In this document: positions 1 through 64,000 of the stretch, piece after piece
How positions within the stretch are numbered: the stretch's first letter is position 1
Layout: the number at the start of each line of letters is the position of its first letter
Program-made: the position numbers and the translations under genes
Notes under the pieces: generated by a model
Databases searched by the model: none
Told to the model about the DNA's origin: nothing
The model's input: only the letters and a program-made list of their open reading frames with translations
Assembly (NCBI RefSeq): GCF_965638725.1
Contig: NC_134975.1
Span: 1,190,179 to 1,254,178, forward strand
DNA from: Aptenodytes patagonicus
Taxonomy: Eukaryota; Chordata; Aves; Sphenisciformes; Spheniscidae
Direction of reading: 5' to 3'
DNA length: 64,000 nt

Positions 1-3000
1 ACCACTCATCCCTCTGGATATCCCCCATCAGCAGGTGCTTTTTAATCCTTGCGCTTATTTTTCTCCCAGTTTTTTCCCCTTGGGGAGGGGATGCTCCAGG
101 TAAAAGCAGAGCAACGAAGGGATGAGCCGGTGCCCACCCCAGCTGCCGCCCTAATCCCGGTGCAAAGGCGGCCGCGCTTTCATCCAGGCGCTGCCCAGAG
201 GGACGAGGGCTCCCACGTGGCCACGGCCCTGGATAAACAACCTTTCATCCCGGCTGCGTGTGCTGCACAAACCACGGGCTGGGGGAAGCCGAGAGCACCC
301 GTCAGACCTGTTCTCCACCCGCTGCCCCGCCGAGGCAGCTAATGCACTTTGAGCATTAACCCCGAGACAGGGCGAGAGCCATCCTTCCTTGGGGTGTCTT
401 CACCTCGAGGGGAAGGTTTTGTGGTCCCCCCCCCTGTTTATTTCTGGCTGGTAAGGGGTCTGCTGCGCTCCGGGCTGGTGGCGGAGGTGGTGGGCACTTG
501 AAACACGGCGTCATCTGGGCCAGATCCTCCTCGGATCTGCTGGCTCTGGGCTGGTTGGGAAGGTCTGAGCAACCACAGCAAGAGGGACGGCTGGATGAAA
601 GCCTCAATTAAGGAAGCCAAGGGCAGGAGTAATTAACTGCAGAAACCTTCTCTGCAAATGAATTCAAGGACAAAACAACCTACCAGGAGCTGAGGGGAAA
701 CCAAAGAGCCCTGGCACCTCCTGGCCCAGGCAGCAGGGTGATGGAGGTGGACACCCACTGACGGGTGCTCGGATGGGTGCTCTGCCCTGTGCTGCCTGCT
801 TGCCTGTCCCAAACCCTGCCTGCTCACACCCTGCCGGGCTCAGGCTGCTCCCTCATTTCCTCCAGCCCTTTCCATACCCCCGGGGCTTCCCCATCCTCCT
901 CCGGACAGCCCGGACAACTCGAGCCACCAACATGCCCCCAGCAGTTTGCAACTGGTTTAGGAGAGATTCGTGGAGTGGACGGAAGACAAGCAGCTCCGTG
1001 AACGCAGCAGGTCCCTGGGGATGCTCCTGATGCGGCCACGCTGCCGCTGAGGCTGGGACATTGTGACTTACTCTGCAAACTTTCCCGAGCCTCGTGACCG
1101 CCCTGTGGAACAGGAAACGCGCCGGCAATTGCAGTGCAAATGTTTGCAAATAGGAGCCGGGCTGCTGCCGCAGCATGGAGCTACCTCCCGTGGGACCCGG
1201 CGGTCGATGTCACCCCCTCGGGTGCAAGCGAAAGCTGCTCCGGTCCCCAAACAGCCTTTGCCGTCAACCCGTAAGCGAGGTCTGTCCTTGAGGCGGGGAG
1301 CCAGGACGTGCCACGGTCCTACTCCAAGCTGCGCTCACAAGGACACCGAAGGAGACTGAGAAAAACCCTGCCCAAGGATGAGTGCTCGGAGCGATTTCTC
1401 CCTCCTGGGGTTTTCTCGTTGCCAGACCAGCTCTGAAACACATGCAAAAATCTCACGGCTGGCCCCAAAAAACCCCTCCCGAAGCATCCTTGCTCCCCAA
1501 CTCCCGGGTCTGGACCCACAGGATGCCCTCCCCACCCTCACACCCTGCCTAATTGTCACAGCATCGCGGCCGCCGTCTCCAAACAGCTTCCTAAGGAGTT
1601 GCCTCTTTCCACCTTCCTGCTTACGGGACACACGGGTGCTGAGATCCTGCCTGTCTCCAGAAATCCGGCAGCAGCGGGCAGCTGGCCAAGGCCGGCAGTG
1701 ACCGTTCCGTGCTCGCGCACTGCTTTTGTTTGCGATCCCGAGGAAAACAACAGGAGTTATTTCAGGCTTTACGGCTCCGGAGAAAGTCCTCGCCCATCCG
1801 CAGCCTCAAAAGGCACGGCAGCCAGCCAGGGGCTTGCCGTCCCAGCCGGGAGCCTTGTCAGGGAGGGGGTCTCGGGGGACCCGCTCTGTCCCCTCCGTCC
1901 TCTCCAGGGATGTGGCGAGAGCCAGCACGATGGCACTTGTACTCTGGGAAGGGTGAAGGACAGAGCTGCTTGGGAATGCCGGGCTGCGATGTCCCGCTGA
2001 TGACAGGGAACGTGAGCCTGGGCTGGAGCCTCGCAACAAGGAGCAGAGCTGGAAGGGATTTGCCGGCACCGGGATCAGGCAAACAGGTCCCCAGGAGGGA
2101 TGAGATGGAGCCACAATGCAAGGAGGAGTTTCCAGGAGCCGTAGGCATGCAGCGATGGGGACAAGGGACAATATTGCTGCTCCAAGGCACAGCCAGATGG
2201 TTCCCTGCCGTCCGCCTCTCCCGTACCTGCCCCGAGGAATGGGTGCACCGGGAGAGCCCTCCTACCTGCAAAAAGTGGGGAAAACACCCCCTTTCCCTGC
2301 AAAGATCAGATCCACTCCCCTCAAACGGCTGGCGGTTGTCCCCGTGCACGGCGGTGCCACTCGGGGAGGGGACGCTCCTGCCACACTGCATGTGCCACTG
2401 CACTGCCAGATTTTGTCAGATCTATCCTAGTCCAGCAGTTTAGCACAGCAACGCTCCAGCCTGCTGCTTTCCCGACCTCCCTGGCTTTTTGCCACTCAAA
2501 AAAACTCCCCATAATTAAGTTCCTAAAAGTTCTGGGGAGAAAAAATCAGGAAGAAAGGGAAAAAAAGAGAGGGAAGTTGTCTTATTTGTGAAGGAGCTTG
2601 CACGCTGCATAGAAATGCTGAAAGGGGGGCTGTTCCCTTAAAGTAATTTCGCTTTTTTCCTTAAAAACGTTTGTCTCGGGTCAGGCAGTGTGGGAAGGGG
2701 AAGGTCACGAGGCTCAGCCGGGGCAGGTGAACAGGCTCCAGGGTCACCTCCCAGCCCGAAGGGGACAGACAGGGAGGAGACCGAGAGCAGAGACCGGGTG
2801 CCTTTTGCATCCCGGGGACCCCCAGGAGACCCCCAGCAGCTCCTGTCCAGGGGACAGCACGGACCCGGGGAGGGAGGCCGTGATGTTGAGCATCGTCCTG
2901 CTGCCAAGCGACAGGTTTCTCCTGTAGAAACGGCCTGACCTGGCGGGGAGGGAACGTTTTGAACCCCGTGTGCCGCAGGGCCACGGGGATGGTCTTTCCT

Positions 3001-3542
3001 GTTCACACGCTCGGGGTTGGGGTGCGCTGCCCTGCCGCCGTGTGCCGGAGCACAATAGCACCGGGCTCATTTCATGCCCGGCTGCCAGCTCCGCCTGGAG
3101 AAGGGGTTAGGGCAGGCGGCTGCAGAAATACGCTCCCTGCACGCCTCGCCTCGCTCCTTGCACGCCTCGCCTCGCAGCCAGCAAACACGAGGGGGGAGCA
3201 GGGCGCGGGTCACAGATCACAGCCCGCTGCCAGGCCAGCTGGGAGGGCAGGGAAGGGCCAGACCTGCCCTGCAACAGCCGCGCTCAGGAAGCGGGGCTGG
3301 AGGCGGCGATAAGCCCCGGGGGACGCCGCTTGGCTCCTGCAGCGGCTCCACCGAACCCCGTCCCCCGAAACCCTGTGGCCGGCCAAGTGCAGACCCCCGC
3401 TGCAAGGAGGGGTGCTGAGAGGGGCGGCGGGGAAAGGCGGCAGCGAAGGGGGCTCCTCGGCTTGCGGTCCGTCCCCCGGGGCTCTCGGTGGTGGCGGGGT
3501 CCCCCGGCCGGGCCGCCCCCCTCCCGCCCAGCCCGCACTCAC
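1..3542 (-). other. RAPGEF3: RAPGEF3 intron 1 (partial, runs off left edge)
   Basis: This stretch lies downstream, on the minus strand, of the RAPGEF3 first-exon splice donor. No sequence here resembles the next RAPGEF3 coding exon or any other known protein, so it is read as part of intron 1. The open frames in it are short or lack family resemblance. One short tandem repeat is visible: a 17-bp GC-rich word occurs twice, 21 bp apart, at about 3138-3175. Nothing else stands out. Confidence 0.6.
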
Positions 3543-4080
3543 CCAGCGGATGCCCTGGATGCGGGGCAGGCTGCCCCCCTCGCCCTCCAGCCGGATCTCG
3601 TAGCTGGAGCTCCGGAACAAGTGCATCTTCTTGAGGAGCACCGAGAGCCGGTTACCGTCAGCCCCGGGCCCGCCGGGGGGCGGCGGCGGGGCGGGGCGAG
3701 CAGCACCGGCCCCCGGCTCCAGCCCGGCTCGCCGTGTGCCCTGCCGGCTCCGGGCTACCGGCGCTCCCGGGCCCCGCCGCGCCGCCTCCCCGGCCGCTCC
3801 CGCCGCCCCGGCCCCGCGCACCTTCATGCGGCGGCGGCGCGGCGGGGCGAAGTCATCGCGGCCGCAGCCCGCTGCTCCTCCGGCCGCGGCGGCGGCTCCG
3901 CGGCGCTGCTCGGGGCGGGACGGGACGGGACGGGACGGGCTCGGCGCCGCCACCGCCGCCGCCGCCGCGCCGGGCTGGGCGCGCCCCGCCCCCGAGCGGG
4001 CTGGGACCGGGAGCGGGGCCGGGGCACGGCGCACCCCGCCCGCAGCCCCTCCCCGGGGTCCCACGGTCCGACCCCCCCCC
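3280..4080. promoter_or_regulatory. RAPGEF3: CpG island and promoter region of RAPGEF3
   Basis: The sequence is extremely GC-rich and dense in CpG around and upstream of the RAPGEF3 start codon, with many GC-box-like words. It contains a short pentanucleotide array, (CGGGA)x4 at 3916-3935, and CCG-repeat stretches near 3955-3970. No TATA box is evident. The transcription start cannot be placed exactly but should lie a little above 3827 for this minus-strand gene. Confidence 0.65.
3543..3827 (-). CDS. RAPGEF3: RAPGEF3 (EPAC1), first coding exon
   Basis: RAPGEF3 is the cAMP-activated guanine nucleotide exchange factor for Rap1 and Rap2, acting at membranes and in cell adhesion. The exon reads from an ATG at 3827 for 95 codons and ends in a TGG codon directly before a consensus donor (GTGAGTG, complement of 3536-3542). 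The family match is in the last 35 residues: [20 protein letters not shown] followed by RIQGIRW aligns with human LLNMVLRRMHRPRSCSYQLL and CIQGLRW. The start is supported because the human long form also begins MKV. Residues 4-60 are a low-complexity Ala/Gly/Pro/Arg stretch, with five prolines near residue 47, and have no clear human counterpart. The DEP, cyclic-nucleotide-binding and CDC25 domains must lie beyond the left edge. Met68 (in KKMH) could serve as an internal start. The identification rests on remembered human sequence and on SLC48A1 as neighbour. Confidence 0.85.
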
Positions 4081-4162
4081 CCCCCGCCCTCCGCCCTGGG
4101 ACCCCCTGTCCTTTTGGGGACCCCTCCGTCCCGACCATCCTGGGGGGGGGGGGGGGGGGGGG
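4072..4162. repeat. Homopolymer pair: C14 then G21
   Basis: A run of 14 C (4072-4085) is followed about 56 bp later by a run of 21 G (4142-4162). The two runs are complementary and could pair as a hairpin or form a G-quadruplex. Run lengths of this kind are also prone to sequencing error. Confidence 0.85.
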
Positions 4163-4238
4163 CGCCAGCCCGGACCCCCTCCCGCGGGACCCTCCATCCA
4201 GCCCGAGCCCTGCGCGGCCCCCTGGGACCCCAGTCCCT

Positions 4239-4430
4239 GGGATCGGGGTGTCTCCAGGAGCCCCTGCCCTTCCCCCGAGCACCCCACCGAGACCCCGGGG
4301 ATCGGGGTGTCTCCAGGAGCCCCTGCCCTTCCCCTGCACACCCCACCAAGATTCTGGGGATCAGGATGTCTTTAGGAGCCCCTGCCCTTCCCCTGCACAC
4401 CCCACCAAGACCTTGGGGATTGGGCAACCA
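4239..4430. repeat. 59-bp minisatellite, three copies plus a partial one
   Basis: A unit beginning GATCGGGGTGTCTCCAGGAG recurs at 4241, 4300, 4359 and, as a decayed partial copy, at 4418, with an exact period of 59 bp. The copies differ by scattered substitutions. The array lies just outside the RAPGEF3 CpG island, and the open frames through it on both strands are repeat artefacts. Confidence 0.9.
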
Positions 4431-5840
4431 CAGGGACCCCCCCTGCCCTGCCCAGTCCTGCAGGGCCCAGCCTGGTGGGGGGAGAACGGGGCACAGAAAG
4501 TGGGAGGCAATTTGTACCGGGGAGGTGGCCCCCAGCCTTTGACCGGGAAGGACAGAAGAGCAGACCTGGAGTGTGGCCCAGTGGTCCTGGGAATGCTTGT
4601 GCTGGGGCTTTTGGCTAAAAAGAAAGGGGTTTCTGCCAAAAGGAACTTTTACTTTTGAAATAAACCCTGTTTTTTTTAAGATTTAAAAATATATTTAAAT
4701 AAGCCCCAACCAGCAAAGTGATGAGAAATGTCAGCTGGATACAAGCAGTTTGGATATGCATCCTTGATGCACTCCCGCTTCCTCTTTTGATCAGGCACCC
4801 CAGGGACTTTGGGGGTCACGCCGGGCTCTCCAGGACTGTCACTCCTCAGGGCCACCCCACGTGGGCCCCGGGGAGATAGGACCTCCCCGCGTGGCCTTGG
4901 GCAAATCCTTGAGCAGGACTGGGACAGCAATCCTTCCTCCCACCGTCTGCTTCTCCTGAGCGCACTCGGAGGCAGAAAAGGCATTTTCCTGGAGGCCTTG
5001 AGGCTTCGGGCGCTGCTGCAGCCGCTGCGCTTTGCTGCAAGCGGGGATCAACAACAACCACCCACGTGCAATTATGGCGCTGAAGAGTCTCACGCCGAGA
5101 TCTGTCACCACTTACACCGTGCACTGGAGTCCGCTCTCGTGTGTGGCGATTTGGTCCAGGATTTCCAAGCCAAAGCAGGGAGGCCGCTGCGTACCCGTGC
5201 AAATCCCTCCCAGGAGTCTCGCTAAAGGAATCCCAGCCTGTTTCACTGGCAACCCAGTATGGCTACTGGTCCGAGTGGGTCCCAGCCAGGCAGGGAGAGA
5301 CAGGGCAATGCAGGGGCTGGATGAGACCGGGCGCTGCCTGGAAAACACTTCAACCAGTGGCATTTAAAATGCACGGTGGAGCAGTTCCCTGTTCTGTAGC
5401 GCTGCTGGTCCAGTTTCCCAGCGGAGGCCCCACGGACAAAGCAGACATGGGTGGGTTGGATGGAGGCGGCAGGACCTGAGGACTCAGGACCCTGTAGAAA
5501 CAGGTGCAAACGTTCCCGTTTGATTATTCTGCTGCAAAAGATGTATCTTCTGCACCCCTGCCTTGAAGCCTGGCACAGCGAGGTGCACGTGCAGACCATG
5601 CCCGGGAAGTGCAGGCTTCTCCTGGCCCTTCTCACGGGGTGTTTTCTGTATTTACAACATTAAACATATTCCCCTTTCCCAGGAAACGACCAGTGCCGAA
5701 AGCTTATCCCCCCTCAGCCCTGCACCAAGCCCCATGCTGCGGGCACAGACCGTAGAGGGGAGGTGATGTAGGAATGGCGACATGGGGTCTGCCCCAAAAC
5801 ACGGCTGCTCACTTCGAGTCCCAGCTTGTCCCTTGGAGTT

Positions 5841-5921
5841 GTGTGTGCACCTCCACTGCCTGCGTGTGCATCTGCCCTGCCTGCATGTGCATCCCCCCCA
5901 CCCGCGTGTGCATCTCTCGTG
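5841..5921. repeat. 21-bp tandem repeat, about four copies
   Basis: A GCGTGTGCATCTGCCCTGCCT-like unit, containing the word GTGTGCAT, starts at 5841, 5862, 5883 and 5904. The period is 21 bp, with substitutions between copies. Because 21 is a multiple of three, the repeat leaves an apparently periodic peptide in several frames, which is not evidence of coding. Confidence 0.8.
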
Positions 5922-7582
5922 GGTCACACCGAGGGCCCTGGGAGGGCTCCGAAGCTGTCATTTCCCAGGCATCCGTCCGCTCTGGGTGGCTTCGGGTGTG
6001 CAACAGGCACAAACTTTGCACTAAATGAGACTGGGCTCCCAGCGCGGTGTTTTGCAGCTCCTCCCAACCCCTGCGGCCCATTATAAAGGAAACCTCCCTG
6101 GCTGCAGCCCACTCCTGCCGCAGCCCGAAGGGGGGTCGTGGAAGGAGAGTTTGGCACTGGCAAAGGCGGCTCGGGGTTCGAGCAACCTCCCTCCTGCTCG
6201 GCTGCCTGTCGCCGGCTGGCAAAGCCTGTCCGGGAGTGATTCTTGAGAACCGCTCCCGCTCTCGAGGAGCTGGTGCTGTGATGGAAACGCTCGTGGGGCA
6301 GCAGGCCAGGATACGGCCTCGCCGCCACGCCGAGGGAGGATGCTGGCTCGGCCGCTGCAGGGAGGAACCTTTGGAAAGTTCCTCGGCCTGATGGAAAGTG
6401 CTCTGGGCTGCCTCGCACTTTGCACATCAAGGATCCGCTCACCTTTGACAGGCCCCTGGGTCTCTGCTGACATGGGCGAGGGATCCCTGCCTTGCACAGA
6501 CATGTCCCCCCATGCAAATTAGAGCCAATTAAGAAAAAGGAGGAAGAGGTCTGAGGAAGGCAGGAGGCTCTTGGAGCGCGGTTTCCCCGGGGGAGCCCCA
6601 CCCGAGCGGCTGCGTGTGGATGCAGCACAATGCGCCAAGGACGTGACACCTGCCTCGGCCCCACCAAGGACCGCGGGCGGTTCCTCTCCCTCTCCCCGCG
6701 TCTTGGCTGATGCTTCCACCACCCCATCCCACCCCATCCCATCCCAGTTTAGACCCAGCGATGAAGGATGCCCCACCACCTTCACCAAAGCGCTCTCCCT
6801 GCCCCTTTGCTGCCGTCTCCTCGCTTCCTCCCACCCTGCATTCCTGGGAACGGCTCCCAGCCCCGGCAGAGTTTAGAAAACTTTCCAAGGTCGTGGCTGG
6901 TGCAGCTGTGCTGGCAGGGAATGTTGCTGAGCGGCCCTGCTCGCTCGGGAAGCAGGACGGTGCGTGGGGAGCCGGGGCAGCAATCCTCCGCACGGACCCC
7001 ACGGCCGCTGTGTGCTGTGGGTGTTGCTGGAGGTCCGAATCCCTCGGGAAATCGGGCGTTAGTATCCCATCATGGGCTGGCGCGTGGTCCAGCATCTCCA
7101 GGGATGGCAGCTCTGGAAACTCTGAACTGGCTCCATCCTGTAACATGCTTTAGGGACGGGGTGTGAGAGCGTCACGCAGCAATGTTGTATGATGTACCCC
7201 CGCCGGAGCCAGCGACGTACGGCACAGGGGTGTCACTGAGCTATGCGGGATGTTGCTCATCCAACGGGAGAGCTCTCCGGCCCAGTGCTGGCCAGATCCA
7301 GTGCTGGATCCCTCTGCCAGGTGCGGAGAAACCCAGCACCCAACGTCCCCGGCTGCTGCTGCACCCGTGCACTTCCCCTGCGGCTTTTCCAGGTGCAGAC
7401 CAGGCGCGGGAATGCCGGCGGATTGCTGCCGTGCCGCAGCCGCGTGCCCAGCCAGCGTGCTGGGTCACCGGTTCCGGCTGCAGGGACACGTTTCCAACAG
7501 GCTGCACCAGCTGCCCGAGTCTGGTTAGCTTTGAGCAGAGAGCTCCTGCCTTGCCATAAAATGCAAACAGAGCAGCTCTGCT

Positions 7583-7626
7583 TTATCTAACTCTTTATCG
7601 CTGTATTTAACTTGCTCATTTTATCT
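7583..7626. promoter_or_regulatory. Cluster of GATA-factor motifs (candidate enhancer)
   Basis: Within 44 bp there are two TTATCT motifs (7583-7588, 7621-7626) and one TTATCG (7595-7600), the reverse complements of AGATAA and CGATAA. The cluster lies in a locally AT-richer patch about 9.7 kb upstream of SLC48A1. Erythroid and macrophage heme genes are often GATA-regulated, but linking this site to SLC48A1 is inference. Confidence 0.3.
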
Positions 7627-8691
7627 GCACTTGAATAATAATTAATCTCCCGGAGCAGGCAGGCCTAGCCCTGTGGAAATGCACCTTTCGTGCGGAGCGT
7701 GCTCGGCTTATGGGACCTGCTGGAGCCGGGTGACTTTGCAGAGGGAGAGTTTTCGGTTGCTGCTCCCAGATCTTTCCCAGTGAACCTGGCGGTACTGGTG
7801 TCAGTGCAAATGGCTGTTGGACCACTGAAATCTCATCGGTGCTCAGACCTTCAGTGGCGTGGGCTGGGAGCGATGCACATCCCTTAACAAAATCCTCCAG
7901 GCTTTGATCTCTGTGTTTCAGGACTCGGATAATTCGTAAGAACAGCTGTTATCACCCATGTTTTGGCCAAAAAAAAAAAAAAGATTCCCATTTTTATGGG
8001 TAGTTCAGGGCACAAATGATTTAGTGTTGCTTTGTCACCTCCCGTCTCCCTGCGATTTACTGCCCGGCGGTGGTGCTCCTGGCGTGGGTACCTCAGCCCC
8101 TGCGGACAGGCTGAGTCCCCCCTTGCAATGCTGGAGCCAAGGGCTCGCTGCTGCCGGTTGCCTCCCCATTGTTCGTTAGCACAAATCACTAATTTCAGGG
8201 CTGCTCTGACATGCACCCGCCGCCCCCGATCACCAAGAGACTGCGGTGGCAGCTCCCCGGAGCCGAGTCTCCAGCAAGACGTGCCTGTTCCCTGGGAGAT
8301 GAGAAGCTCCCCAAGGTCTGGGAGCCACGGCCAGCGCTCCCGCTCAGCATCTCTACAATAAACCCCATCAGCAGGATTGGGAAACCCTTCCTGGCCCCTT
8401 CCCAGGGGCTGTAAATCAGAGCAGGGCTTGCAGGGTGACAGGCAGGGCTGGCGTTTGCTCCCCGGGGTTCACCACAGCCCCGGCTACCCAGCTCGGGGCA
8501 CATGGCAAAGCCATCTCCTTCGGTGGTGGAGACAGCAGCAGGGCTGGGGGCAGCGGCCGTATTTTGTGGTCGTTTTCTTGGTTGAGGGTCTCGGCATTCC
8601 CAGGGTGAGTGCCCAGACATTGCCTACAGCTTGAAGCTTTAAATAGCTGAGCATAAATAAAGGTGGCAGCAGAAATAATCTATCCTGGGGC

Positions 8692-8742
8692 GATGCTGAG
8701 GACGGGGAGGATGGGGTGATGCTGAGGGCTGGGAGGACGGGG
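8692..8742. repeat. 26-bp tandem duplication
   Basis: Two adjacent copies of a GATGCTGAGG...GGGAGGA..GGGG unit differ at a few positions. It is a minor local duplication without other context. Confidence 0.6.
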
Positions 8743-10140
8743 CGAAAGCAATGGGCAGGGGGTAAAATCGGGGGGTGCTGCCGTGGGGCTGGGGTGCAGC
8801 TCTGCCGAGGGCAGGGGTCCCTGCTGAGCCCCCAGCTGTGCCCGCACCGGGGGCTGCTGCTTTGGTGGGGACCGCTGGCAGCTCGGGTCCCTCCAGCCCA
8901 CCCCAAAAGCCTCACCAGGCGTTTTCTGGGGTGTTTTCCCAGCCTTTCCCCAGTGCCTGTAAGATCTACGAGGCCAATTTAAAGCCCCCTCCACCTCCAG
9001 GCTCCTCTCGGGTTCTTTCGTAAATCAAATTGGGGATAAAATAGCATTCCAGGAACGCAGCGGGCCGGCCCCGGCTTTCTGTGGGAAAAGCAGCAAACAC
9101 AGAGTGTCAGCACTGAATAAAGCTCGTGAGATGTCAGGCTAATTCTCTTTATAGCTCCAGGGCTGGCCTTTCCCACCGAGGACCGGGTACCCGTGCCGGC
9201 CGGCAGCTCCCACGGGACTCCCCCTGCGGGCGGTGGAGCCGTGCCAGCCCGGCGCCGCGGTGGGCGGCTGTCGGGGTTCAGGTGTTTGCAGGACTGGGGC
9301 GATGGGTTTGCATGTGCAAGCGTGCGACAGCACGGGCAGAAAGCCGCAGGCAGGGGTGCGTTGCAACCTCGATGGGCAGGTGGCATTGCTTTGGGCTGAG
9401 CAGTTGACTCTGCTGCTTGTCGGCCGTGCAAGGATGGGGTTTATTTCCCCTGGATGAAAAAACAGTCAAGGGTTTAGGTTCGATTTCCCGACTGTGCGGC
9501 ATGCCTCTTCCGTCCCTGCATCTTGTACCATCCCCTGGCCAGCCACGGGACGAGGAGCCATCGAGCTCCCTCCTGCTGTCCCCAAGCACATACGAGATGG
9601 CAGGACCCCGTGCCCTCGCCTTTCGGACACAGCTTTGTGCTGGCTGATGAACAGAAGTTAATTCTGCACCAATTAGGGACTAAGCTACAGACCCAGAATT
9701 GCTTATTAAATTACAGATGCTACTCCCAAGCTTATTCAGTGGCAAGTGTTTTAGTGACGTGCTCGCAAACCGGGGTCGCATCCCATCAACAACGCTCTCA
9801 TCTCTCGCTCGCCCCGACACGATGGGCACAGGTTTCTGGAGCTGCTGTTTCAGTCTCTTTGCAAACTCAGGGCATCTGGTTGCCTCTGTGCCCGGCGTGC
9901 CGGGCTGCCGCCGCAGCAAACTGGAGCCTGGCATTAAAACCCGAAGGGGCTTCGGCAGATGAGATAAGGACCTGCGAGCGTCGGGTTGTTGAAGCACCTG
10001 ATGGAGCTCGGAGACGCTGAATCGCAGCATCGGAGATGGTGGGATGCATAGGGGTAGTTAATAACCTCGACGCCGTCCTAAAGAGGAACCGCGGATACAC
10101 GGGGCAGCAAAACGGAAACCTGCTTCCCCTCCCGCCACCG

Positions 10141-11180
10141 TTACCCAAAGGTAGAATGAGTTAAACGCTGGTATTTCCATTACACCGCCTATTTTGGCAT
10201 CGTTTCATGAAAATTAGCGGTAGGATCTAGTGCATTTGCACAGAAGAAACTCAAGAAGAAATGGCTGAACTCCTTGTATTACCGATGAGTGTATTTGCTG
10301 GCAGATGGTTGCAGAAGAAATCTTTTACATTTATCATCTCTTTGGCTTACCAGGACAAGATAACAAATCAGTGTTGAAAATACGATTCTGGGGAAAATTG
10401 CTCTAAATTACTGCACTCTAAGCATGTTGTTTTATTCTTTAATGTAGCTACTTTATGTATCTCTTTTCCTCAAACTATATATATTTCCTTTTTATTGGCT
10501 GAGGCTTTCCTAATTTATATTTTCATTACTTTGATTAATACTACTTCCACAGTGACATTATTATTCCAACGCAGTTTTGCAAGTGTCTTCCCGAAACACT
10601 TGGTGTTAAATAATCTTCGGATTTAGTCTGCATGATTTGTAATTTAATAAGCAGTTCCGCTTCTGCGTTTTATCTCCTAATTGGCACAGAATTAGCAGCT
10701 ATTCTGGAATTAACACAAGCTATCGTACGCTTTTTGTTGTTGAAAGGAAAACAGCTATAGGTATTATTTTAGCCGTAGTCGTGTAGCCGTAACTATAGCC
10801 GTATTAGCCATTTTAGGATCATCGATTGGATTGTAACTTGAGCAGGAATACGCTGCCATGGAAGCGGTGCTGCTCCTTTAGGAAGGAAGATTTCAGTCTC
10901 CCTGGCAGTTGCATTTGATACTCCTTTAATTATCATTTGGTGAGCGTGACGCATCTTGTTCTCCCGGTATTTCCATACCCAGTTTGCTTCTTCCAATTCT
11001 TCCTGAAACATGATTCCCAGATTGGCGTCTCTGAAGAGCTGTAAACACTTCAGATCTGAATCCAGCAAGGGCTTATCATCAGCCCTCCAGAAAACGATGG
11101 CTTTCACCTCCCTTCGCAGACAAAATATCTCTGAATCATGAACAATTAGCGTTACGGTTGGTCTAGAAGTGGCAGATTTC
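10141..11180. other. AT-rich island in GC-rich surroundings
   Basis: Base composition shifts sharply here: the segment is rich in TTTAT/ATTA words while both flanks are GC-rich. Read on the minus strand it has a long open frame at its upstream end (see 10793-11181), followed by AATAAA words that could be polyadenylation signals, for example in the stretch around 10430-10500. Three copies of TAGCCGTA occur at 10770, 10784 and 10796. The composition suggests an inserted segment or an old gene remnant, but no transposon ends or target duplications could be identified. Confidence 0.45.
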
Positions 11181-11181
11181 A
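10793..11181 (-). other. Unidentified open frame, possible exon or gene remnant
   Basis: The frame stays open for about 129 codons on the minus strand and has protein-like composition, mixed charged and hydrophobic, unlike the GC-rich artefact frames elsewhere. A stretch from about residue 27 reads AIVFWRADDKPLLDSDLK, and later ones ELEEANWVWKYRENK and TEIFLPKGAAPLPW. There is no ATG at its head (the first possible codon is GTG). Immediately upstream is a pyrimidine-rich tract ending CCCAAG, which would make a reasonable splice acceptor, so it may be an internal or terminal exon. AATAAA words follow downstream in the AT-rich island. I do not recognise the family. It may be a decayed gene, a transposon-derived frame or chance. 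Confidence 0.3.
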
Positions 11182-11369
11182 CTTGGGAAAAGCAAGATTA
11201 AATGAAGTCCTCGGCTGCATTGCGTTTTGCCGGCAGGCGGGCGCCGGGGCGATGCCGGGGAGGGCAAGCAGGGGTGCGCGGGCAGCAGTGGCCATCAGGT
11301 CTGCAGAGCTGCAAGGTGTGTGTCTGCCTGGCACAGAGGGCAAAGGGACATTTGCTGATCCAAGTCCAG

Positions 11370-11470
11370 CCCTAAACCCAACCCTAACCCTACCCCCTAG
11401 CCCTAGCCCTAGCCCTAAGCCTAAGCTTAAACCTAAGCCTAAGCCTAACCCTAAGCCTGACCCTAACCCA
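11370..11470 (+). repeat. Degenerate interstitial telomeric repeat
   Basis: About 17 hexamers of CCCTAA and its variants (CCTAAG, CCCTAG) run in one orientation for 101 bp. Several are perfect telomeric units and the rest are one or two substitutions away. The array lies inside unique sequence with genes on both sides, so it is interstitial and not a chromosome end. The divergence between units indicates age. Confidence 0.88.
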
Positions 11471-14400
11471 GTCCCTCACGTGTGGATGTCAGGACCCCTG
11501 CATCAGCGGGTCTCGGTGCAGAGGATGGTCCCAGGCAGGTCTAATTTATGGACATGAACCAACCTAAGGAAGAAAACCAGACCCGGGGCCAGTTTTCCCT
11601 GCTGCAAACGCGCCGCTCCATCACAGCTCAGCCCGGCCGGGCTCACGCGACGGCTGCAGCCCCTTCGAAACGTTCAAACGAAGAGGCTTTGCCTTACCAA
11701 GTCCTTTAGACCCACGGAGGAGACACCAAAACAGAGGCACTGAGACACCAAATCACCAGGACAAGACACCGAATCACCAGGACACCGAAATGCCGAGACA
11801 GGGAGACACGGCGGCTTGGTGGCATCTGAAGGACCCCATCCCCGAGACCCAGCACCAGGAAACGGAATTACAGACCACTGTGGGTTTCACAGTGAACACA
11901 GTCGGGCGGGAACCTGTGGAGACCGTGAGGAACTGGCAGGCAGCTGGGGGGGGGGAGTGTTTAAGGAAGGATTAATGAGAGGAGAAGGAAAAACAACAGT
12001 TTTTCCCAAAGGGCCATTTTAAGGCAGCACTTGTAACCCTCCCTCGAAGCAGGAAGGGCTGGGACCTTCCCATTTCCTTAACTTTTCCTTCTTCCTTTTG
12101 CCTTTGAGTCTTTAATATTCACGGGGTCTAAATCGTTATTTTCCGCAGTTATTCCCATATATGAAATGCTTCTTTAAAGGAGGGGGGGGGGGGGGAAAAG
12201 CCTCAAGGACAAATTCTCAAGAGATGAGCGGGATAAAATACCAGCCCGTTTCCAGCTCTCTGAAAACAAACAGGGCTACCCCCATCTCGAATCATTTTCC
12301 TCCTTTTGTTCCCAGATCCAGCCACCATCCAGCTTTCCCGCCTACGGTGCGCGGGGCGGAGGGAGGAGGAGGAAGGCCATCCCTCATCCGGTAAATCCGG
12401 CTGTTTCCCAGCTGTTGCTGTGACTTTGCAGGCAGGAGCAATAACCAGGAGAAAGACTTTGCTCTGGGTAACCTGGCCACCAGGTGCTGGTGGTGGAGAA
12501 AAGGGCCAAGGTCCAAATCTCTGCAAAATTAAGACCCCATCCGGAGCTGACCATTTTGTGGGCAGTGCCAAGGAGCCGGGAAACCTGTTTTGGGTCGAGA
12601 GGTGAAAAAATATTAGGCTGAGAAATGCAAGCAGGCCAAATCTGAGCTGTTGAACAGGAACGTCTGTATTAGCATCTGAAGCGGTTACTCCTCCTTTCCC
12701 CACTTGCTCATTTCCATCTCATCCACCTTCGCCTGCCGGAGGTTTCCACCCCTCGGAGCAGGACCACCCACGGCCGCTCGGGGTGGGGATGTCCCGGGGT
12801 GGGGATGTCCCAGGGTGGGCAGCAGCCGCTGCCGTGGGCTCCTGCTAATGCGGAGCAGTCTGCTTGGAAAAGGTCTCTGCCAGCTGCAGAGGGGCTGGCA
12901 GCCATCCCTCCCCTGCCCGCGGCTCCAGCTCTCTGTGCGGTCAGCCAGGACACGAAGCTGGGTTTAACTCAGCCTCAGACCGCTCGCAAGGCAAAATGAA
13001 CAGCTCTGCAGCAACCTGGGCATTAAAACACCCGGCTGCCCCCTTCTCCAGGGCTATCGCGTCCCCACGTGCCTGGAAGACGCAGCTCCCACCCGGTCCC
13101 GTGAGAGCAGGGATTTCCTGATGATGTGATGTGAATCTTGCCCTGAAACATGACCCAGAGCAGCCCATGGGGAAACACGGAGCAAGCGCCGGGCTAGCTG
13201 CTCCAGCTCCGGCTCATTGTGTCTGCTCAGTGAATCTTTAATTAGGCCATGCAAATTCCAGCAGCTTCTAATCATCTTAATCCCGAGGCCAGCTTGAGGT
13301 TGCCATTGCTTCCGATGTGTCAGCGACTGCCTGCCCCTCTGCTTGGCTGAGGATGCTCCAAACTCATCTTGTCCAAGAATGGACACCGTCGTGGACGAGG
13401 GTGATGCAGAGGCTGAGGGAATCAGGGAAGCCACATCTCCGCTAGCTTAGCATCCCCAAAAACCTGGTGGTCAGCTGGACACAGTGCAGGACTCTTGTCC
13501 AGTGATTGCATATGTCTCCTGGCCGAGGAAGGAGGACCCGGGCGCCTCCACGCACACTCAGCTTCTCGTTACCTCCTGCAGATTTGGGGTTGCTCCGTGG
13601 ACGGAGGGAATCCCATTTGCTGAGGGGGTGTTGGGGGGATGCTAATCCAGGTGGCACTGCCTTTCCACCTGGGGATCAACATGCTTTCGCACTGTAACAC
13701 CGAACTGATCAAAAAGCTGATTGCTGCCCAAAACCAGACTCTTTAGGCACCGAGGTGCCTGCTCATGCCGGCTGCCAGACCTGCCTTCACGGTACTGGCA
13801 GGGATTTAAGGTGCAATCGCTTTCTTGGGTGCGAATCTCCTGAGCTGGCTGAGTTCTTTACCTCGGGACGAGGTGACTCATGCCCCGAAGTGCCCGTTTC
13901 TCTCACCGCCGGCTGGCCCAGACACGCACGTCTGCACGGCAGCAGCCTACCGAGGGTGATGTCAACGCCTCCTGGGTGCCTATCGCAACCAGCATCGCCG
14001 CTCTCATCCTGTTTCTGACGAAGGGACGCACACGCTGCTCTCTTCTTCCTCGGTTTTTGGTTGGTGTCAGCTGCAGCCCAGCTTATTTCTACATGTTGAT
14101 TCTGCTCCTGTGTCCTATCACGCATCCGAGCTGGTACCTGCACCCTTGAGCCGAGCTCCTCGACAGACCCATCCTCCAAACCTGCCCCGTATCTCAGCAG
14201 CTCTCCGTGATCTCCTCACGCCTGCCTGTGCCCGGCGCAGAGCTGGGACGCACCGACACGGGCTTGGGTGCCTGGGGGCACCCGGCGGCCCATCTCCCAC
14301 CGGCTCTCGAGTCTCGTCTGGTGGATGGTTATTAACGCAGGAGAGTTGTTTCCTTCTTGTCAGTGAAGGTGAAGGAGCACAGCAAAACGGATTTCTTTAG

Positions 14401-15660
14401 AAATCAATGTACATTACGTCCATGAGGCCACTTTATTCCACTTTCCAAAGCACCATTTACTCTTTCCCGGTATTTACCTGCGTCCATGTCCTGTTGTTTT
14501 CTGTGGAAACAGCTCGAGGTTTCCTGAACCCATCTCCCAGCCTGGAGACAGATCTACCCACTTGTGATCTCCAGATCCCCCCTGCAGCCTTTTAAAAGAC
14601 ACATTGACCATCTCTCAGATTGGTCTAAGTGATAGACCTGCTCCCCAAAACCTGCTCCCCTTATTATATCTCCCAAAATCCTTCTGGATGACTTTCTGCT
14701 GTGGCCTGATCTTCCCTAAATGATCTGTTTGAACCTTGATCATCTATAAAAACCAGACTTTCTTGTTTCTCACCTTGGAGAGGTTTTCTACCTGTAAAAA
14801 ATTATTCCACAAACTCTTTTTGTCTTTGGCACCAGCCCTTCGGGCAGGCTCAGCAGAGTTGGGATGACACTACAGAAGTCGTCTCCAAATTTCTGCTGGG
14901 TAATTGGTGGAAAGTAGGTGTGAGAAGAGTCTGGGCAGAGCGGACCGAGATGGAGCTGATTTTACCTGTTTTGACACAGAATAGCTGACTGGCATTTGCT
15001 GACGCTGCTTATCGCGCTTTCAGGTATGCGCACGCAGCATCTGAATTCCTGCGATGGCTGTAGGAGGTGTCAGGAAAGAGGGTTTTTTTTGCAGGTCTCA
15101 GGGCTTTTACGCTAAAAAAACCACTGACAACATGTCCCTCCCCCAGCCAAAGGCACCCAGGACAAGCAGCCATCCATCCCAAGGGCACCTGGCATTTTAT
15201 TAATGTCACCGAGTCTTTGAGGACTGTGCTCAGCCCCAGGATGCATCAGGCCGAGACGTGGCGTTGCTGAACCCAAACGAGCTGCAAGATTATCCGGGTT
15301 TTCACCAGTGACCGTGACCGATGCACGTTCAGCATCTCAGGCGTGAGGTGTGTGCGGAATAATGTCCCACGGCGCGGTCTGAGAAATGCCGTCTCTCCTC
15401 CAAGCCCTGCGGTGAGCTCCCCCGTGAATTTTCCGATTCTTCAGCCAAGAATGTGATAAGGCTTCACGGGTCGGTCACACTGCATAAACATTTTCTCCGC
15501 TCTCGGATCCCATGACCTGCTCTTGAACTGGTGGAGCTGAATCCTCAGCCACATCTCTCAGCCCCAGTGAATGCCAACCTTTACAGACATGCAGTGACCG
15601 TCCTCATCATCGCATCCTCCAAAAAAGGAAGACCCTCCACATCCTCCCCGCGTTCTCCGA
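11471..15660. other. Intergenic sequence between RAPGEF3 and SLC48A1 (right part)
   Basis: No gene, RNA or clear mobile element is recognised. A 21-bp unit (AGACACCRAATCACCAGGAC) is tandemly duplicated at 11742-11784, there is a short G run near 12181, and a GGGGTGGGGATGTCCC word is doubled at about 12780-12812. The rest is featureless to the eye. Confidence 0.5.
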
Positions 15661-15664
15661 TGGT

Positions 15665-16025
15665 TTGTCACTTGTTCCCCTCCACTCAGCGCTCGTTGCA
15701 CCGCATCTGGATGCTGTGTCCAGTCTGGGGCCACCAATATGCTATAGACACCAATGAACTGGAGTGAATTCAACGGAGGGCCACCAAGACGGTTGGAGGC
15801 TGAAGCCCGCTTGGAAGCTGGGGCTTCTCCATGAGGGAATGGGGCTTGTTCAACCCAAAGAAAAGTTTTGGGGACACAGAACAGCAGCCTTGAGCACCCA
15901 CAAGGAGGTTATTGAGAAGATGGAGCCAGGTTCTCCATGGTGGCTCATGGCAGGAGGCTGAAATCAGAGAGGTTCACATGGGATATATGGAGAAACTCCA
16001 TCCTTGGTGGTTTTCAAGACCTCGT
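15665..16025 (+). mobile_element. CR1 LINE 3'-end fragment
   Basis: Several phrases typical of the 3' part of avian CR1 elements occur in the right order on the plus strand. These are a TGCTGTGTCCAGTCTGGGGCC segment near 15713, a segment corresponding to the usual 'gttgttcagcctggagaagag' region near 15845, a block around 15885-15925 matching the 'gcagccttcca...' region, and GGTTTTCAAGACCTCGTTGG near 16010. The fragment is diverged and truncated at both ends, with no intact reading frame. Confidence 0.75.
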
Positions 16026-16639
16026 TGGATAAAGAGGGAGGGAGGGAAAGGGAGATGTTGTTTCAGCGATGTCTCAGGCTGAAAGGGAAGGAGGCTGCTG
16101 CCATCTAGAGCAGGGACTCATCTGCGTGCGGACACGGCAGCCAAACTGCACTTTCCCAGGCCTGGAAAGATCATCTTGGTAGAGACTAAACCCGGAAAAT
16201 CAAGGAAAAAACATTACGAGCTGGAATAGAGCAAGTAATGGATTCCCAGGCTCTGGGCAGAGCATCTGTCCCTGCCGTCCTTGAGCGGCAGACGATGTGC
16301 CGCTTACATAAGTGCAATTAATAATTCATTCGAAATAGGTGGAAAAAGCCCATTCTCGTCTCCATCACCATTGCAAGTTTCTGCCCCCTGGGTTTAAGCG
16401 CAGCCAAACCCAGCCGGCAGCTCAGGACATGGAAAAAAAAAAAAAAGATTAAAAAAAAAAAAAGGAAAAAAAGAAAAAGAGAACGGAAAAGCCCCAAAAC
16501 TATTTAAGAACTTTTATTAGGTGTCCCCAAACCGCAATCCCGCAACCGAGCAGGATGGTGCTGGTTGAAGAAGGAAAAATCCCCGGGAGAAGAAGCGAAA
16601 GCTGCGCAGAGAACGTCCCCAACCCCACGCGCTCCCCCA
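16026..16639. other. Intergenic sequence with A-rich tract
   Basis: Nothing gene-like is seen. At 16431-16486 there is an A-rich tract of two long A runs split by GATT and GG, ending in AAAAAGAGAACGGAAAAG. It directly precedes the C-rich minisatellite, so purine/pyrimidine asymmetry switches strand at this point. Confidence 0.5.
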
Positions 16640-17225
16640 TCTCCCAGTGTCCCCGTGTCCTCATGCCTCCTGTGTCCCCCCATGCCCCCCTGTGCCTCCA
16701 CAACCCCCCAAGCCTCCATGTCCCCCTGTGTCCCTCATGCCCCCCATGTCTCCCCACCCTCGTGTCCCCACACCCCCCGTGTCCCCACGGCCCCCCATGT
16801 CCCCACACCCCCATGCCCCCTTGTGTTCCCCACACTACCCCATGTCTCCACACCCCTCCATGTCCCCCCTGTGTCCCCCGTGTCCCCCTGTGTCCCCACC
16901 CCCCCATGCCTCCATGTCCCCTGCGTCCCCCTGTATTCCCCATGTCCCCCCGTGTCCCCACCCCCGTGTCCCCACTCCCCCATGCCTCCATGTCCCCTGT
17001 GTCCCCCATGACCCCTCGCGTTCCCCACACCCCATGCCTCCATGTCCCCTGTGTCCCCCATGTCCCCCCCCGTGTCCCCCATGTCCCCCCCCCGTGTCCC
17101 CACGCCCCCTCGTGTCCCCACTCCCTCCTGTCCACCTGTGTCCCCCACGCCCCCCGTGTCCCCATGCCCCCCCCCCCCCGTGTCCCTCACGTCCCCTCGT
17201 GTCCCCACCCCTGTATCCCCACGCT
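16640..17225. repeat. C-rich (minus-strand G-rich) minisatellite upstream of SLC48A1
   Basis: About 590 bp is built from short words of the type CCATGTCCCC, CCCCTGTGTCCCC and CCATGCCTCCATGTCCCC. A higher-order block (CCCATGCCTCCATGTCCCCTG) recurs near 16905, 16979 and 17031. The plus strand is almost free of G runs while the minus strand is G-rich, so the array could form G-quadruplexes or R-loops. It ends about 135 bp before the SLC48A1 start codon, at the edge of the CpG island. Long open frames through it on both strands are repeat artefacts. Confidence 0.92.
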
Positions 17226-17268
17226 CCCTCCCGCCTCCCCGCCCCGGGCCTCCCCCCGGTCCCCCCGG

Positions 17269-17284
17269 CCGCCAGGGGGTGCGC
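17269..17284 (+). promoter_or_regulatory. CTCF-like motif at the SLC48A1 promoter
   Basis: CCGCCAGGGGGTGCGC closely resembles the CTCF core consensus (CCASYAGRGGGCRS). It sits between the minisatellite and the GC boxes, about 80 bp upstream of the start codon. It is a motif match only and occupancy is inferred. Confidence 0.4.
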
Positions 17285-17360
17285 TGGCGCGGGGCGGGGC
17301 GGGGCGGGGCGGGGCCGGGTGTCGGCGGGCGGGGCCGTGCGGCGGCGCAGCAGCGCTCCG

Positions 17361-17499
17361 ATGGCGGTGAGCCGGGCGCTCGCCCTCCGCCTGGCCTACG
17401 CGGCGGCCGGCGCCCTCATGGGCTTCTCGGCCTTCTTCACCTGGAGCCTGGCGCCGGCCTTCCGGCAGCCCGCCACGGCGGCGGCGGGGGGGCTCTCGG
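17361..17499 (+). CDS. SLC48A1: SLC48A1 (HRG1 heme transporter), exon 1
   Basis: SLC48A1 moves heme out of the endolysosome or phagolysosome into the cytosol, for example during recycling of red-cell heme in macrophages. This exon encodes residues 1-46 plus one base of codon 47. The ATG at 17361 gives MAVSRALALRLAYAAAG, which aligns with human MAPSRLQLGLRAAYSG. First transmembrane segment: about residues 10-30 (LALRLAYAAAGALMGFSAFF). The conserved RQPATAAAGGLSG ending matches human RQPGTAAMGGLAG. The donor is GTACGAG at 17500. Joined to exons 2 and 3 it gives 147 residues against 146 in human, so the gene looks complete and intact. Confidence 0.95.
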
Positions 17500-20400
17500 G
17501 TACGAGGTGGCGGGGGGGAGGGCTGCGGGCGGGGGGGGGGAGGCCGGGGCGCCGCCGCCGCCTGAGGTAACTCCCGCAGCGGGGCCCACCGGTGGGTGCT
17601 GAGGGAGGGCGTGAGGGTGGTGGCGGGGCGAGGGCGAGGAGCGCCTTCCCTTGGGGGTGGCGGGCTGCGGGAGCGGGCGGCTTCGCCTCAGCGCTGCTGC
17701 GGGTGGTCCCAGGGGTGTGGGTGTGTGTGGGGGGGAATAGGGCGGGGGGCGAGCAGGACTGCCCCGGGAGCGCAGACCCCTCAGTAAGCACCCGGGAGGG
17801 TGGGTGAGCCCAGAGCCCACCCTGGGTCCCTGCCCGGGTGCGTGCTCTCACCTCGCCAAAAATCGCCAAGCGGCCTGAAAATGGAGGGAAGCAACAGTTT
17901 GTGCCTGGGCGGTGAGTGCGCGGGGATGGCGTCGACGCCAGGCCGACGGCGCCTGGCGGTTCCCTTCCCTCCACGCTTCGCGCGTTGGTTTTCTTTGAAT
18001 CTCGGTGGCGAAGCTGGCAAAACTGGGCTTGTGACGCGGGGGGAGAAGAGCTCTGTGCGGCGGCTAGCGTAGGTGAGAACGGTGTATGATTGTGGGACTT
18101 GGGCTGGCTGCGGTCCGTTTTGGGAAGTCTCCACGTGATGCTTTTGTGATCTGCCCAGGAACTCCTGACCTCCTGGAAGGACTTGTTGTGCTCTTCAGAG
18201 AGTGACTTTTAATAAAAACTGTTTGGGAGACTTTAGCTCACAGTGTCTGGCTGTACTTGCAACTTGAAATGCAAAACCGCGGCTTGTGGGACACATTAAC
18301 TGCATCTCTTGATGCTCATCCCTTAGGAAAAAGGAAATTAATCTGTGTATTTTATAACCTCGCTAGTGAAGACGGAATTGTTCTAGTCTTCACCTTGGTC
18401 CCAAGAAGGTTTTTGCAACGACATCTAGCAAACTTGCTGTTTGTGGTGGAATAGCTTTAGATAATGATGTTGTATAACTCGCAATGCTACGGAGCGAAAA
18501 CTTGTAAAAGTCTGAGGCTTAAATTGCATGTGGCCGTCAGAGCAAGCCCCATACGCTAGCCAGCGTTGTTACTGAAGAGGGGATTTTATTTCCAGGTTAC
18601 AGTTGAAAGCTTTGCTGACTTCCCTAGTAAATTTTTGGTCTGGCAACCTATACTTACATGTGCTCTGTGTTTTCAGGAAAGAAAAGAAAAGCGCCAGCCT
18701 CCTGATGTTTATACCTGCTGAAAGCACCTGTGCCAGACGCTCCGAAATAGGCGTTTGGGCTACTTGTCGTAGAGGCCAGAAGCTGTAAAATGCATCTTAA
18801 CGTCCACTGAAATCAGTGAGATTCAGGTGCCTACGTCAGTTATGGATCGTAGTTAATGATTGGGTTGGAGCAGAACGTAGTCCTCTCTTGGTTTGTCAGC
18901 TCAGCAGCTCATGAATAAGAGTAATCGCCCGGAGGAAGAGTAGAAAGTGAAGTTAAACTTTGTGAAGAATCTGGCTTGCTTCTGGTGTGTGAGCGACGCC
19001 AGCGCTCCCGTGGACCTCTCAGTATTTGCTGTGCTGGCAGAGCAGCTGCGAGGTGCGGGGTTGTGGTTGTCTCTCTGCTTCCTCTCCCTCCAAAAAGTTT
19101 TAATTCCAGCTGGAATGGGAATTAAGCAGAGCACTTCCAACACCTTGCTTTACTAGGTGGCACAAGGAAAGTTGGAGTGTTGTACCCCAGAAATGCAGAA
19201 GAAAATAACAAGTAATATTTTATGCTGCATGCATGTGCTGTCTTTGTGTTCAGAGAGGAACTTCAGAAGTCCACATTCTAAGAGGAGTCTGATGAGAAAG
19301 CAGAGAGGGGAACCATCCTGTACTTTCTGTGCTGAAGTTATGTAGATATTGTCTGCTGGGAGAAGGAGCTTTGCGTACTGGTTAATTACCAGGTAATTCA
19401 AGCTAGTTAAGATAACAAGGAGCAAGGTAAGCAAGAAACAAAATAAAAAAAAACCGGTCATTTGTTAGGTTGGACTCTATGAATTTGTGTGAATTTGCTC
19501 TCAAACATCTGTGAAATGCCCATGGGTAGAGTCGCAGCAGGATCAAAAAGCCTGAGAAACAGGTTGAAATATATGTTTTGGTGTTAGACAAAGTTGATTT
19601 AAGGGGTTCCTGTCATCTTAAATTCATGGCTGCTTTTTCCTGCCCTTCTGCTTCACTTTTCTACCGCCTCAGGGTCTCAATAGGTGAAATATGCTCCAGA
19701 CATTTGAGATGAGACTTTTCTTTTAGGCTCCCACCCCTGAACTGAGGATATGTACTGTGCTGTCTCACAAACATTGTTATCCCCACGACGGAGGGGCCAG
19801 GAAGGAGTGGGAATAAAACCACTCGTGTATGGGGAGGACCTTGTAAATTCGTTCTGCTGCCAGACAGATGTTGAAGTCAAGTTGTGCCCTCAGTTCATTG
19901 CTAGCCTTTACAAATGGACATTTCACGTTGGAGCCTGCATGGGTAGAGAGCTAAGTGGTTGCTTATTTAGTTGCGGAGGAGTAGCCAAAAAAAAAAAAAG
20001 CTGTGTTTTTTTTCCATGCATTGAAGCTAAGGCTACTTGCTGAGGTAAGACTGTTCTAAGAAAAAAAATCGTGGTGTGTAGGAGGTTTGCATTATGCTTA
20101 GGCACTGTGGATACTTCAGTTTCAGGTAAGCAGGGCATTCACTTGGTTTGTTTCTGGCATACTTCATTAAATCATCCCTTTTTTTACCGTAACGTGCTAA
20201 CTAGTACTTACTTCTAGTGGCAGAGAATGGCAGGAAAGGAAGTGGGCGAGCTTCTGAAATTTTCCGCCATGTAGACATTGCAAAGTTAATTGTCAGGCAT
20301 TGTTTTGTGCCCTTTAGTCTGCTAAGAAACCTGTTGCAACTTTCTGCGTGTTGTACAGGATGACATAACGCAGAAAGGCGGCTTCTCCCCCAAAACGTGT

Positions 20401-23400
20401 GACACGGCTCGAACGCTGGGGCGCAGCGCGTGTTGCTGCTGCAGCTGGTGTTGTTGTGAAATCAAAGCCCTGTGCTGGAGGTGTGCTTGCTCTGCTGTGT
20501 GGGTTCGCTGTCTTTAGCACAAATGGGGTTTTCTTTTTTTTTTTTGGCCCGTATGTGCCTTATTCATTCCGAAGCTTCAAAAAGCGATCTGAGTACCTGA
20601 GAGCGAGTTGCAGGTCGAGGCTGTTGTGGCTGGGAGCTCTGACACCGTGGGTGGGGGGCAGAAAAGTGTTTAGGCTGGTGTATTTGGCAGCTTTGCAGCA
20701 GTTCCTCGTTAATAAGCCTCTGATAAAGCCGAGGCTTTGCCTGCCAGCCTTCTCTGCGAGTGTGTGTCTGTACATGTTTATCTAGTTTTAACTATCTTTC
20801 TGGTTTTCCCATCACCTCCTGTGTTTGTCGTTGCTTTTCTCTTGCCTGTGTTGGTGAGGTGGGTTCCAGCCTGCTGCAGCTCTTGTTGATGTGCCTTTGG
20901 TTTGTCAGGGACGCGTGTTTTAGGATGTGTATCCATGTCCTTCCTCTCTGTAAGAAGTCCTACTGATTCCTGTCTCATTAGGAATCTGTCTTTCTCTTTG
21001 TAATCAGTTTATTTATCTTTTGCTTATCTTCTAGAGAACCTTTCCTGCTACATTTTGCATTGAAATCTGCCCTCCACTGCTGCTTGTACTAACTTTCACT
21101 TGCTCTGATACATTGCCTAGAATTTAAAGACTTAGATATTTATTTACTCCAAGTTCTAGCATTGAAGTTCTGTTGGAGGGAAAATTGCCACATACTGATG
21201 AGTCTGTAACTAGAGCCTTCAGTTACCTCTAGTTATGAAACCAGAAGCGTGTAATTTAAGGTGCTGAGCAAACTAGCTTTCCAGTCTTTCCGGTTGGCTT
21301 TCATAATAATACCCCCCCGCCCCCCCCAATGCCTAGTAAAATCAACTCCCTAATCCTCCAAATCTTAAATATGCCTCTGGGCATGCATACTTGGGAATTT
21401 GGGGATCATCTTAAATCAGATACAGACCTTGTGTATCATACTCTTGTTTTAAGCAGAAACACCCCATCAGGTGCTTCTGGTGACCTGAAGGACAGCAACT
21501 TAATCGACTAATCACAGGACCCAGAAAGTCATTCCTGAGTTAATACTGGCTGTCTCGGTGGTTTGCCATTTAATTTTGAGCTAGTCACAGTGGCTTTTAT
21601 AATTTACTGCTTGTTTGTATGTTTGACCTTCTCCCCTCACTGCCTTAAATTAATATTTTTTTTTTTTTTTCTTTTTAAGTAGGCCATGAATCTCTAAGCA
21701 ACTCTGATGTTTTCATTCTGCCAGAGGCAGTTTAAAAGAGAAGAAAGCAATTAAATGTTTTCAGGATGTATCCAGCCCTTTCCTGAGTGGCTTTTAATGT
21801 TCTTGTGTATGCATCTTCTCTTTTTTTTTTTCTGCTCCAAAGAGACTTTATTGGCTGTTTCCAAGCTGCTCAGATATTTCTGGCAAAATATAAAGCTTGT
21901 GCTTTGCGAATATAATGTGGACCAGATATTAAAGCAGCTGCAAAGAAGATGAAACACAAAATGTACTTTCCTGACACTTTAAAAATATCTGATAAGTGAA
22001 AGTAGTAGAAGCTGGTTTATGCTCAACACAGTATCTGTTGCATACGAAAGCAGTGATTCTCTGAAGACTCTGATAACTAATCTAACGTGCATATACTAGA
22101 TAAATTTATGCAAATTGGCTTGTTCCCGGTCCAAGGCTGGAATAGCATAGCCAAAAAGTGTTGCAGTTATGGAGTAAAGCATTCTTAAATGTTTGGATTT
22201 GCATATAAAATACTCCATATTGTTCGATTGAGGTTTGGCTCGTGACTGTTTTAGTCCATCCTCTTAAGGGATGGAGAAAAGGGAGGGAAAGCACACTAAA
22301 AGAAAACGCAGAAAAGCCTGCATGTGGCTTCTGCTTAATCATAATTTAATTAAGTTGCGAGGGGAGAATGAGTCTCTTGTAAGTGCTGCTGATGTGCTGG
22401 AAAATGGGGTGTTGGTTTCCTCTTCAGTGTGAATGGTAGAGGCACAGAGCACCTGAAATCTGTAAATCTTGTTTCCTGCTTCTGAAAATGGCTGAGCAGA
22501 CCGACTCGGTGCTGAACAGCAAGCTGAAACGCCAGGTTTTCTTTCTCGCACGTGTGCGGCCCGATCTGCTTTTCCTCCGAACCGAAATGCCCTGGAATAG
22601 TAAAGCACTCGATTGCACGTGTCCAGAGGGAAATTTTGCCAAGTGAAAACCAGTTTTCACTAGAATACTCCACAGACTCCTCTCCTTCGAGAGCTGTTTT
22701 CCTAAAATATGTCAGTGTTCATCCCCAGCTATTTTGGCAGAAGAGCTGTTCAAGAAAACCCGTTTTTAACCTCTTCCAAAACCAGCTGAGGCTGAGCTAG
22801 CTTGGCTTTAGCTCCCGGAAGAAAACATTTTACCCTTTCAGGGGATCATCCAGACGAGGCAAAGTTTTCAAAACTTAGAAATGGCAAAACAAACTTAGGT
22901 TGGCAAAGCTCAGGCTCCTTTTAGAGCAGGTATTTCTAATGCTCCAGCTAGAGTAATAGAGCGCGTAAAAGAAGATTGTTTAGATGGAAAATGTCTGAAG
23001 GCTTTGTAAGCACTCTGAAAAAAGTCTTCTAATTGGTCACCATAGACTTCATATTTTCCAGGACTATGCAAGTAGTTTTTAATACTGTTTTTCATTTTTA
23101 TTGTCATTTTGTTTGCCATCATCTTTGTCTGCCATCATCATCGTGCATTTTGAGCTTCAGAAGGCTGGAATAAGAATGCTCATGGCAGAACAGCTTCTGT
23201 GTGTGTGTGTTTGCTTGGTGTTTTGGCCTCCGTTGCACGTTTGTTGTTTTTTCCTAGAATCTGTAACGCCCGTGAGGGTTGTACACAGTGTCCTACCGCG
23301 GCGCGCAAACGTGGCCTGACACGTTTGGCCTCTGGCTGCTCTGACCTCAGGGAAGGCAGCTGTGCTGTTATTCCCCGTCAACAATGCAGCTTGTTTTGCT

Positions 23401-26400
23401 GGGACCGAAGAATCGGTCAGTGATGAGCAGGGGTCTGAGAAAACCTTTTGTTTGTCACAGTTTTTGTTTTTATGTTTGGAGAGAGGGAAAGTTTTGTTTC
23501 ACTTCAGCTAAAGCATGCCAAACTTTCGAAAGGGCTTATCAAAATATTTAGATATTAGTGTTTTTCTGTACCAGGTTACAGTCTGAGGGCGAGCCTGCTT
23601 TTGAACTTGCCTTTTAGAATTTATTTAAACTTGTTCCAAGTATGCTGCAAGTTTTTGTATTTTAAATACGAATTTGTCTTGTCAAAATACCTGTTGACTT
23701 CTGTTTAAAAAACCTGCCCTTCTCACTGTTGTTTCAGATGCACTCATGGTTGGTTGATCGGCCAGTTTCCTTCTCCTGGAGCTTTGTGTGCTTGGGATAA
23801 TTAGTTTTTGATTTCGAGGTAACTTTCCCATTGCTCTGTGTCGGAAATCCCTTGATTGTGTCTTACTGAGCGGCTCTTATCTTAGGGTCATTCCAACCAT
23901 GATGTGTGGGGTAAATCCACCGAGACAAATGTTTCTCTGGGACGGGTGCAAGATTTTTTGATGTTATTTTAAGCGGGCGATGTAACTGGAGCTGACAACC
24001 ACCATTGCCACTCCAAGGGCAGGTTCAGGTTTTGCTTCTGTGCAAAGTGCGATTCCGCTGGCGAGTACGGCTGCGGCTGTGGAGAAGGGAGGGACTTGGG
24101 GGAATCGCTTGAGGTGAAAAAGAAAAACTGGAGGTCCTGCAGTTAATCATTCCAGACTTCAAATGAGACATAACTTTTATTTCCTGTTCCAGTAAAACCT
24201 GTTTCAGTTGTACAGCTGACTGAGCTAGCTGTTCTTCTGTCGCCTACATATAGCTAACGCGTTTGTGTTAAACCTGCAAACCTTTTGCTCTCAAGGTCTA
24301 CAGAGTGAGAGATTTCACGTTAATTAAAAATACTAGTATGGTTGTAGTTTCTCTGTCTGATAATGAAAGTCTTTTCTGTAAATCAGTACCACTAATTTGT
24401 TCTTCCCACCACTTAGCTTATGTATATTGGTGAATAGGAGGTGTTTTTTCTTTTCCTGAACCCAATTTCAGTTGAATTGCACATGAATCCATTCCAGCAT
24501 TCATGGACACTTTTCCTCTGGAGTTAGTTAGAAACAGTGTGGGTTTTTTTCCTGCTGAATGCCGTACGTAGATAGGCAGTTAGCTTAAAGAAGGCTTTTT
24601 AGCAAAGGTACTTGTTTTCATGTATTTAAACGTTTGGTTAGTGATAACCATATTTAGTAATATATTCTGCTTAAATGAGATTCCCTGCAGTAATTGTTTG
24701 TTTTCCTCGTGTATTCACTCCGAGTTTGGTTTGCCATGCCCTACTGTTACGTAGCATCGCCCCGCTTGGGATGCCCCTTCTATTCACGTGCGTTTGTCAA
24801 CATCTAGATGGGGGGTTTGCTTGCTTTTGTGGCTGTTCCCTAGTTTTGAGCAGCGCTGGTGGGGTTCGGGTGCCCGTCCGAGTGATCTCACAAGCTCAGG
24901 GTGAGCAAATTAAGCAATTGAAAAAGCAAGTCCTGTTCCCATTTCTCTTACCTGTCCCTGAATGCGTACTGCCAATGTTTTTAATGCCAGCGTTGATGTT
25001 TTTCAGGCAGTGTTGTGAGCTGATTTCACTTGTTGGAATGCTTTTCTGCTATTTTAGGGGGGAAAAAAAAAGGAAGAAGAAAACTCAACTGCTCTGCAAG
25101 CTGGATAGCCTCACCAAAGGATCTGAGTGCTGTCGGGGTGTAAAGGAAAGGAGGGAAACATACGGCTGGAGCTGGAGGAGACTCCTTTCCCCTCTATTTC
25201 GCGTGGTAACGAGCATGATGTTGGCTGAGCTGCCTGTAAAAGGATACCCTCTGTTTAATGACCGTGTGACCAGACTCGGTCCTTCAGCACGTGGTGAAGT
25301 TGTCATGAGGCTTTTTTTTGCTTAGTCATGTATGAGGCAGTCACTCTAGATGTTAAAAATTAACCGAACACAACCGTTTGCCAAATAGCTTCCTTTCAAG
25401 TGAAGGGTCAGGGGAAGGTGCAGGGGCAGGCCCGGTGGTGGGGGGAAGATCAAGTGACGGCTCACGTGCTGCCTCTGCTTTCTCCGTAGAGACCTTTCAG
25501 AGCATCGGCAGCAGTTTTGGCGTGGAAACACCAGCAACTTGACTCAGCAGTTCAGATAAATTGTGCCAGGTCATCTGAAAGCGCCTGGGGGGAAGCAGCT
25601 TGTTTTGCTGACTGAAAAACCCGAGTTCCCCATTTTTAAAAAAAAAAAATAATGTGGGTTGAACTAGCTAGAGCACAAGCTTAAAGGTAATATGAAGTCA
25701 AGGAAGCGGTGATGTAGCAAGCTGAGTGATAGGCTTTTCCACCAAATCCCATGGCAGGCTTTTCGAATAGCATTGCCAACGCAGTTACGGCCTTCTGCAT
25801 CTGCAGAGCTCTGAAATATCTTCCGCCAGCTTTGTGATCTCTAGCACGCGTGCGTAGTGGTAGCCCGTGTGGAATCAGTCATGGAAAAGCAGTATCTGTA
25901 GCTGACTTGACGAGAGTCTCAGAATTAAAATCCTGACTGCCTGGAGCCAGAAAACATGCTTAGATACAGCGGGTCGGACCAGAGGAAGTAATGGACTGAT
26001 TCCACCTTTCCTGTTCGCGGTGATAAAAAGTCTGTGAGCTCCAACTGTCCTGGATATCAGCACTTTACCCGTGGGTTTTTAGTTCACCCTGAGTGCTTTT
26101 GCTTTCACTTTTATGTTTTGGTGGGGTTTTTTTTGAAGGTTGTCCTTTTTCCACCCACCTCTTTTGTGGGCCACCGTTGAGGGTATTTTAACTTGCTTTG
26201 CCTCATCCCAAGACATCGAAGAGGCAAAAAGCATTGCCAGGGTTCTCCTGTCTAGCCTGGAAGTGACTTTGTGTGCATTCAGCTTCGTTTGACGTGCACC
26301 TGCAGTGCATCCGTTGTCCGTGTTGCCAGCGAGGTCAGAAAACCTGCTAGAAACGAGCTGAGAGCTGCTTGGGAGCTGAAAAGCAAGTCCAGCGGGTTTG

Positions 26401-28179
26401 TAGGGCGACTCTCGGCTGTGCTCATCTATCGGTTTTGACGCAGTTGTTTTCCTCTGTGCTATAATACCTTCTTTTAAGCCTTGGGAAGCTTCGTGTTTAA
26501 TCACCGTATCCAGTAACAAATGAGCTCTGGCAAGACTTGTGGCTGTCCTTAGTATTAAAATGTTTATCTTGTAGCGGGCAAGGCTGGGTTTTGCTTCCTT
26601 TGATGTTGAGAAGTAGCTGCAGAGGGAGGTCTGTGTTATTGCAGGATATCATATAAAGCAGCCTGGTATTTTATCAGTGGTGTAATTTTTTTTTTTTAAT
26701 TATTTTTTTTTTTTCCCCTGCTGCCCTTAAAATAAAATCTGGAAAGGAGGTGGCAGTGAAGAAGAAATACAAGCCGGTTAGTTGCACCACTGGAGGTTCA
26801 AATTTCAGAAGTGCCGCAGAGGTCTTTGCCAAAATGAGTCAAATGTTTTAAGTCTGTAAAGTGGCGCTAACTATAGGTTGAGTTAGCGGCTTAAGGAGAT
26901 TTAGTCATACTCTTCAGCGCTGCGACTTAAACAGAGGAACAGCTTGCTGTAATTGAAGCTGGTGGTGTTGCTTGTAGTTGGGATTGTATAATGGGGAATG
27001 ACAGGCAGCCTTGTTCTGGCGGGCTGTAAAAACTTTGACAGGCTTTAAGCAGGTGAACGGACAGTTCTTCTGTTGAGTGTCTCTTGTAATTTTTTTTCTG
27101 AAGTGTGGTGAAAAGATAGCAGTTTTTAGAACAAGATTAGGGAAGGATGCATTGTTTTTCCCTATATCAGAAACTGTTCACAGCTGTTATTTGGATGCTT
27201 TAATCCCTTTTTTTTCCCCTCCTGTTTCCTCCCTTTTGACAAAGGAGTTGAAACTTGGTTATGGACTAGTCACCTAAGCCTAGGGAAATGCCTTCTGCAT
27301 TCCTATTAAAGCCATAGTGAATTTGGCTGTTCTTAAAAAAAAAATATATATATAAAAACTGTACGTGCTCAGATGTTTGTCTGGTTGTGTAATCCAGACG
27401 TTTTGGGCCAGACCCAAAAGTACAGAGTTAGATTTAGGCAACCTTAAACACTTAGCGACCGTGCTTTGCCATAAGTGGGAATTGTATGTATGAATCATCT
27501 GGGAGCTGAACTTCTACACCCCTTTACTTGAAACATTTGAAGTGTTTGGAGGGGATTTGTATAAATGGGCTCTTTATGAAGTTAACTAGAGATGCGTTGG
27601 AGCTAAAAGACACGATGTGAAACGCTGAGTACTGAACAGGTCCTGCGTATCTTGATTTAGGTGTCTAAAATCAGTGGTTACGTAGTGGTGCTCTTCATCA
27701 TTGTCTCCATATGTAAAAGGGGCTGCCTGGCCTCTGTGAAAAGGTGCATTAATTCTTGCCAAGTGCTTGGCTTGCTATGTGTAATGTCCTGAAAGCTGTA
27801 TGGAGAATAAATAAAACTGCGCTGAGTATGCATTAAATGGGTCTATCCAAAACAGGAAACCAAACAAGTTGTTCGGGGGAACCCATTCGACGAATGAAGT
27901 CCTTTCTGTGCCAGCCTGTAATCAAGATCTGTGTCTCAAAGCCTGTGCAAAAGCAGGGGGTCTGGGGTGGTCGTGGGGGGTGGTCGTGGGGAGCGGTGCT
28001 TGCACGGGCAGCCGTTTATTCTGGTGTTTCCTCTCTCTTTGCGGGGGACGTGGCCATGAAGCGTTCGTGTTCCCTGGCGTTCTGTATGGGGTTTTTGCTG
28101 AGATGTATATTTATTAGACGCCTTTCTGTGTTGCAGTGTGATGCATGGTACTGATTCCCCTTGCTGTCTAATTGAGCAG
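17500..28179 (+). other. SLC48A1: SLC48A1 intron 1
   Basis: The intron is 10.7 kb, with donor GTACGAG and acceptor TTGAGCAG. It is AT-richer than the intergenic flanks and has T and A homopolymers (near 19987, 21655, 26690). It holds no recognised exon or transposon. A 216-codon plus-strand open frame at 24675-25325 has no family resemblance and is treated as chance. A MARE/GATA motif pair at 25540-25559 is listed separately. Confidence 0.85.
25540..25559 (+). promoter_or_regulatory. SLC48A1: NF-E2/BACH1-type MARE next to a GATA motif, in SLC48A1 intron 1
   Basis: TGACTCAGCA at 25540-25549 is a perfect NF-E2/NRF2/BACH1 half-extended MARE. An AGATAA GATA motif follows at 25554-25559, four bases on. 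Heme-responsive and erythroid genes commonly use this pairing, and BACH1 is released by heme. Placement inside a heme-transporter gene makes it a plausible enhancer, but function is inferred. Confidence 0.4.
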
Positions 28180-28347
28180 GTGTTCTGGCGCTCTGGGCCC
28201 TAATCACGCATGTGATGTATGTGCAGGATTACTGGAGGACCTGGTTAAAAGGGCTGAGGTTCTTCCTCTTCATCGGGATCCTCTTCTCAGCTCTCTCAGT
28301 GGTGGGATTCTGCACATTCCTCGTTCTGGCCATCACCAAGCACCAGT
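28180..28347 (+). CDS. SLC48A1: SLC48A1, exon 2
   Basis: The exon encodes the end of codon 47 to the first base of codon 103. The acceptor AG is at 28178-28179 and the donor GTAAGT begins at 28348. The peptide [20 protein letters not shown] is nearly identical to human VLALWVLVTHVMYMQDYWRT. His57 corresponds to human His56, one of the residues implicated in heme transport in the family. The exon supplies transmembrane segment 2 (about 43-63), the conserved cytosolic link [10 protein letters not shown], and segment 3 (about 75-97, [20 protein letters not shown]). The phase is preserved: the frame runs from exon 1 through to exon 3 without a stop. Confidence 0.96.
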
Positions 28348-30262
28348 GTAAGTACTTTGTTGCAGTAGGCGACTGGGAGAAATGACTAGCGATGCTGGGA
28401 TTACTGGGATTGGATTTGAGGGAACAGAAGAGCCTGCAAAGCAGGGCTGGGGTGTGAATCTGGGGGTGCTCCTGCCATCTCTTCTGAGAGGTGTTGAGAG
28501 GCTTTTAGGGAGGGGCTGCAAGAATGCCATTGCATTTCATTTTTCTGCTGTGGTATCTTGATGACACAAGAGTAATTCTGCTGCCCGATGAGTGCTGCTC
28601 CCTTAGGGCATCTTCTAATATTTGATAGCTGCCTTGATACGCCTGGTCTATAGGACTGCTGGTAGGCAGTCCACGTTTTCCAACATTTTTTCCTATAGGA
28701 ACTGGAATTTACTTATTTCTATGACAAATAAAGGGAGTGCTCTTAAACGTCGTCTCTTCAGCACTCATAAAGCAGGTGGGTGAGGATATTGGAATCCCAA
28801 CGCGAGTCAGCAGGGTGAAAATGCCTTCTACACTTAGTCAGCATATAAAGCTGTGTTGCTATAAAATATTTAACATTGTCTAAGGAGGGTTCACGTAATT
28901 ACTCCCAGTATTTGCTTGGCAATAGACCAAAGAGAGAGTTTGGGCTTTGTTTTTTCAGAAGTTGCCTGTGTTTGTTGCTTGCTGCATTTGGGCAGATAGC
29001 CACTAAGAGTCCTGTTGTTATTGTATTCATGGTGGTGGGCAAGCTGTGTCGGGGTCATAACCCACCAAAAGCCCTTGGTTTAGCCTAAATACACTCCCCG
29101 TGGAGATTTGAGTGCTTCAGCCTGGTGGAAGGGTATGAAAATACTCGTAGGCAGTCGTTAGAAATACAAATGTAAAAAGAAAACCAAATATTTTTTCATC
29201 GCCTCCTTTCTTGGAGACATGAGGAAAAACTGTTCTGGGGAAAATTTGGGGTTTTTTAGGGAAATGGAGATATTTTAGGGAAAGCCCTAATTTGGGGGGA
29301 AAGTAGAACATCTGCATAGGTTATTTATGTATGGAAGGTTTAGGACCGGTACATTTAATGAGTGGGGATCTTTATTTTTTAATAATGACCAGGCAGCTTG
29401 TACTTAGAGGTGGAATTGTTTTACGCATTAGGTTATGTATGAAGTGTATTTCAAAATTGTTGACATCTCTAGAACAAAAAAAAACCCGAAACGCTGAAAA
29501 TAAATATGAAGACCGCTGACGCGCACTCAAAAAGCAGAACCATACCCACTTGACTTCAAAGTAATCCCTAAGCAGAGGCAGTTTTATAATAGATAAAGAA
29601 GAAACGCGTTCATTTGCAAAGATTCTCTAAAAAGAGGCTGTTCATGTCATTCACTGACGTGTGATTATCACAGCACTGTATTGAAGACCTGCAGTACAGG
29701 TTGAAGTGCACCAGTATTATATATTAAATGTCGGTCACAATGGTTGGTAAAAGCATTTTTAGAAGGAGAATATATTTTATCTCCTGTTTTCCCCCGAGAT
29801 GTGCAGATTTCCTCTCTCCCTGCCACGGTGGGGCAGAAGGGAGTAGTAGTAAGCCAGGGTGAGCGAAATTAAGAACTGCAGGTTGAGGTGGTTTTCTTGA
29901 GCCACATGTTTCTGCCATCCAGGAATTCACACAAACTCCATCCGTTGGGCCCTGAGCAAGGAGAGTTTGGGGTGGTTGAGTGGGTGACCTTGGAGCTCTT
30001 AGGATCTGCCTCTCAAGAGATAACAACCTTCTTCAGCCTGTGACCAGAATACTCTCCTGTGGCAAGAGATGAGGAAATTTTACAATCTGAATCAAGAGGG
30101 CTGGGAATAAGGCACTGATTAAGCCTTACTCACAGAACGAGCTCTTTAGATACAGGCTGAAAAGCTCCCAGGAACTGGGGGGCTGAGTTGGGTTCTTCCT
30201 GGCCAGACTGCAAGAGGGATAAATGGGATTTTTAAATGTATCTGTATCCTTTTCTCTCCTAG
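28348..30262 (+). other. SLC48A1: SLC48A1 intron 2
   Basis: The intron is 1.9 kb with donor GTAAGTAC and acceptor TTTTCTCTCCTAG, both near consensus. It is AT-rich and nothing else is recognised within it. Confidence 0.92.
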
Positions 30263-30399
30263 CCCTGACTGATCCCAGAAGCTACTACCTGTCGTGCGTC
30301 TGGAGTTTCATCTCCTTGAAATGGGCCTTCCTCCTCAGTTTGTACGCTTACCGGTACAGGAATGAGTTTGCAGACATCAGTATCCTCAGTGACTTCTAA
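30263..30399 (+). CDS. SLC48A1: SLC48A1, exon 3 (terminal coding exon)
   Basis: The exon completes codon 103 and ends with TAA at 30397-30399. It encodes [20 protein letters not shown], then transmembrane segment 4 (about residues 110-130) and the cytosolic tail [14 protein letters not shown]. The human tail is [14 protein letters not shown], so the last ten residues are identical. Together the three exons total 444 bases. The product is a four-pass membrane protein with both ends expected on the cytosolic side. No frameshift or premature stop is present. Confidence 0.96.
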
Positions 30400-33275
30400 C
30401 GCTTGGACTTCAATCCTGTCTGAAGGTGCTGGATGTTTGAATTGCCCCCCAAAGGCATGGTACGTGCAAGAGATGTACAAGAGGCGGAGAAGGAACCCAC
30501 CCAGTGCTGCTTGGTTTGTCTGTCTGCAGTAGGGGTTTTTCCTAATTGCTTTTACTCAACCATTTAAAGTTTGGCTAATGATGTCGATCTAGTCTTTCTG
30601 TAACTTCCCTGGGAGTCCCTGTGTCTGGTAGTGAGGTGAAGGACTCCGTGTGCTTACACACAGCAGGCCTAGATCCACTCTTTGTGTTGCCCCGAAGTCC
30701 AGGGGAGCTTTCTAGTGAGGAGGAAGTCCTGGGCCCTCCAGGAGCTGTAGGTTCATACCTCATGGACGCAGCACCCCGACATCTTGTCCTTGTGAGTGCA
30801 TCACCAGGTTGCTTCAGGTGGGTGCCTCAGATGTGTGTAGCGAAGAACCCTGCTGTGTGAAAGTCAGCTCCTTTTGCACTGCTCTGCTCCTCAGAGAAAG
30901 GGAGAGATGAGCCTTTCTTTGTGGCAGAAGTCCCTATGTACCTTCCAGCCAGTACCCCGCATCTTCCAGTGTTTTCTTTTTACACGTTGTACACAAAGTC
31001 AGCTCTCTCCTGTGGTCTGGATGAGCCCCAAGGGACGGGCCATCAGCAGAGAAGCGCTAGTCATCTCAAGGCTCTGTCAGAGGTGGAGAATGCTGATTCT
31101 GGCTGCTATCCAGCATCATTTTAAAAAGGAACTTAATACCGTATTTAACACTTAAATTTGTAGCATGTAGAATTGGGTGTTTGGGTGAAAGATGTACTGG
31201 GCAAAGGCTTACCTACCCAAACCTCAGGAGAAACGTGAATATGATTCTTCTAAAAAAAAAAAAACAGACATCTTTTTGTAGGCAGTACTGTGAGCTTTTC
31301 TTTGCTCAGCTTCCCTGTAACAGTCAGCAGGATGAGAGACGGGAGGAGCCATGGTACTCAAAAATCAGAAAGGTATCCAGAGTCAGCTTCCAGCAAGCCT
31401 CTGTAACGCGTGCCACCGGCATGATGCAACCATAGATAAATGGCTGGGCTCTCGTGCAGTGAGTTAAGAGGTGACAGGTCTATACTCCTGGGCTGGTGTG
31501 CTGGAAACAGCGGGGCTCGACCGGCACGTCTTTCGCCTGATGGCAGTGAAGCCTTCCCTCTGCACATCAGCCGTGCGTGGTGCTGCTCTGACAAACCTAA
31601 AACCTGAGTGGACTTAGTGACCTCCTTAATCCCTGTGTTTTCCTCCCTGTCAGCAGCTACCCTGAGAAGCTTGAAACCTTCAAGCGTTCACATCTTTCCT
31701 TATTAACTGTGCTGGTACTTCAGACCAGCTAAAGGTTTTGGGCTGCTGCTCTGGCAGAATCCAGGCCGGTGTTTTGCCATGTCAGGCAGATGGTGCTGGC
31801 TACTACAAACTGGAAATGGCAACTTCCACGAATAATTCTACAGGTGGGTGAGAAGAGAGGCAGGAAGAAGCCCCCTTCCCTTGCAGACCGATGGAAGGTG
31901 AGCAAGGCAGGTGTTTGGAGGAGTCTCCCAGACACAGTTGTCCTGCCACTTCTCTAGGTGCTGCTGGAGCCTTCTCTGAAGTGCCTTTTTGGCAATCTGT
32001 GGCAGAGGGTGGGTGACGGGACCTGCTCAGGGGTTTGTGACCAAGAGAGGTGCGAGTGGAAGGTCCTACGTGCTCTGTTGTCAGCCCAGCTTTCTCTCAT
32101 GCCACACAAAACTCCCCAGTCTGGTTTTGTGCAGCTGTCTGCTGGGGAGTATCTTGGACTGTCCTTTCTGTTATCTTATCCTAGCGGTGTGCTCTGACCT
32201 AGCTGTGTTTGAATCCCTCTCCACACTCGAAAGCTCCATCCACACCTTCGCTGGTCTGTGTTTTGCTTCGGAAGATGAGTGGTTCAAGCACACGGTAATT
32301 CATTTGAGCTGTTGAGGGGATTTTGGAAGTGCATTCCCCGGTTTCGTGGGTAGGAAGATCCTCAGGTGACTTAACTAGATTGAGGAACATCTTTGGGTCA
32401 GCTTGTAAACCGAGGTTGTAGCCAGCTTTTGCCCAGGGACCTGCTGGAGTTGCTAAACCCAGACAAAGGCTGCGAGTATGAAATGCGCTTACTTATGAGG
32501 TTAATACTCAGGCTTTTAAATACTAAAATCTCCCTTACTGCTGACGTCAGGCTGCCAGCATGCCTGGCAGGGGATGGAATAGCTCATCTCGCTTCTCTGC
32601 CCAAAGCCGTGGCACCCACTGTTGGAGTTTGCAAGTGGTTTTAGCATCGGTCGTTTCAATAAGCCATCTCTCACCTTACGTTTCCCCAACACAACACTGC
32701 CCACGCGTTTGCTGTGCCGGTGCAAGCCCCAGCTCTGATAACCGGATTGTGGCGTGCTTGGGACGCAGAAATCCCGACACCGGTCAGACCGATGGAGCTC
32801 TGCTGCTGCCTTACAGCAACACATTGTCCCTGTCTCTCACTAAATTACAGAGCCCTCCTGCCTGCATGCCACTGGCATCTCATAGCGGCACATCAGGGGC
32901 TCCTTTCTTGGGCACGTGTCCCCAGGTCCTATCGGCTTACCCCGGAGATTTTTAAAGTTTATTTTTGTGACTGTAAAATTTGCCTACAAACAGCTCACTG
33001 AATCTAACCCCCATTTTCTCCCTGACATGTTTTAGCTCTGGAATTTATACTTGCATCTCGGCTTTTTAAAAGATTGTGTATGTAAATATATAATATATTT
33101 TTACATTGTTTATGCTTCGTTTGCACGCTTGGTGTAAGATTTGGTCCTGCGGTGGGATGATGTAATTCACAGTGGGGTTCATTTGTGTGTATCCCAGTGT
33201 CTCCTTGTACTAAACCACACTATAACTTGTATGCGACACCACAGTAAGAGCAGAAATACAGTCATCTTTCTCACC
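30400..33275 (+). other. SLC48A1: SLC48A1 3' UTR (predicted extent)
   Basis: Sequence after the stop codon has no further exon signal and reads as a long 3' UTR. No canonical AATAAA was found close downstream. The best candidate end is a variant signal AATACA near 33254, followed by a GT/T-rich stretch (GTGTCTGGAGTGATTTTTT). An AT-rich block at 33060-33115 contains TGTAAATA. The end point is uncertain by up to 2 kb. Confidence 0.4.
33081..33088 (+). promoter_or_regulatory. SLC48A1: Pumilio-type element in the SLC48A1 3' UTR
   Basis: TGTAAATA fits the Pumilio recognition element TGTANATA and sits in an AT-rich block near the predicted 3' end. It matters only if the transcript extends this far. 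Confidence 0.3.
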
Positions 33276-36200
33276 AAACCAGTGTCTGGAGTGATTTTTT
33301 CCCTGTCAAGTTGTTAAATTCTGTCTCTCTCCCTCCCTTGATGACGACCTGCAGGAGCATCACTCTTGGCGGGAAGGACGGGTGAATTGTACAAAACACT
33401 TTGTTTTTTGGGGTGATGTGGAGCTCCGGCATTTCCCTCTGTTGTGCTCTGTCCCTTGCATCGTTATCAGCACCCTCAACATCTGGATCCACAGGTGGTG
33501 ATGCCTAATGTGTTCCCCCCCCCGCAAATCCCTTTGCATTTTGGGTCTTCAGCACAAAGGAATTTTTGAGCAAGTGATGTTGTTTCCAGCCCCTTTCTGT
33601 TTGAACTACAGTGTGTGTGTGTGTGTGGTCTGCACCCCGCAGCAAACGGGCGAGGGGAAGGGATGCGTATGGGTGGGGGGGGGGGGGGCGGCTGGATAAT
33701 CCGCTGCGATGGGAGCACTCCTGATTTCCGTGCCGTTGTCATCCCCACCTCGGGCATGCCACCACTACTGCCTGCAGGAGCCAAAACTCGACCACTTTTT
33801 TAGCAAACCTGGCTGCAACTTCAAGCCCTGTCTCCCCCCCCCCCCCCCCCTTCCTGAAATGTCACTCTGATGTGCAGTATCGTATTTGAGCCACAAATTT
33901 TCTCTTTTAAGAGGTCCCGTGAAGGGTGGCTTGTGTACAGGGCTCCTCATTTCTTACAGCAGACGAAGCGCAGCCGCAGAGGTAAGAGCATCACTCGTGT
34001 ACGTGTCGCGTTGCCAATCACGGAATTAGACGTAGGATGGGGATTGTGAAGTCCGGCGGGGTTACAAGCAGTGCTGCCCTTCGCAAACGAGGCCATCTGG
34101 TAACTTAAAAGAGTTGGAAAGTTGCAGGCTTTGGTGGTGTAACAGTGGAGGGTGTCAAATAGTCTGGGGGGTGTGTGTGTGGATATTTCATCTTCCTGTG
34201 AAAAGCCGTATGCTGACTGCCCGGGGCCAGGGTGCTGACTTTTTCTTTTTCCTCTTTGGGACTTCCAGATTTTATTTTTGCTGTTGGAATGAGACAGTCC
34301 GGGTCTCTTTCAGCCGCCTCACAGTCCCTCTTACCCTCTCAGCTTGGCCAGAACTTGCTGTCAGTGTGGGCTGATTAGCCTGGTGGTGATGCCAGCTATC
34401 TGAGGCAGCTCTTTGTTTTATTTTCCCCTGTTGGCCTCTGATTTCTCTTGCCTTGTCTGCAGCTTGGAGAGAGACAGTGCAGGCACTCGCTTATCTAATC
34501 TCGTAGGCGGATCTGACACGTCTCATCCAGGCTGCGTCCATCTCAGTGCGGAGGAGTTTGGATTAAGCCATCAGTTTCCTAAAGGATGGACAAAAAAGGA
34601 CGCTGTAGCCGATGAAGAGACTCTCTGTGGGATTTCAGGCGTCGTTGGCTGCAGTGAGAGCTTGGTGCCCATCTAGGAATGGGCCGAGAGAGATGAGTAG
34701 GGCCATTCCTCTGCAAACGAGTCCTGGTAATAGGTGCATGTATGTGCCTGGGCTGGACAGAGGATAAACAGCCTGCTGCTTCTGCCAAGCAGATTTGATG
34801 CCATGGACGGGGCAAGGGTTAGTGCTTTGGTGGTATCCAACCGGGCTCAAACCGGTGGGGACGATGCATTTGCTCTTGCCATCTCCAAGCGTAAGCACTG
34901 CCCAGCCTCCTGCTGCGCCGTGAACATCTGCACCTCCCGCGCAAGCCCTCAGCGGAGAAATCCACCCTTGCCCCGGGGAGCAGCGAAGGAGCAGCGGGCT
35001 GGAAGGAGGCCCTGCGTGGAGGCATCCATCCTGCGTGGAGATGCCCGTCCTGCGGCCCCGGCGCTGTCGCCACCTTCTCCCGATGGCTGAGCAGCCTCGC
35101 CTGGATTCACACGGGAGGTGTAAATCCCTGCGCCCGCAGGTGAGATTCCCAAATCCCCTCTAGCTCTGGGTGCGCAGAAGCTTCCCTCTGTGCTTGTGCT
35201 TCTGGTATTAGGCCTGTCTAAAAATTGCTGGGGTTGGATGAGCAATTAGCTCTTGCCTGAACGCCAGCTGCGGTCTCGGAGCAAGCTGCCTGTCTCCCCT
35301 GTGTGGTCTCAGCTGGTAAGCGTGCTCCCAGCAGGCTCGTCCAGCGCCTGCGCTTAACGGCATTCGCCACCGGCAGACGAGGGGGAAACGGGAATCCTGC
35401 ACCTCTTCTTCCTCTTAGGATTTTGGGAAAGAGAAGGCAGTTTTCGGAAGCTGAGCAGGGAGGAAAAATGCAAGGCAGAGTCTTAAATTCAGCGCTGAAG
35501 GTTGGCTGGAAGTTTGGTGGGAGCCACTGCTCTGCTCTTCCAACCAAGCACCAGACGCGGGGGTGGCTGTGCGCCCCCGTTGTGGGCTGATGCTGGTGGA
35601 GGTCCCTCCTCTCCAAACCTCGCTGCAGGCTGGGTACTGTGCTGAGCCGGCCCTTGAGCGGCTCTTCCCCTCCCAATTCTGCCTGGTGTCACGAGTCCTG
35701 TCACTGACGCTGGGACCAGGACCCTGTGCCCCCACCCGTGACCGAGTCCCCTGGGTCAGCGAGGTTTAGAGTAGGGGGAGGCCCCTGCATCTTGATTCCT
35801 GATCATCTGTTTTCCGTAGCCTTGCCAGCCAGTGCAGCGGCTGGTGGGAGGCCACGGTAATTAGAACATTTGGAATAAATTTGGGAAGTGTTGGGACGGC
35901 CTCTCCCCCTTTTGATGCTTTTCCTGCAGGAGGGAAGAGTCCAAGGCTCCGCAGCCCTGTGGTTGGGAGCGCCAGCCAGCGTTGCTGTGCGGCGAGCTCC
36001 GCTCCGACTCTAATTACAAATGAAATGAGTTTGCCGGGCTCAGCTGCATCCTCGGCGGCGTGACTGGCCGCCGCCTTCTCTGAAGGGACCCGGAGCAGCT
36101 TCGCTGGGGGCTTCTGGGGTGAGAGGTGAGAGGTCTCCTCTGGGGAAGGGAAGGGGGACCCCCATCCTGGCACCAGCAGCTTTTGGCGGCAGCATGGGAG

Positions 36201-36318
36201 GGAGGGATGTGGGAGATGGGGCTAAGCCCCCGGCCTGGTTGGGAGCACCCATGGGTGCAGGGTGGGCAGTGGCCGGTGGAGGGCAGCAGTGGCCCGGCCA
36301 TGGCTGGGGGGGAGCTGG

Positions 36319-36338
36319 CCCCCCCCCCCCCCCCCCCC
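36319..36338. repeat. C20 homopolymer
   Basis: Twenty consecutive C bases are followed by a GCCCC tail. The run is G-rich on the minus strand. Confidence 0.9.
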
Positions 36339-39164
36339 GCCCCGGAGGAAGATCTTCATCTCCGTGACACCCACACCACGGGGATGTGCGTCCAGCTGAG
36401 GGTCCCCTTGGAGCTGCGGGGAGGGGATGAGGCTTGGACCCCTTTGGGGATCGCCAGCTCCCACCATGGTCACCCCACCGTCCCGGCCAAAACCCCCGTT
36501 TCCTTGCAGGCTGAGGTCTGCAGAAGTCCTCGTTTCACACCTACGCCCCGTCCCAGGGCGGCGGGAGGGTCTGGCAGGGCGGTGAGCTGTGGCCGGCAGC
36601 CACCGCGGGACATTTTGGGGCTCTCCTTCCCTCGCCGGGGTCTCGCAGACGGCTTTGGGAGCCGCTCCTGCACCGGGAGGTTGCTCCTGGCACCGTTCCC
36701 GGCTCGTTCAGGCCGAAATCCCAGCTGGTTTTGTTCTGCTGAGGAGCCACCGAGTCTCTGCCGTCGACGGGGAGGTGCTGAGGGCTGACAGCGCTGTGGC
36801 ATACGCACCTGGGGACGCCATGTGAGCCCTTCCCAGGATAAGCGCTGGGGGGGATTTCTCCCTCCCCTGCGTCAGGTCCAGGGGCTGAGCTCGGAGCCGC
36901 AGCAGGTCCAGCACTGTGTCACCACACTCCAGGGTGTCCCCCGGGCTGGGGACTGCGTGGAGGCCACTGAGGAGCTCAGCATGGTCCTGCAGTGCCTCTC
37001 GCTGGCTCTCCCGTCGTGGGATGCTCAGGGATGTAGGTACCCACTGGGCATCACCAGCGCTGCTCCTGGACGCTAGCACAGCGGCGCTGGGCGTCGTGCG
37101 ATGCTTTCCGGTCCCGCTGCCTCTCTCGGTGGGTTCACAGCCACAAAGCTGCCTCTCAGGGTGGCTGCAAGGGCCAAAGCAGAGCAGGTATGAAGGGGAG
37201 GGATCTCCCTTCTCTGCTTGGTTTGCAGTGGGGAATCCAAGTCCCCTGAGTGACGGTTTCCCCCCACCCTGTGCTATGGGATGGGTTTGCAGCTCGGTGG
37301 ATCCAGACACCCTCCAAAGGAAGGGTAGAGCAGCCCTTGACCGCCCTGGTCAGGAGGGTAAAAGCCTCCTCCTCTCCTGGGGAAAGGTTTCCAGCCCTTG
37401 CTCTAAACCAGGCAGGGCAGCACCCCAGCCCACATTACCTGCTCGTCCCTCTGGTGTTGGGATACAAGGGGAGCAGAGGTCCCGTGTGGCTCTAAAGGTC
37501 CAGAGCAACCCCCCGGGCAGACTTGAGTCCATCATCTTGCCATGAGAGCCCTTCTCTACCTGCAGACTCCCCAAAGTCTTGGCGATCCCAGCCCCACTCT
37601 CAGGGTAGACCAGGCTTTACGATCCAACAGGACCTTTTCCATGCAGTTGCCCGGTTTTCACTCAGTTGGAGGAGCAGCGGCGTTCGTATCACCTGGCACT
37701 TGGCAGCATAAGGAAGTCTTCAGAAATCGGGCAGCATCTGCTGGATTTGGCACGTGTGTTGGGGCTCGCAGAGGACCTTTGGTGTTGGAAGGAGCCTGCC
37801 GTGAAGCACAGCTCTGCCTGCAGCCTGCTGTCACACCACCGGTGCACGTCTCCAACAGCTTGCCGAGACCCACTGTTGGGGTCTCGGCACCCTCCCAGAG
37901 GGTCCGTTGCTTGCCTGCGTCGGTGGCCCTGGTCCCACCTTCCTGCCTGAGCAGTGCTTGAAGACATTCAAAGCAACATTAACAAAAACAACAGACTTTT
38001 TGCATTTTGGCAATCTGCTTTCAAGATGTGAGGAGGACGGAAACGGTGTTTCAAAGGCTTTGAGCGCTGCAGCCCCGCCAGACATGGAGGCCTCTGCAGA
38101 TGAGCCTCACTGGAGCTGCTGAACATGGGCCTTCAAAGGTGAGTTTGAGTGGAGAAGGATGCTCAGTGTCTGCTGGTCAGGATGACGCCGTCTTTGGTGT
38201 GTTGGGTCCATAAATCTTGGCTGTCTGTCCTCTAAGTGGGCTCTGGGGCTGTGCTTAGTGGTGTCCAACAGCTCTAAGGCATGGGGCAGAGCCCGGGGCT
38301 CCATGCAGCCGGGGCAAAGAGGTCTTCAGCTATCCTTGAGGTAGCCATGGATGGTCCTAAGCGTGGCTGGGCTGGGAGCGTGGTGCTGGGAGGGACCAGC
38401 CATGTAGGCAAGTGGGTCAAACGTCTGCCCGGACGCTAGGTCCCTGCTCCCTCGGGGATGTCCACCCATCCAGCTGGACGGTGCCACGTTGGGTCTGCTG
38501 TGCTTGCAGGACCCATTTCCTGGCAGTGCGGGCGCTGAGAAGGGGAATCCATCTGCGACACAGAGCAGAGCAAGGGAGAGGGGACCGTTTCACAAGCCTT
38601 GCAGGAAAGGGGGACCTCAGTCATGCTTGGTGGCACCAAGCTCTGCAGAGCAGCCCTGCCCTGCCGTGCAGATCCGCCTGGATGCATGGTTTGCTGCAAG
38701 CGCAGTCCCCAGTCTTGCAGCGGGGCCGGCCCGCCCTGCGAAGAGGGAGCCGACTCAGCACATATTTGCTCTTTGTTTACTGGCTGTTGCTTGTAAAAAA
38801 AAAAAAGGAAAAAAAAATCCCCCAAATAGCATTTTAATAACTGCAGCCCTTGCACGCAACGTCCTGATCGGAGCAGGAGGGAGCTGTATGCCGTTGTGTG
38901 CTGGCTGGAGCGAGATGTAGCAGGCATGGGGTTTTTTTGGACACGAATGAGAGGCTGGGTTAGCGCTGCTTCAGAGGCATTGCTGGATGAGGCCAACGCG
39001 GCAATGAGCTGGAGGCGGCAGGCGTGGGGTAGCCCTGGGCACGGGACAGGGCTGGACGTGATGGCTAGAGGGTAGCAGTGGATGTGGTAAGGTGGGGTGA
39101 CCTTGGACGGGGCAGGCAGGGATAGTGTTTGGCACGGCCAGTACGGGTTAAAAGAATAAAATAG

Positions 39165-39480
39165 GGCTAGAAGGGACCTTTTGGTAGTCTTTGGTCTGGC
39201 AACCTCCTCACGGCAGGGACAACTGCAAGGTCTCACTGCATCCAGCCCCAATCCTGAGGGTGGCTCTGGGTCTGGACAGGGTGGAGAGGACAGGACAACC
39301 TGCCCAAGGGAAGCACAGCAAGGAAGAGTCCCTGCAGAAGACCTCTTTGCTGGAGCAAGCAACCCCAGAGGTGTCTCCCTGCTCCCAGATGCCAAACCTC
39401 AAGCTGAGTGGATGCTGGACTCACGGACACGAGCCCAGAGCAGGTCCTCCTGGTCATCATCTTCAGCACTAAGTCCTGCC
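39165..39480 (-). mobile_element. Probable decayed CR1 3'-end remnant
   Basis: The phrase CTAGAAGGGACCTTTTGG near 39170, followed by CAACCTCCTCACGGCAGGGA, resembles the reverse complement of CR1 3' ends, which carry 'ggaagggacct...agtccaaccc...gcaggga'. A CAACCTGCCCAAGG phrase follows at 39297. The match is patchy and would need a repeat search to confirm. Confidence 0.4.
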
Positions 39481-40789
39481 AGGCTGATGCTCTTCCCAAG
39501 GGAATTTGTGGTCCTGCCTTGTGCTTCTCACAAGCCAACAGGCAGAGGTGGGTTTTGGTAAAAATTAACAGTGGGATTAAAAGTCCCCAAGTGAGCTGAT
39601 TTAGTGTCGGGATAAGCTAACCGAAGCGCAGACGGAGCTGGGAGGCAGCCATGGTCTGAGGGGGGGGTTGAGCATCACACACAGAACTGGGAATAGTTAT
39701 TTTTAGGACATCTTTCAGTTTGGAGAACAACCAAGTAAGTAAAATGATTCAATATGGTTCCAATATTTAACAAGGAGGCTGAAAATTGCCGGGTTGAAGT
39801 GGAGTATCTAGAAAGGGCCTTTGAGACAATATTTATGGAAAGCAGTGATATGCAGCCAAAAGGAGCCAAACCACAGCTTTGCAAAGAGGTTATCGGATGG
39901 TTCTGGCACCTCCGAGGAGGTTACTCTGCAGTTTGGAGCTGGCTGGAGGGCTCTGGTCCTCTCCTGGGACAGCCCACGCTGCAGGCTTGGAGCTGAGCTG
40001 GGCTGGCAGCAACTTTTCATGGAAGGGTCGTTGCTTATCTTCCTCCTAAACCAGGAATGAAAGAGCAAAGAAGTGAAGAAAGGGCGAAAAAGCCAAGAAT
40101 GAACTGAAATAATCATTGCAGAGTAAAACACGACTGCAAACAAAAAGGCAAGCAATGAAACGGGTGCCCTTCCCCTCCTCCTGCAAGTGCTTGGGCTGTG
40201 ACATCCTCCACCAGATCCTGTTTACTCCATGCCTGATGTGGCTGGAAACATCTCGCTGAGCCAGCGCCGTGCCAGGACATGTCTCTTGGCCCACAGCTCC
40301 TTGATACAGTTCAGTGGTTCAGTTCAGCCTTGTAGGGGAGAAATCATTCTGGAAATAATTATATTAAAAATCTTGCGGGTTGGTAGCTAGGTCCTGAAGC
40401 TGAGGGCTCCGAAGCTAAAGATCAACCCTCAAAAAGTAAAAACTTCTCCCCTATCTCCCCAGTGCCTGGAAGATGGAGTTGGTTTGGCATGCGCAGAGTT
40501 TGGGATGGGCACCCCAAAGCCCACCAGACCAACGCACGCTCCTCCTCCTTTCCAAATAGGATTTTTTGTTTTGTTTTCCCACCCTGGGGAAGATTTGCTC
40601 GGTGGGATGGGATCAGCCAAATTCTGGTTGGGAGGCAGCTTCACCCAGGGAGGGCATTGGGAAAAATCGCGAGTGCCAGCGGTGGCAAGAAGACATCGTC
40701 AAGAAGGGTTTTATATTTCCAAATGTTGAAAATACACTTTGGTTCCATTTTTTGTTATTCTAATTCTTAATACACCCAGGTCTTGCACT

Positions 40790-41190
40790 CAGGCATTCAG
40801 ACCCTCCTCTGCTGCCAACGCCTTTGCGTTGCAATGTCTTCGCATCACTAGCAAATTGCTTTTACCTTCCTCCTGGTTTTTAAGCGAATGAAAACATTAA
40901 GGAGGCCTGTCCCCAAGCAGTCCCTGAGGGACCCCAAGCCAGGGGCAGTCCCTCTTCCACGACAGCCCCATGTCTCCCCTTTCGCCCATGCCTTCCCCAG
41001 TTCAACCCCCTTTTTCTCCAGTTTACCTACAAGTACCTGTGGAGCAATTTATCAAATATGTTAATAAAGTCCAGACAGAGGAGATCTGCACGGCCTTTGT
41101 TCAGAAAATAATTTTTGATCAAAGACAATTATCGAGTTAGCCCAAGGTGAGCTCATTCTGTGCCACTTTTATCCAATTATCTCCCTATCT
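40790..41190 (-). mobile_element. Fossil CR1-like LINE reverse transcriptase fragment
   Basis: Read on the minus strand, the segment keeps three landmarks of the CR1/L3 ORF2 reverse transcriptase in the right order. NKGRADLLCLDFINIFDKLL (about 41110-41050) matches the KGRAVDIVYLDFSKAFD region. GVPQG is encoded at 40921-40935. FASDAKT, at about 40836-40856, corresponds to the catalytic FADDTK box, with the first of the two aspartates replaced by Ser. The landmarks lie in different frames, so several indels have occurred and the fragment is dead. Age appears greater than that of the 15.7-kb CR1 copy. Confidence 0.75.
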
Positions 41191-44100
41191 TTGATAGTTT
41201 TTTGCCTTCCAGATTTCCTCCAGGCCCTTGCACACCGCCGGGGTCGCAATCACTTGCCTCTCTTGCCCTTCTGACAATAAAAGCTCCGTATTTACTGTCT
41301 TTACTCAGTTGGTTTTATTTTCCACCAAGTCATGATACTTATATTTATCACAGATCAAGGTTTCAGTGCTCCAGCACACAATACTCATGGAGGTTTGCCT
41401 TCACCTCCAAGGTGCTTGCTCCGTAAACTCCTGCGCCCTCATCCTCCTCACTGGATCACGGAGTCGTCTGGGGAGATGTCTAAATTGTCTTTAAGCTCGA
41501 TCCTATCTGCACTGCACAGATGTAATCTTTTTTGCCCTCTTTTTGTGTATATAGCGAAAGGGCTTTCCAGCTGAACTTCTTTAGCCAGGGCTAATTCAAC
41601 CTGGCTTAGGATAATTCTGACTTTATCCCCGCAGAGCTCTCCAAGAAAGAGATGTTTTCTTTGGTTCTTTTTCTTTCTACTTGTAAACGGAACTTTTCAG
41701 TGGAGTTTTCCCCCTCTCCATCTCAAAAAAAAAAGTGGTTCCCCTGTGAAACACGTATACTTTAGCTATCCTTTCAATTTAACCCACTTCAGCTCACGAT
41801 CAGTCATTTCAGATTACACTTTATCCCAGCCTCCCTTGGAAGATGGTTTGTTGCCCATGTTTCCCCCAACCCCCAATGCTCTCTCCAGCCCTCAGAAAAA
41901 CCAAAACTTCAACAAGACCTTCCTGGTTCCCCTGAAAACACCCAACCGCGCGGTGCTTTGCATCACAGGACACGTTCCCTTTTACATTGCGGCCTGGACA
42001 AAAATTTTTATTTCAGGTGATGGGAGGAGAAGGTAAGGAGCTGGAGGACTCTCGTTCCTCAGTGGGGAGGAATCAACCCTTTGGAAAATCAGCCTGGGCA
42101 TTCAGCTGCCCAGGCAGGAGGCAGACAGCCCAACCCAGCCCAGACCTACAAGCAACCCAGCTCGCAGCGAGGTGGTGATGTGGCATCTCCTCCTTTAGGA
42201 GTTTTTCCACCAAGATGATCTTCTCCTTGCCTTGTCTAGCTTTCATCCATCCCTGCTCAAGTCTACGTGCCTGCACCTACCAGGTGATGTGCTTAGTGGC
42301 AGCTGGCAGCAGCGCAAGGAGACCTGCAGGGAGCAACAGGTATGGTTGAGCGGCAGGTATGGCTTTTCTAGAAAGGCACAACCTACAGCGAGCCTGAAAG
42401 CGTCTGCTGCTTGGTCTGGAGAAGGAACCATTGAGAGAAGACCTGACCATGGTCTTCGGGGGCTGATTTACGGAGGAGAGGGACGATCTGCTCTTCTTGT
42501 CCAGTCCAGATGGGAAGAGAAGTCAGGCTTAAACTACAGCACAGACGTAGGTTCGGTCTTGGGAAGGATTAGGGAGGACAGCGGGTTGCTGGTGTGGGCT
42601 GCCTGGTCCCCTTTGCCGGCAGGACAAACTGGACGGGCATCTGCAGACGTGGCAGGGGAGCGACCGATGCATCCTGGGGACAGAAGGACGCATGGGTTGA
42701 CCTCTCCGAGTCCTCTCAGCTGCAATTTTCCATGACTCGACCTTTTAGCCTAGCCAAAATTGCCGAATTTGAACTCATGACTGGTTTGGGAGTGGATGAA
42801 GCGGGATGCATCAGCATAGGAACTGCCTGCCGGAGACACGGGGTTGGAGGGGCTCCGTGGCCAGCCCTGCTCCCCGGCCAGTGCCTCTCTGCCTGTTGAT
42901 GCTTGAATCAGCTCCGTAGCATCCCTGGTTTTTCCACTGCCTCGGGCTCCTCTGCCCAGGACCATGCGTTCGGGTCGGTCTGTGTTTCCCCAACTCTGAC
43001 GTTGTTTCTCCAAACATTACCCAACGCCTTCCCTGGCTGTAGCTCTGGCCCTCGGGCAGCCACACAGCTTAATACGCACTCATAAACCCATTTGATATTG
43101 ACTGTCTCTACATCTTGGGCTCCGCTCAGCTCAGGTTTGGCGCCGGGTAACCCCGTCCCAACACAGCGGTGAGATACAGGCACACGGTGGGAGGAGAGGG
43201 GACAGCCCCGGGGTGTTTGTGGCAGCGAGTGTGGGTACCAGGGTAGCTGGCTCTGCAGCCCGCCTGTACGCATGGCCCTGGACGAGTGGCTTGATCCCTT
43301 CCTGCTCCGTGCTGCGCAGCGCATCCCTTTTTTTTAATACACCCCTTGAAGGCATCTCCAGATTTTGTAGCTCATGCTCTTGCCTTTCTCTCCTTTAAAT
43401 CTTACTTGGAAGCTTTTAGCTGATACATTAGCCCAATAAAGTCCAACAATTGGAGAGAAACCCAATCCTACCCCCACCCAACCCCCCTTCTCCATCGAGA
43501 TCAAACGGGTTTTAATCGGAATAGAATTTCCTTTGACAAAATGAGTAAAATCTGTCGTTCGCATCCGCCCAGCCAGCCGCTCCTCAGCCCTGGGCTGTGT
43601 ATCTGTGCTCGGTGCAGGAGCTGAAATCTCCCCTTTCTGCTCACCCCCGTCCTGCTGCCAGCCCCGGCTGGACAGCCCATCCTCACTTGTGGCTTTGTCA
43701 CCCCCGAGGGGCGGTGGGGTCCCACTGAGCTGTGCCGGGAACCCTCCCCTGCGGAGATACAGAGGATGTGAGCACCAGCCTCAGCTGCTGGAGCATCCAG
43801 GCTGCCCCTCCTGCAGAGCCTGGCATCCTCCCGGTGTGCTTGAGGACGGGGACGCGCCGAAGTGCCGCGGATGATCGGACATCTGCTCTCACGAAAGCCC
43901 CGTGGCTAGTTAGCAAAGTCCCTCTGCAAATGAAAGCTCCTGCCATGGCGCTCAGGAAATGGGCCTCAAACCCAACTCCAAAGCACCAGCAACTCGTTCC
44001 AGCCGCGGAGGGGAGAGTTTCCTTTCATCTCCAGCCAGGAGTTTAACCGGCCTTTCGTCTCTCCCCAGACAAGGCTTTGAAGGCTTGCAGGGTCCTCCCA

Positions 44101-47100
44101 CATGTGCTGCTGGGGCTGGGAGTGGTGTCAGCTCTGGGACCGGGAGGGAGGAGAGGGAGGAAAGCAGCATGGGAGAAAAGTGTTCTTCCCTTCAGGTGAT
44201 GCCCAAATGGGGCAACTGGAGGGGCTCCTGCAAACTGCCTTCACCCCGGATGGTCATGAAGAGCAGGAGGCACCCAGGGGCTGGGGACATCCCAGGGCCA
44301 GAGCACTGTGGGACATGCCGTCCCACGGATCTCCTGGTGGTTTTGAACTGCTGCAAAGGCAGCTTAAAAGAGGTTCCGGAGCTCTTGGGAATGGAGGCAG
44401 AGATGCTACCCCTTGCTTTACCAGGCTTTTGGGGGGGTCTTTGGGCTTGAAGGGTCTGTTTTCTGCCCAGGACTGTGCTGTGGGGAGAGCAAAAGTGTTT
44501 TATACAGATTGCAGAGATGGAGTTTGGTTCTCACTGGCAGCAAATTATCAGTGCTGTGGGGAAGGGTCCGGGCTCCCTACCACCCCTCTACTCCAGCACT
44601 CGCTCAGTCCCCCTTCTCCAAAGTCCTTCCTCCTCTTTCTGGCCCTCTGTGACTTAGCTGATAACAGCCCAGGGCATGGGGTGATGGTGATGGAGGGTGA
44701 TGCTAATGTGTCTAGAGGCTGGGGGTGGGAGAGGGCCCAGCGTGTCCTCTCCCATCCCACCCAAGTCTGCCCTAAGATGTTGCTCATAACTCTGCTCTGC
44801 CAAGCATGGGCCAGCTGGGAGCCCTGGGAAGCCACCAGGCTCTGAGTGTGAGCTACTAATTTGCTCCGAGATGCTAGTGGTTTGCATGAGTGTGGACTCT
44901 CACGCAGAGCCGTGTGAAGAAGACCCGGCACGTTGGCTTTTCTGAGACCCCCTTTTTCCTCCATCCCTTGGGTTGGCATGGCCCCAGTTTGGCCCACGGC
45001 TTGAAGGGAGGAGATGCAGAAAACTGAGTCAGCTTTGAGTGCGTACAAAGTTGCTCACATAAAAATAACTCGGCGTTCTTTGGGATGTGCATCATCGGTA
45101 TCATCCGTCTGTCTGTCTGCTCTGTACTTTTGCGGCCTTATCCTGCTGGTAGGCTTTGTGCCATTTAGATAACAGCCCAAGGAAAACTGCTATAAAATGC
45201 GTGCGCTTGCTGGTGTCTTCCTTTTTTGCTTCTCTAGGTGCCCCCAGCAGAAAACCACATATTTTTTCCCCTGTTTTCACTCCCTCCCAGTTCCTGAACC
45301 TGAATCTCTGGTTGATTTGCTGTGAGCAGGAGCACGAGGGACCAAGACAGTTTGGTCGCTGCTTGGGAGTAACACCAAGTGAAACGTCTCCTCCCATCCG
45401 GGGAAGATGCTCTCGGACAGGGACCCCCTGGGGCAAATTCAACCCCTGCCCTTCTAACACCTTCTTGCACAGATTTTTCCAGAGGCTGTTTTGCTCACAG
45501 ATTAAACGAAACCTACCACAAATGTTGGCCTTGTTGCTAACAGCAGTTTTGAACTTCGCTTTCCCACAATACTTGAGCTGATGTTGGAGGATCGCGTGGT
45601 GCTCTGCATGGGGCAGATGGAGGTCAGGATGGCTTTGACTTACTGGATCCTCTCCAGTTCTGTGCAGTGAGAGAGGTAACTGCACACAAAAATACGTATT
45701 TGCTTCAAATTCCTCTTAAAGCGAGAGACCAGGTTCAGCTCACTGGGGGAGAAAAGAGTCAACTTTGGTGGCTTTATTGGGATTTCAGGATCATGCGCAG
45801 GGGAGAGGGGAGGGACAATTTGGTAGCGGGGTGGCAAAGTGCGTGGCCATGCACATGGTAGCTAGAGGGAAAAGGTGTGTGAAGGATGGATGAGTAGACT
45901 GCTACGTATGTGTGGAGACGGAGTTAGCACTGCAAGAGTTGTCCAGAAGTTGGATGCTGGAAGATCTGAGCCTGAAACAGAGGGATGGGCACAGGGTGAC
46001 CCACAGATGAGCCATCCCAAGGGTCAGGAAAAGGCAGAAATGGACTGGTATGGAGCCCAGGGGTGCAGCTCACAAAAATAAGGACTGTATTTCCTCTCGT
46101 GAGCTCCCACACTTCAGAAACTGCTTTTTTGGGGGTTAATAGCTGCAAGGGGAGGCTTTGATGCCTTTGCAGGGGGGAAGCAGGCCTGGAGCAGGGGGAT
46201 TAGGCAGCATTTACACATTCAGAGAGGATTAAACCATGAAACTCCCTAGGAGCAGAAGACGACCCTTTGGTTTCCCTTCCCACAGACCGGACTGGAGGCT
46301 GTAGGATCTCCTGGCTGGAAGTGACTCACCGTGGGAGTAGATGAGCTGATGCACAGCGTGATGGAAAGATGCTTCCTGCTAACCCAGCCACAGTCGTCAG
46401 GATCCTTGCGCCATCTGACAGTGAGTCACTGACCTCTCATCCTTGGGTTACTGGTGCTAGCCCAGGTCCACCCGGGTACTGGGAAGCACTGGGATAAAAT
46501 GCAGAGCTCCCAGTCAAGCCCTCGCCTGCAACGTGCCCACAGCACATCTTGTTTCCTTCCCCTTGAATGCATCAAGCAGATCTGGGGCATCACGGCACCC
46601 CATTTATTACCCCAACCTGTTCATGAGGCGCAAATCTCGGTGCCTCCAGCTGGAGGGAGCCGGGGGAAGGTTGTCCTCGGCCAGATGTGAGCAGCGGTGC
46701 AGGGTGAAGCGCGTGGAGGTAGCAAGGCAGAGGGGGGGTTTGCTTTGCACCAGGAGAAGGAGCTGCACATCTGGAGCCAGGGTCGGGTCCTGCAGCCGGG
46801 TCTGCAGAGCCAGGGAGCTGTGGTAAGCGGGGATGGGCACCTCACAAGGTTTCTCTCTGCCTGGCACTTAAATCCAAAGCAAGAAATTAAAGGCAAGGAT
46901 GACAGAAGGTTTTTATTTACTCCTGAGGTGCAAGACAACAACAGGTATAAGCACAACTACTCACAAGCTACAAAGACGATGGAGCCACACTGTTCTTGGT
47001 AGTGCTGGGTGATACAGCCAGGGGTGAACAAAACACCTCGTATCTGGGCAGAGGAGCTGGTCCAAGAAATGTTTGCTGAAGGGATGAAGTAGACTCAGGG

Positions 47101-50100
47101 TTAGGCTGCTCACCAGGCAGGAATGGGTTCGCTGCTCGCAGGAGTACCTGAGCTATAGGGCTCTTGCTCCCTCCTCCCCCAAATTTTCTTCGCCTGCAAA
47201 GACTGCATTTGTCCTCTCCATCCCATCTCCTGGAGCAATGCTTGTTCAGTTATCTACTGACCACAGCACGTAGCACCACCTGCCCCGTCATCTGGGGTGC
47301 CCTCCCAGGGTGGCTTCGTGTCTGTGAGGCATTGCACGGGATTTGCAAAGCAGCTGGGTCCTTTGGAGGAGAAAGCTGGAGTAAATAGGAAAAGCAACTG
47401 CTTGTGATGATCTTTTATTACTAGCAGGAAAGCAGATCCTATGGGAGTTGATCCACTTCAGCGCTGCCTGGGACTGATGCAAAGTCAAGGGCAGCGCAAG
47501 GTCGCAATCACAGGCAGCGCCTGGTCTCCCAGCCAAGGCTGCACGACCGTCTCCGTTAGCAGCAGTGGCCGGAGGAGGGCTCGGCTCGGCTGCCGTGCCC
47601 CGGCGTGAGCACATCACGCTCGGCTTCCCCCCGAGCCTTGGCTCGTGCGGCGCCAGGGCTGGGCTGGAGGCGGCTTCGGTGGGAATTATTCAGCTCGTGG
47701 GGAGGCTCTTGGCAGTGAGACCCAGAACATGGCGTTTTGCTCCTTTGATGGCCAGATGGAAACAGATGCGGAAGAAGCGGAGGGAAAAAAAAAGCCCCAA
47801 ACTTTCACGTGTAAAAATTAACTGGAACAGGATGGTCGTCAGTGAGGGGTGGTGGTTGGCATCTGCGGGCGGCACGCAGGACGTCCCTCCATCGCTCATC
47901 CCACCTCCCCATCCCGCGGCTCCGCTCCCAGGGAAGGGGCAAAGCAAGGCAGAAAAGAACCGCGGCGCTCAGCCCGTCTCACCAGCAACGCCACTGGCCA
48001 GACCCCATCCACCACCCCGAGTCCCGTCTGCCCCCGGCTCGGGGAGGGGTGGAGGGGTGGAGGGGGTGCGTTTTGGTGGGGAACATCTTTTAGTTCTTAA
48101 AAAGTTCAGCGAGTTCCAGGAACATTATGTCACTTTGACAAGGAAATGAATTGCGAGGCCATCAATCAAAGCTGCAGGCGTGCGGATCAAAGGACCCCGC
48201 AGCGCTCGAGTTCCCTTTTACAGCCAGAGCCCTGCACGATCCCCCTTGCCCATATTCCCTGCGGTTGCTGCAGCAACAGCACGCTACAGCGGATGCTTCG
48301 CATTTTTATTCGCACCACACATGTTTCTACTCTAACACTGCAATAACTAGAAAAACCTGCGAAACCAAAGCTGCTTCCCCAGCCTCCAGGGGCAGCGGCT
48401 ATTCCTGGCTCCCTTTAATGTTCTCAATTTATTAGCGTTATCCTCCTTTTTTTCACGCAGGATGAAATAGAGATTATTTTTGTCCTTTCTAACAAAGAAA
48501 AGGAGCTTGCAAAAAAAAAACCCCACCACCAAACCCTCTGCATCGAGGCTGGGCCTCTGATTTTGTGCCCAGAATTATTTGCAGGCGTAATCAGGTCCTC
48601 GGCCATCAAAGCGATGCTATCGACGGCACCGGGCTCACACATGGACCGTGTTATCCCTGCGCAGCCCCAGCTCTTCGCAGCGGCGGGCAGGTTTGCAGCC
48701 CCGTTTTACCAGCGAGCAAACTGAGGGTGGAGCTGGGGGGTGGCACTTTCTCAGCTTCTCTGGCCCGAAACGGCATTTGCACACAGACCGTGATGTATGT
48801 CCTGTCCCAGCCCCACTCTGCCCACCAAGGGCAAGTCGTTGCATCTGTGGAGGTTGTTCGGGTTGAGCCCAGCTCTCTCAGCCACTCCTCTTTACACTGT
48901 TAGAGCAGATGCAGCCCTGGTTTACGCCACACAACACAAGAAAAATCATGGGTTCAACCTCCCCACCAGAACCCAAGGATGCAGAAACCTTCTGTCCACC
49001 ATCCTTATACCCATGGTGGTGGAGCATCAGCTCCATACCGAGCTCTTCCCCAGCGTGCATTAACGCAAAGACCCCGTCTACCCCGTGAGACCTCCTCCCA
49101 TCACAGCCACCCAGCTCGGTGTGTCTGACAAGGTCAGGGCAGGTCCTCATACTCCAGATCCAACTCAGAAAAGCCAAAAGATGTGACATCACCAGTGAAT
49201 AAGAAGCAAATTGCTAAAATAAATGTTTTCTATTTGAGATATTAAGTGGTTCCTCTGCGCTCCCGTGGGGTGTCCTGAGTGGGACGGAGCTGGACCTGGA
49301 GGCATGGCAGTGCCACACTGTCCTTCAGACCATGCAGAGAGGTCCACCTCTTGCTCTGGTGGACCATCCCTGCAGACCTGTGGCAGACGGAGAGAGGCCA
49401 GGACGTCCCAGGACAACAGTCTGACGTTTGTGAGAGCCGGTGAGTTGTCCTGAAAGGAGGTGAGTAAGGATTTGTGCCAACGCTCAGCTCTCCTGGGACT
49501 GAGACGAAAGCCTGGTCCCCCACGGGGACAGCACGGAGTGGAGCTGGGGTCACCAGGGGTTTTGGAGACCTGCTTACGGTGAAGAGACCAAAAGGGCTTG
49601 GCTTGTTTTGCAGCCAAGCAGATGGCAGAGGGGGGTCAGACAGATCCAGGACTGAAGGCTCGTGACGAGCACCTACAGGCGGTGTGAGGCTCAGAGACAG
49701 AAATGGGCTCAGGTTGACCAAGATGTGCTTTCAGCCCACCAAAGGATGCGGTTTGGTTTTTGAGGGGGACACCTCAACCCCTTTCTAAAGAAACCTTGGC
49801 TCCCACCTCAACCCCACAAAAGAACTCCCATTTGAGGTCCTACAGCCTCTGTGAAGTTGTTGGTGTGCCTCAGCCCTGGTTTTCCGGGCGACGGGCTCCC
49901 TGCTCCCTCGCTCTCTGCCCGTGTGTGGTTTGGTAGTGTCCTTGCTTTCTTTTTTCACCTTTTCTTTCTTTCCAAAGCGCTAACTGGCCCCGCAGGAGCC
50001 CTGCAAACCATCTTCCAGGCTCAGATCTGCTGAGGACACCCCAACGCCGGGGACATTTCCTACCTAAACCAAAAAAAACCCTGCTCAGGAAAGATGGATG

Positions 50101-51609
50101 TGAGTGGTGAGAGGGCAGAGGAGGACCAGGAGGAGAGGTGGGCAGAGGGGCTGGGACACGGTGGGAATTCAAATCTTCCATCTGGTGGCTTCTCACTGAA
50201 TTAAGCGAGCTAGGCTTTTTTTTTTTTTTCCCTCTGCATATTTAAGGTCTGAAATTTTCACTGATCTGTCAAAACGAGCGCTATAAAATCCCCAGCTAGC
50301 TGGAAAAGCAACGTTATTGAAACCAGTTTGGTGACTCGTGACCTTTCCATGAAAAGTTTATATTAATATTCCTCCAAAAAACACTCACTGAAAGAACAAA
50401 TTGAAATGTTTAAAGGCAAATAGTCTTGCCACAAAACATCCAGATCTGGGTAAAAAAGCCCGCTTGAGCAGTTCGGGGTGCTTAGCTGATCCTTCCCGCA
50501 GATCAAAGCTCATTGTATTTCTCCTTTTGCTCAAGGATATCAGCAACAATACCGAACTTCACTTCCTTCGTCCAAAACCATTCGCCAGCGAAATTGAATT
50601 AAACGTATTTTTTTTAAAAAGGAAAACAATAATAAAAAAAAATTAATAAAAAAATAAAAGCCAGGCACAAGCCCGTGCCCCAGCTGGTGTTAATTGGCAG
50701 CTCCCCAGCCCTCGGCAGCGCTGAGCCAGCTCCTCCAAGCGCGGGATCAGAGGACCCTGGCTCCTGCCTAAATCCTGCCCTCCCTGGGGTATTTTTTCCT
50801 CGCCCTTTGTTTTCTCTCGCTTTCCCAGGCCCCTGTGATCTATTGTCTTTCCGCATTATGAACATCTGATATTAGTCGCTGTCTTGACAACGCTCGCGTG
50901 TGAGTAATGCGTTGAGCCGATGCCCTGCCGGCACCGCGGGCTTCGGTGAGGAGGAAGGAGGAAAGTCACTGGGCTCCATCCCAGCAGGTCTGAGTATCAA
51001 CCTGTTTCTGAGCATCTTTTACTTCCTTAAGCAATCTTCGGCATTTTTCAAACGTTGGCTCTCTGCTAGCTCCCATCCGTGGCCACTGCCATCCCTGACA
51101 AGTTGACGCGAGCGCAGGGAGGATGGGGCTGAGCCAAAGCCCTCTCAGATCCAAAATCATTGTCCTGCGTCGCTCAGGTCTCCCTGGGACAGGGGCCGAG
51201 GTGGCTCTTTGAGGTTGCTATTTCACTTGGGCCCCCGCCCAGCGTGAAGGATGTTCGAGAGAAACCCGTGGAAGAATGTGAAAACACACAATGTCCTTAA
51301 AATAGAGAAAAGCATCTGTACGGTGCCTGCCTCCCGAGTGGAAAAGCAGCATCTGGGCGGGTGTAATGAGGAAGGCAAAGGGGTTGGAAAGGGTTTTGCT
51401 GTGAGCGCTGATGGACAACGGGGTGCGTGTCTGGTCAGCAAGGCTACAGATGCTTGGCAGGTCTATGGAGCTTGTTTTTACGAAATACCTTGTCGCTGAG
51501 CTTGAATTGAGGGGTTTTTTTTCTACTGGAAACGGGTGTAGCTTGCTTGAGCAAAGTTGGCCAAGTCGCTTGCTTTTATTCAGCCCCACCTCAAAGAGCA
51601 GAGAGGACA

Positions 51610-51631
51610 TCCTCCTCCTCCTCCTCCTCCT
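51610..51631. repeat. (TCC)n microsatellite
   Basis: About seven perfect TCC triplets are followed by TCTTC. It is a simple short tandem repeat. Confidence 0.9.
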
Positions 51632-52888
51632 CTTCAGGCTGTAGGGAGCGGGTCAGAGGTTCAGGAGAAGACTGCAGTACAACAGTACAGGTTATTCAGG
51701 ATGAAGATAATACTGACAAGATGAGAATATTAATTTGTTATATGCAGCAAGACAAAAAAAAAAAAAAAGGTTGTTGTCTTTTAAAGGACTTTCTCCTGCA
51801 GCCTCCTGGTCGTGCTCAGCCTGAGTTGCCGCATCCCCATCACCGCCAGTCTGGGGGTAGGTGGGAATCCCGCTACGGCACGGTGCAGGCTCATCAGCGT
51901 AGGAGAACTCTGTACTACGTTATATATTTCTGTTAGTAAAATATATTATATATGGAAACTTGTTGTGTGTTATAAAAAGGAGCTAATTTTAAAAATACCT
52001 ATACAGATACAGGCATGCCAACTCAACCATTTATGTTTTATTGATATTATTTTAATTACTTTGATGAATCACTGACGCTGTTTTAAACTATATTGTTCCC
52101 ATAATACCCCTTTGTGCTCTCATTATCAGACAGAGCAGCAAAGCAAGATTTCAGCAAGGGTTATGGAGCTCTGCTGGGGGTAGACTCCAATATCCCCAAG
52201 AAACGTCGTGCCAGGACTTCAGTGTCCCCCCAAAGAGACTCAGGGTGAGAGCTCCCGATGACCAGGAGCAGGGAGCAATGCCGGGAGAGCGTGATGAGCA
52301 GAGACAGCTTGGACGGGGTCAACAGGCACTGGAGAAGAAACACCTTGGAGAGGCAGAGAGGGCACAGGCAGGAGACGGGAAGGTTATAGGGGTTCCCAAA
52401 GGTGTAGGACTTTTTTGGGAGCGGGTGGCTGGGCATAGGAGGATGGTGGGTCACCAGTGGCCTCCAGTTTCATGTGTTGATTCTACTGGTGTGATAACAG
52501 AGGGTTGAAAACTATTCAATGTAAGGAGGGACCTGGGCAGAATATTTTATGCCTTGGTGGGCTGAATCCGGACCTCCAACCTTGGCTAAAAGAGGATGCA
52601 ACGCTCCCAGCATTTCTGCAGGGAGGAGAAAGAGGGTTTATTTGTAGGCAAGCTCAGGAGCGGAGTAAGGAAGCAATACTGCTTATAGTGCTTGATTTCC
52701 TGGGGAAATCAGGGGCAGAACTGGCTGTGGATCCAGCCAGGAACTGGACCTGGACCTGTTCCACCCTCTCTATCTGCAATAGCAGCCATATTTATTTGAA
52801 AAGACTTTTGATGGTGGAGGAGTATTGGCTTCCATCTGTATAATAAAGGCTATCGTAGCCTGCCAGAAACGTAGACAGAGGAAGGGAG

Positions 52889-52943
52889 ATGGATGGATGG
52901 ATGGATGGATGGATGGATGGATGGATGGATGGATGGATGGATG
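52889..52943. repeat. (ATGG)n microsatellite, about 13.7 copies
   Basis: A perfect ATGG tetranucleotide array of 55 bp, with degenerate GGATGA-type copies continuing to about 52980. The purity of the array suggests it is recent and likely polymorphic. It lies about 750 bp upstream of the Twist start codon. Confidence 0.95.
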
Positions 52944-53200
52944 ACTGAGTGGATGAGCGGGTGGATGGATGAACGGATGCAAACTCAAGTTCATTTTGTA
53001 TTATGCCATTTCTCGAGAGCAGTATGGATGCCTATCACTGTTGCTTCTTCCTTTGGACTCAGAGAATACCCTGTATTGCTCATTGAAACATCCATTGCTC
53101 CACATTTCCACTTGAATCTCTCATAGATAAAAGTCTCCTATTCCAAACTGGGCAAGTGAATATTTCTGGCTGGCTTTTGCAGGGTCAACTGGGCTTAAAA

Positions 53201-53692
53201 AAGAAAAAAAAAAAAAGACTAAAACCCAAAAGAGCCTCCCCTGAACTCCCTGGCTGGTGCTGACATTAGCATAGGCAATGTCCCCTGACATCCGGGCAGC
53301 AGGCAGGAGCATCTGTGCCGGAGGGCTTGGGGGTGTCGGTGGAGGAGGGAGGGAGGAAATCTGGAACCCATAAGCTCCACTGATGTTTGCATTACCTTGC
53401 ACGGCTGCATTGGTCTGTGTCTGGTCCGCCCACGGTCCCCCTCGCCCTATCAGCAAGAGCCATTCCCCAAAGTTATTCGAACGCCCTCCTCTCTGTAGCC
53501 CAAAGGAAAAACCAACCGAGCTCCTTGGAGGGCTCCGCAAGGCTTGGGAAGTCCGGGGAGGCTGAAGGGTTGATGCTCCAGGCTGCACTTCTTGAGTGGG
53601 CGCTGGCTGCTCTCCAGGCCGCCTCGCCGATGTGCTGTGGCCGTCGCATCTCGTGAGACCCCAGAGCCCTTCGCCTGCAAGGTGCCGAGAAG
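53201..53692 (+). promoter_or_regulatory. TWIST3: Probable promoter and 5' UTR of the Twist gene
   Basis: The 490 bp before the start codon become GC-rich towards the gene. No clear TATA box or start site could be fixed. Twist genes usually have a 5' UTR of a few hundred bases in the same exon as the coding sequence, which is why this region is assigned. Confidence 0.35.
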
Positions 53693-54178
53693 ATGAAAGA
53701 GGAAAGCATGTGCCCGGACTCCCCCGAAGGCAGCCTGGTCACCAGCGAGGAGGAAGGCGAGCGGCTGCACAAGAAATGCCTCCGCAAGCGTGGCCAGGGG
53801 GGCAAGCCGGCAGAGGACTGCGGTGCTCCCTCACCGCAGGGCAAGCGGAGCAAGCGCAGCCCCGTCCCGCAGTCCTTTGAGGACGTGCACACGCAGCGCG
53901 TGATCGCCAACGTGCGTGAACGCCAGCGGACCCAGTCGCTCAACGACGCCTTCGCGGAGCTGCGGAAGATCATCCCGACGCTGCCCTCCGACAAGCTGAG
54001 CAAGATCCAAACCCTCAAGCTGGCCGCCCGCTACATAGACTTCTTGTACCAGGTCCTGCAGAGCGATGAGCTGGACCACAAGATCACCAGCTGCAACTAC
54101 CTGGCCCACGAGAGGCTCAGCTACGCCTTCTCCGTCTGGAGGATGGAAGGGGCTTGGTCCATGTCTGCATCCCACTGA
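53693..54178 (+). CDS. TWIST3: Twist-family bHLH transcription factor, probable TWIST3
   Basis: Twist proteins are nuclear bHLH factors that pair with E proteins and bind E-boxes to control mesenchyme, cranial and limb development. The single-exon frame of 161 residues starts at ATG 53693 and stops at TGA 54176. Layout: acidic N-terminus ([10 protein letters not shown]), two basic nuclear-localisation-type clusters (KKCLRKR at 27-33, GKRSKR at 50-55), bHLH about 68-121 (basic region [14 protein letters not shown], loop PTLPSDK, helix 2 [20 protein letters not shown]), and the C-terminal Twist box [20 protein letters not shown] ending in His161. It lacks the glycine-rich tract of TWIST1. It differs from TWIST1/2 at NDAFAEL (NEAFAAL there) and [16 protein letters not shown] (DEMDNKMTSCSYVAHE there). 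Family assignment is firm. TWIST3 rather than TWIST2 rests on these differences and on neighbouring SLC48A1/RAPGEF3. Confidence 0.93.
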
Positions 54179-54860
54179 GCCGGGGTATGTATCGCCACCT
54201 CCCCGCCGACACCTCCGCACATCCCTCGTTCCTGCATCCTCCATGCATCTCCCCAGCTCGGTCCTGCGGGGGAAACGCACAGCAGCCGCCCCCTCCTCAC
54301 GCTCCACGTGCAAGCGATTTGCTTTAACAAACCCCAGAAGCTGCCAAGGCTGGCGGTCGGAGGAGGTGGTGATTCCCAACCTCGCCGGGGCCGGTAGGAC
54401 GTTGCAGGGAGCCGAGCAGCGGAGCCCTAAAGCAACTGATCTCATTTAGCGGGGTCTGGTCCGGGGCAGGCTAGTGAAAGGTTTAAAACGAGGGCTTAAA
54501 AAATCTGATTTATCCTCCCACGGTAACCCAGGAGGGCGCGTAAATCAGCAGACACCCTCCTGAATGTGCTTGGGTTACCGAGGTGTCAAAACTGCACGAG
54601 CAAGACCAGCGGCCGCCCCGCAGCCATCGGCCGACGGCTGCTGTTGCTCCCACTGCGCGAAGAGCCCAGCCTTGTCCTCGCCGCCCGGGCAAAACCTGGC
54701 AGCCGTTTCCTGAAGCCGTTGGGTGGCCCTGGGGCCTCCAGCCTGCCGGGCTTTCTCCTACCCCTCTCCTAAAGCGCTGAAGATAAGACGGGATCCGTAA
54801 TCCCTTCGGATCTGTAGGCATCCTACACTGCAGGGAATAAAATATCGAGTGAGGATGCTG
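54179..54860 (+). other. TWIST3: Predicted Twist 3' UTR with an intron
   Basis: Twist genes carry one intron in the 3' UTR. Seven bases after the stop codon a GTATGT donor (54185-54190) follows CGGG, so exon 1 may end at 54184. The acceptor of exon 2 could not be fixed. A canonical AATAAA at 54836-54841 is the first strong polyadenylation signal and would end the transcript near 54860. A second AATAAA lies at 55812-55817. Confidence 0.4.
54836..54841 (+). terminator. TWIST3: Candidate polyadenylation signal of the Twist gene
   Basis: AATAAA lies 658 bases after the stop codon, followed within 30 bases by GTGAGGATGCTGGGG, a GT-rich stretch. Distance and strand fit, but transcript data are lacking. 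Confidence 0.4.
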
Positions 54861-57800
54861 GGGCAGCGAGGTTTGCCCACTCGTTGCACCGCACCTCTTG
54901 TTTGATGTGCTCAGCACCATCCAGCCACCGCCTGAGCATCCTTTCAATCACTGGCAAAGCTGCTGAGAGGAGAGGGGAATAATCCTGTTTTCAGTGCTTT
55001 AGGTCTCATTGGGCTGGGAGAAAGGGGGAACGGGGGGAGAAGGCTCAGCTACGTGCTAACGTTTCCTGCAGCTCATGAGCAGGAGCAGAAAGCTCCGGAG
55101 GACATTCCCAAGCCATGGACTTTGGGGACACTTCATGGGAGCCCAGCCCAGCTCCCGAGAGTCCCCTTTGTCCCCTAAACAGGATCAGGGCTTCTGACTT
55201 TCCTCGAGCACTGACTCATTAACCCCTGTCTTGTGTCGGCCCCGGCGCTGGGGGTTAGAGACCGCCGGGCCCTCTGGGGAAGCCAACTGCAAAAGGACTC
55301 TTATTTTTCCTGCACCCACCACTAAGGGCTGCAACGTGGAAAACCCTTTTATTCTGATTTTCTGCCAGCTATTGGGGTCAGCCTTGTGCAACCTCCTTAC
55401 GTGCCATTTCTCCTCCTGGCTGGTCTTACTGAAGCCCCAGTTCAGTGCAGGGACCCACGTGCCCAGCCGTGGTCTCCCTGCGGGCAGAAGCAGCATATCT
55501 ATAACGTGAGACAATCCAGACCCTGTGACGAGAAGTGCCGAGCGGGTGCAAGACCCTAATTAAAGCCGTGCTGACCCCCAGCTGGGGCAGGGAGCTGGTG
55601 CGATGCTGCAGCCCGATGTGAGACCGCCGGTGCCCGCCTCGTCATGGGTGCAGCCTGGTGAGGACGACGGGCTCCCCGGTGCCTTCGCCTTTAGGGTATG
55701 TCTGGGGGAAGCCACAGTGCAAAAAAAAAGTAATCCGCTCTCCACCCTGGTCTTGCGTTCCGAAAGGCCGGAGGGAGTGGGAAAGGGAGGAAAGCGGCCT
55801 TTCTGAGACAAAATAAATCATAGCAAATTCCTGCAAAGTGGCCCAAATGATGCCCGGGCGGTCAGGAACCTTCTGCCACGGCCGGTGTCCCCCCCCATGA
55901 GCACCGCTGACCCTCCTGCCTTTGGGTTTTGCCACGTAACAGCCCTGAATTTCAGGCCAGATCAGCAGATATAGGTGCAGCCACTGGCTAAAGATGTTGA
56001 CCGGCTCCCAGGGGGATTTCATTTAAGGGTGTGCCACATTTAAACTCTCGTTTTCCTGCAAACCTTGCTAAGATCGCTTCTAACCAACAGAAAAACTGCC
56101 AGTTTTCTAAATCCGTGTATAGATTTCAATTATTTGGGGCAGACCTGGTTGTTTAAAAACTGATGAGAAAGACTGTCCTTGCTGGAAGCAGGATAGCTGC
56201 CCCTTAGCCGTGGCTGGGTGCCGCCGGGGACACCTTCCCCTTCGGGACAGCCAGAAGCGAAGCGTGTGGTTACTTGTTCTTACTTTGAGAAGCCAAAAAG
56301 CTGCCAGGGACTGTCTGGATGCTGAGCCCCCTGAGCAGATCAAGCCCGTATCCCGCCCAGCGCCTCCCTCACCCTCTTCCGGGCATCACATTTTTGCAGC
56401 CCTGTGAGTTTTGCAGTTTGCAGCGGGGTTATCCTCTTTCGGAGGATGCGGGGTGCTCCGTGCATGCTCCCAAAAGACGGGGGCTGCCCGTCGCGGCTTT
56501 GCCCTGCTCCTAGGTTCTCAAGAGAGGTGGAATCAGCAGGAGCGTGGGTTTCTTTGGTGGATGGTTTTTCAGAGCTTCAGCACTGTGCTGACGAAGCCCG
56601 CGCTGACGAGCTGCGCGCTTTGTTAAAGCCCAGCTAAAGGCGTTTTCGCTCTGGGGAGGCGTGGGGTTTTTGAGTCCCCTCGCCATCGCCCCCAGACCCG
56701 GGGCCGTTGCTCTCGGCACACGCGTGTCTGCTCCCTGTTGCGTGTGTGGGCTGACGTGCAGCTCTGCGTCCGGTCATTGACTTGTAGACCTGTTTATTTA
56801 AGCTGAGTGCTTGGCAGGAATTGTGCTCCCATGATAAACAGAGGAATTAAAGACACTTAGTGATCTTAAAGACGTCTCTGCTAAATGACAAAGCCTCCGT
56901 GTAAAACCCCTCATGTCCTGTGAGCGTGGTACTCTCAGTGTGCTTATCATTGCTGGTTAATATTCATCCCAAGCGGCTCCGGTGCTTGCCTTGAGGCGAA
57001 GCATCCTTCAGCTGAATAGATAATAATCTGCTTTGTGCCGACCTGCAGCGGTATTCGGGTACCAATTAGCAACTCCCAGCTGGGCAGGGAAGTAACGGGA
57101 GGAGGATTTGCTAAGCAAAGACCAAAAAGAGGGAACAGCCACAGGGGAAGCGATGCTGGCGTTGGAAAGGCTGCGTCTCTTTCCTGTAAGTGAATTAACC
57201 CAGCACTTGCAATGGGACTGTAATTTTATAATGTAAAGCAGCTAATGGCTGCTGCGCGCCCCGGCATACTGGTCTCCACTGGAACTCAGCCTATTAAATA
57301 TCAAAGGGCGCTGGAATAGCTGGATGTGGATATGCCCTTGTTAACCAGGAGACATCATCCGGGGAAAGAGGGATTGAGCCCTCAGGCAAGAAAAATAATG
57401 TTTGAAGTCCCCCAAGCTCACGGTTTTTCAGCACAGTCTTGAGCACATTAAAATGGTTTCTTTTCCTGCTGGAGGAGAAAATGAGGCTGGAAGCTGAAAC
57501 TGCTGGGGGGGAAAGACTGGTGGAGTTGTAAGGGGTGATATTTCTTGCCCTTCATTTGTCTCCCTGGATTTATTGTCTTTCTCGCGTTGCCCTCACTTAA
57601 TTGTCTATCCTGAAAGACCTTGGATAAATCTTCCCTTTGGGGACTGTTGCTCTTGCTTGGAGTCTGCTTTGTTGGGTGGATGTTTCATTTTCTTTTATTT
57701 ATAAATATGTCTCATTGCACAGTATTAAAGCACCAGGGTATTAAAGGAGCTTGGGGAGAGCTCTCTTCCCTATTCAGATCTGCTCAGAAAATGCATTTAA

Positions 57801-60800
57801 AGCAGCATCTGCTTCAAAAAGCTGAGATCCCTCTGCAGCCTGGCAAGAAAGCACAATCCCCGCTGGCTGAGCTGTCTTGCCACCCTGGATCAGTCCTTTA
57901 AAAGCAGCGAGAAGTGGGTCCATTCACCCACTGCTGGTTAAACTGGCCAAGGTGGCCCAGGAGCCCCGGGCTGGGTTAGAGCAAGCCCAGGCGCTGGGCT
58001 CCTCCTTAGCCAGGTCCAGCGTGCGAGGAGTCGCGCTGGCAGGAACCACCTCGCTTTCACTTTTGGTTTGAGCTCCCAGAAGAGACGAAGAGTTCCCCAA
58101 ATCCTGGCAAATCTGTGCCTGGGTGATTTTTTTCCTCCTTCCATTCGGTGAAGGGCTATGTTAAGCACCAGCCGTGCTCTGTGCTCCTATCCACGCGCTC
58201 TGGCAGGATGCTTCTGGGGTTTGCTCCTTGCTCTGGCGTGGAGCGGGTTTAGAGGTCAGAATTTTCCCCCAAAGGCTGCTGTCTTCTCCCACGAGCGCAG
58301 AGCTGGGGGTAGAAGAGATGTTTGGTGCCTTGAAGGCTCCAGCTTTGGTGCCCCGAGGCAGGAGGAGCTGCCCTAGATGAGGGATGTGGGACATCCCCCA
58401 AAATCCCAGGGCTGATCTCACGCGTTGGCTCTGGGTAAGGATGCAGGACCAGATGGGGCTGGGGATGCTCAGTCTGACCACAACCAGCCCACACCGTGCC
58501 GGGGCTGTCGGGGGACGCCCCGACTGCTGTGTAGCAGCAAGGGATGGCATCACCTTGATGTCCCGGAGCTGCTCTGCTGCAGTTCCTGGAGCCCAGCCCG
58601 GAGCAGGGAGAGCTGCAGGCTGTCCGGCCATCCCTCTCCAGGTCCCTTGGCATGAGAGCATCCAGCACAAGGACATGTCAAAGGGCGGCTGGGGCTGCCA
58701 TTAATTTCACTGTTAGAAAAGCCTTTTTCCAGCAAAAACTTCCACTTTTCTATTAAAGATGGAAGAACTCAACACCAAACCTGCCTGGGGGGGGCCGGGC
58801 TCTTCTCCATCGCAGGAAGGCAGGTTCTCAGCACTACTCAGGATTAGTTAAAATTAAAACAGAGATAAAATTACAGAGCCAGCCCTCACGAGCATTAAAA
58901 TGTCTGCCGGTTTACGATCCCCGCGAGGAGATGGGCTCGCTAGATCTCAGCTGCGTTCGCTTAGCCCAGAGGAATGCCTTTGAAACGAGCCTGTATTTCA
59001 TTGCCGAATGTCACGGGAATGCACCTGGGATCTGAGGGGGAACGAAGGAGATGCGTTAACGAGACGGGCTTTGCATTTAATTTCCTTTTATAGGGCTGTA
59101 CCTGAGCAGAGACGAGGGTGCTAATGCAGTGGAGGGAGGGAAGGACAGTCGTCAGCCGGGGCGTTGAGGACAGGCTCGCAGAGCGATGTGTCTCCCTGGC
59201 TCTGTGGTCTGGTCCATGCCAGCCCCGTGAACGTCCGTCCCCAAGCCCTGCACGCTCAGAGCAGGGCTGGTCTCCTCTGGAGGGTCCCGCAGTCCTTCGG
59301 CAGCCTTCAAAATCGTGCCGTGAATGCGTTATTTGGCGTTAGACCTTGTTGGCTTGAGACATGGCTGTGCCGCGAGGCAAGCGGAGATTATTAACGTTTA
59401 TATGGGCTGGGTTGAGATGCTCGTGCCTGTGCTTCCCACAACCCAGGACATCCCTGTGCCGTGCCGGTTGGACGCCAGCCTTTTTGGCTGCCTATTGTGC
59501 CAGGCACCGTTGCCCTTGAGCGCCGTGGATGCGCACAGCGCCCATCACAGACCTTTCGGACCACGGTCCCAAAGGGACAGCAATGGGACACATGGGGCTT
59601 TGGGGATTTTTTCTCTCTCTGCCACCTGGCTCGGGCAGGCTCTGTCCTGTCTGCAAGCCCCGAGGGCAGCCCTGCCTGCAGAGAGGGTGGGCAGGGGCTG
59701 CCCCCAGCAGCCTGCTGGCCCCCGTCTGCATTATCTCAGCTGGTGCCCAGGGGTGAATTACTGGAGGGTTTGATTTATTCCTCTCCAGGCTCCTCTCCAG
59801 AGAGTTAAAGGTCTCAGCTATTGTGCAAGGAGGGACTAGAAAAGCAGGAGGCAAAGGGCGGAGGGGATGAAATAAAACCAGAGACCTAGGGGCGATGGGG
59901 AGGAAGCCCAGAGAGCACCAGGGCCAGCAAAATGAAGCCATTGCCCCACGGGGCTTGAGTCCCCTTGCACCCCCATGCCCGGGCCCTCAAGACCTGCTGG
60001 AGCCATTCCTAATCTCCTCCAGCCCTTGCAGGAGACGTTTCCCCCTGCCCAAGGTCCAGATCAGGCTGCCGGCTCGGCTTGCCCTGCTTTTGCTCTCGGT
60101 TCACCCACACCGCGGCCCCTGGCTCCAGGCTGGCGTCCGGCGTCGGCTGGAGGCGCCCGGCAGCTCCGCGGGGTCCCCTCCAATGTCACCCACCCTGGGA
60201 ACAGCCTGTCATCTTCCGGGCTGGAGAGGGAACAGTTCATCACGGGATAACGCCGGTCCTCCTCACGGAGGGGAGGGAAGGGGAGATGAGCGGTTCGGCT
60301 GCTTTCCTTCTCCATCCTCCCAGAGAAGCATATGTGGGGTAAAAGCTGTGATTTTTTTTTTTTGGAACGCTCACGGTCCTGGGCTCAGGTGCGGGGGCAT
60401 TTCCCAGCGCGTCCCATGCAAACGCTTGTGGCTATGGGAAAGTCTGCGAATGTGAAGCACGAAGGCTCAGGAGCCAGCAACCGAACGCGGCTCTTCCCCC
60501 CGCTGGCTTCCCAGCCAAGCGCCGGATTTTGCATGATTTTGGGAAGCCTGGGCTGGCCGTGCCGAGCCAAAACCTCGGTGACTTGGCAGCCAGGCTGACC
60601 CTGCCTGTCTCCCCTTAGGTCTTACGCCTCCGCCTCGATGGAAACAAGCAGCAGCTCGCCAGCACCCGGGCACCCAGACCCAGCCACCCCACTCTCCTCC
60701 ACCACCCGAAAAACGACAGCAGCCTCCCCAGCGAGCAGGAGAGGACGTGCCCTGTCCCGCCCCACCAGCCCCCTCACCCGGGGCTGCTCTGACCCCCTCC

Positions 60801-61900
60801 AAACCCCAGGGCTGGGGCAGAGGGACCTGAACCAGGACCCAGGTGGTTTTGCTTGGAACGAGCTTGGTTGGATGCTGCGTATGCAACTCTTTAGGGTGTA
60901 ATTTATTTTTGACTCGCAGGTAAGAAATAGTCGAGTTACCTACTCCAGTACTAGCCGCCTGCTTCCCGAGCCTGCAGGGAAGCCGATGTCCCCGGCTCAG
61001 CGGCATCTGTCCTCCCCGCATCCCCCCACCGCCTGCAGCCAGCCTGGGCAGCCCCGCAGCCAGGACGTGCAGGCAGCTGCCTTCTGCCAGGACCAGGCAG
61101 GACAACAACTCCACTCGGGATGATGGGAAGGGCTCGAGCTGTCCCTCGCTGGTCTGGTCCTCACTGCTTTCCCCCCCCCAGGGACGTGAAAATGCAGCGA
61201 CCGAGGGTTTGACCAAGGACCGAGCAGGGAGCCCAGCACGGCTCCACTTTTATCCTGCTCTGGAGGTCTGCACCGTAATGACACCACGGTCTGTACCGCT
61301 GCCTGGCATGCCGAGCGGATTTTGGGGGGGCTGCTGAACCCCTCAACGAACCCCGAGGCTCGCCACGCCCTCCGCTCACTCGTACCCCGTGGACGTGTCT
61401 CAAAATCCCCCGCTCTGTTGGAACAACCCAATTTCTTTGAAATTATCGGAAAACAAGGCTGGAGACGTTGCGCACAGCCCTTCCCTCTTCCCCGCAAGAG
61501 TGGGAGAGTTTGGGGACATCTCGGGAGCGGTGCTGCTCTGGGGGGGGGATTCAGGCTCTTTTGGGGGGATGCAGAGATGCTGGGGGGGGTGTGTGTGTGA
61601 CAAAGGGGTGTCGGGGTTTCCGGACGATCCCAATAAAGTCCAGGGGGAATTTTCCAGGGTTCAATCTTCCTGGTTCCTAAGGAAATGGTGCTGTCGTAAG
61701 CACGAGGCGGCACGGCCGCATGCCCACCCCTGCACCCTCCATCAGCGCTGGTGCTCCGCCAGCTTTATTTAAATTGGGCAAAAGAGAATCAGGTATTTTT
61801 GCTCGTTGTAGCAGAGAAAGGGGGAAAAAAAGTCCCCGTAAGTGAGGCTGCAACGAGCGTGCAACCCAAAATAATCCATGTGGGAGAGAGGTGTTACGAA
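54861..61900. other. Intergenic sequence downstream of the Twist gene
   Basis: No gene or transposon is recognised. A block at about 56770-57400 is AT-richer than its surroundings and dense in homeodomain-type (TTAATTA/AATTA-like) and Fox-like (TGTTTATTTA) words, which suggests a regulatory element. Long minus-strand frames near 60.5-61.7 kb are in GC-rich sequence and have no known relatives. Confidence 0.45.
56770..57400. promoter_or_regulatory. Candidate enhancer block downstream of the Twist gene
   Basis: The block contains TGTTTATTTA (Fox-like) near 56789, several AATTA/TTAAT words (near 56844, 56957, 57064, 57190) and TATCATTG and GATAATAATC near 56945 and 57020. The low GC content and lack of coding signal in otherwise GC-rich DNA are typical of conserved developmental enhancers. 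Conservation itself cannot be judged from one sequence. Confidence 0.25.
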
Positions 61901-62360
61901 TGACTCAACAGCAGAGTTTCAATTAGTGATCACACTTTATTACACGCCAGAGAATCCAACGAGAAGCGACAGCAAGGCTCAGACTACCTTTTTCTATATA
62001 ATCCTCAATTTTTATGTACACTGTGAGTGGATTCCCTGCTCCGGGGAGCTGACCACAGCCTTTAAAAAGATCTGAATGTGCTTAAAAAAATAAAAATTCC
62101 ATTAAAAATAGGGTTGTGGATGGCTCCGTTAACTGCATCAGAGGAAGTACTTTACACATGAAAAATGAAACCACCTTTAGAAATATAAACTTTCTTTCAA
62201 AAAAATAAAATGTGCTTTAAAAATAAAGGGGAAATACCTCTTTGTGAAGCAGAGACTCAGGCTTCCAACCCTAATTTTTTAAAAATAGGGTAAAGTATCT
62301 TTTAAAAAATTATTTTAAAAGTAACATTTTGTTGAGCCTTTTAAAAAAAAAATCCTTATA
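61901..62360. other. AT-rich block, possible minus-strand 3' UTR
   Basis: About 450 bp is full of TTTTAAAAA-type words. On the minus strand AATAAA occurs at 61936-61941 and again at 61763-61768. If a minus-strand gene such as HDAC7 ends here, this would be its 3' UTR, but no coding exon of that gene could be recognised upstream within the window. Confidence 0.25.
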
Positions 62361-64000
62361 TTGACTTGTTTTAAAATGAGCAAAACATCAGCCCTAAGGA
62401 AAGAACAGTCATTTGAACCAAGGTCTTGGGGTTTTTCAGTGCTCGCAGTCACGACCCTGGCGGTTGTCACCAAAGACACAGAAAGTTTGGGGGGGGAAAA
62501 GGTGTTTGTTTGGGGCAAGGAGGGGCGGACCTGGAGATGTTCCGGCCCTTTGCATCGTCACGAGCCTTGGAGGAAAACCCCCAACAAACCCTGTCCCCGA
62601 GGGGTGGCCGCCCCGGCACGGCGCCGGCCGTCCCACAGCACCCCCTGCGCAGGCAGCCACGATGCCGCATGGCTTTTCTTGCCACGCCAACAAACCATCC
62701 CGCCAGCTGGGAAGTGCGAGGGACTTTTGTGGGACCCGGTGCCCGTTTTGGAGGTCCCGTTCGCCGCTTGCAATGGGATGGAGCGCGCTCATCTGGGATG
62801 CATGGGCGCGGCAACAGGGATGGCTGCAGAGGGGAACTCCTCCCTGGAGCTAAAGGAGATGTCCGCCGTCGGCTTCACGGTGGGACTCCTCTGCCTGATG
62901 TTCAGCTGTTAAAAATCAGGCAGACGGGAGCTCGGCGAGGTCCCTCCCTCCATCCTAACCGAGAAGCGGTGGGAGCACCCAGGCAGTGACGCACCCACCC
63001 AGACCTGGGCTTCAGCATCACCATGGCAGGACCTCCACCCATGGGACCCCCACCACCACCTCCTCCAGCCTCCACGCTCAGCGGACACCACTGAAAGGGG
63101 TGTTTAGGGGGGGGACCTGGGGATGAGGAGGTGCCACCCCACAGGGAGGGGGGGCCCTTCCAAGCAAGCATGTAAGTCTGCTAGAAAAAAAAAAAAATAA
63201 TGTACTTGCACGAACGCCCGCGCTTCGCCGCCACGTTATTTGGCCCCGTCTTCGGGGTTGAAACCACAAGCGACGGGTTGGCAGATGGGGCCGGCGTTTC
63301 CCGTGAGCCGTTTGGCGTATCGGCCGGGGTGACACAACAGGGGAGCGAATGCAGAGGGGCTGCTCGGGGTTTCGGCTCCAGTTTGGGGTGACCTACCACG
63401 TAGGGTGCAAAGGATGAATCACTTCTTGGCCACCCACCCCAGTCCAGGCTGGGTGAGGCTCATGAAGGTCTTGCTGGGTGCTCCTAGCCAGACCTGCCAG
63501 GCTGGAGGCTGGGAAGGGCCAGCCCTTGAATTCATGAGCTTAATTAATCACAGCTTTTTTTCCTTTGGTGTCTTGCCCTGATAGACCCAGAGGAAACCTG
63601 AAAACGTTAAATACTAAAGAAGGTAAGAAGTGAGGAAAGAGGCCACCTGCTTGGGGCATGTCCCTCTGTAACAGCTTCCACAGCTGAGCTCACGCAGTCG
63701 CAACCACAGCTTTCTCCTGGAGGAAACTGGGGCACCAACTCTCCCTCGATGTTGAGCTTTGGGCTTCCTCGGAGGCGAGGAGCGGCCGTGGGCCACGTCG
63801 CATCAGGTCTCCTCCTGCATGGCACAAGCCCAGCTGGGACACACTGGGAGAAACGGGAGCGAGGTTGGGACTGAGCAGGGAAGGGAAACTGAGACCGACG
63901 GAGGGAAAGGTGGTGGCACCGGAGGAGCCACGACATGGGGGCTGTGGGGTGCCCAGCTCAGCCGAGGGGATGGAGCAGTGTGGGGGGGGGGCAGTGGTTG
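62361..64000. other. Unassigned sequence at the right edge
   Basis: No recognised exon. A minus-strand frame of 38 codons at 62789-62905 follows a good pyrimidine tract and acceptor (CTGATTTTTAACAG) and is discussed among the findings. The remaining frames are GC-rich artefacts. Confidence 0.4.

Follow-up and report, generated by a model that had tools for sequence, protein, structure and literature searches.

Three ancestral vertebrate Twist genes were recognised in PMC4996418, citing Gitelman 2007, and zebrafish twist3 was reported to represent a clade missing from mammals (PMC3210159), against which another study names the same gene as a homologue/orthologue of mammalian Twist2 (PMC7176127). 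In chicken, HDAC7, TWIST3, SLC48A1 and NEUROD4 are listed within a 0.51-Mb stretch of LGE22 (PMC4592986), and TWIST3 appears in transcriptome gene lists (PMC8461557, PMC13061413). In zebrafish, hdac4 adjoins twist2, an arrangement shared with human, while twist3 has an hdac7a-related pseudogene as its neighbour (PMC3426487). Axolotl Twist3 was described as responding in limb regeneration (PMC6362101), and a list of genes targeted by ancestral conserved noncoding elements includes teleost twist3 (PMC11034925). The TWIST3 gene, its name, its neighbours and its absence from mammals are already known in print from chicken, axolotl and zebrafish; in the literature searched, with subscription journals mostly outside it, we found no single paper stating all three Twist/HDAC pairs together.

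In Aptenodytes patagonicus we identified a Twist gene beside HDAC7 and SLC48A1, the place occupied by the TWIST3 orthology group. We are highly confident that it is TWIST3, a third vertebrate Twist paralogue, still in its ancestral position, with SLC48A1 on one side and HDAC7 on the other, and most likely working like TWIST1 and TWIST2. This explanation draws on an intact open reading frame, conserved domains, constraint on the coding sequence, and gene order and orientation at three loci.

Gene order around the Twist gene

The window is the whole stretch of 64,000 nucleotides that was analysed (C27:1190179-1254178), and the genome searched comprises 1.35 Gb in 618 contigs. The following features were recognised, in window coordinates:

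3543-3659, minus strand: first detected coding exon of RAPGEF3 (tblastn with human RAPGEF3, E 0.007, weak alone)
17421-17501, 28176-28349 and 30262-30396, plus strand: coding exons of SLC48A1 (tblastn with a human SLC48A1 query)
53693..54178, plus strand: TWIST3 coding sequence, 161 residues, a single coding exon from ATG to TGA
53897..54046, plus strand: bHLH domain, residues 69-118 (Pfam PF00010, E 6.3e-18; 8osb_B, E 9.6e-33)
54116..54175, plus strand: C-terminal motif, residues 142-161, which we take to be the Twist box / WR motif (pairwise alignments)
54185..54190, plus strand: donor-like GTATGT, shortly 3' of the TWIST3 stop
61936..64000, minus strand: possible distal 3'UTR of HDAC7, with AATAAA at 61936-61941

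An earlier sequence-only reading of this DNA had named RAPGEF3 and SLC48A1 as neighbours, and both were indeed found to the left of the Twist gene, with human proteins as queries. SLC48A1 is on the plus strand, and its three exons match with 56% identity over 27 residues (17421-17501, E 2e-4, weak alone), 79% over 58 residues (28176-28349) and 87% over 45 residues (30262-30396). RAPGEF3, on the minus strand, lies mainly in the left flank, where tblastn places its remaining exons as ordered matches within C27:1180179-1190178 (E 1.5e-170). Since most of the gene is located there, it was recovered inside the window neither by Pfam in nine frames nor by PDB comparison in one of the six frames of positions 1-15000; a RAPGEF3 motif scan of the window gave chance matches only, and a further tblastn match at 199-321 (E 0.23) was also taken as chance. 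A NEUROD-type gene, presumably NEUROD4, is present on the same contig, 91 kb to the left. Neither the Rfam scan nor the tRNA scan gave a match in the window. We also observed a telomere-like interstitial array of about 16 CCCTAA-like copies (80% matches) at 11370-11469, between RAPGEF3 and SLC48A1, and a long C-rich minisatellite with CCCCATGTCCCC-type units at 16651-17245, just upstream of the first SLC48A1 exon.

The same reading predicted a minus-strand HDAC7 on the right flank. We examined 30 kb beyond the window end, in 10-kb pieces, and found the gene in the first of these, where the Pfam Hist_deacetyl profile is matched in all three minus-strand frames, with the profile segments ordered 5' to 3', and where the PDB sequence of HDAC7 (3c0y) scores above the best HDAC4 entry in each frame (202 vs 178, 158 vs 142 and 140 vs 108 bits). 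The last coding exon, read by eye at right-flank positions 2087-2224, ends in EPMEEEEPMNQ, which we take to be a class IIa C-terminus; by this reading the HDAC7 stop lies about 2.1 kb to the right of the window end and about 12 kb (11.9 kb) past the Twist stop. TWIST3 and HDAC7 are tail to tail, and the gene order is RAPGEF3(-) SLC48A1(+) Twist(+) HDAC7(-). The interval 61936..64000 is a putative distal 3'UTR of HDAC7, possible in view of its AATAAA; another minus-strand signal is located nearer to HDAC7, at right-flank position 503. An AT-rich stretch at 61936-62400, on the minus strand around the AATAAA, resembles the end of a distal 3'UTR.

The locus agrees with those described in other vertebrates. 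Chicken TWIST3 shares the name and the company of HDAC7, SLC48A1 and NEUROD4, a likeness taken from a gene list without strands in the excerpt of PMC4592986. Zebrafish twist3 likewise adjoins an hdac7a-related sequence, but this neighbour is described as a pseudogene in the excerpt of PMC3426487, whereas here HDAC7 has catalytic-domain exons.

Coding sequence, domains and constraint

The open frame read from the window spans exactly 53693..54178. Its Pfam HLH match covers residues 69-118, and the TWIST1 bHLH domain (8osb_B, aligned to residues 60-126) is the top of 18 PDB sequence matches, the second-best being TAL1 (E 6.6e-14), so that the bHLH recognised by Pfam is closest to Twist in the PDB sequence comparison. 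The final 20 residues are identical (20/20) to those of its two paralogues in this genome, TWIST1 and TWIST2. Membership of the Twist family, as claimed from the sequence alone, is borne out by the intact 161-residue frame, its HLH domain, its best match and this C-terminal identity.

Over the aligned length, 119 of 159 residues are identical to TWIST2 of the same genome and 118 of 159 to TWIST1. In the last 102 codons there are 45 silent codon differences and 14 amino-acid changes relative to TWIST2, and 28 silent differences and 12 amino-acid changes relative to TWIST1; the NG86 dN/dS against TWIST1 is 0.07/0.70, and dS against TWIST2, at 3.1, is saturated. Silent changes exceeding replacements indicates that TWIST3 is a real coding gene that has been under constraint since its split from the paralogues, as judged from codon comparison. 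A chance open reading frame is ruled out by the HLH domain, the TWIST1 bHLH match and the pattern of codon changes.

The two paralogues in the genome resemble TWIST3 in their bHLH, Twist box, single-exon frame and tail-to-tail arrangement with a class IIa HDAC gene. They differ from it in locus, in 41 (TWIST1) and 40 (TWIST2) of 159 residues, and in branch length, that of TWIST3 being longer; the TWIST3 N-terminus is without the SSSPVSP motif (as given in the excerpt of PMC4996418) and without the glycine runs of TWIST1. The same N-terminus contains the basic stretches RKR and KRSKR, which are likely to act as nuclear localisation signals. At its start the window protein reads MKEESMCP and zebrafish twist3, from a start-site oligo as printed in PMC3210159, reads MREEQTCG, so that the two have a common M-[RK]-E-E-x-x-C over the eight residues that this oligo allows to be compared; twist2 begins with MEESSSS.

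Twist genes usually have an intron in the 3'UTR. The donor-like GTATGT at 54185..54190 is a possible start of such an intron, and donor-like sequences also follow the stops of TWIST2 (GTAGGT) and TWIST1 (GTAAGG) in this genome. On the other side of the gene there is a GATG microsatellite (52888-52979), which precedes the Twist start codon by about 0.7 kb.

The alignment shows no change against TWIST1 and TWIST2 in the Twist box or in the core of the basic region, and for this reason we consider it most likely that TWIST3 forms dimers, binds to E-boxes and recruits its partners in the same way as its paralogues. By its conserved domain, the protein would dimerise through the bHLH, with E-proteins or with itself, and the dimer would bind E-boxes; the Twist box would serve partner binding, and TWIST3 would regulate genes of mesenchymal cells. 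We infer this dimerisation, DNA binding, choice of targets and the expression of the gene, as well as its duplication history, from the observations at the three loci and in the protein.

Twist and class IIa HDAC genes elsewhere in the genome

A genome search with the window protein returned 32 matches, three of them Twist genes, after which the next match falls to 49% over 84 residues. Besides TWIST3, these are C6:32830706-32831185, on the minus strand, with an open reading frame that reads as TWIST2, and C2:137691118-137691504, on the plus strand, with one that reads as TWIST1. A search with one HDAC7 exon gave four matches, three of them class IIa (100, 88 and 78%, the fourth being 44%), and placed the two class IIa genes besides HDAC7 itself at C6:32725553 (plus strand, 88%) and C2:137832690 (minus strand, 78%). 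The Pfam genome search (21 matches) detected class IIa HDAC exons at the same three places. Only best candidates are scored in such searches, and the counts of Twist and class IIa HDAC genes are lower bounds. We call the C6 gene HDAC4-like and the C2 gene HDAC9-like, on the basis of the exon sequences, the PDB HDAC4 sequence and the human HDAC9 sequence.

The three Twist genes found and the three class IIa HDAC genes found form three tail-to-tail pairs:

C27:1243871, plus strand, and 1258601, minus strand: TWIST3 and HDAC7
C6:32830706, minus strand, and 32725553, plus strand: TWIST2 and the HDAC4-like gene
C2:137691118, plus strand, and 137832690, minus strand: TWIST1 and the HDAC9-like gene

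Measured from the stop codon of the Twist gene, the closest HDAC exon detected by Pfam is 13.5 kb away at TWIST3, about 94 kb at TWIST2 and about 105 kb at TWIST1. The tail-to-tail pairing of TWIST1 with HDAC9 and of TWIST2 with HDAC4, brought forward in the earlier reading, is seen here with the HDAC9-like gene on C2 and the HDAC4-like gene on C6. Its further proposal, that TWIST3 and HDAC7 form a Twist/class IIa HDAC pair made by whole-genome duplication, is strengthened because every Twist gene found is paired in this way. A tail-to-tail pair of Twist and class IIa HDAC genes would already have existed when the genome duplications of early vertebrates took place, and the duplicated copies would have become TWIST1/HDAC9, TWIST2/HDAC4 and TWIST3/HDAC7. 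For a fourth class IIa gene, HDAC5-like, no exon was observed among the best candidates scored in the HDAC7-exon and Pfam genome searches, which may be due to a gap in the assembly or to how far the search reaches. The 2-kb flanks of TWIST3 showed no noncoding similarity to the flanking sequence retrieved for TWIST1 and TWIST2 (compared on the same strand, at E 0.1), and window positions 54180-62500, compared with the genome, matched only themselves; for the parts covered, this weighs against the TWIST3 explanation.

Upstream of two of the Twist genes we noticed further bHLH open reading frames, to which we assign the names Fer/PTF1A and FERD3L as our own assumption. One, of Fer/PTF1A type, lies about 36 kb upstream of TWIST2, near C6:32867630 on the minus strand, in the orientation of TWIST2; the other, of FERD3L type, lies about 19 kb upstream of TWIST1 on C2 and mirrors the first. 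Together they suggest an ancestral Fer-Twist-HDAC block, and this three-gene block is supported because the Fer-type bHLH upstream of TWIST2 matches the FERD3L-type one upstream of TWIST1. Near TWIST3, no Fer-type bHLH was found by tblastn in the window and seven 10-kb flanking loci: of three matches with E values no higher than 1, a pair fell on the Twist bHLH itself, and the third (E 0.93) was taken as chance. A fuller scenario, to which we give somewhat under an even chance, is that a Fer-Twist-class IIa HDAC block predated the vertebrate duplications and that the HDAC genes stayed beside Twist as carriers of Twist enhancers; at the compact TWIST3/HDAC7 locus Twist would have become dispensable, and it would have been lost in mammals.

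Orthology and rival explanations

The tree was built from 11 rows and 170 columns, comprising the window protein, TWIST1 and TWIST2 from the same genome and from human, and six other bHLH proteins or fragments of the same genome, with fish and amphibian Twist3 outside the sample. In the best tree the window protein falls outside the bird and human TWIST2 pair (82/73), which it joins at 88/95, unstarred, and it does not group with TWIST1, whose own pair is without support (43/0). Holding the window protein with both TWIST1 rows costs 0.9 log units (p-AU 0.109), and holding TWIST1 with TWIST2 also costs 0.9 (p-AU 0.11). No alternative is rejected by the AU test at 0.05, and the tree supports no single order of the three Twist clades. 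Of the tree placement sought by the earlier reading, the position outside the TWIST2 pair and apart from TWIST1 was recovered, but not at a strength that excludes the alternatives (p-AU 0.061-0.11). A separate TWIST3 fits this tree but is not proved by it, and since the tree favours no one order of the clades, it is the gene order that carries the case for TWIST3.

These results bear on the possibility that TWIST1 or TWIST2 was duplicated within a particular lineage and that the gene is the resulting copy, which came by chance to lie beside HDAC7. The near identity of the bHLH and Twist box to those of TWIST1 and TWIST2 would fit such an origin, and the AU test leaves standing the joining of the window protein with TWIST1 of its own genome (5.2 log units, p-AU 0.061) or with its TWIST2 (3.5 log units, p-AU 0.076). 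Nevertheless, the end branches of bird and human TWIST1 and TWIST2 are 0.02-0.04, against 0.57 for the window protein, the silent sites of the gene are heavily changed and its N-terminus is without SSSPVSP (the motif of PMC4996418). Moreover, its position and tail-to-tail orientation match those of the other two pairs, and TWIST3 is also found with HDAC7 in chicken and zebrafish, as far as the excerpts of PMC4592986 and PMC3426487 describe these loci; we regard a chance duplicate as very improbable. That the gene is a decaying TWIST3, its function lost, is scarcely credible: a branch longer than those of TWIST1 and TWIST2 would fit relaxed constraint, and the clade is reported in the excerpt of PMC3210159 as missing from mammals, but the frame is open from ATG to stop, the domains are intact, the Twist box is unchanged and chicken transcriptome lists name TWIST3 (excerpts of PMC8461557 and PMC13061413).

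TWIST3 as found here is no new kind of gene; its pairing with HDAC7, already described in chicken and zebrafish, persists intact in another genome. The three Twist/class IIa HDAC pairs provide a clean case for tracing the blocks of whole-genome duplication, and the TWIST3/HDAC7 locus helps to ask why mammals could lose TWIST3.
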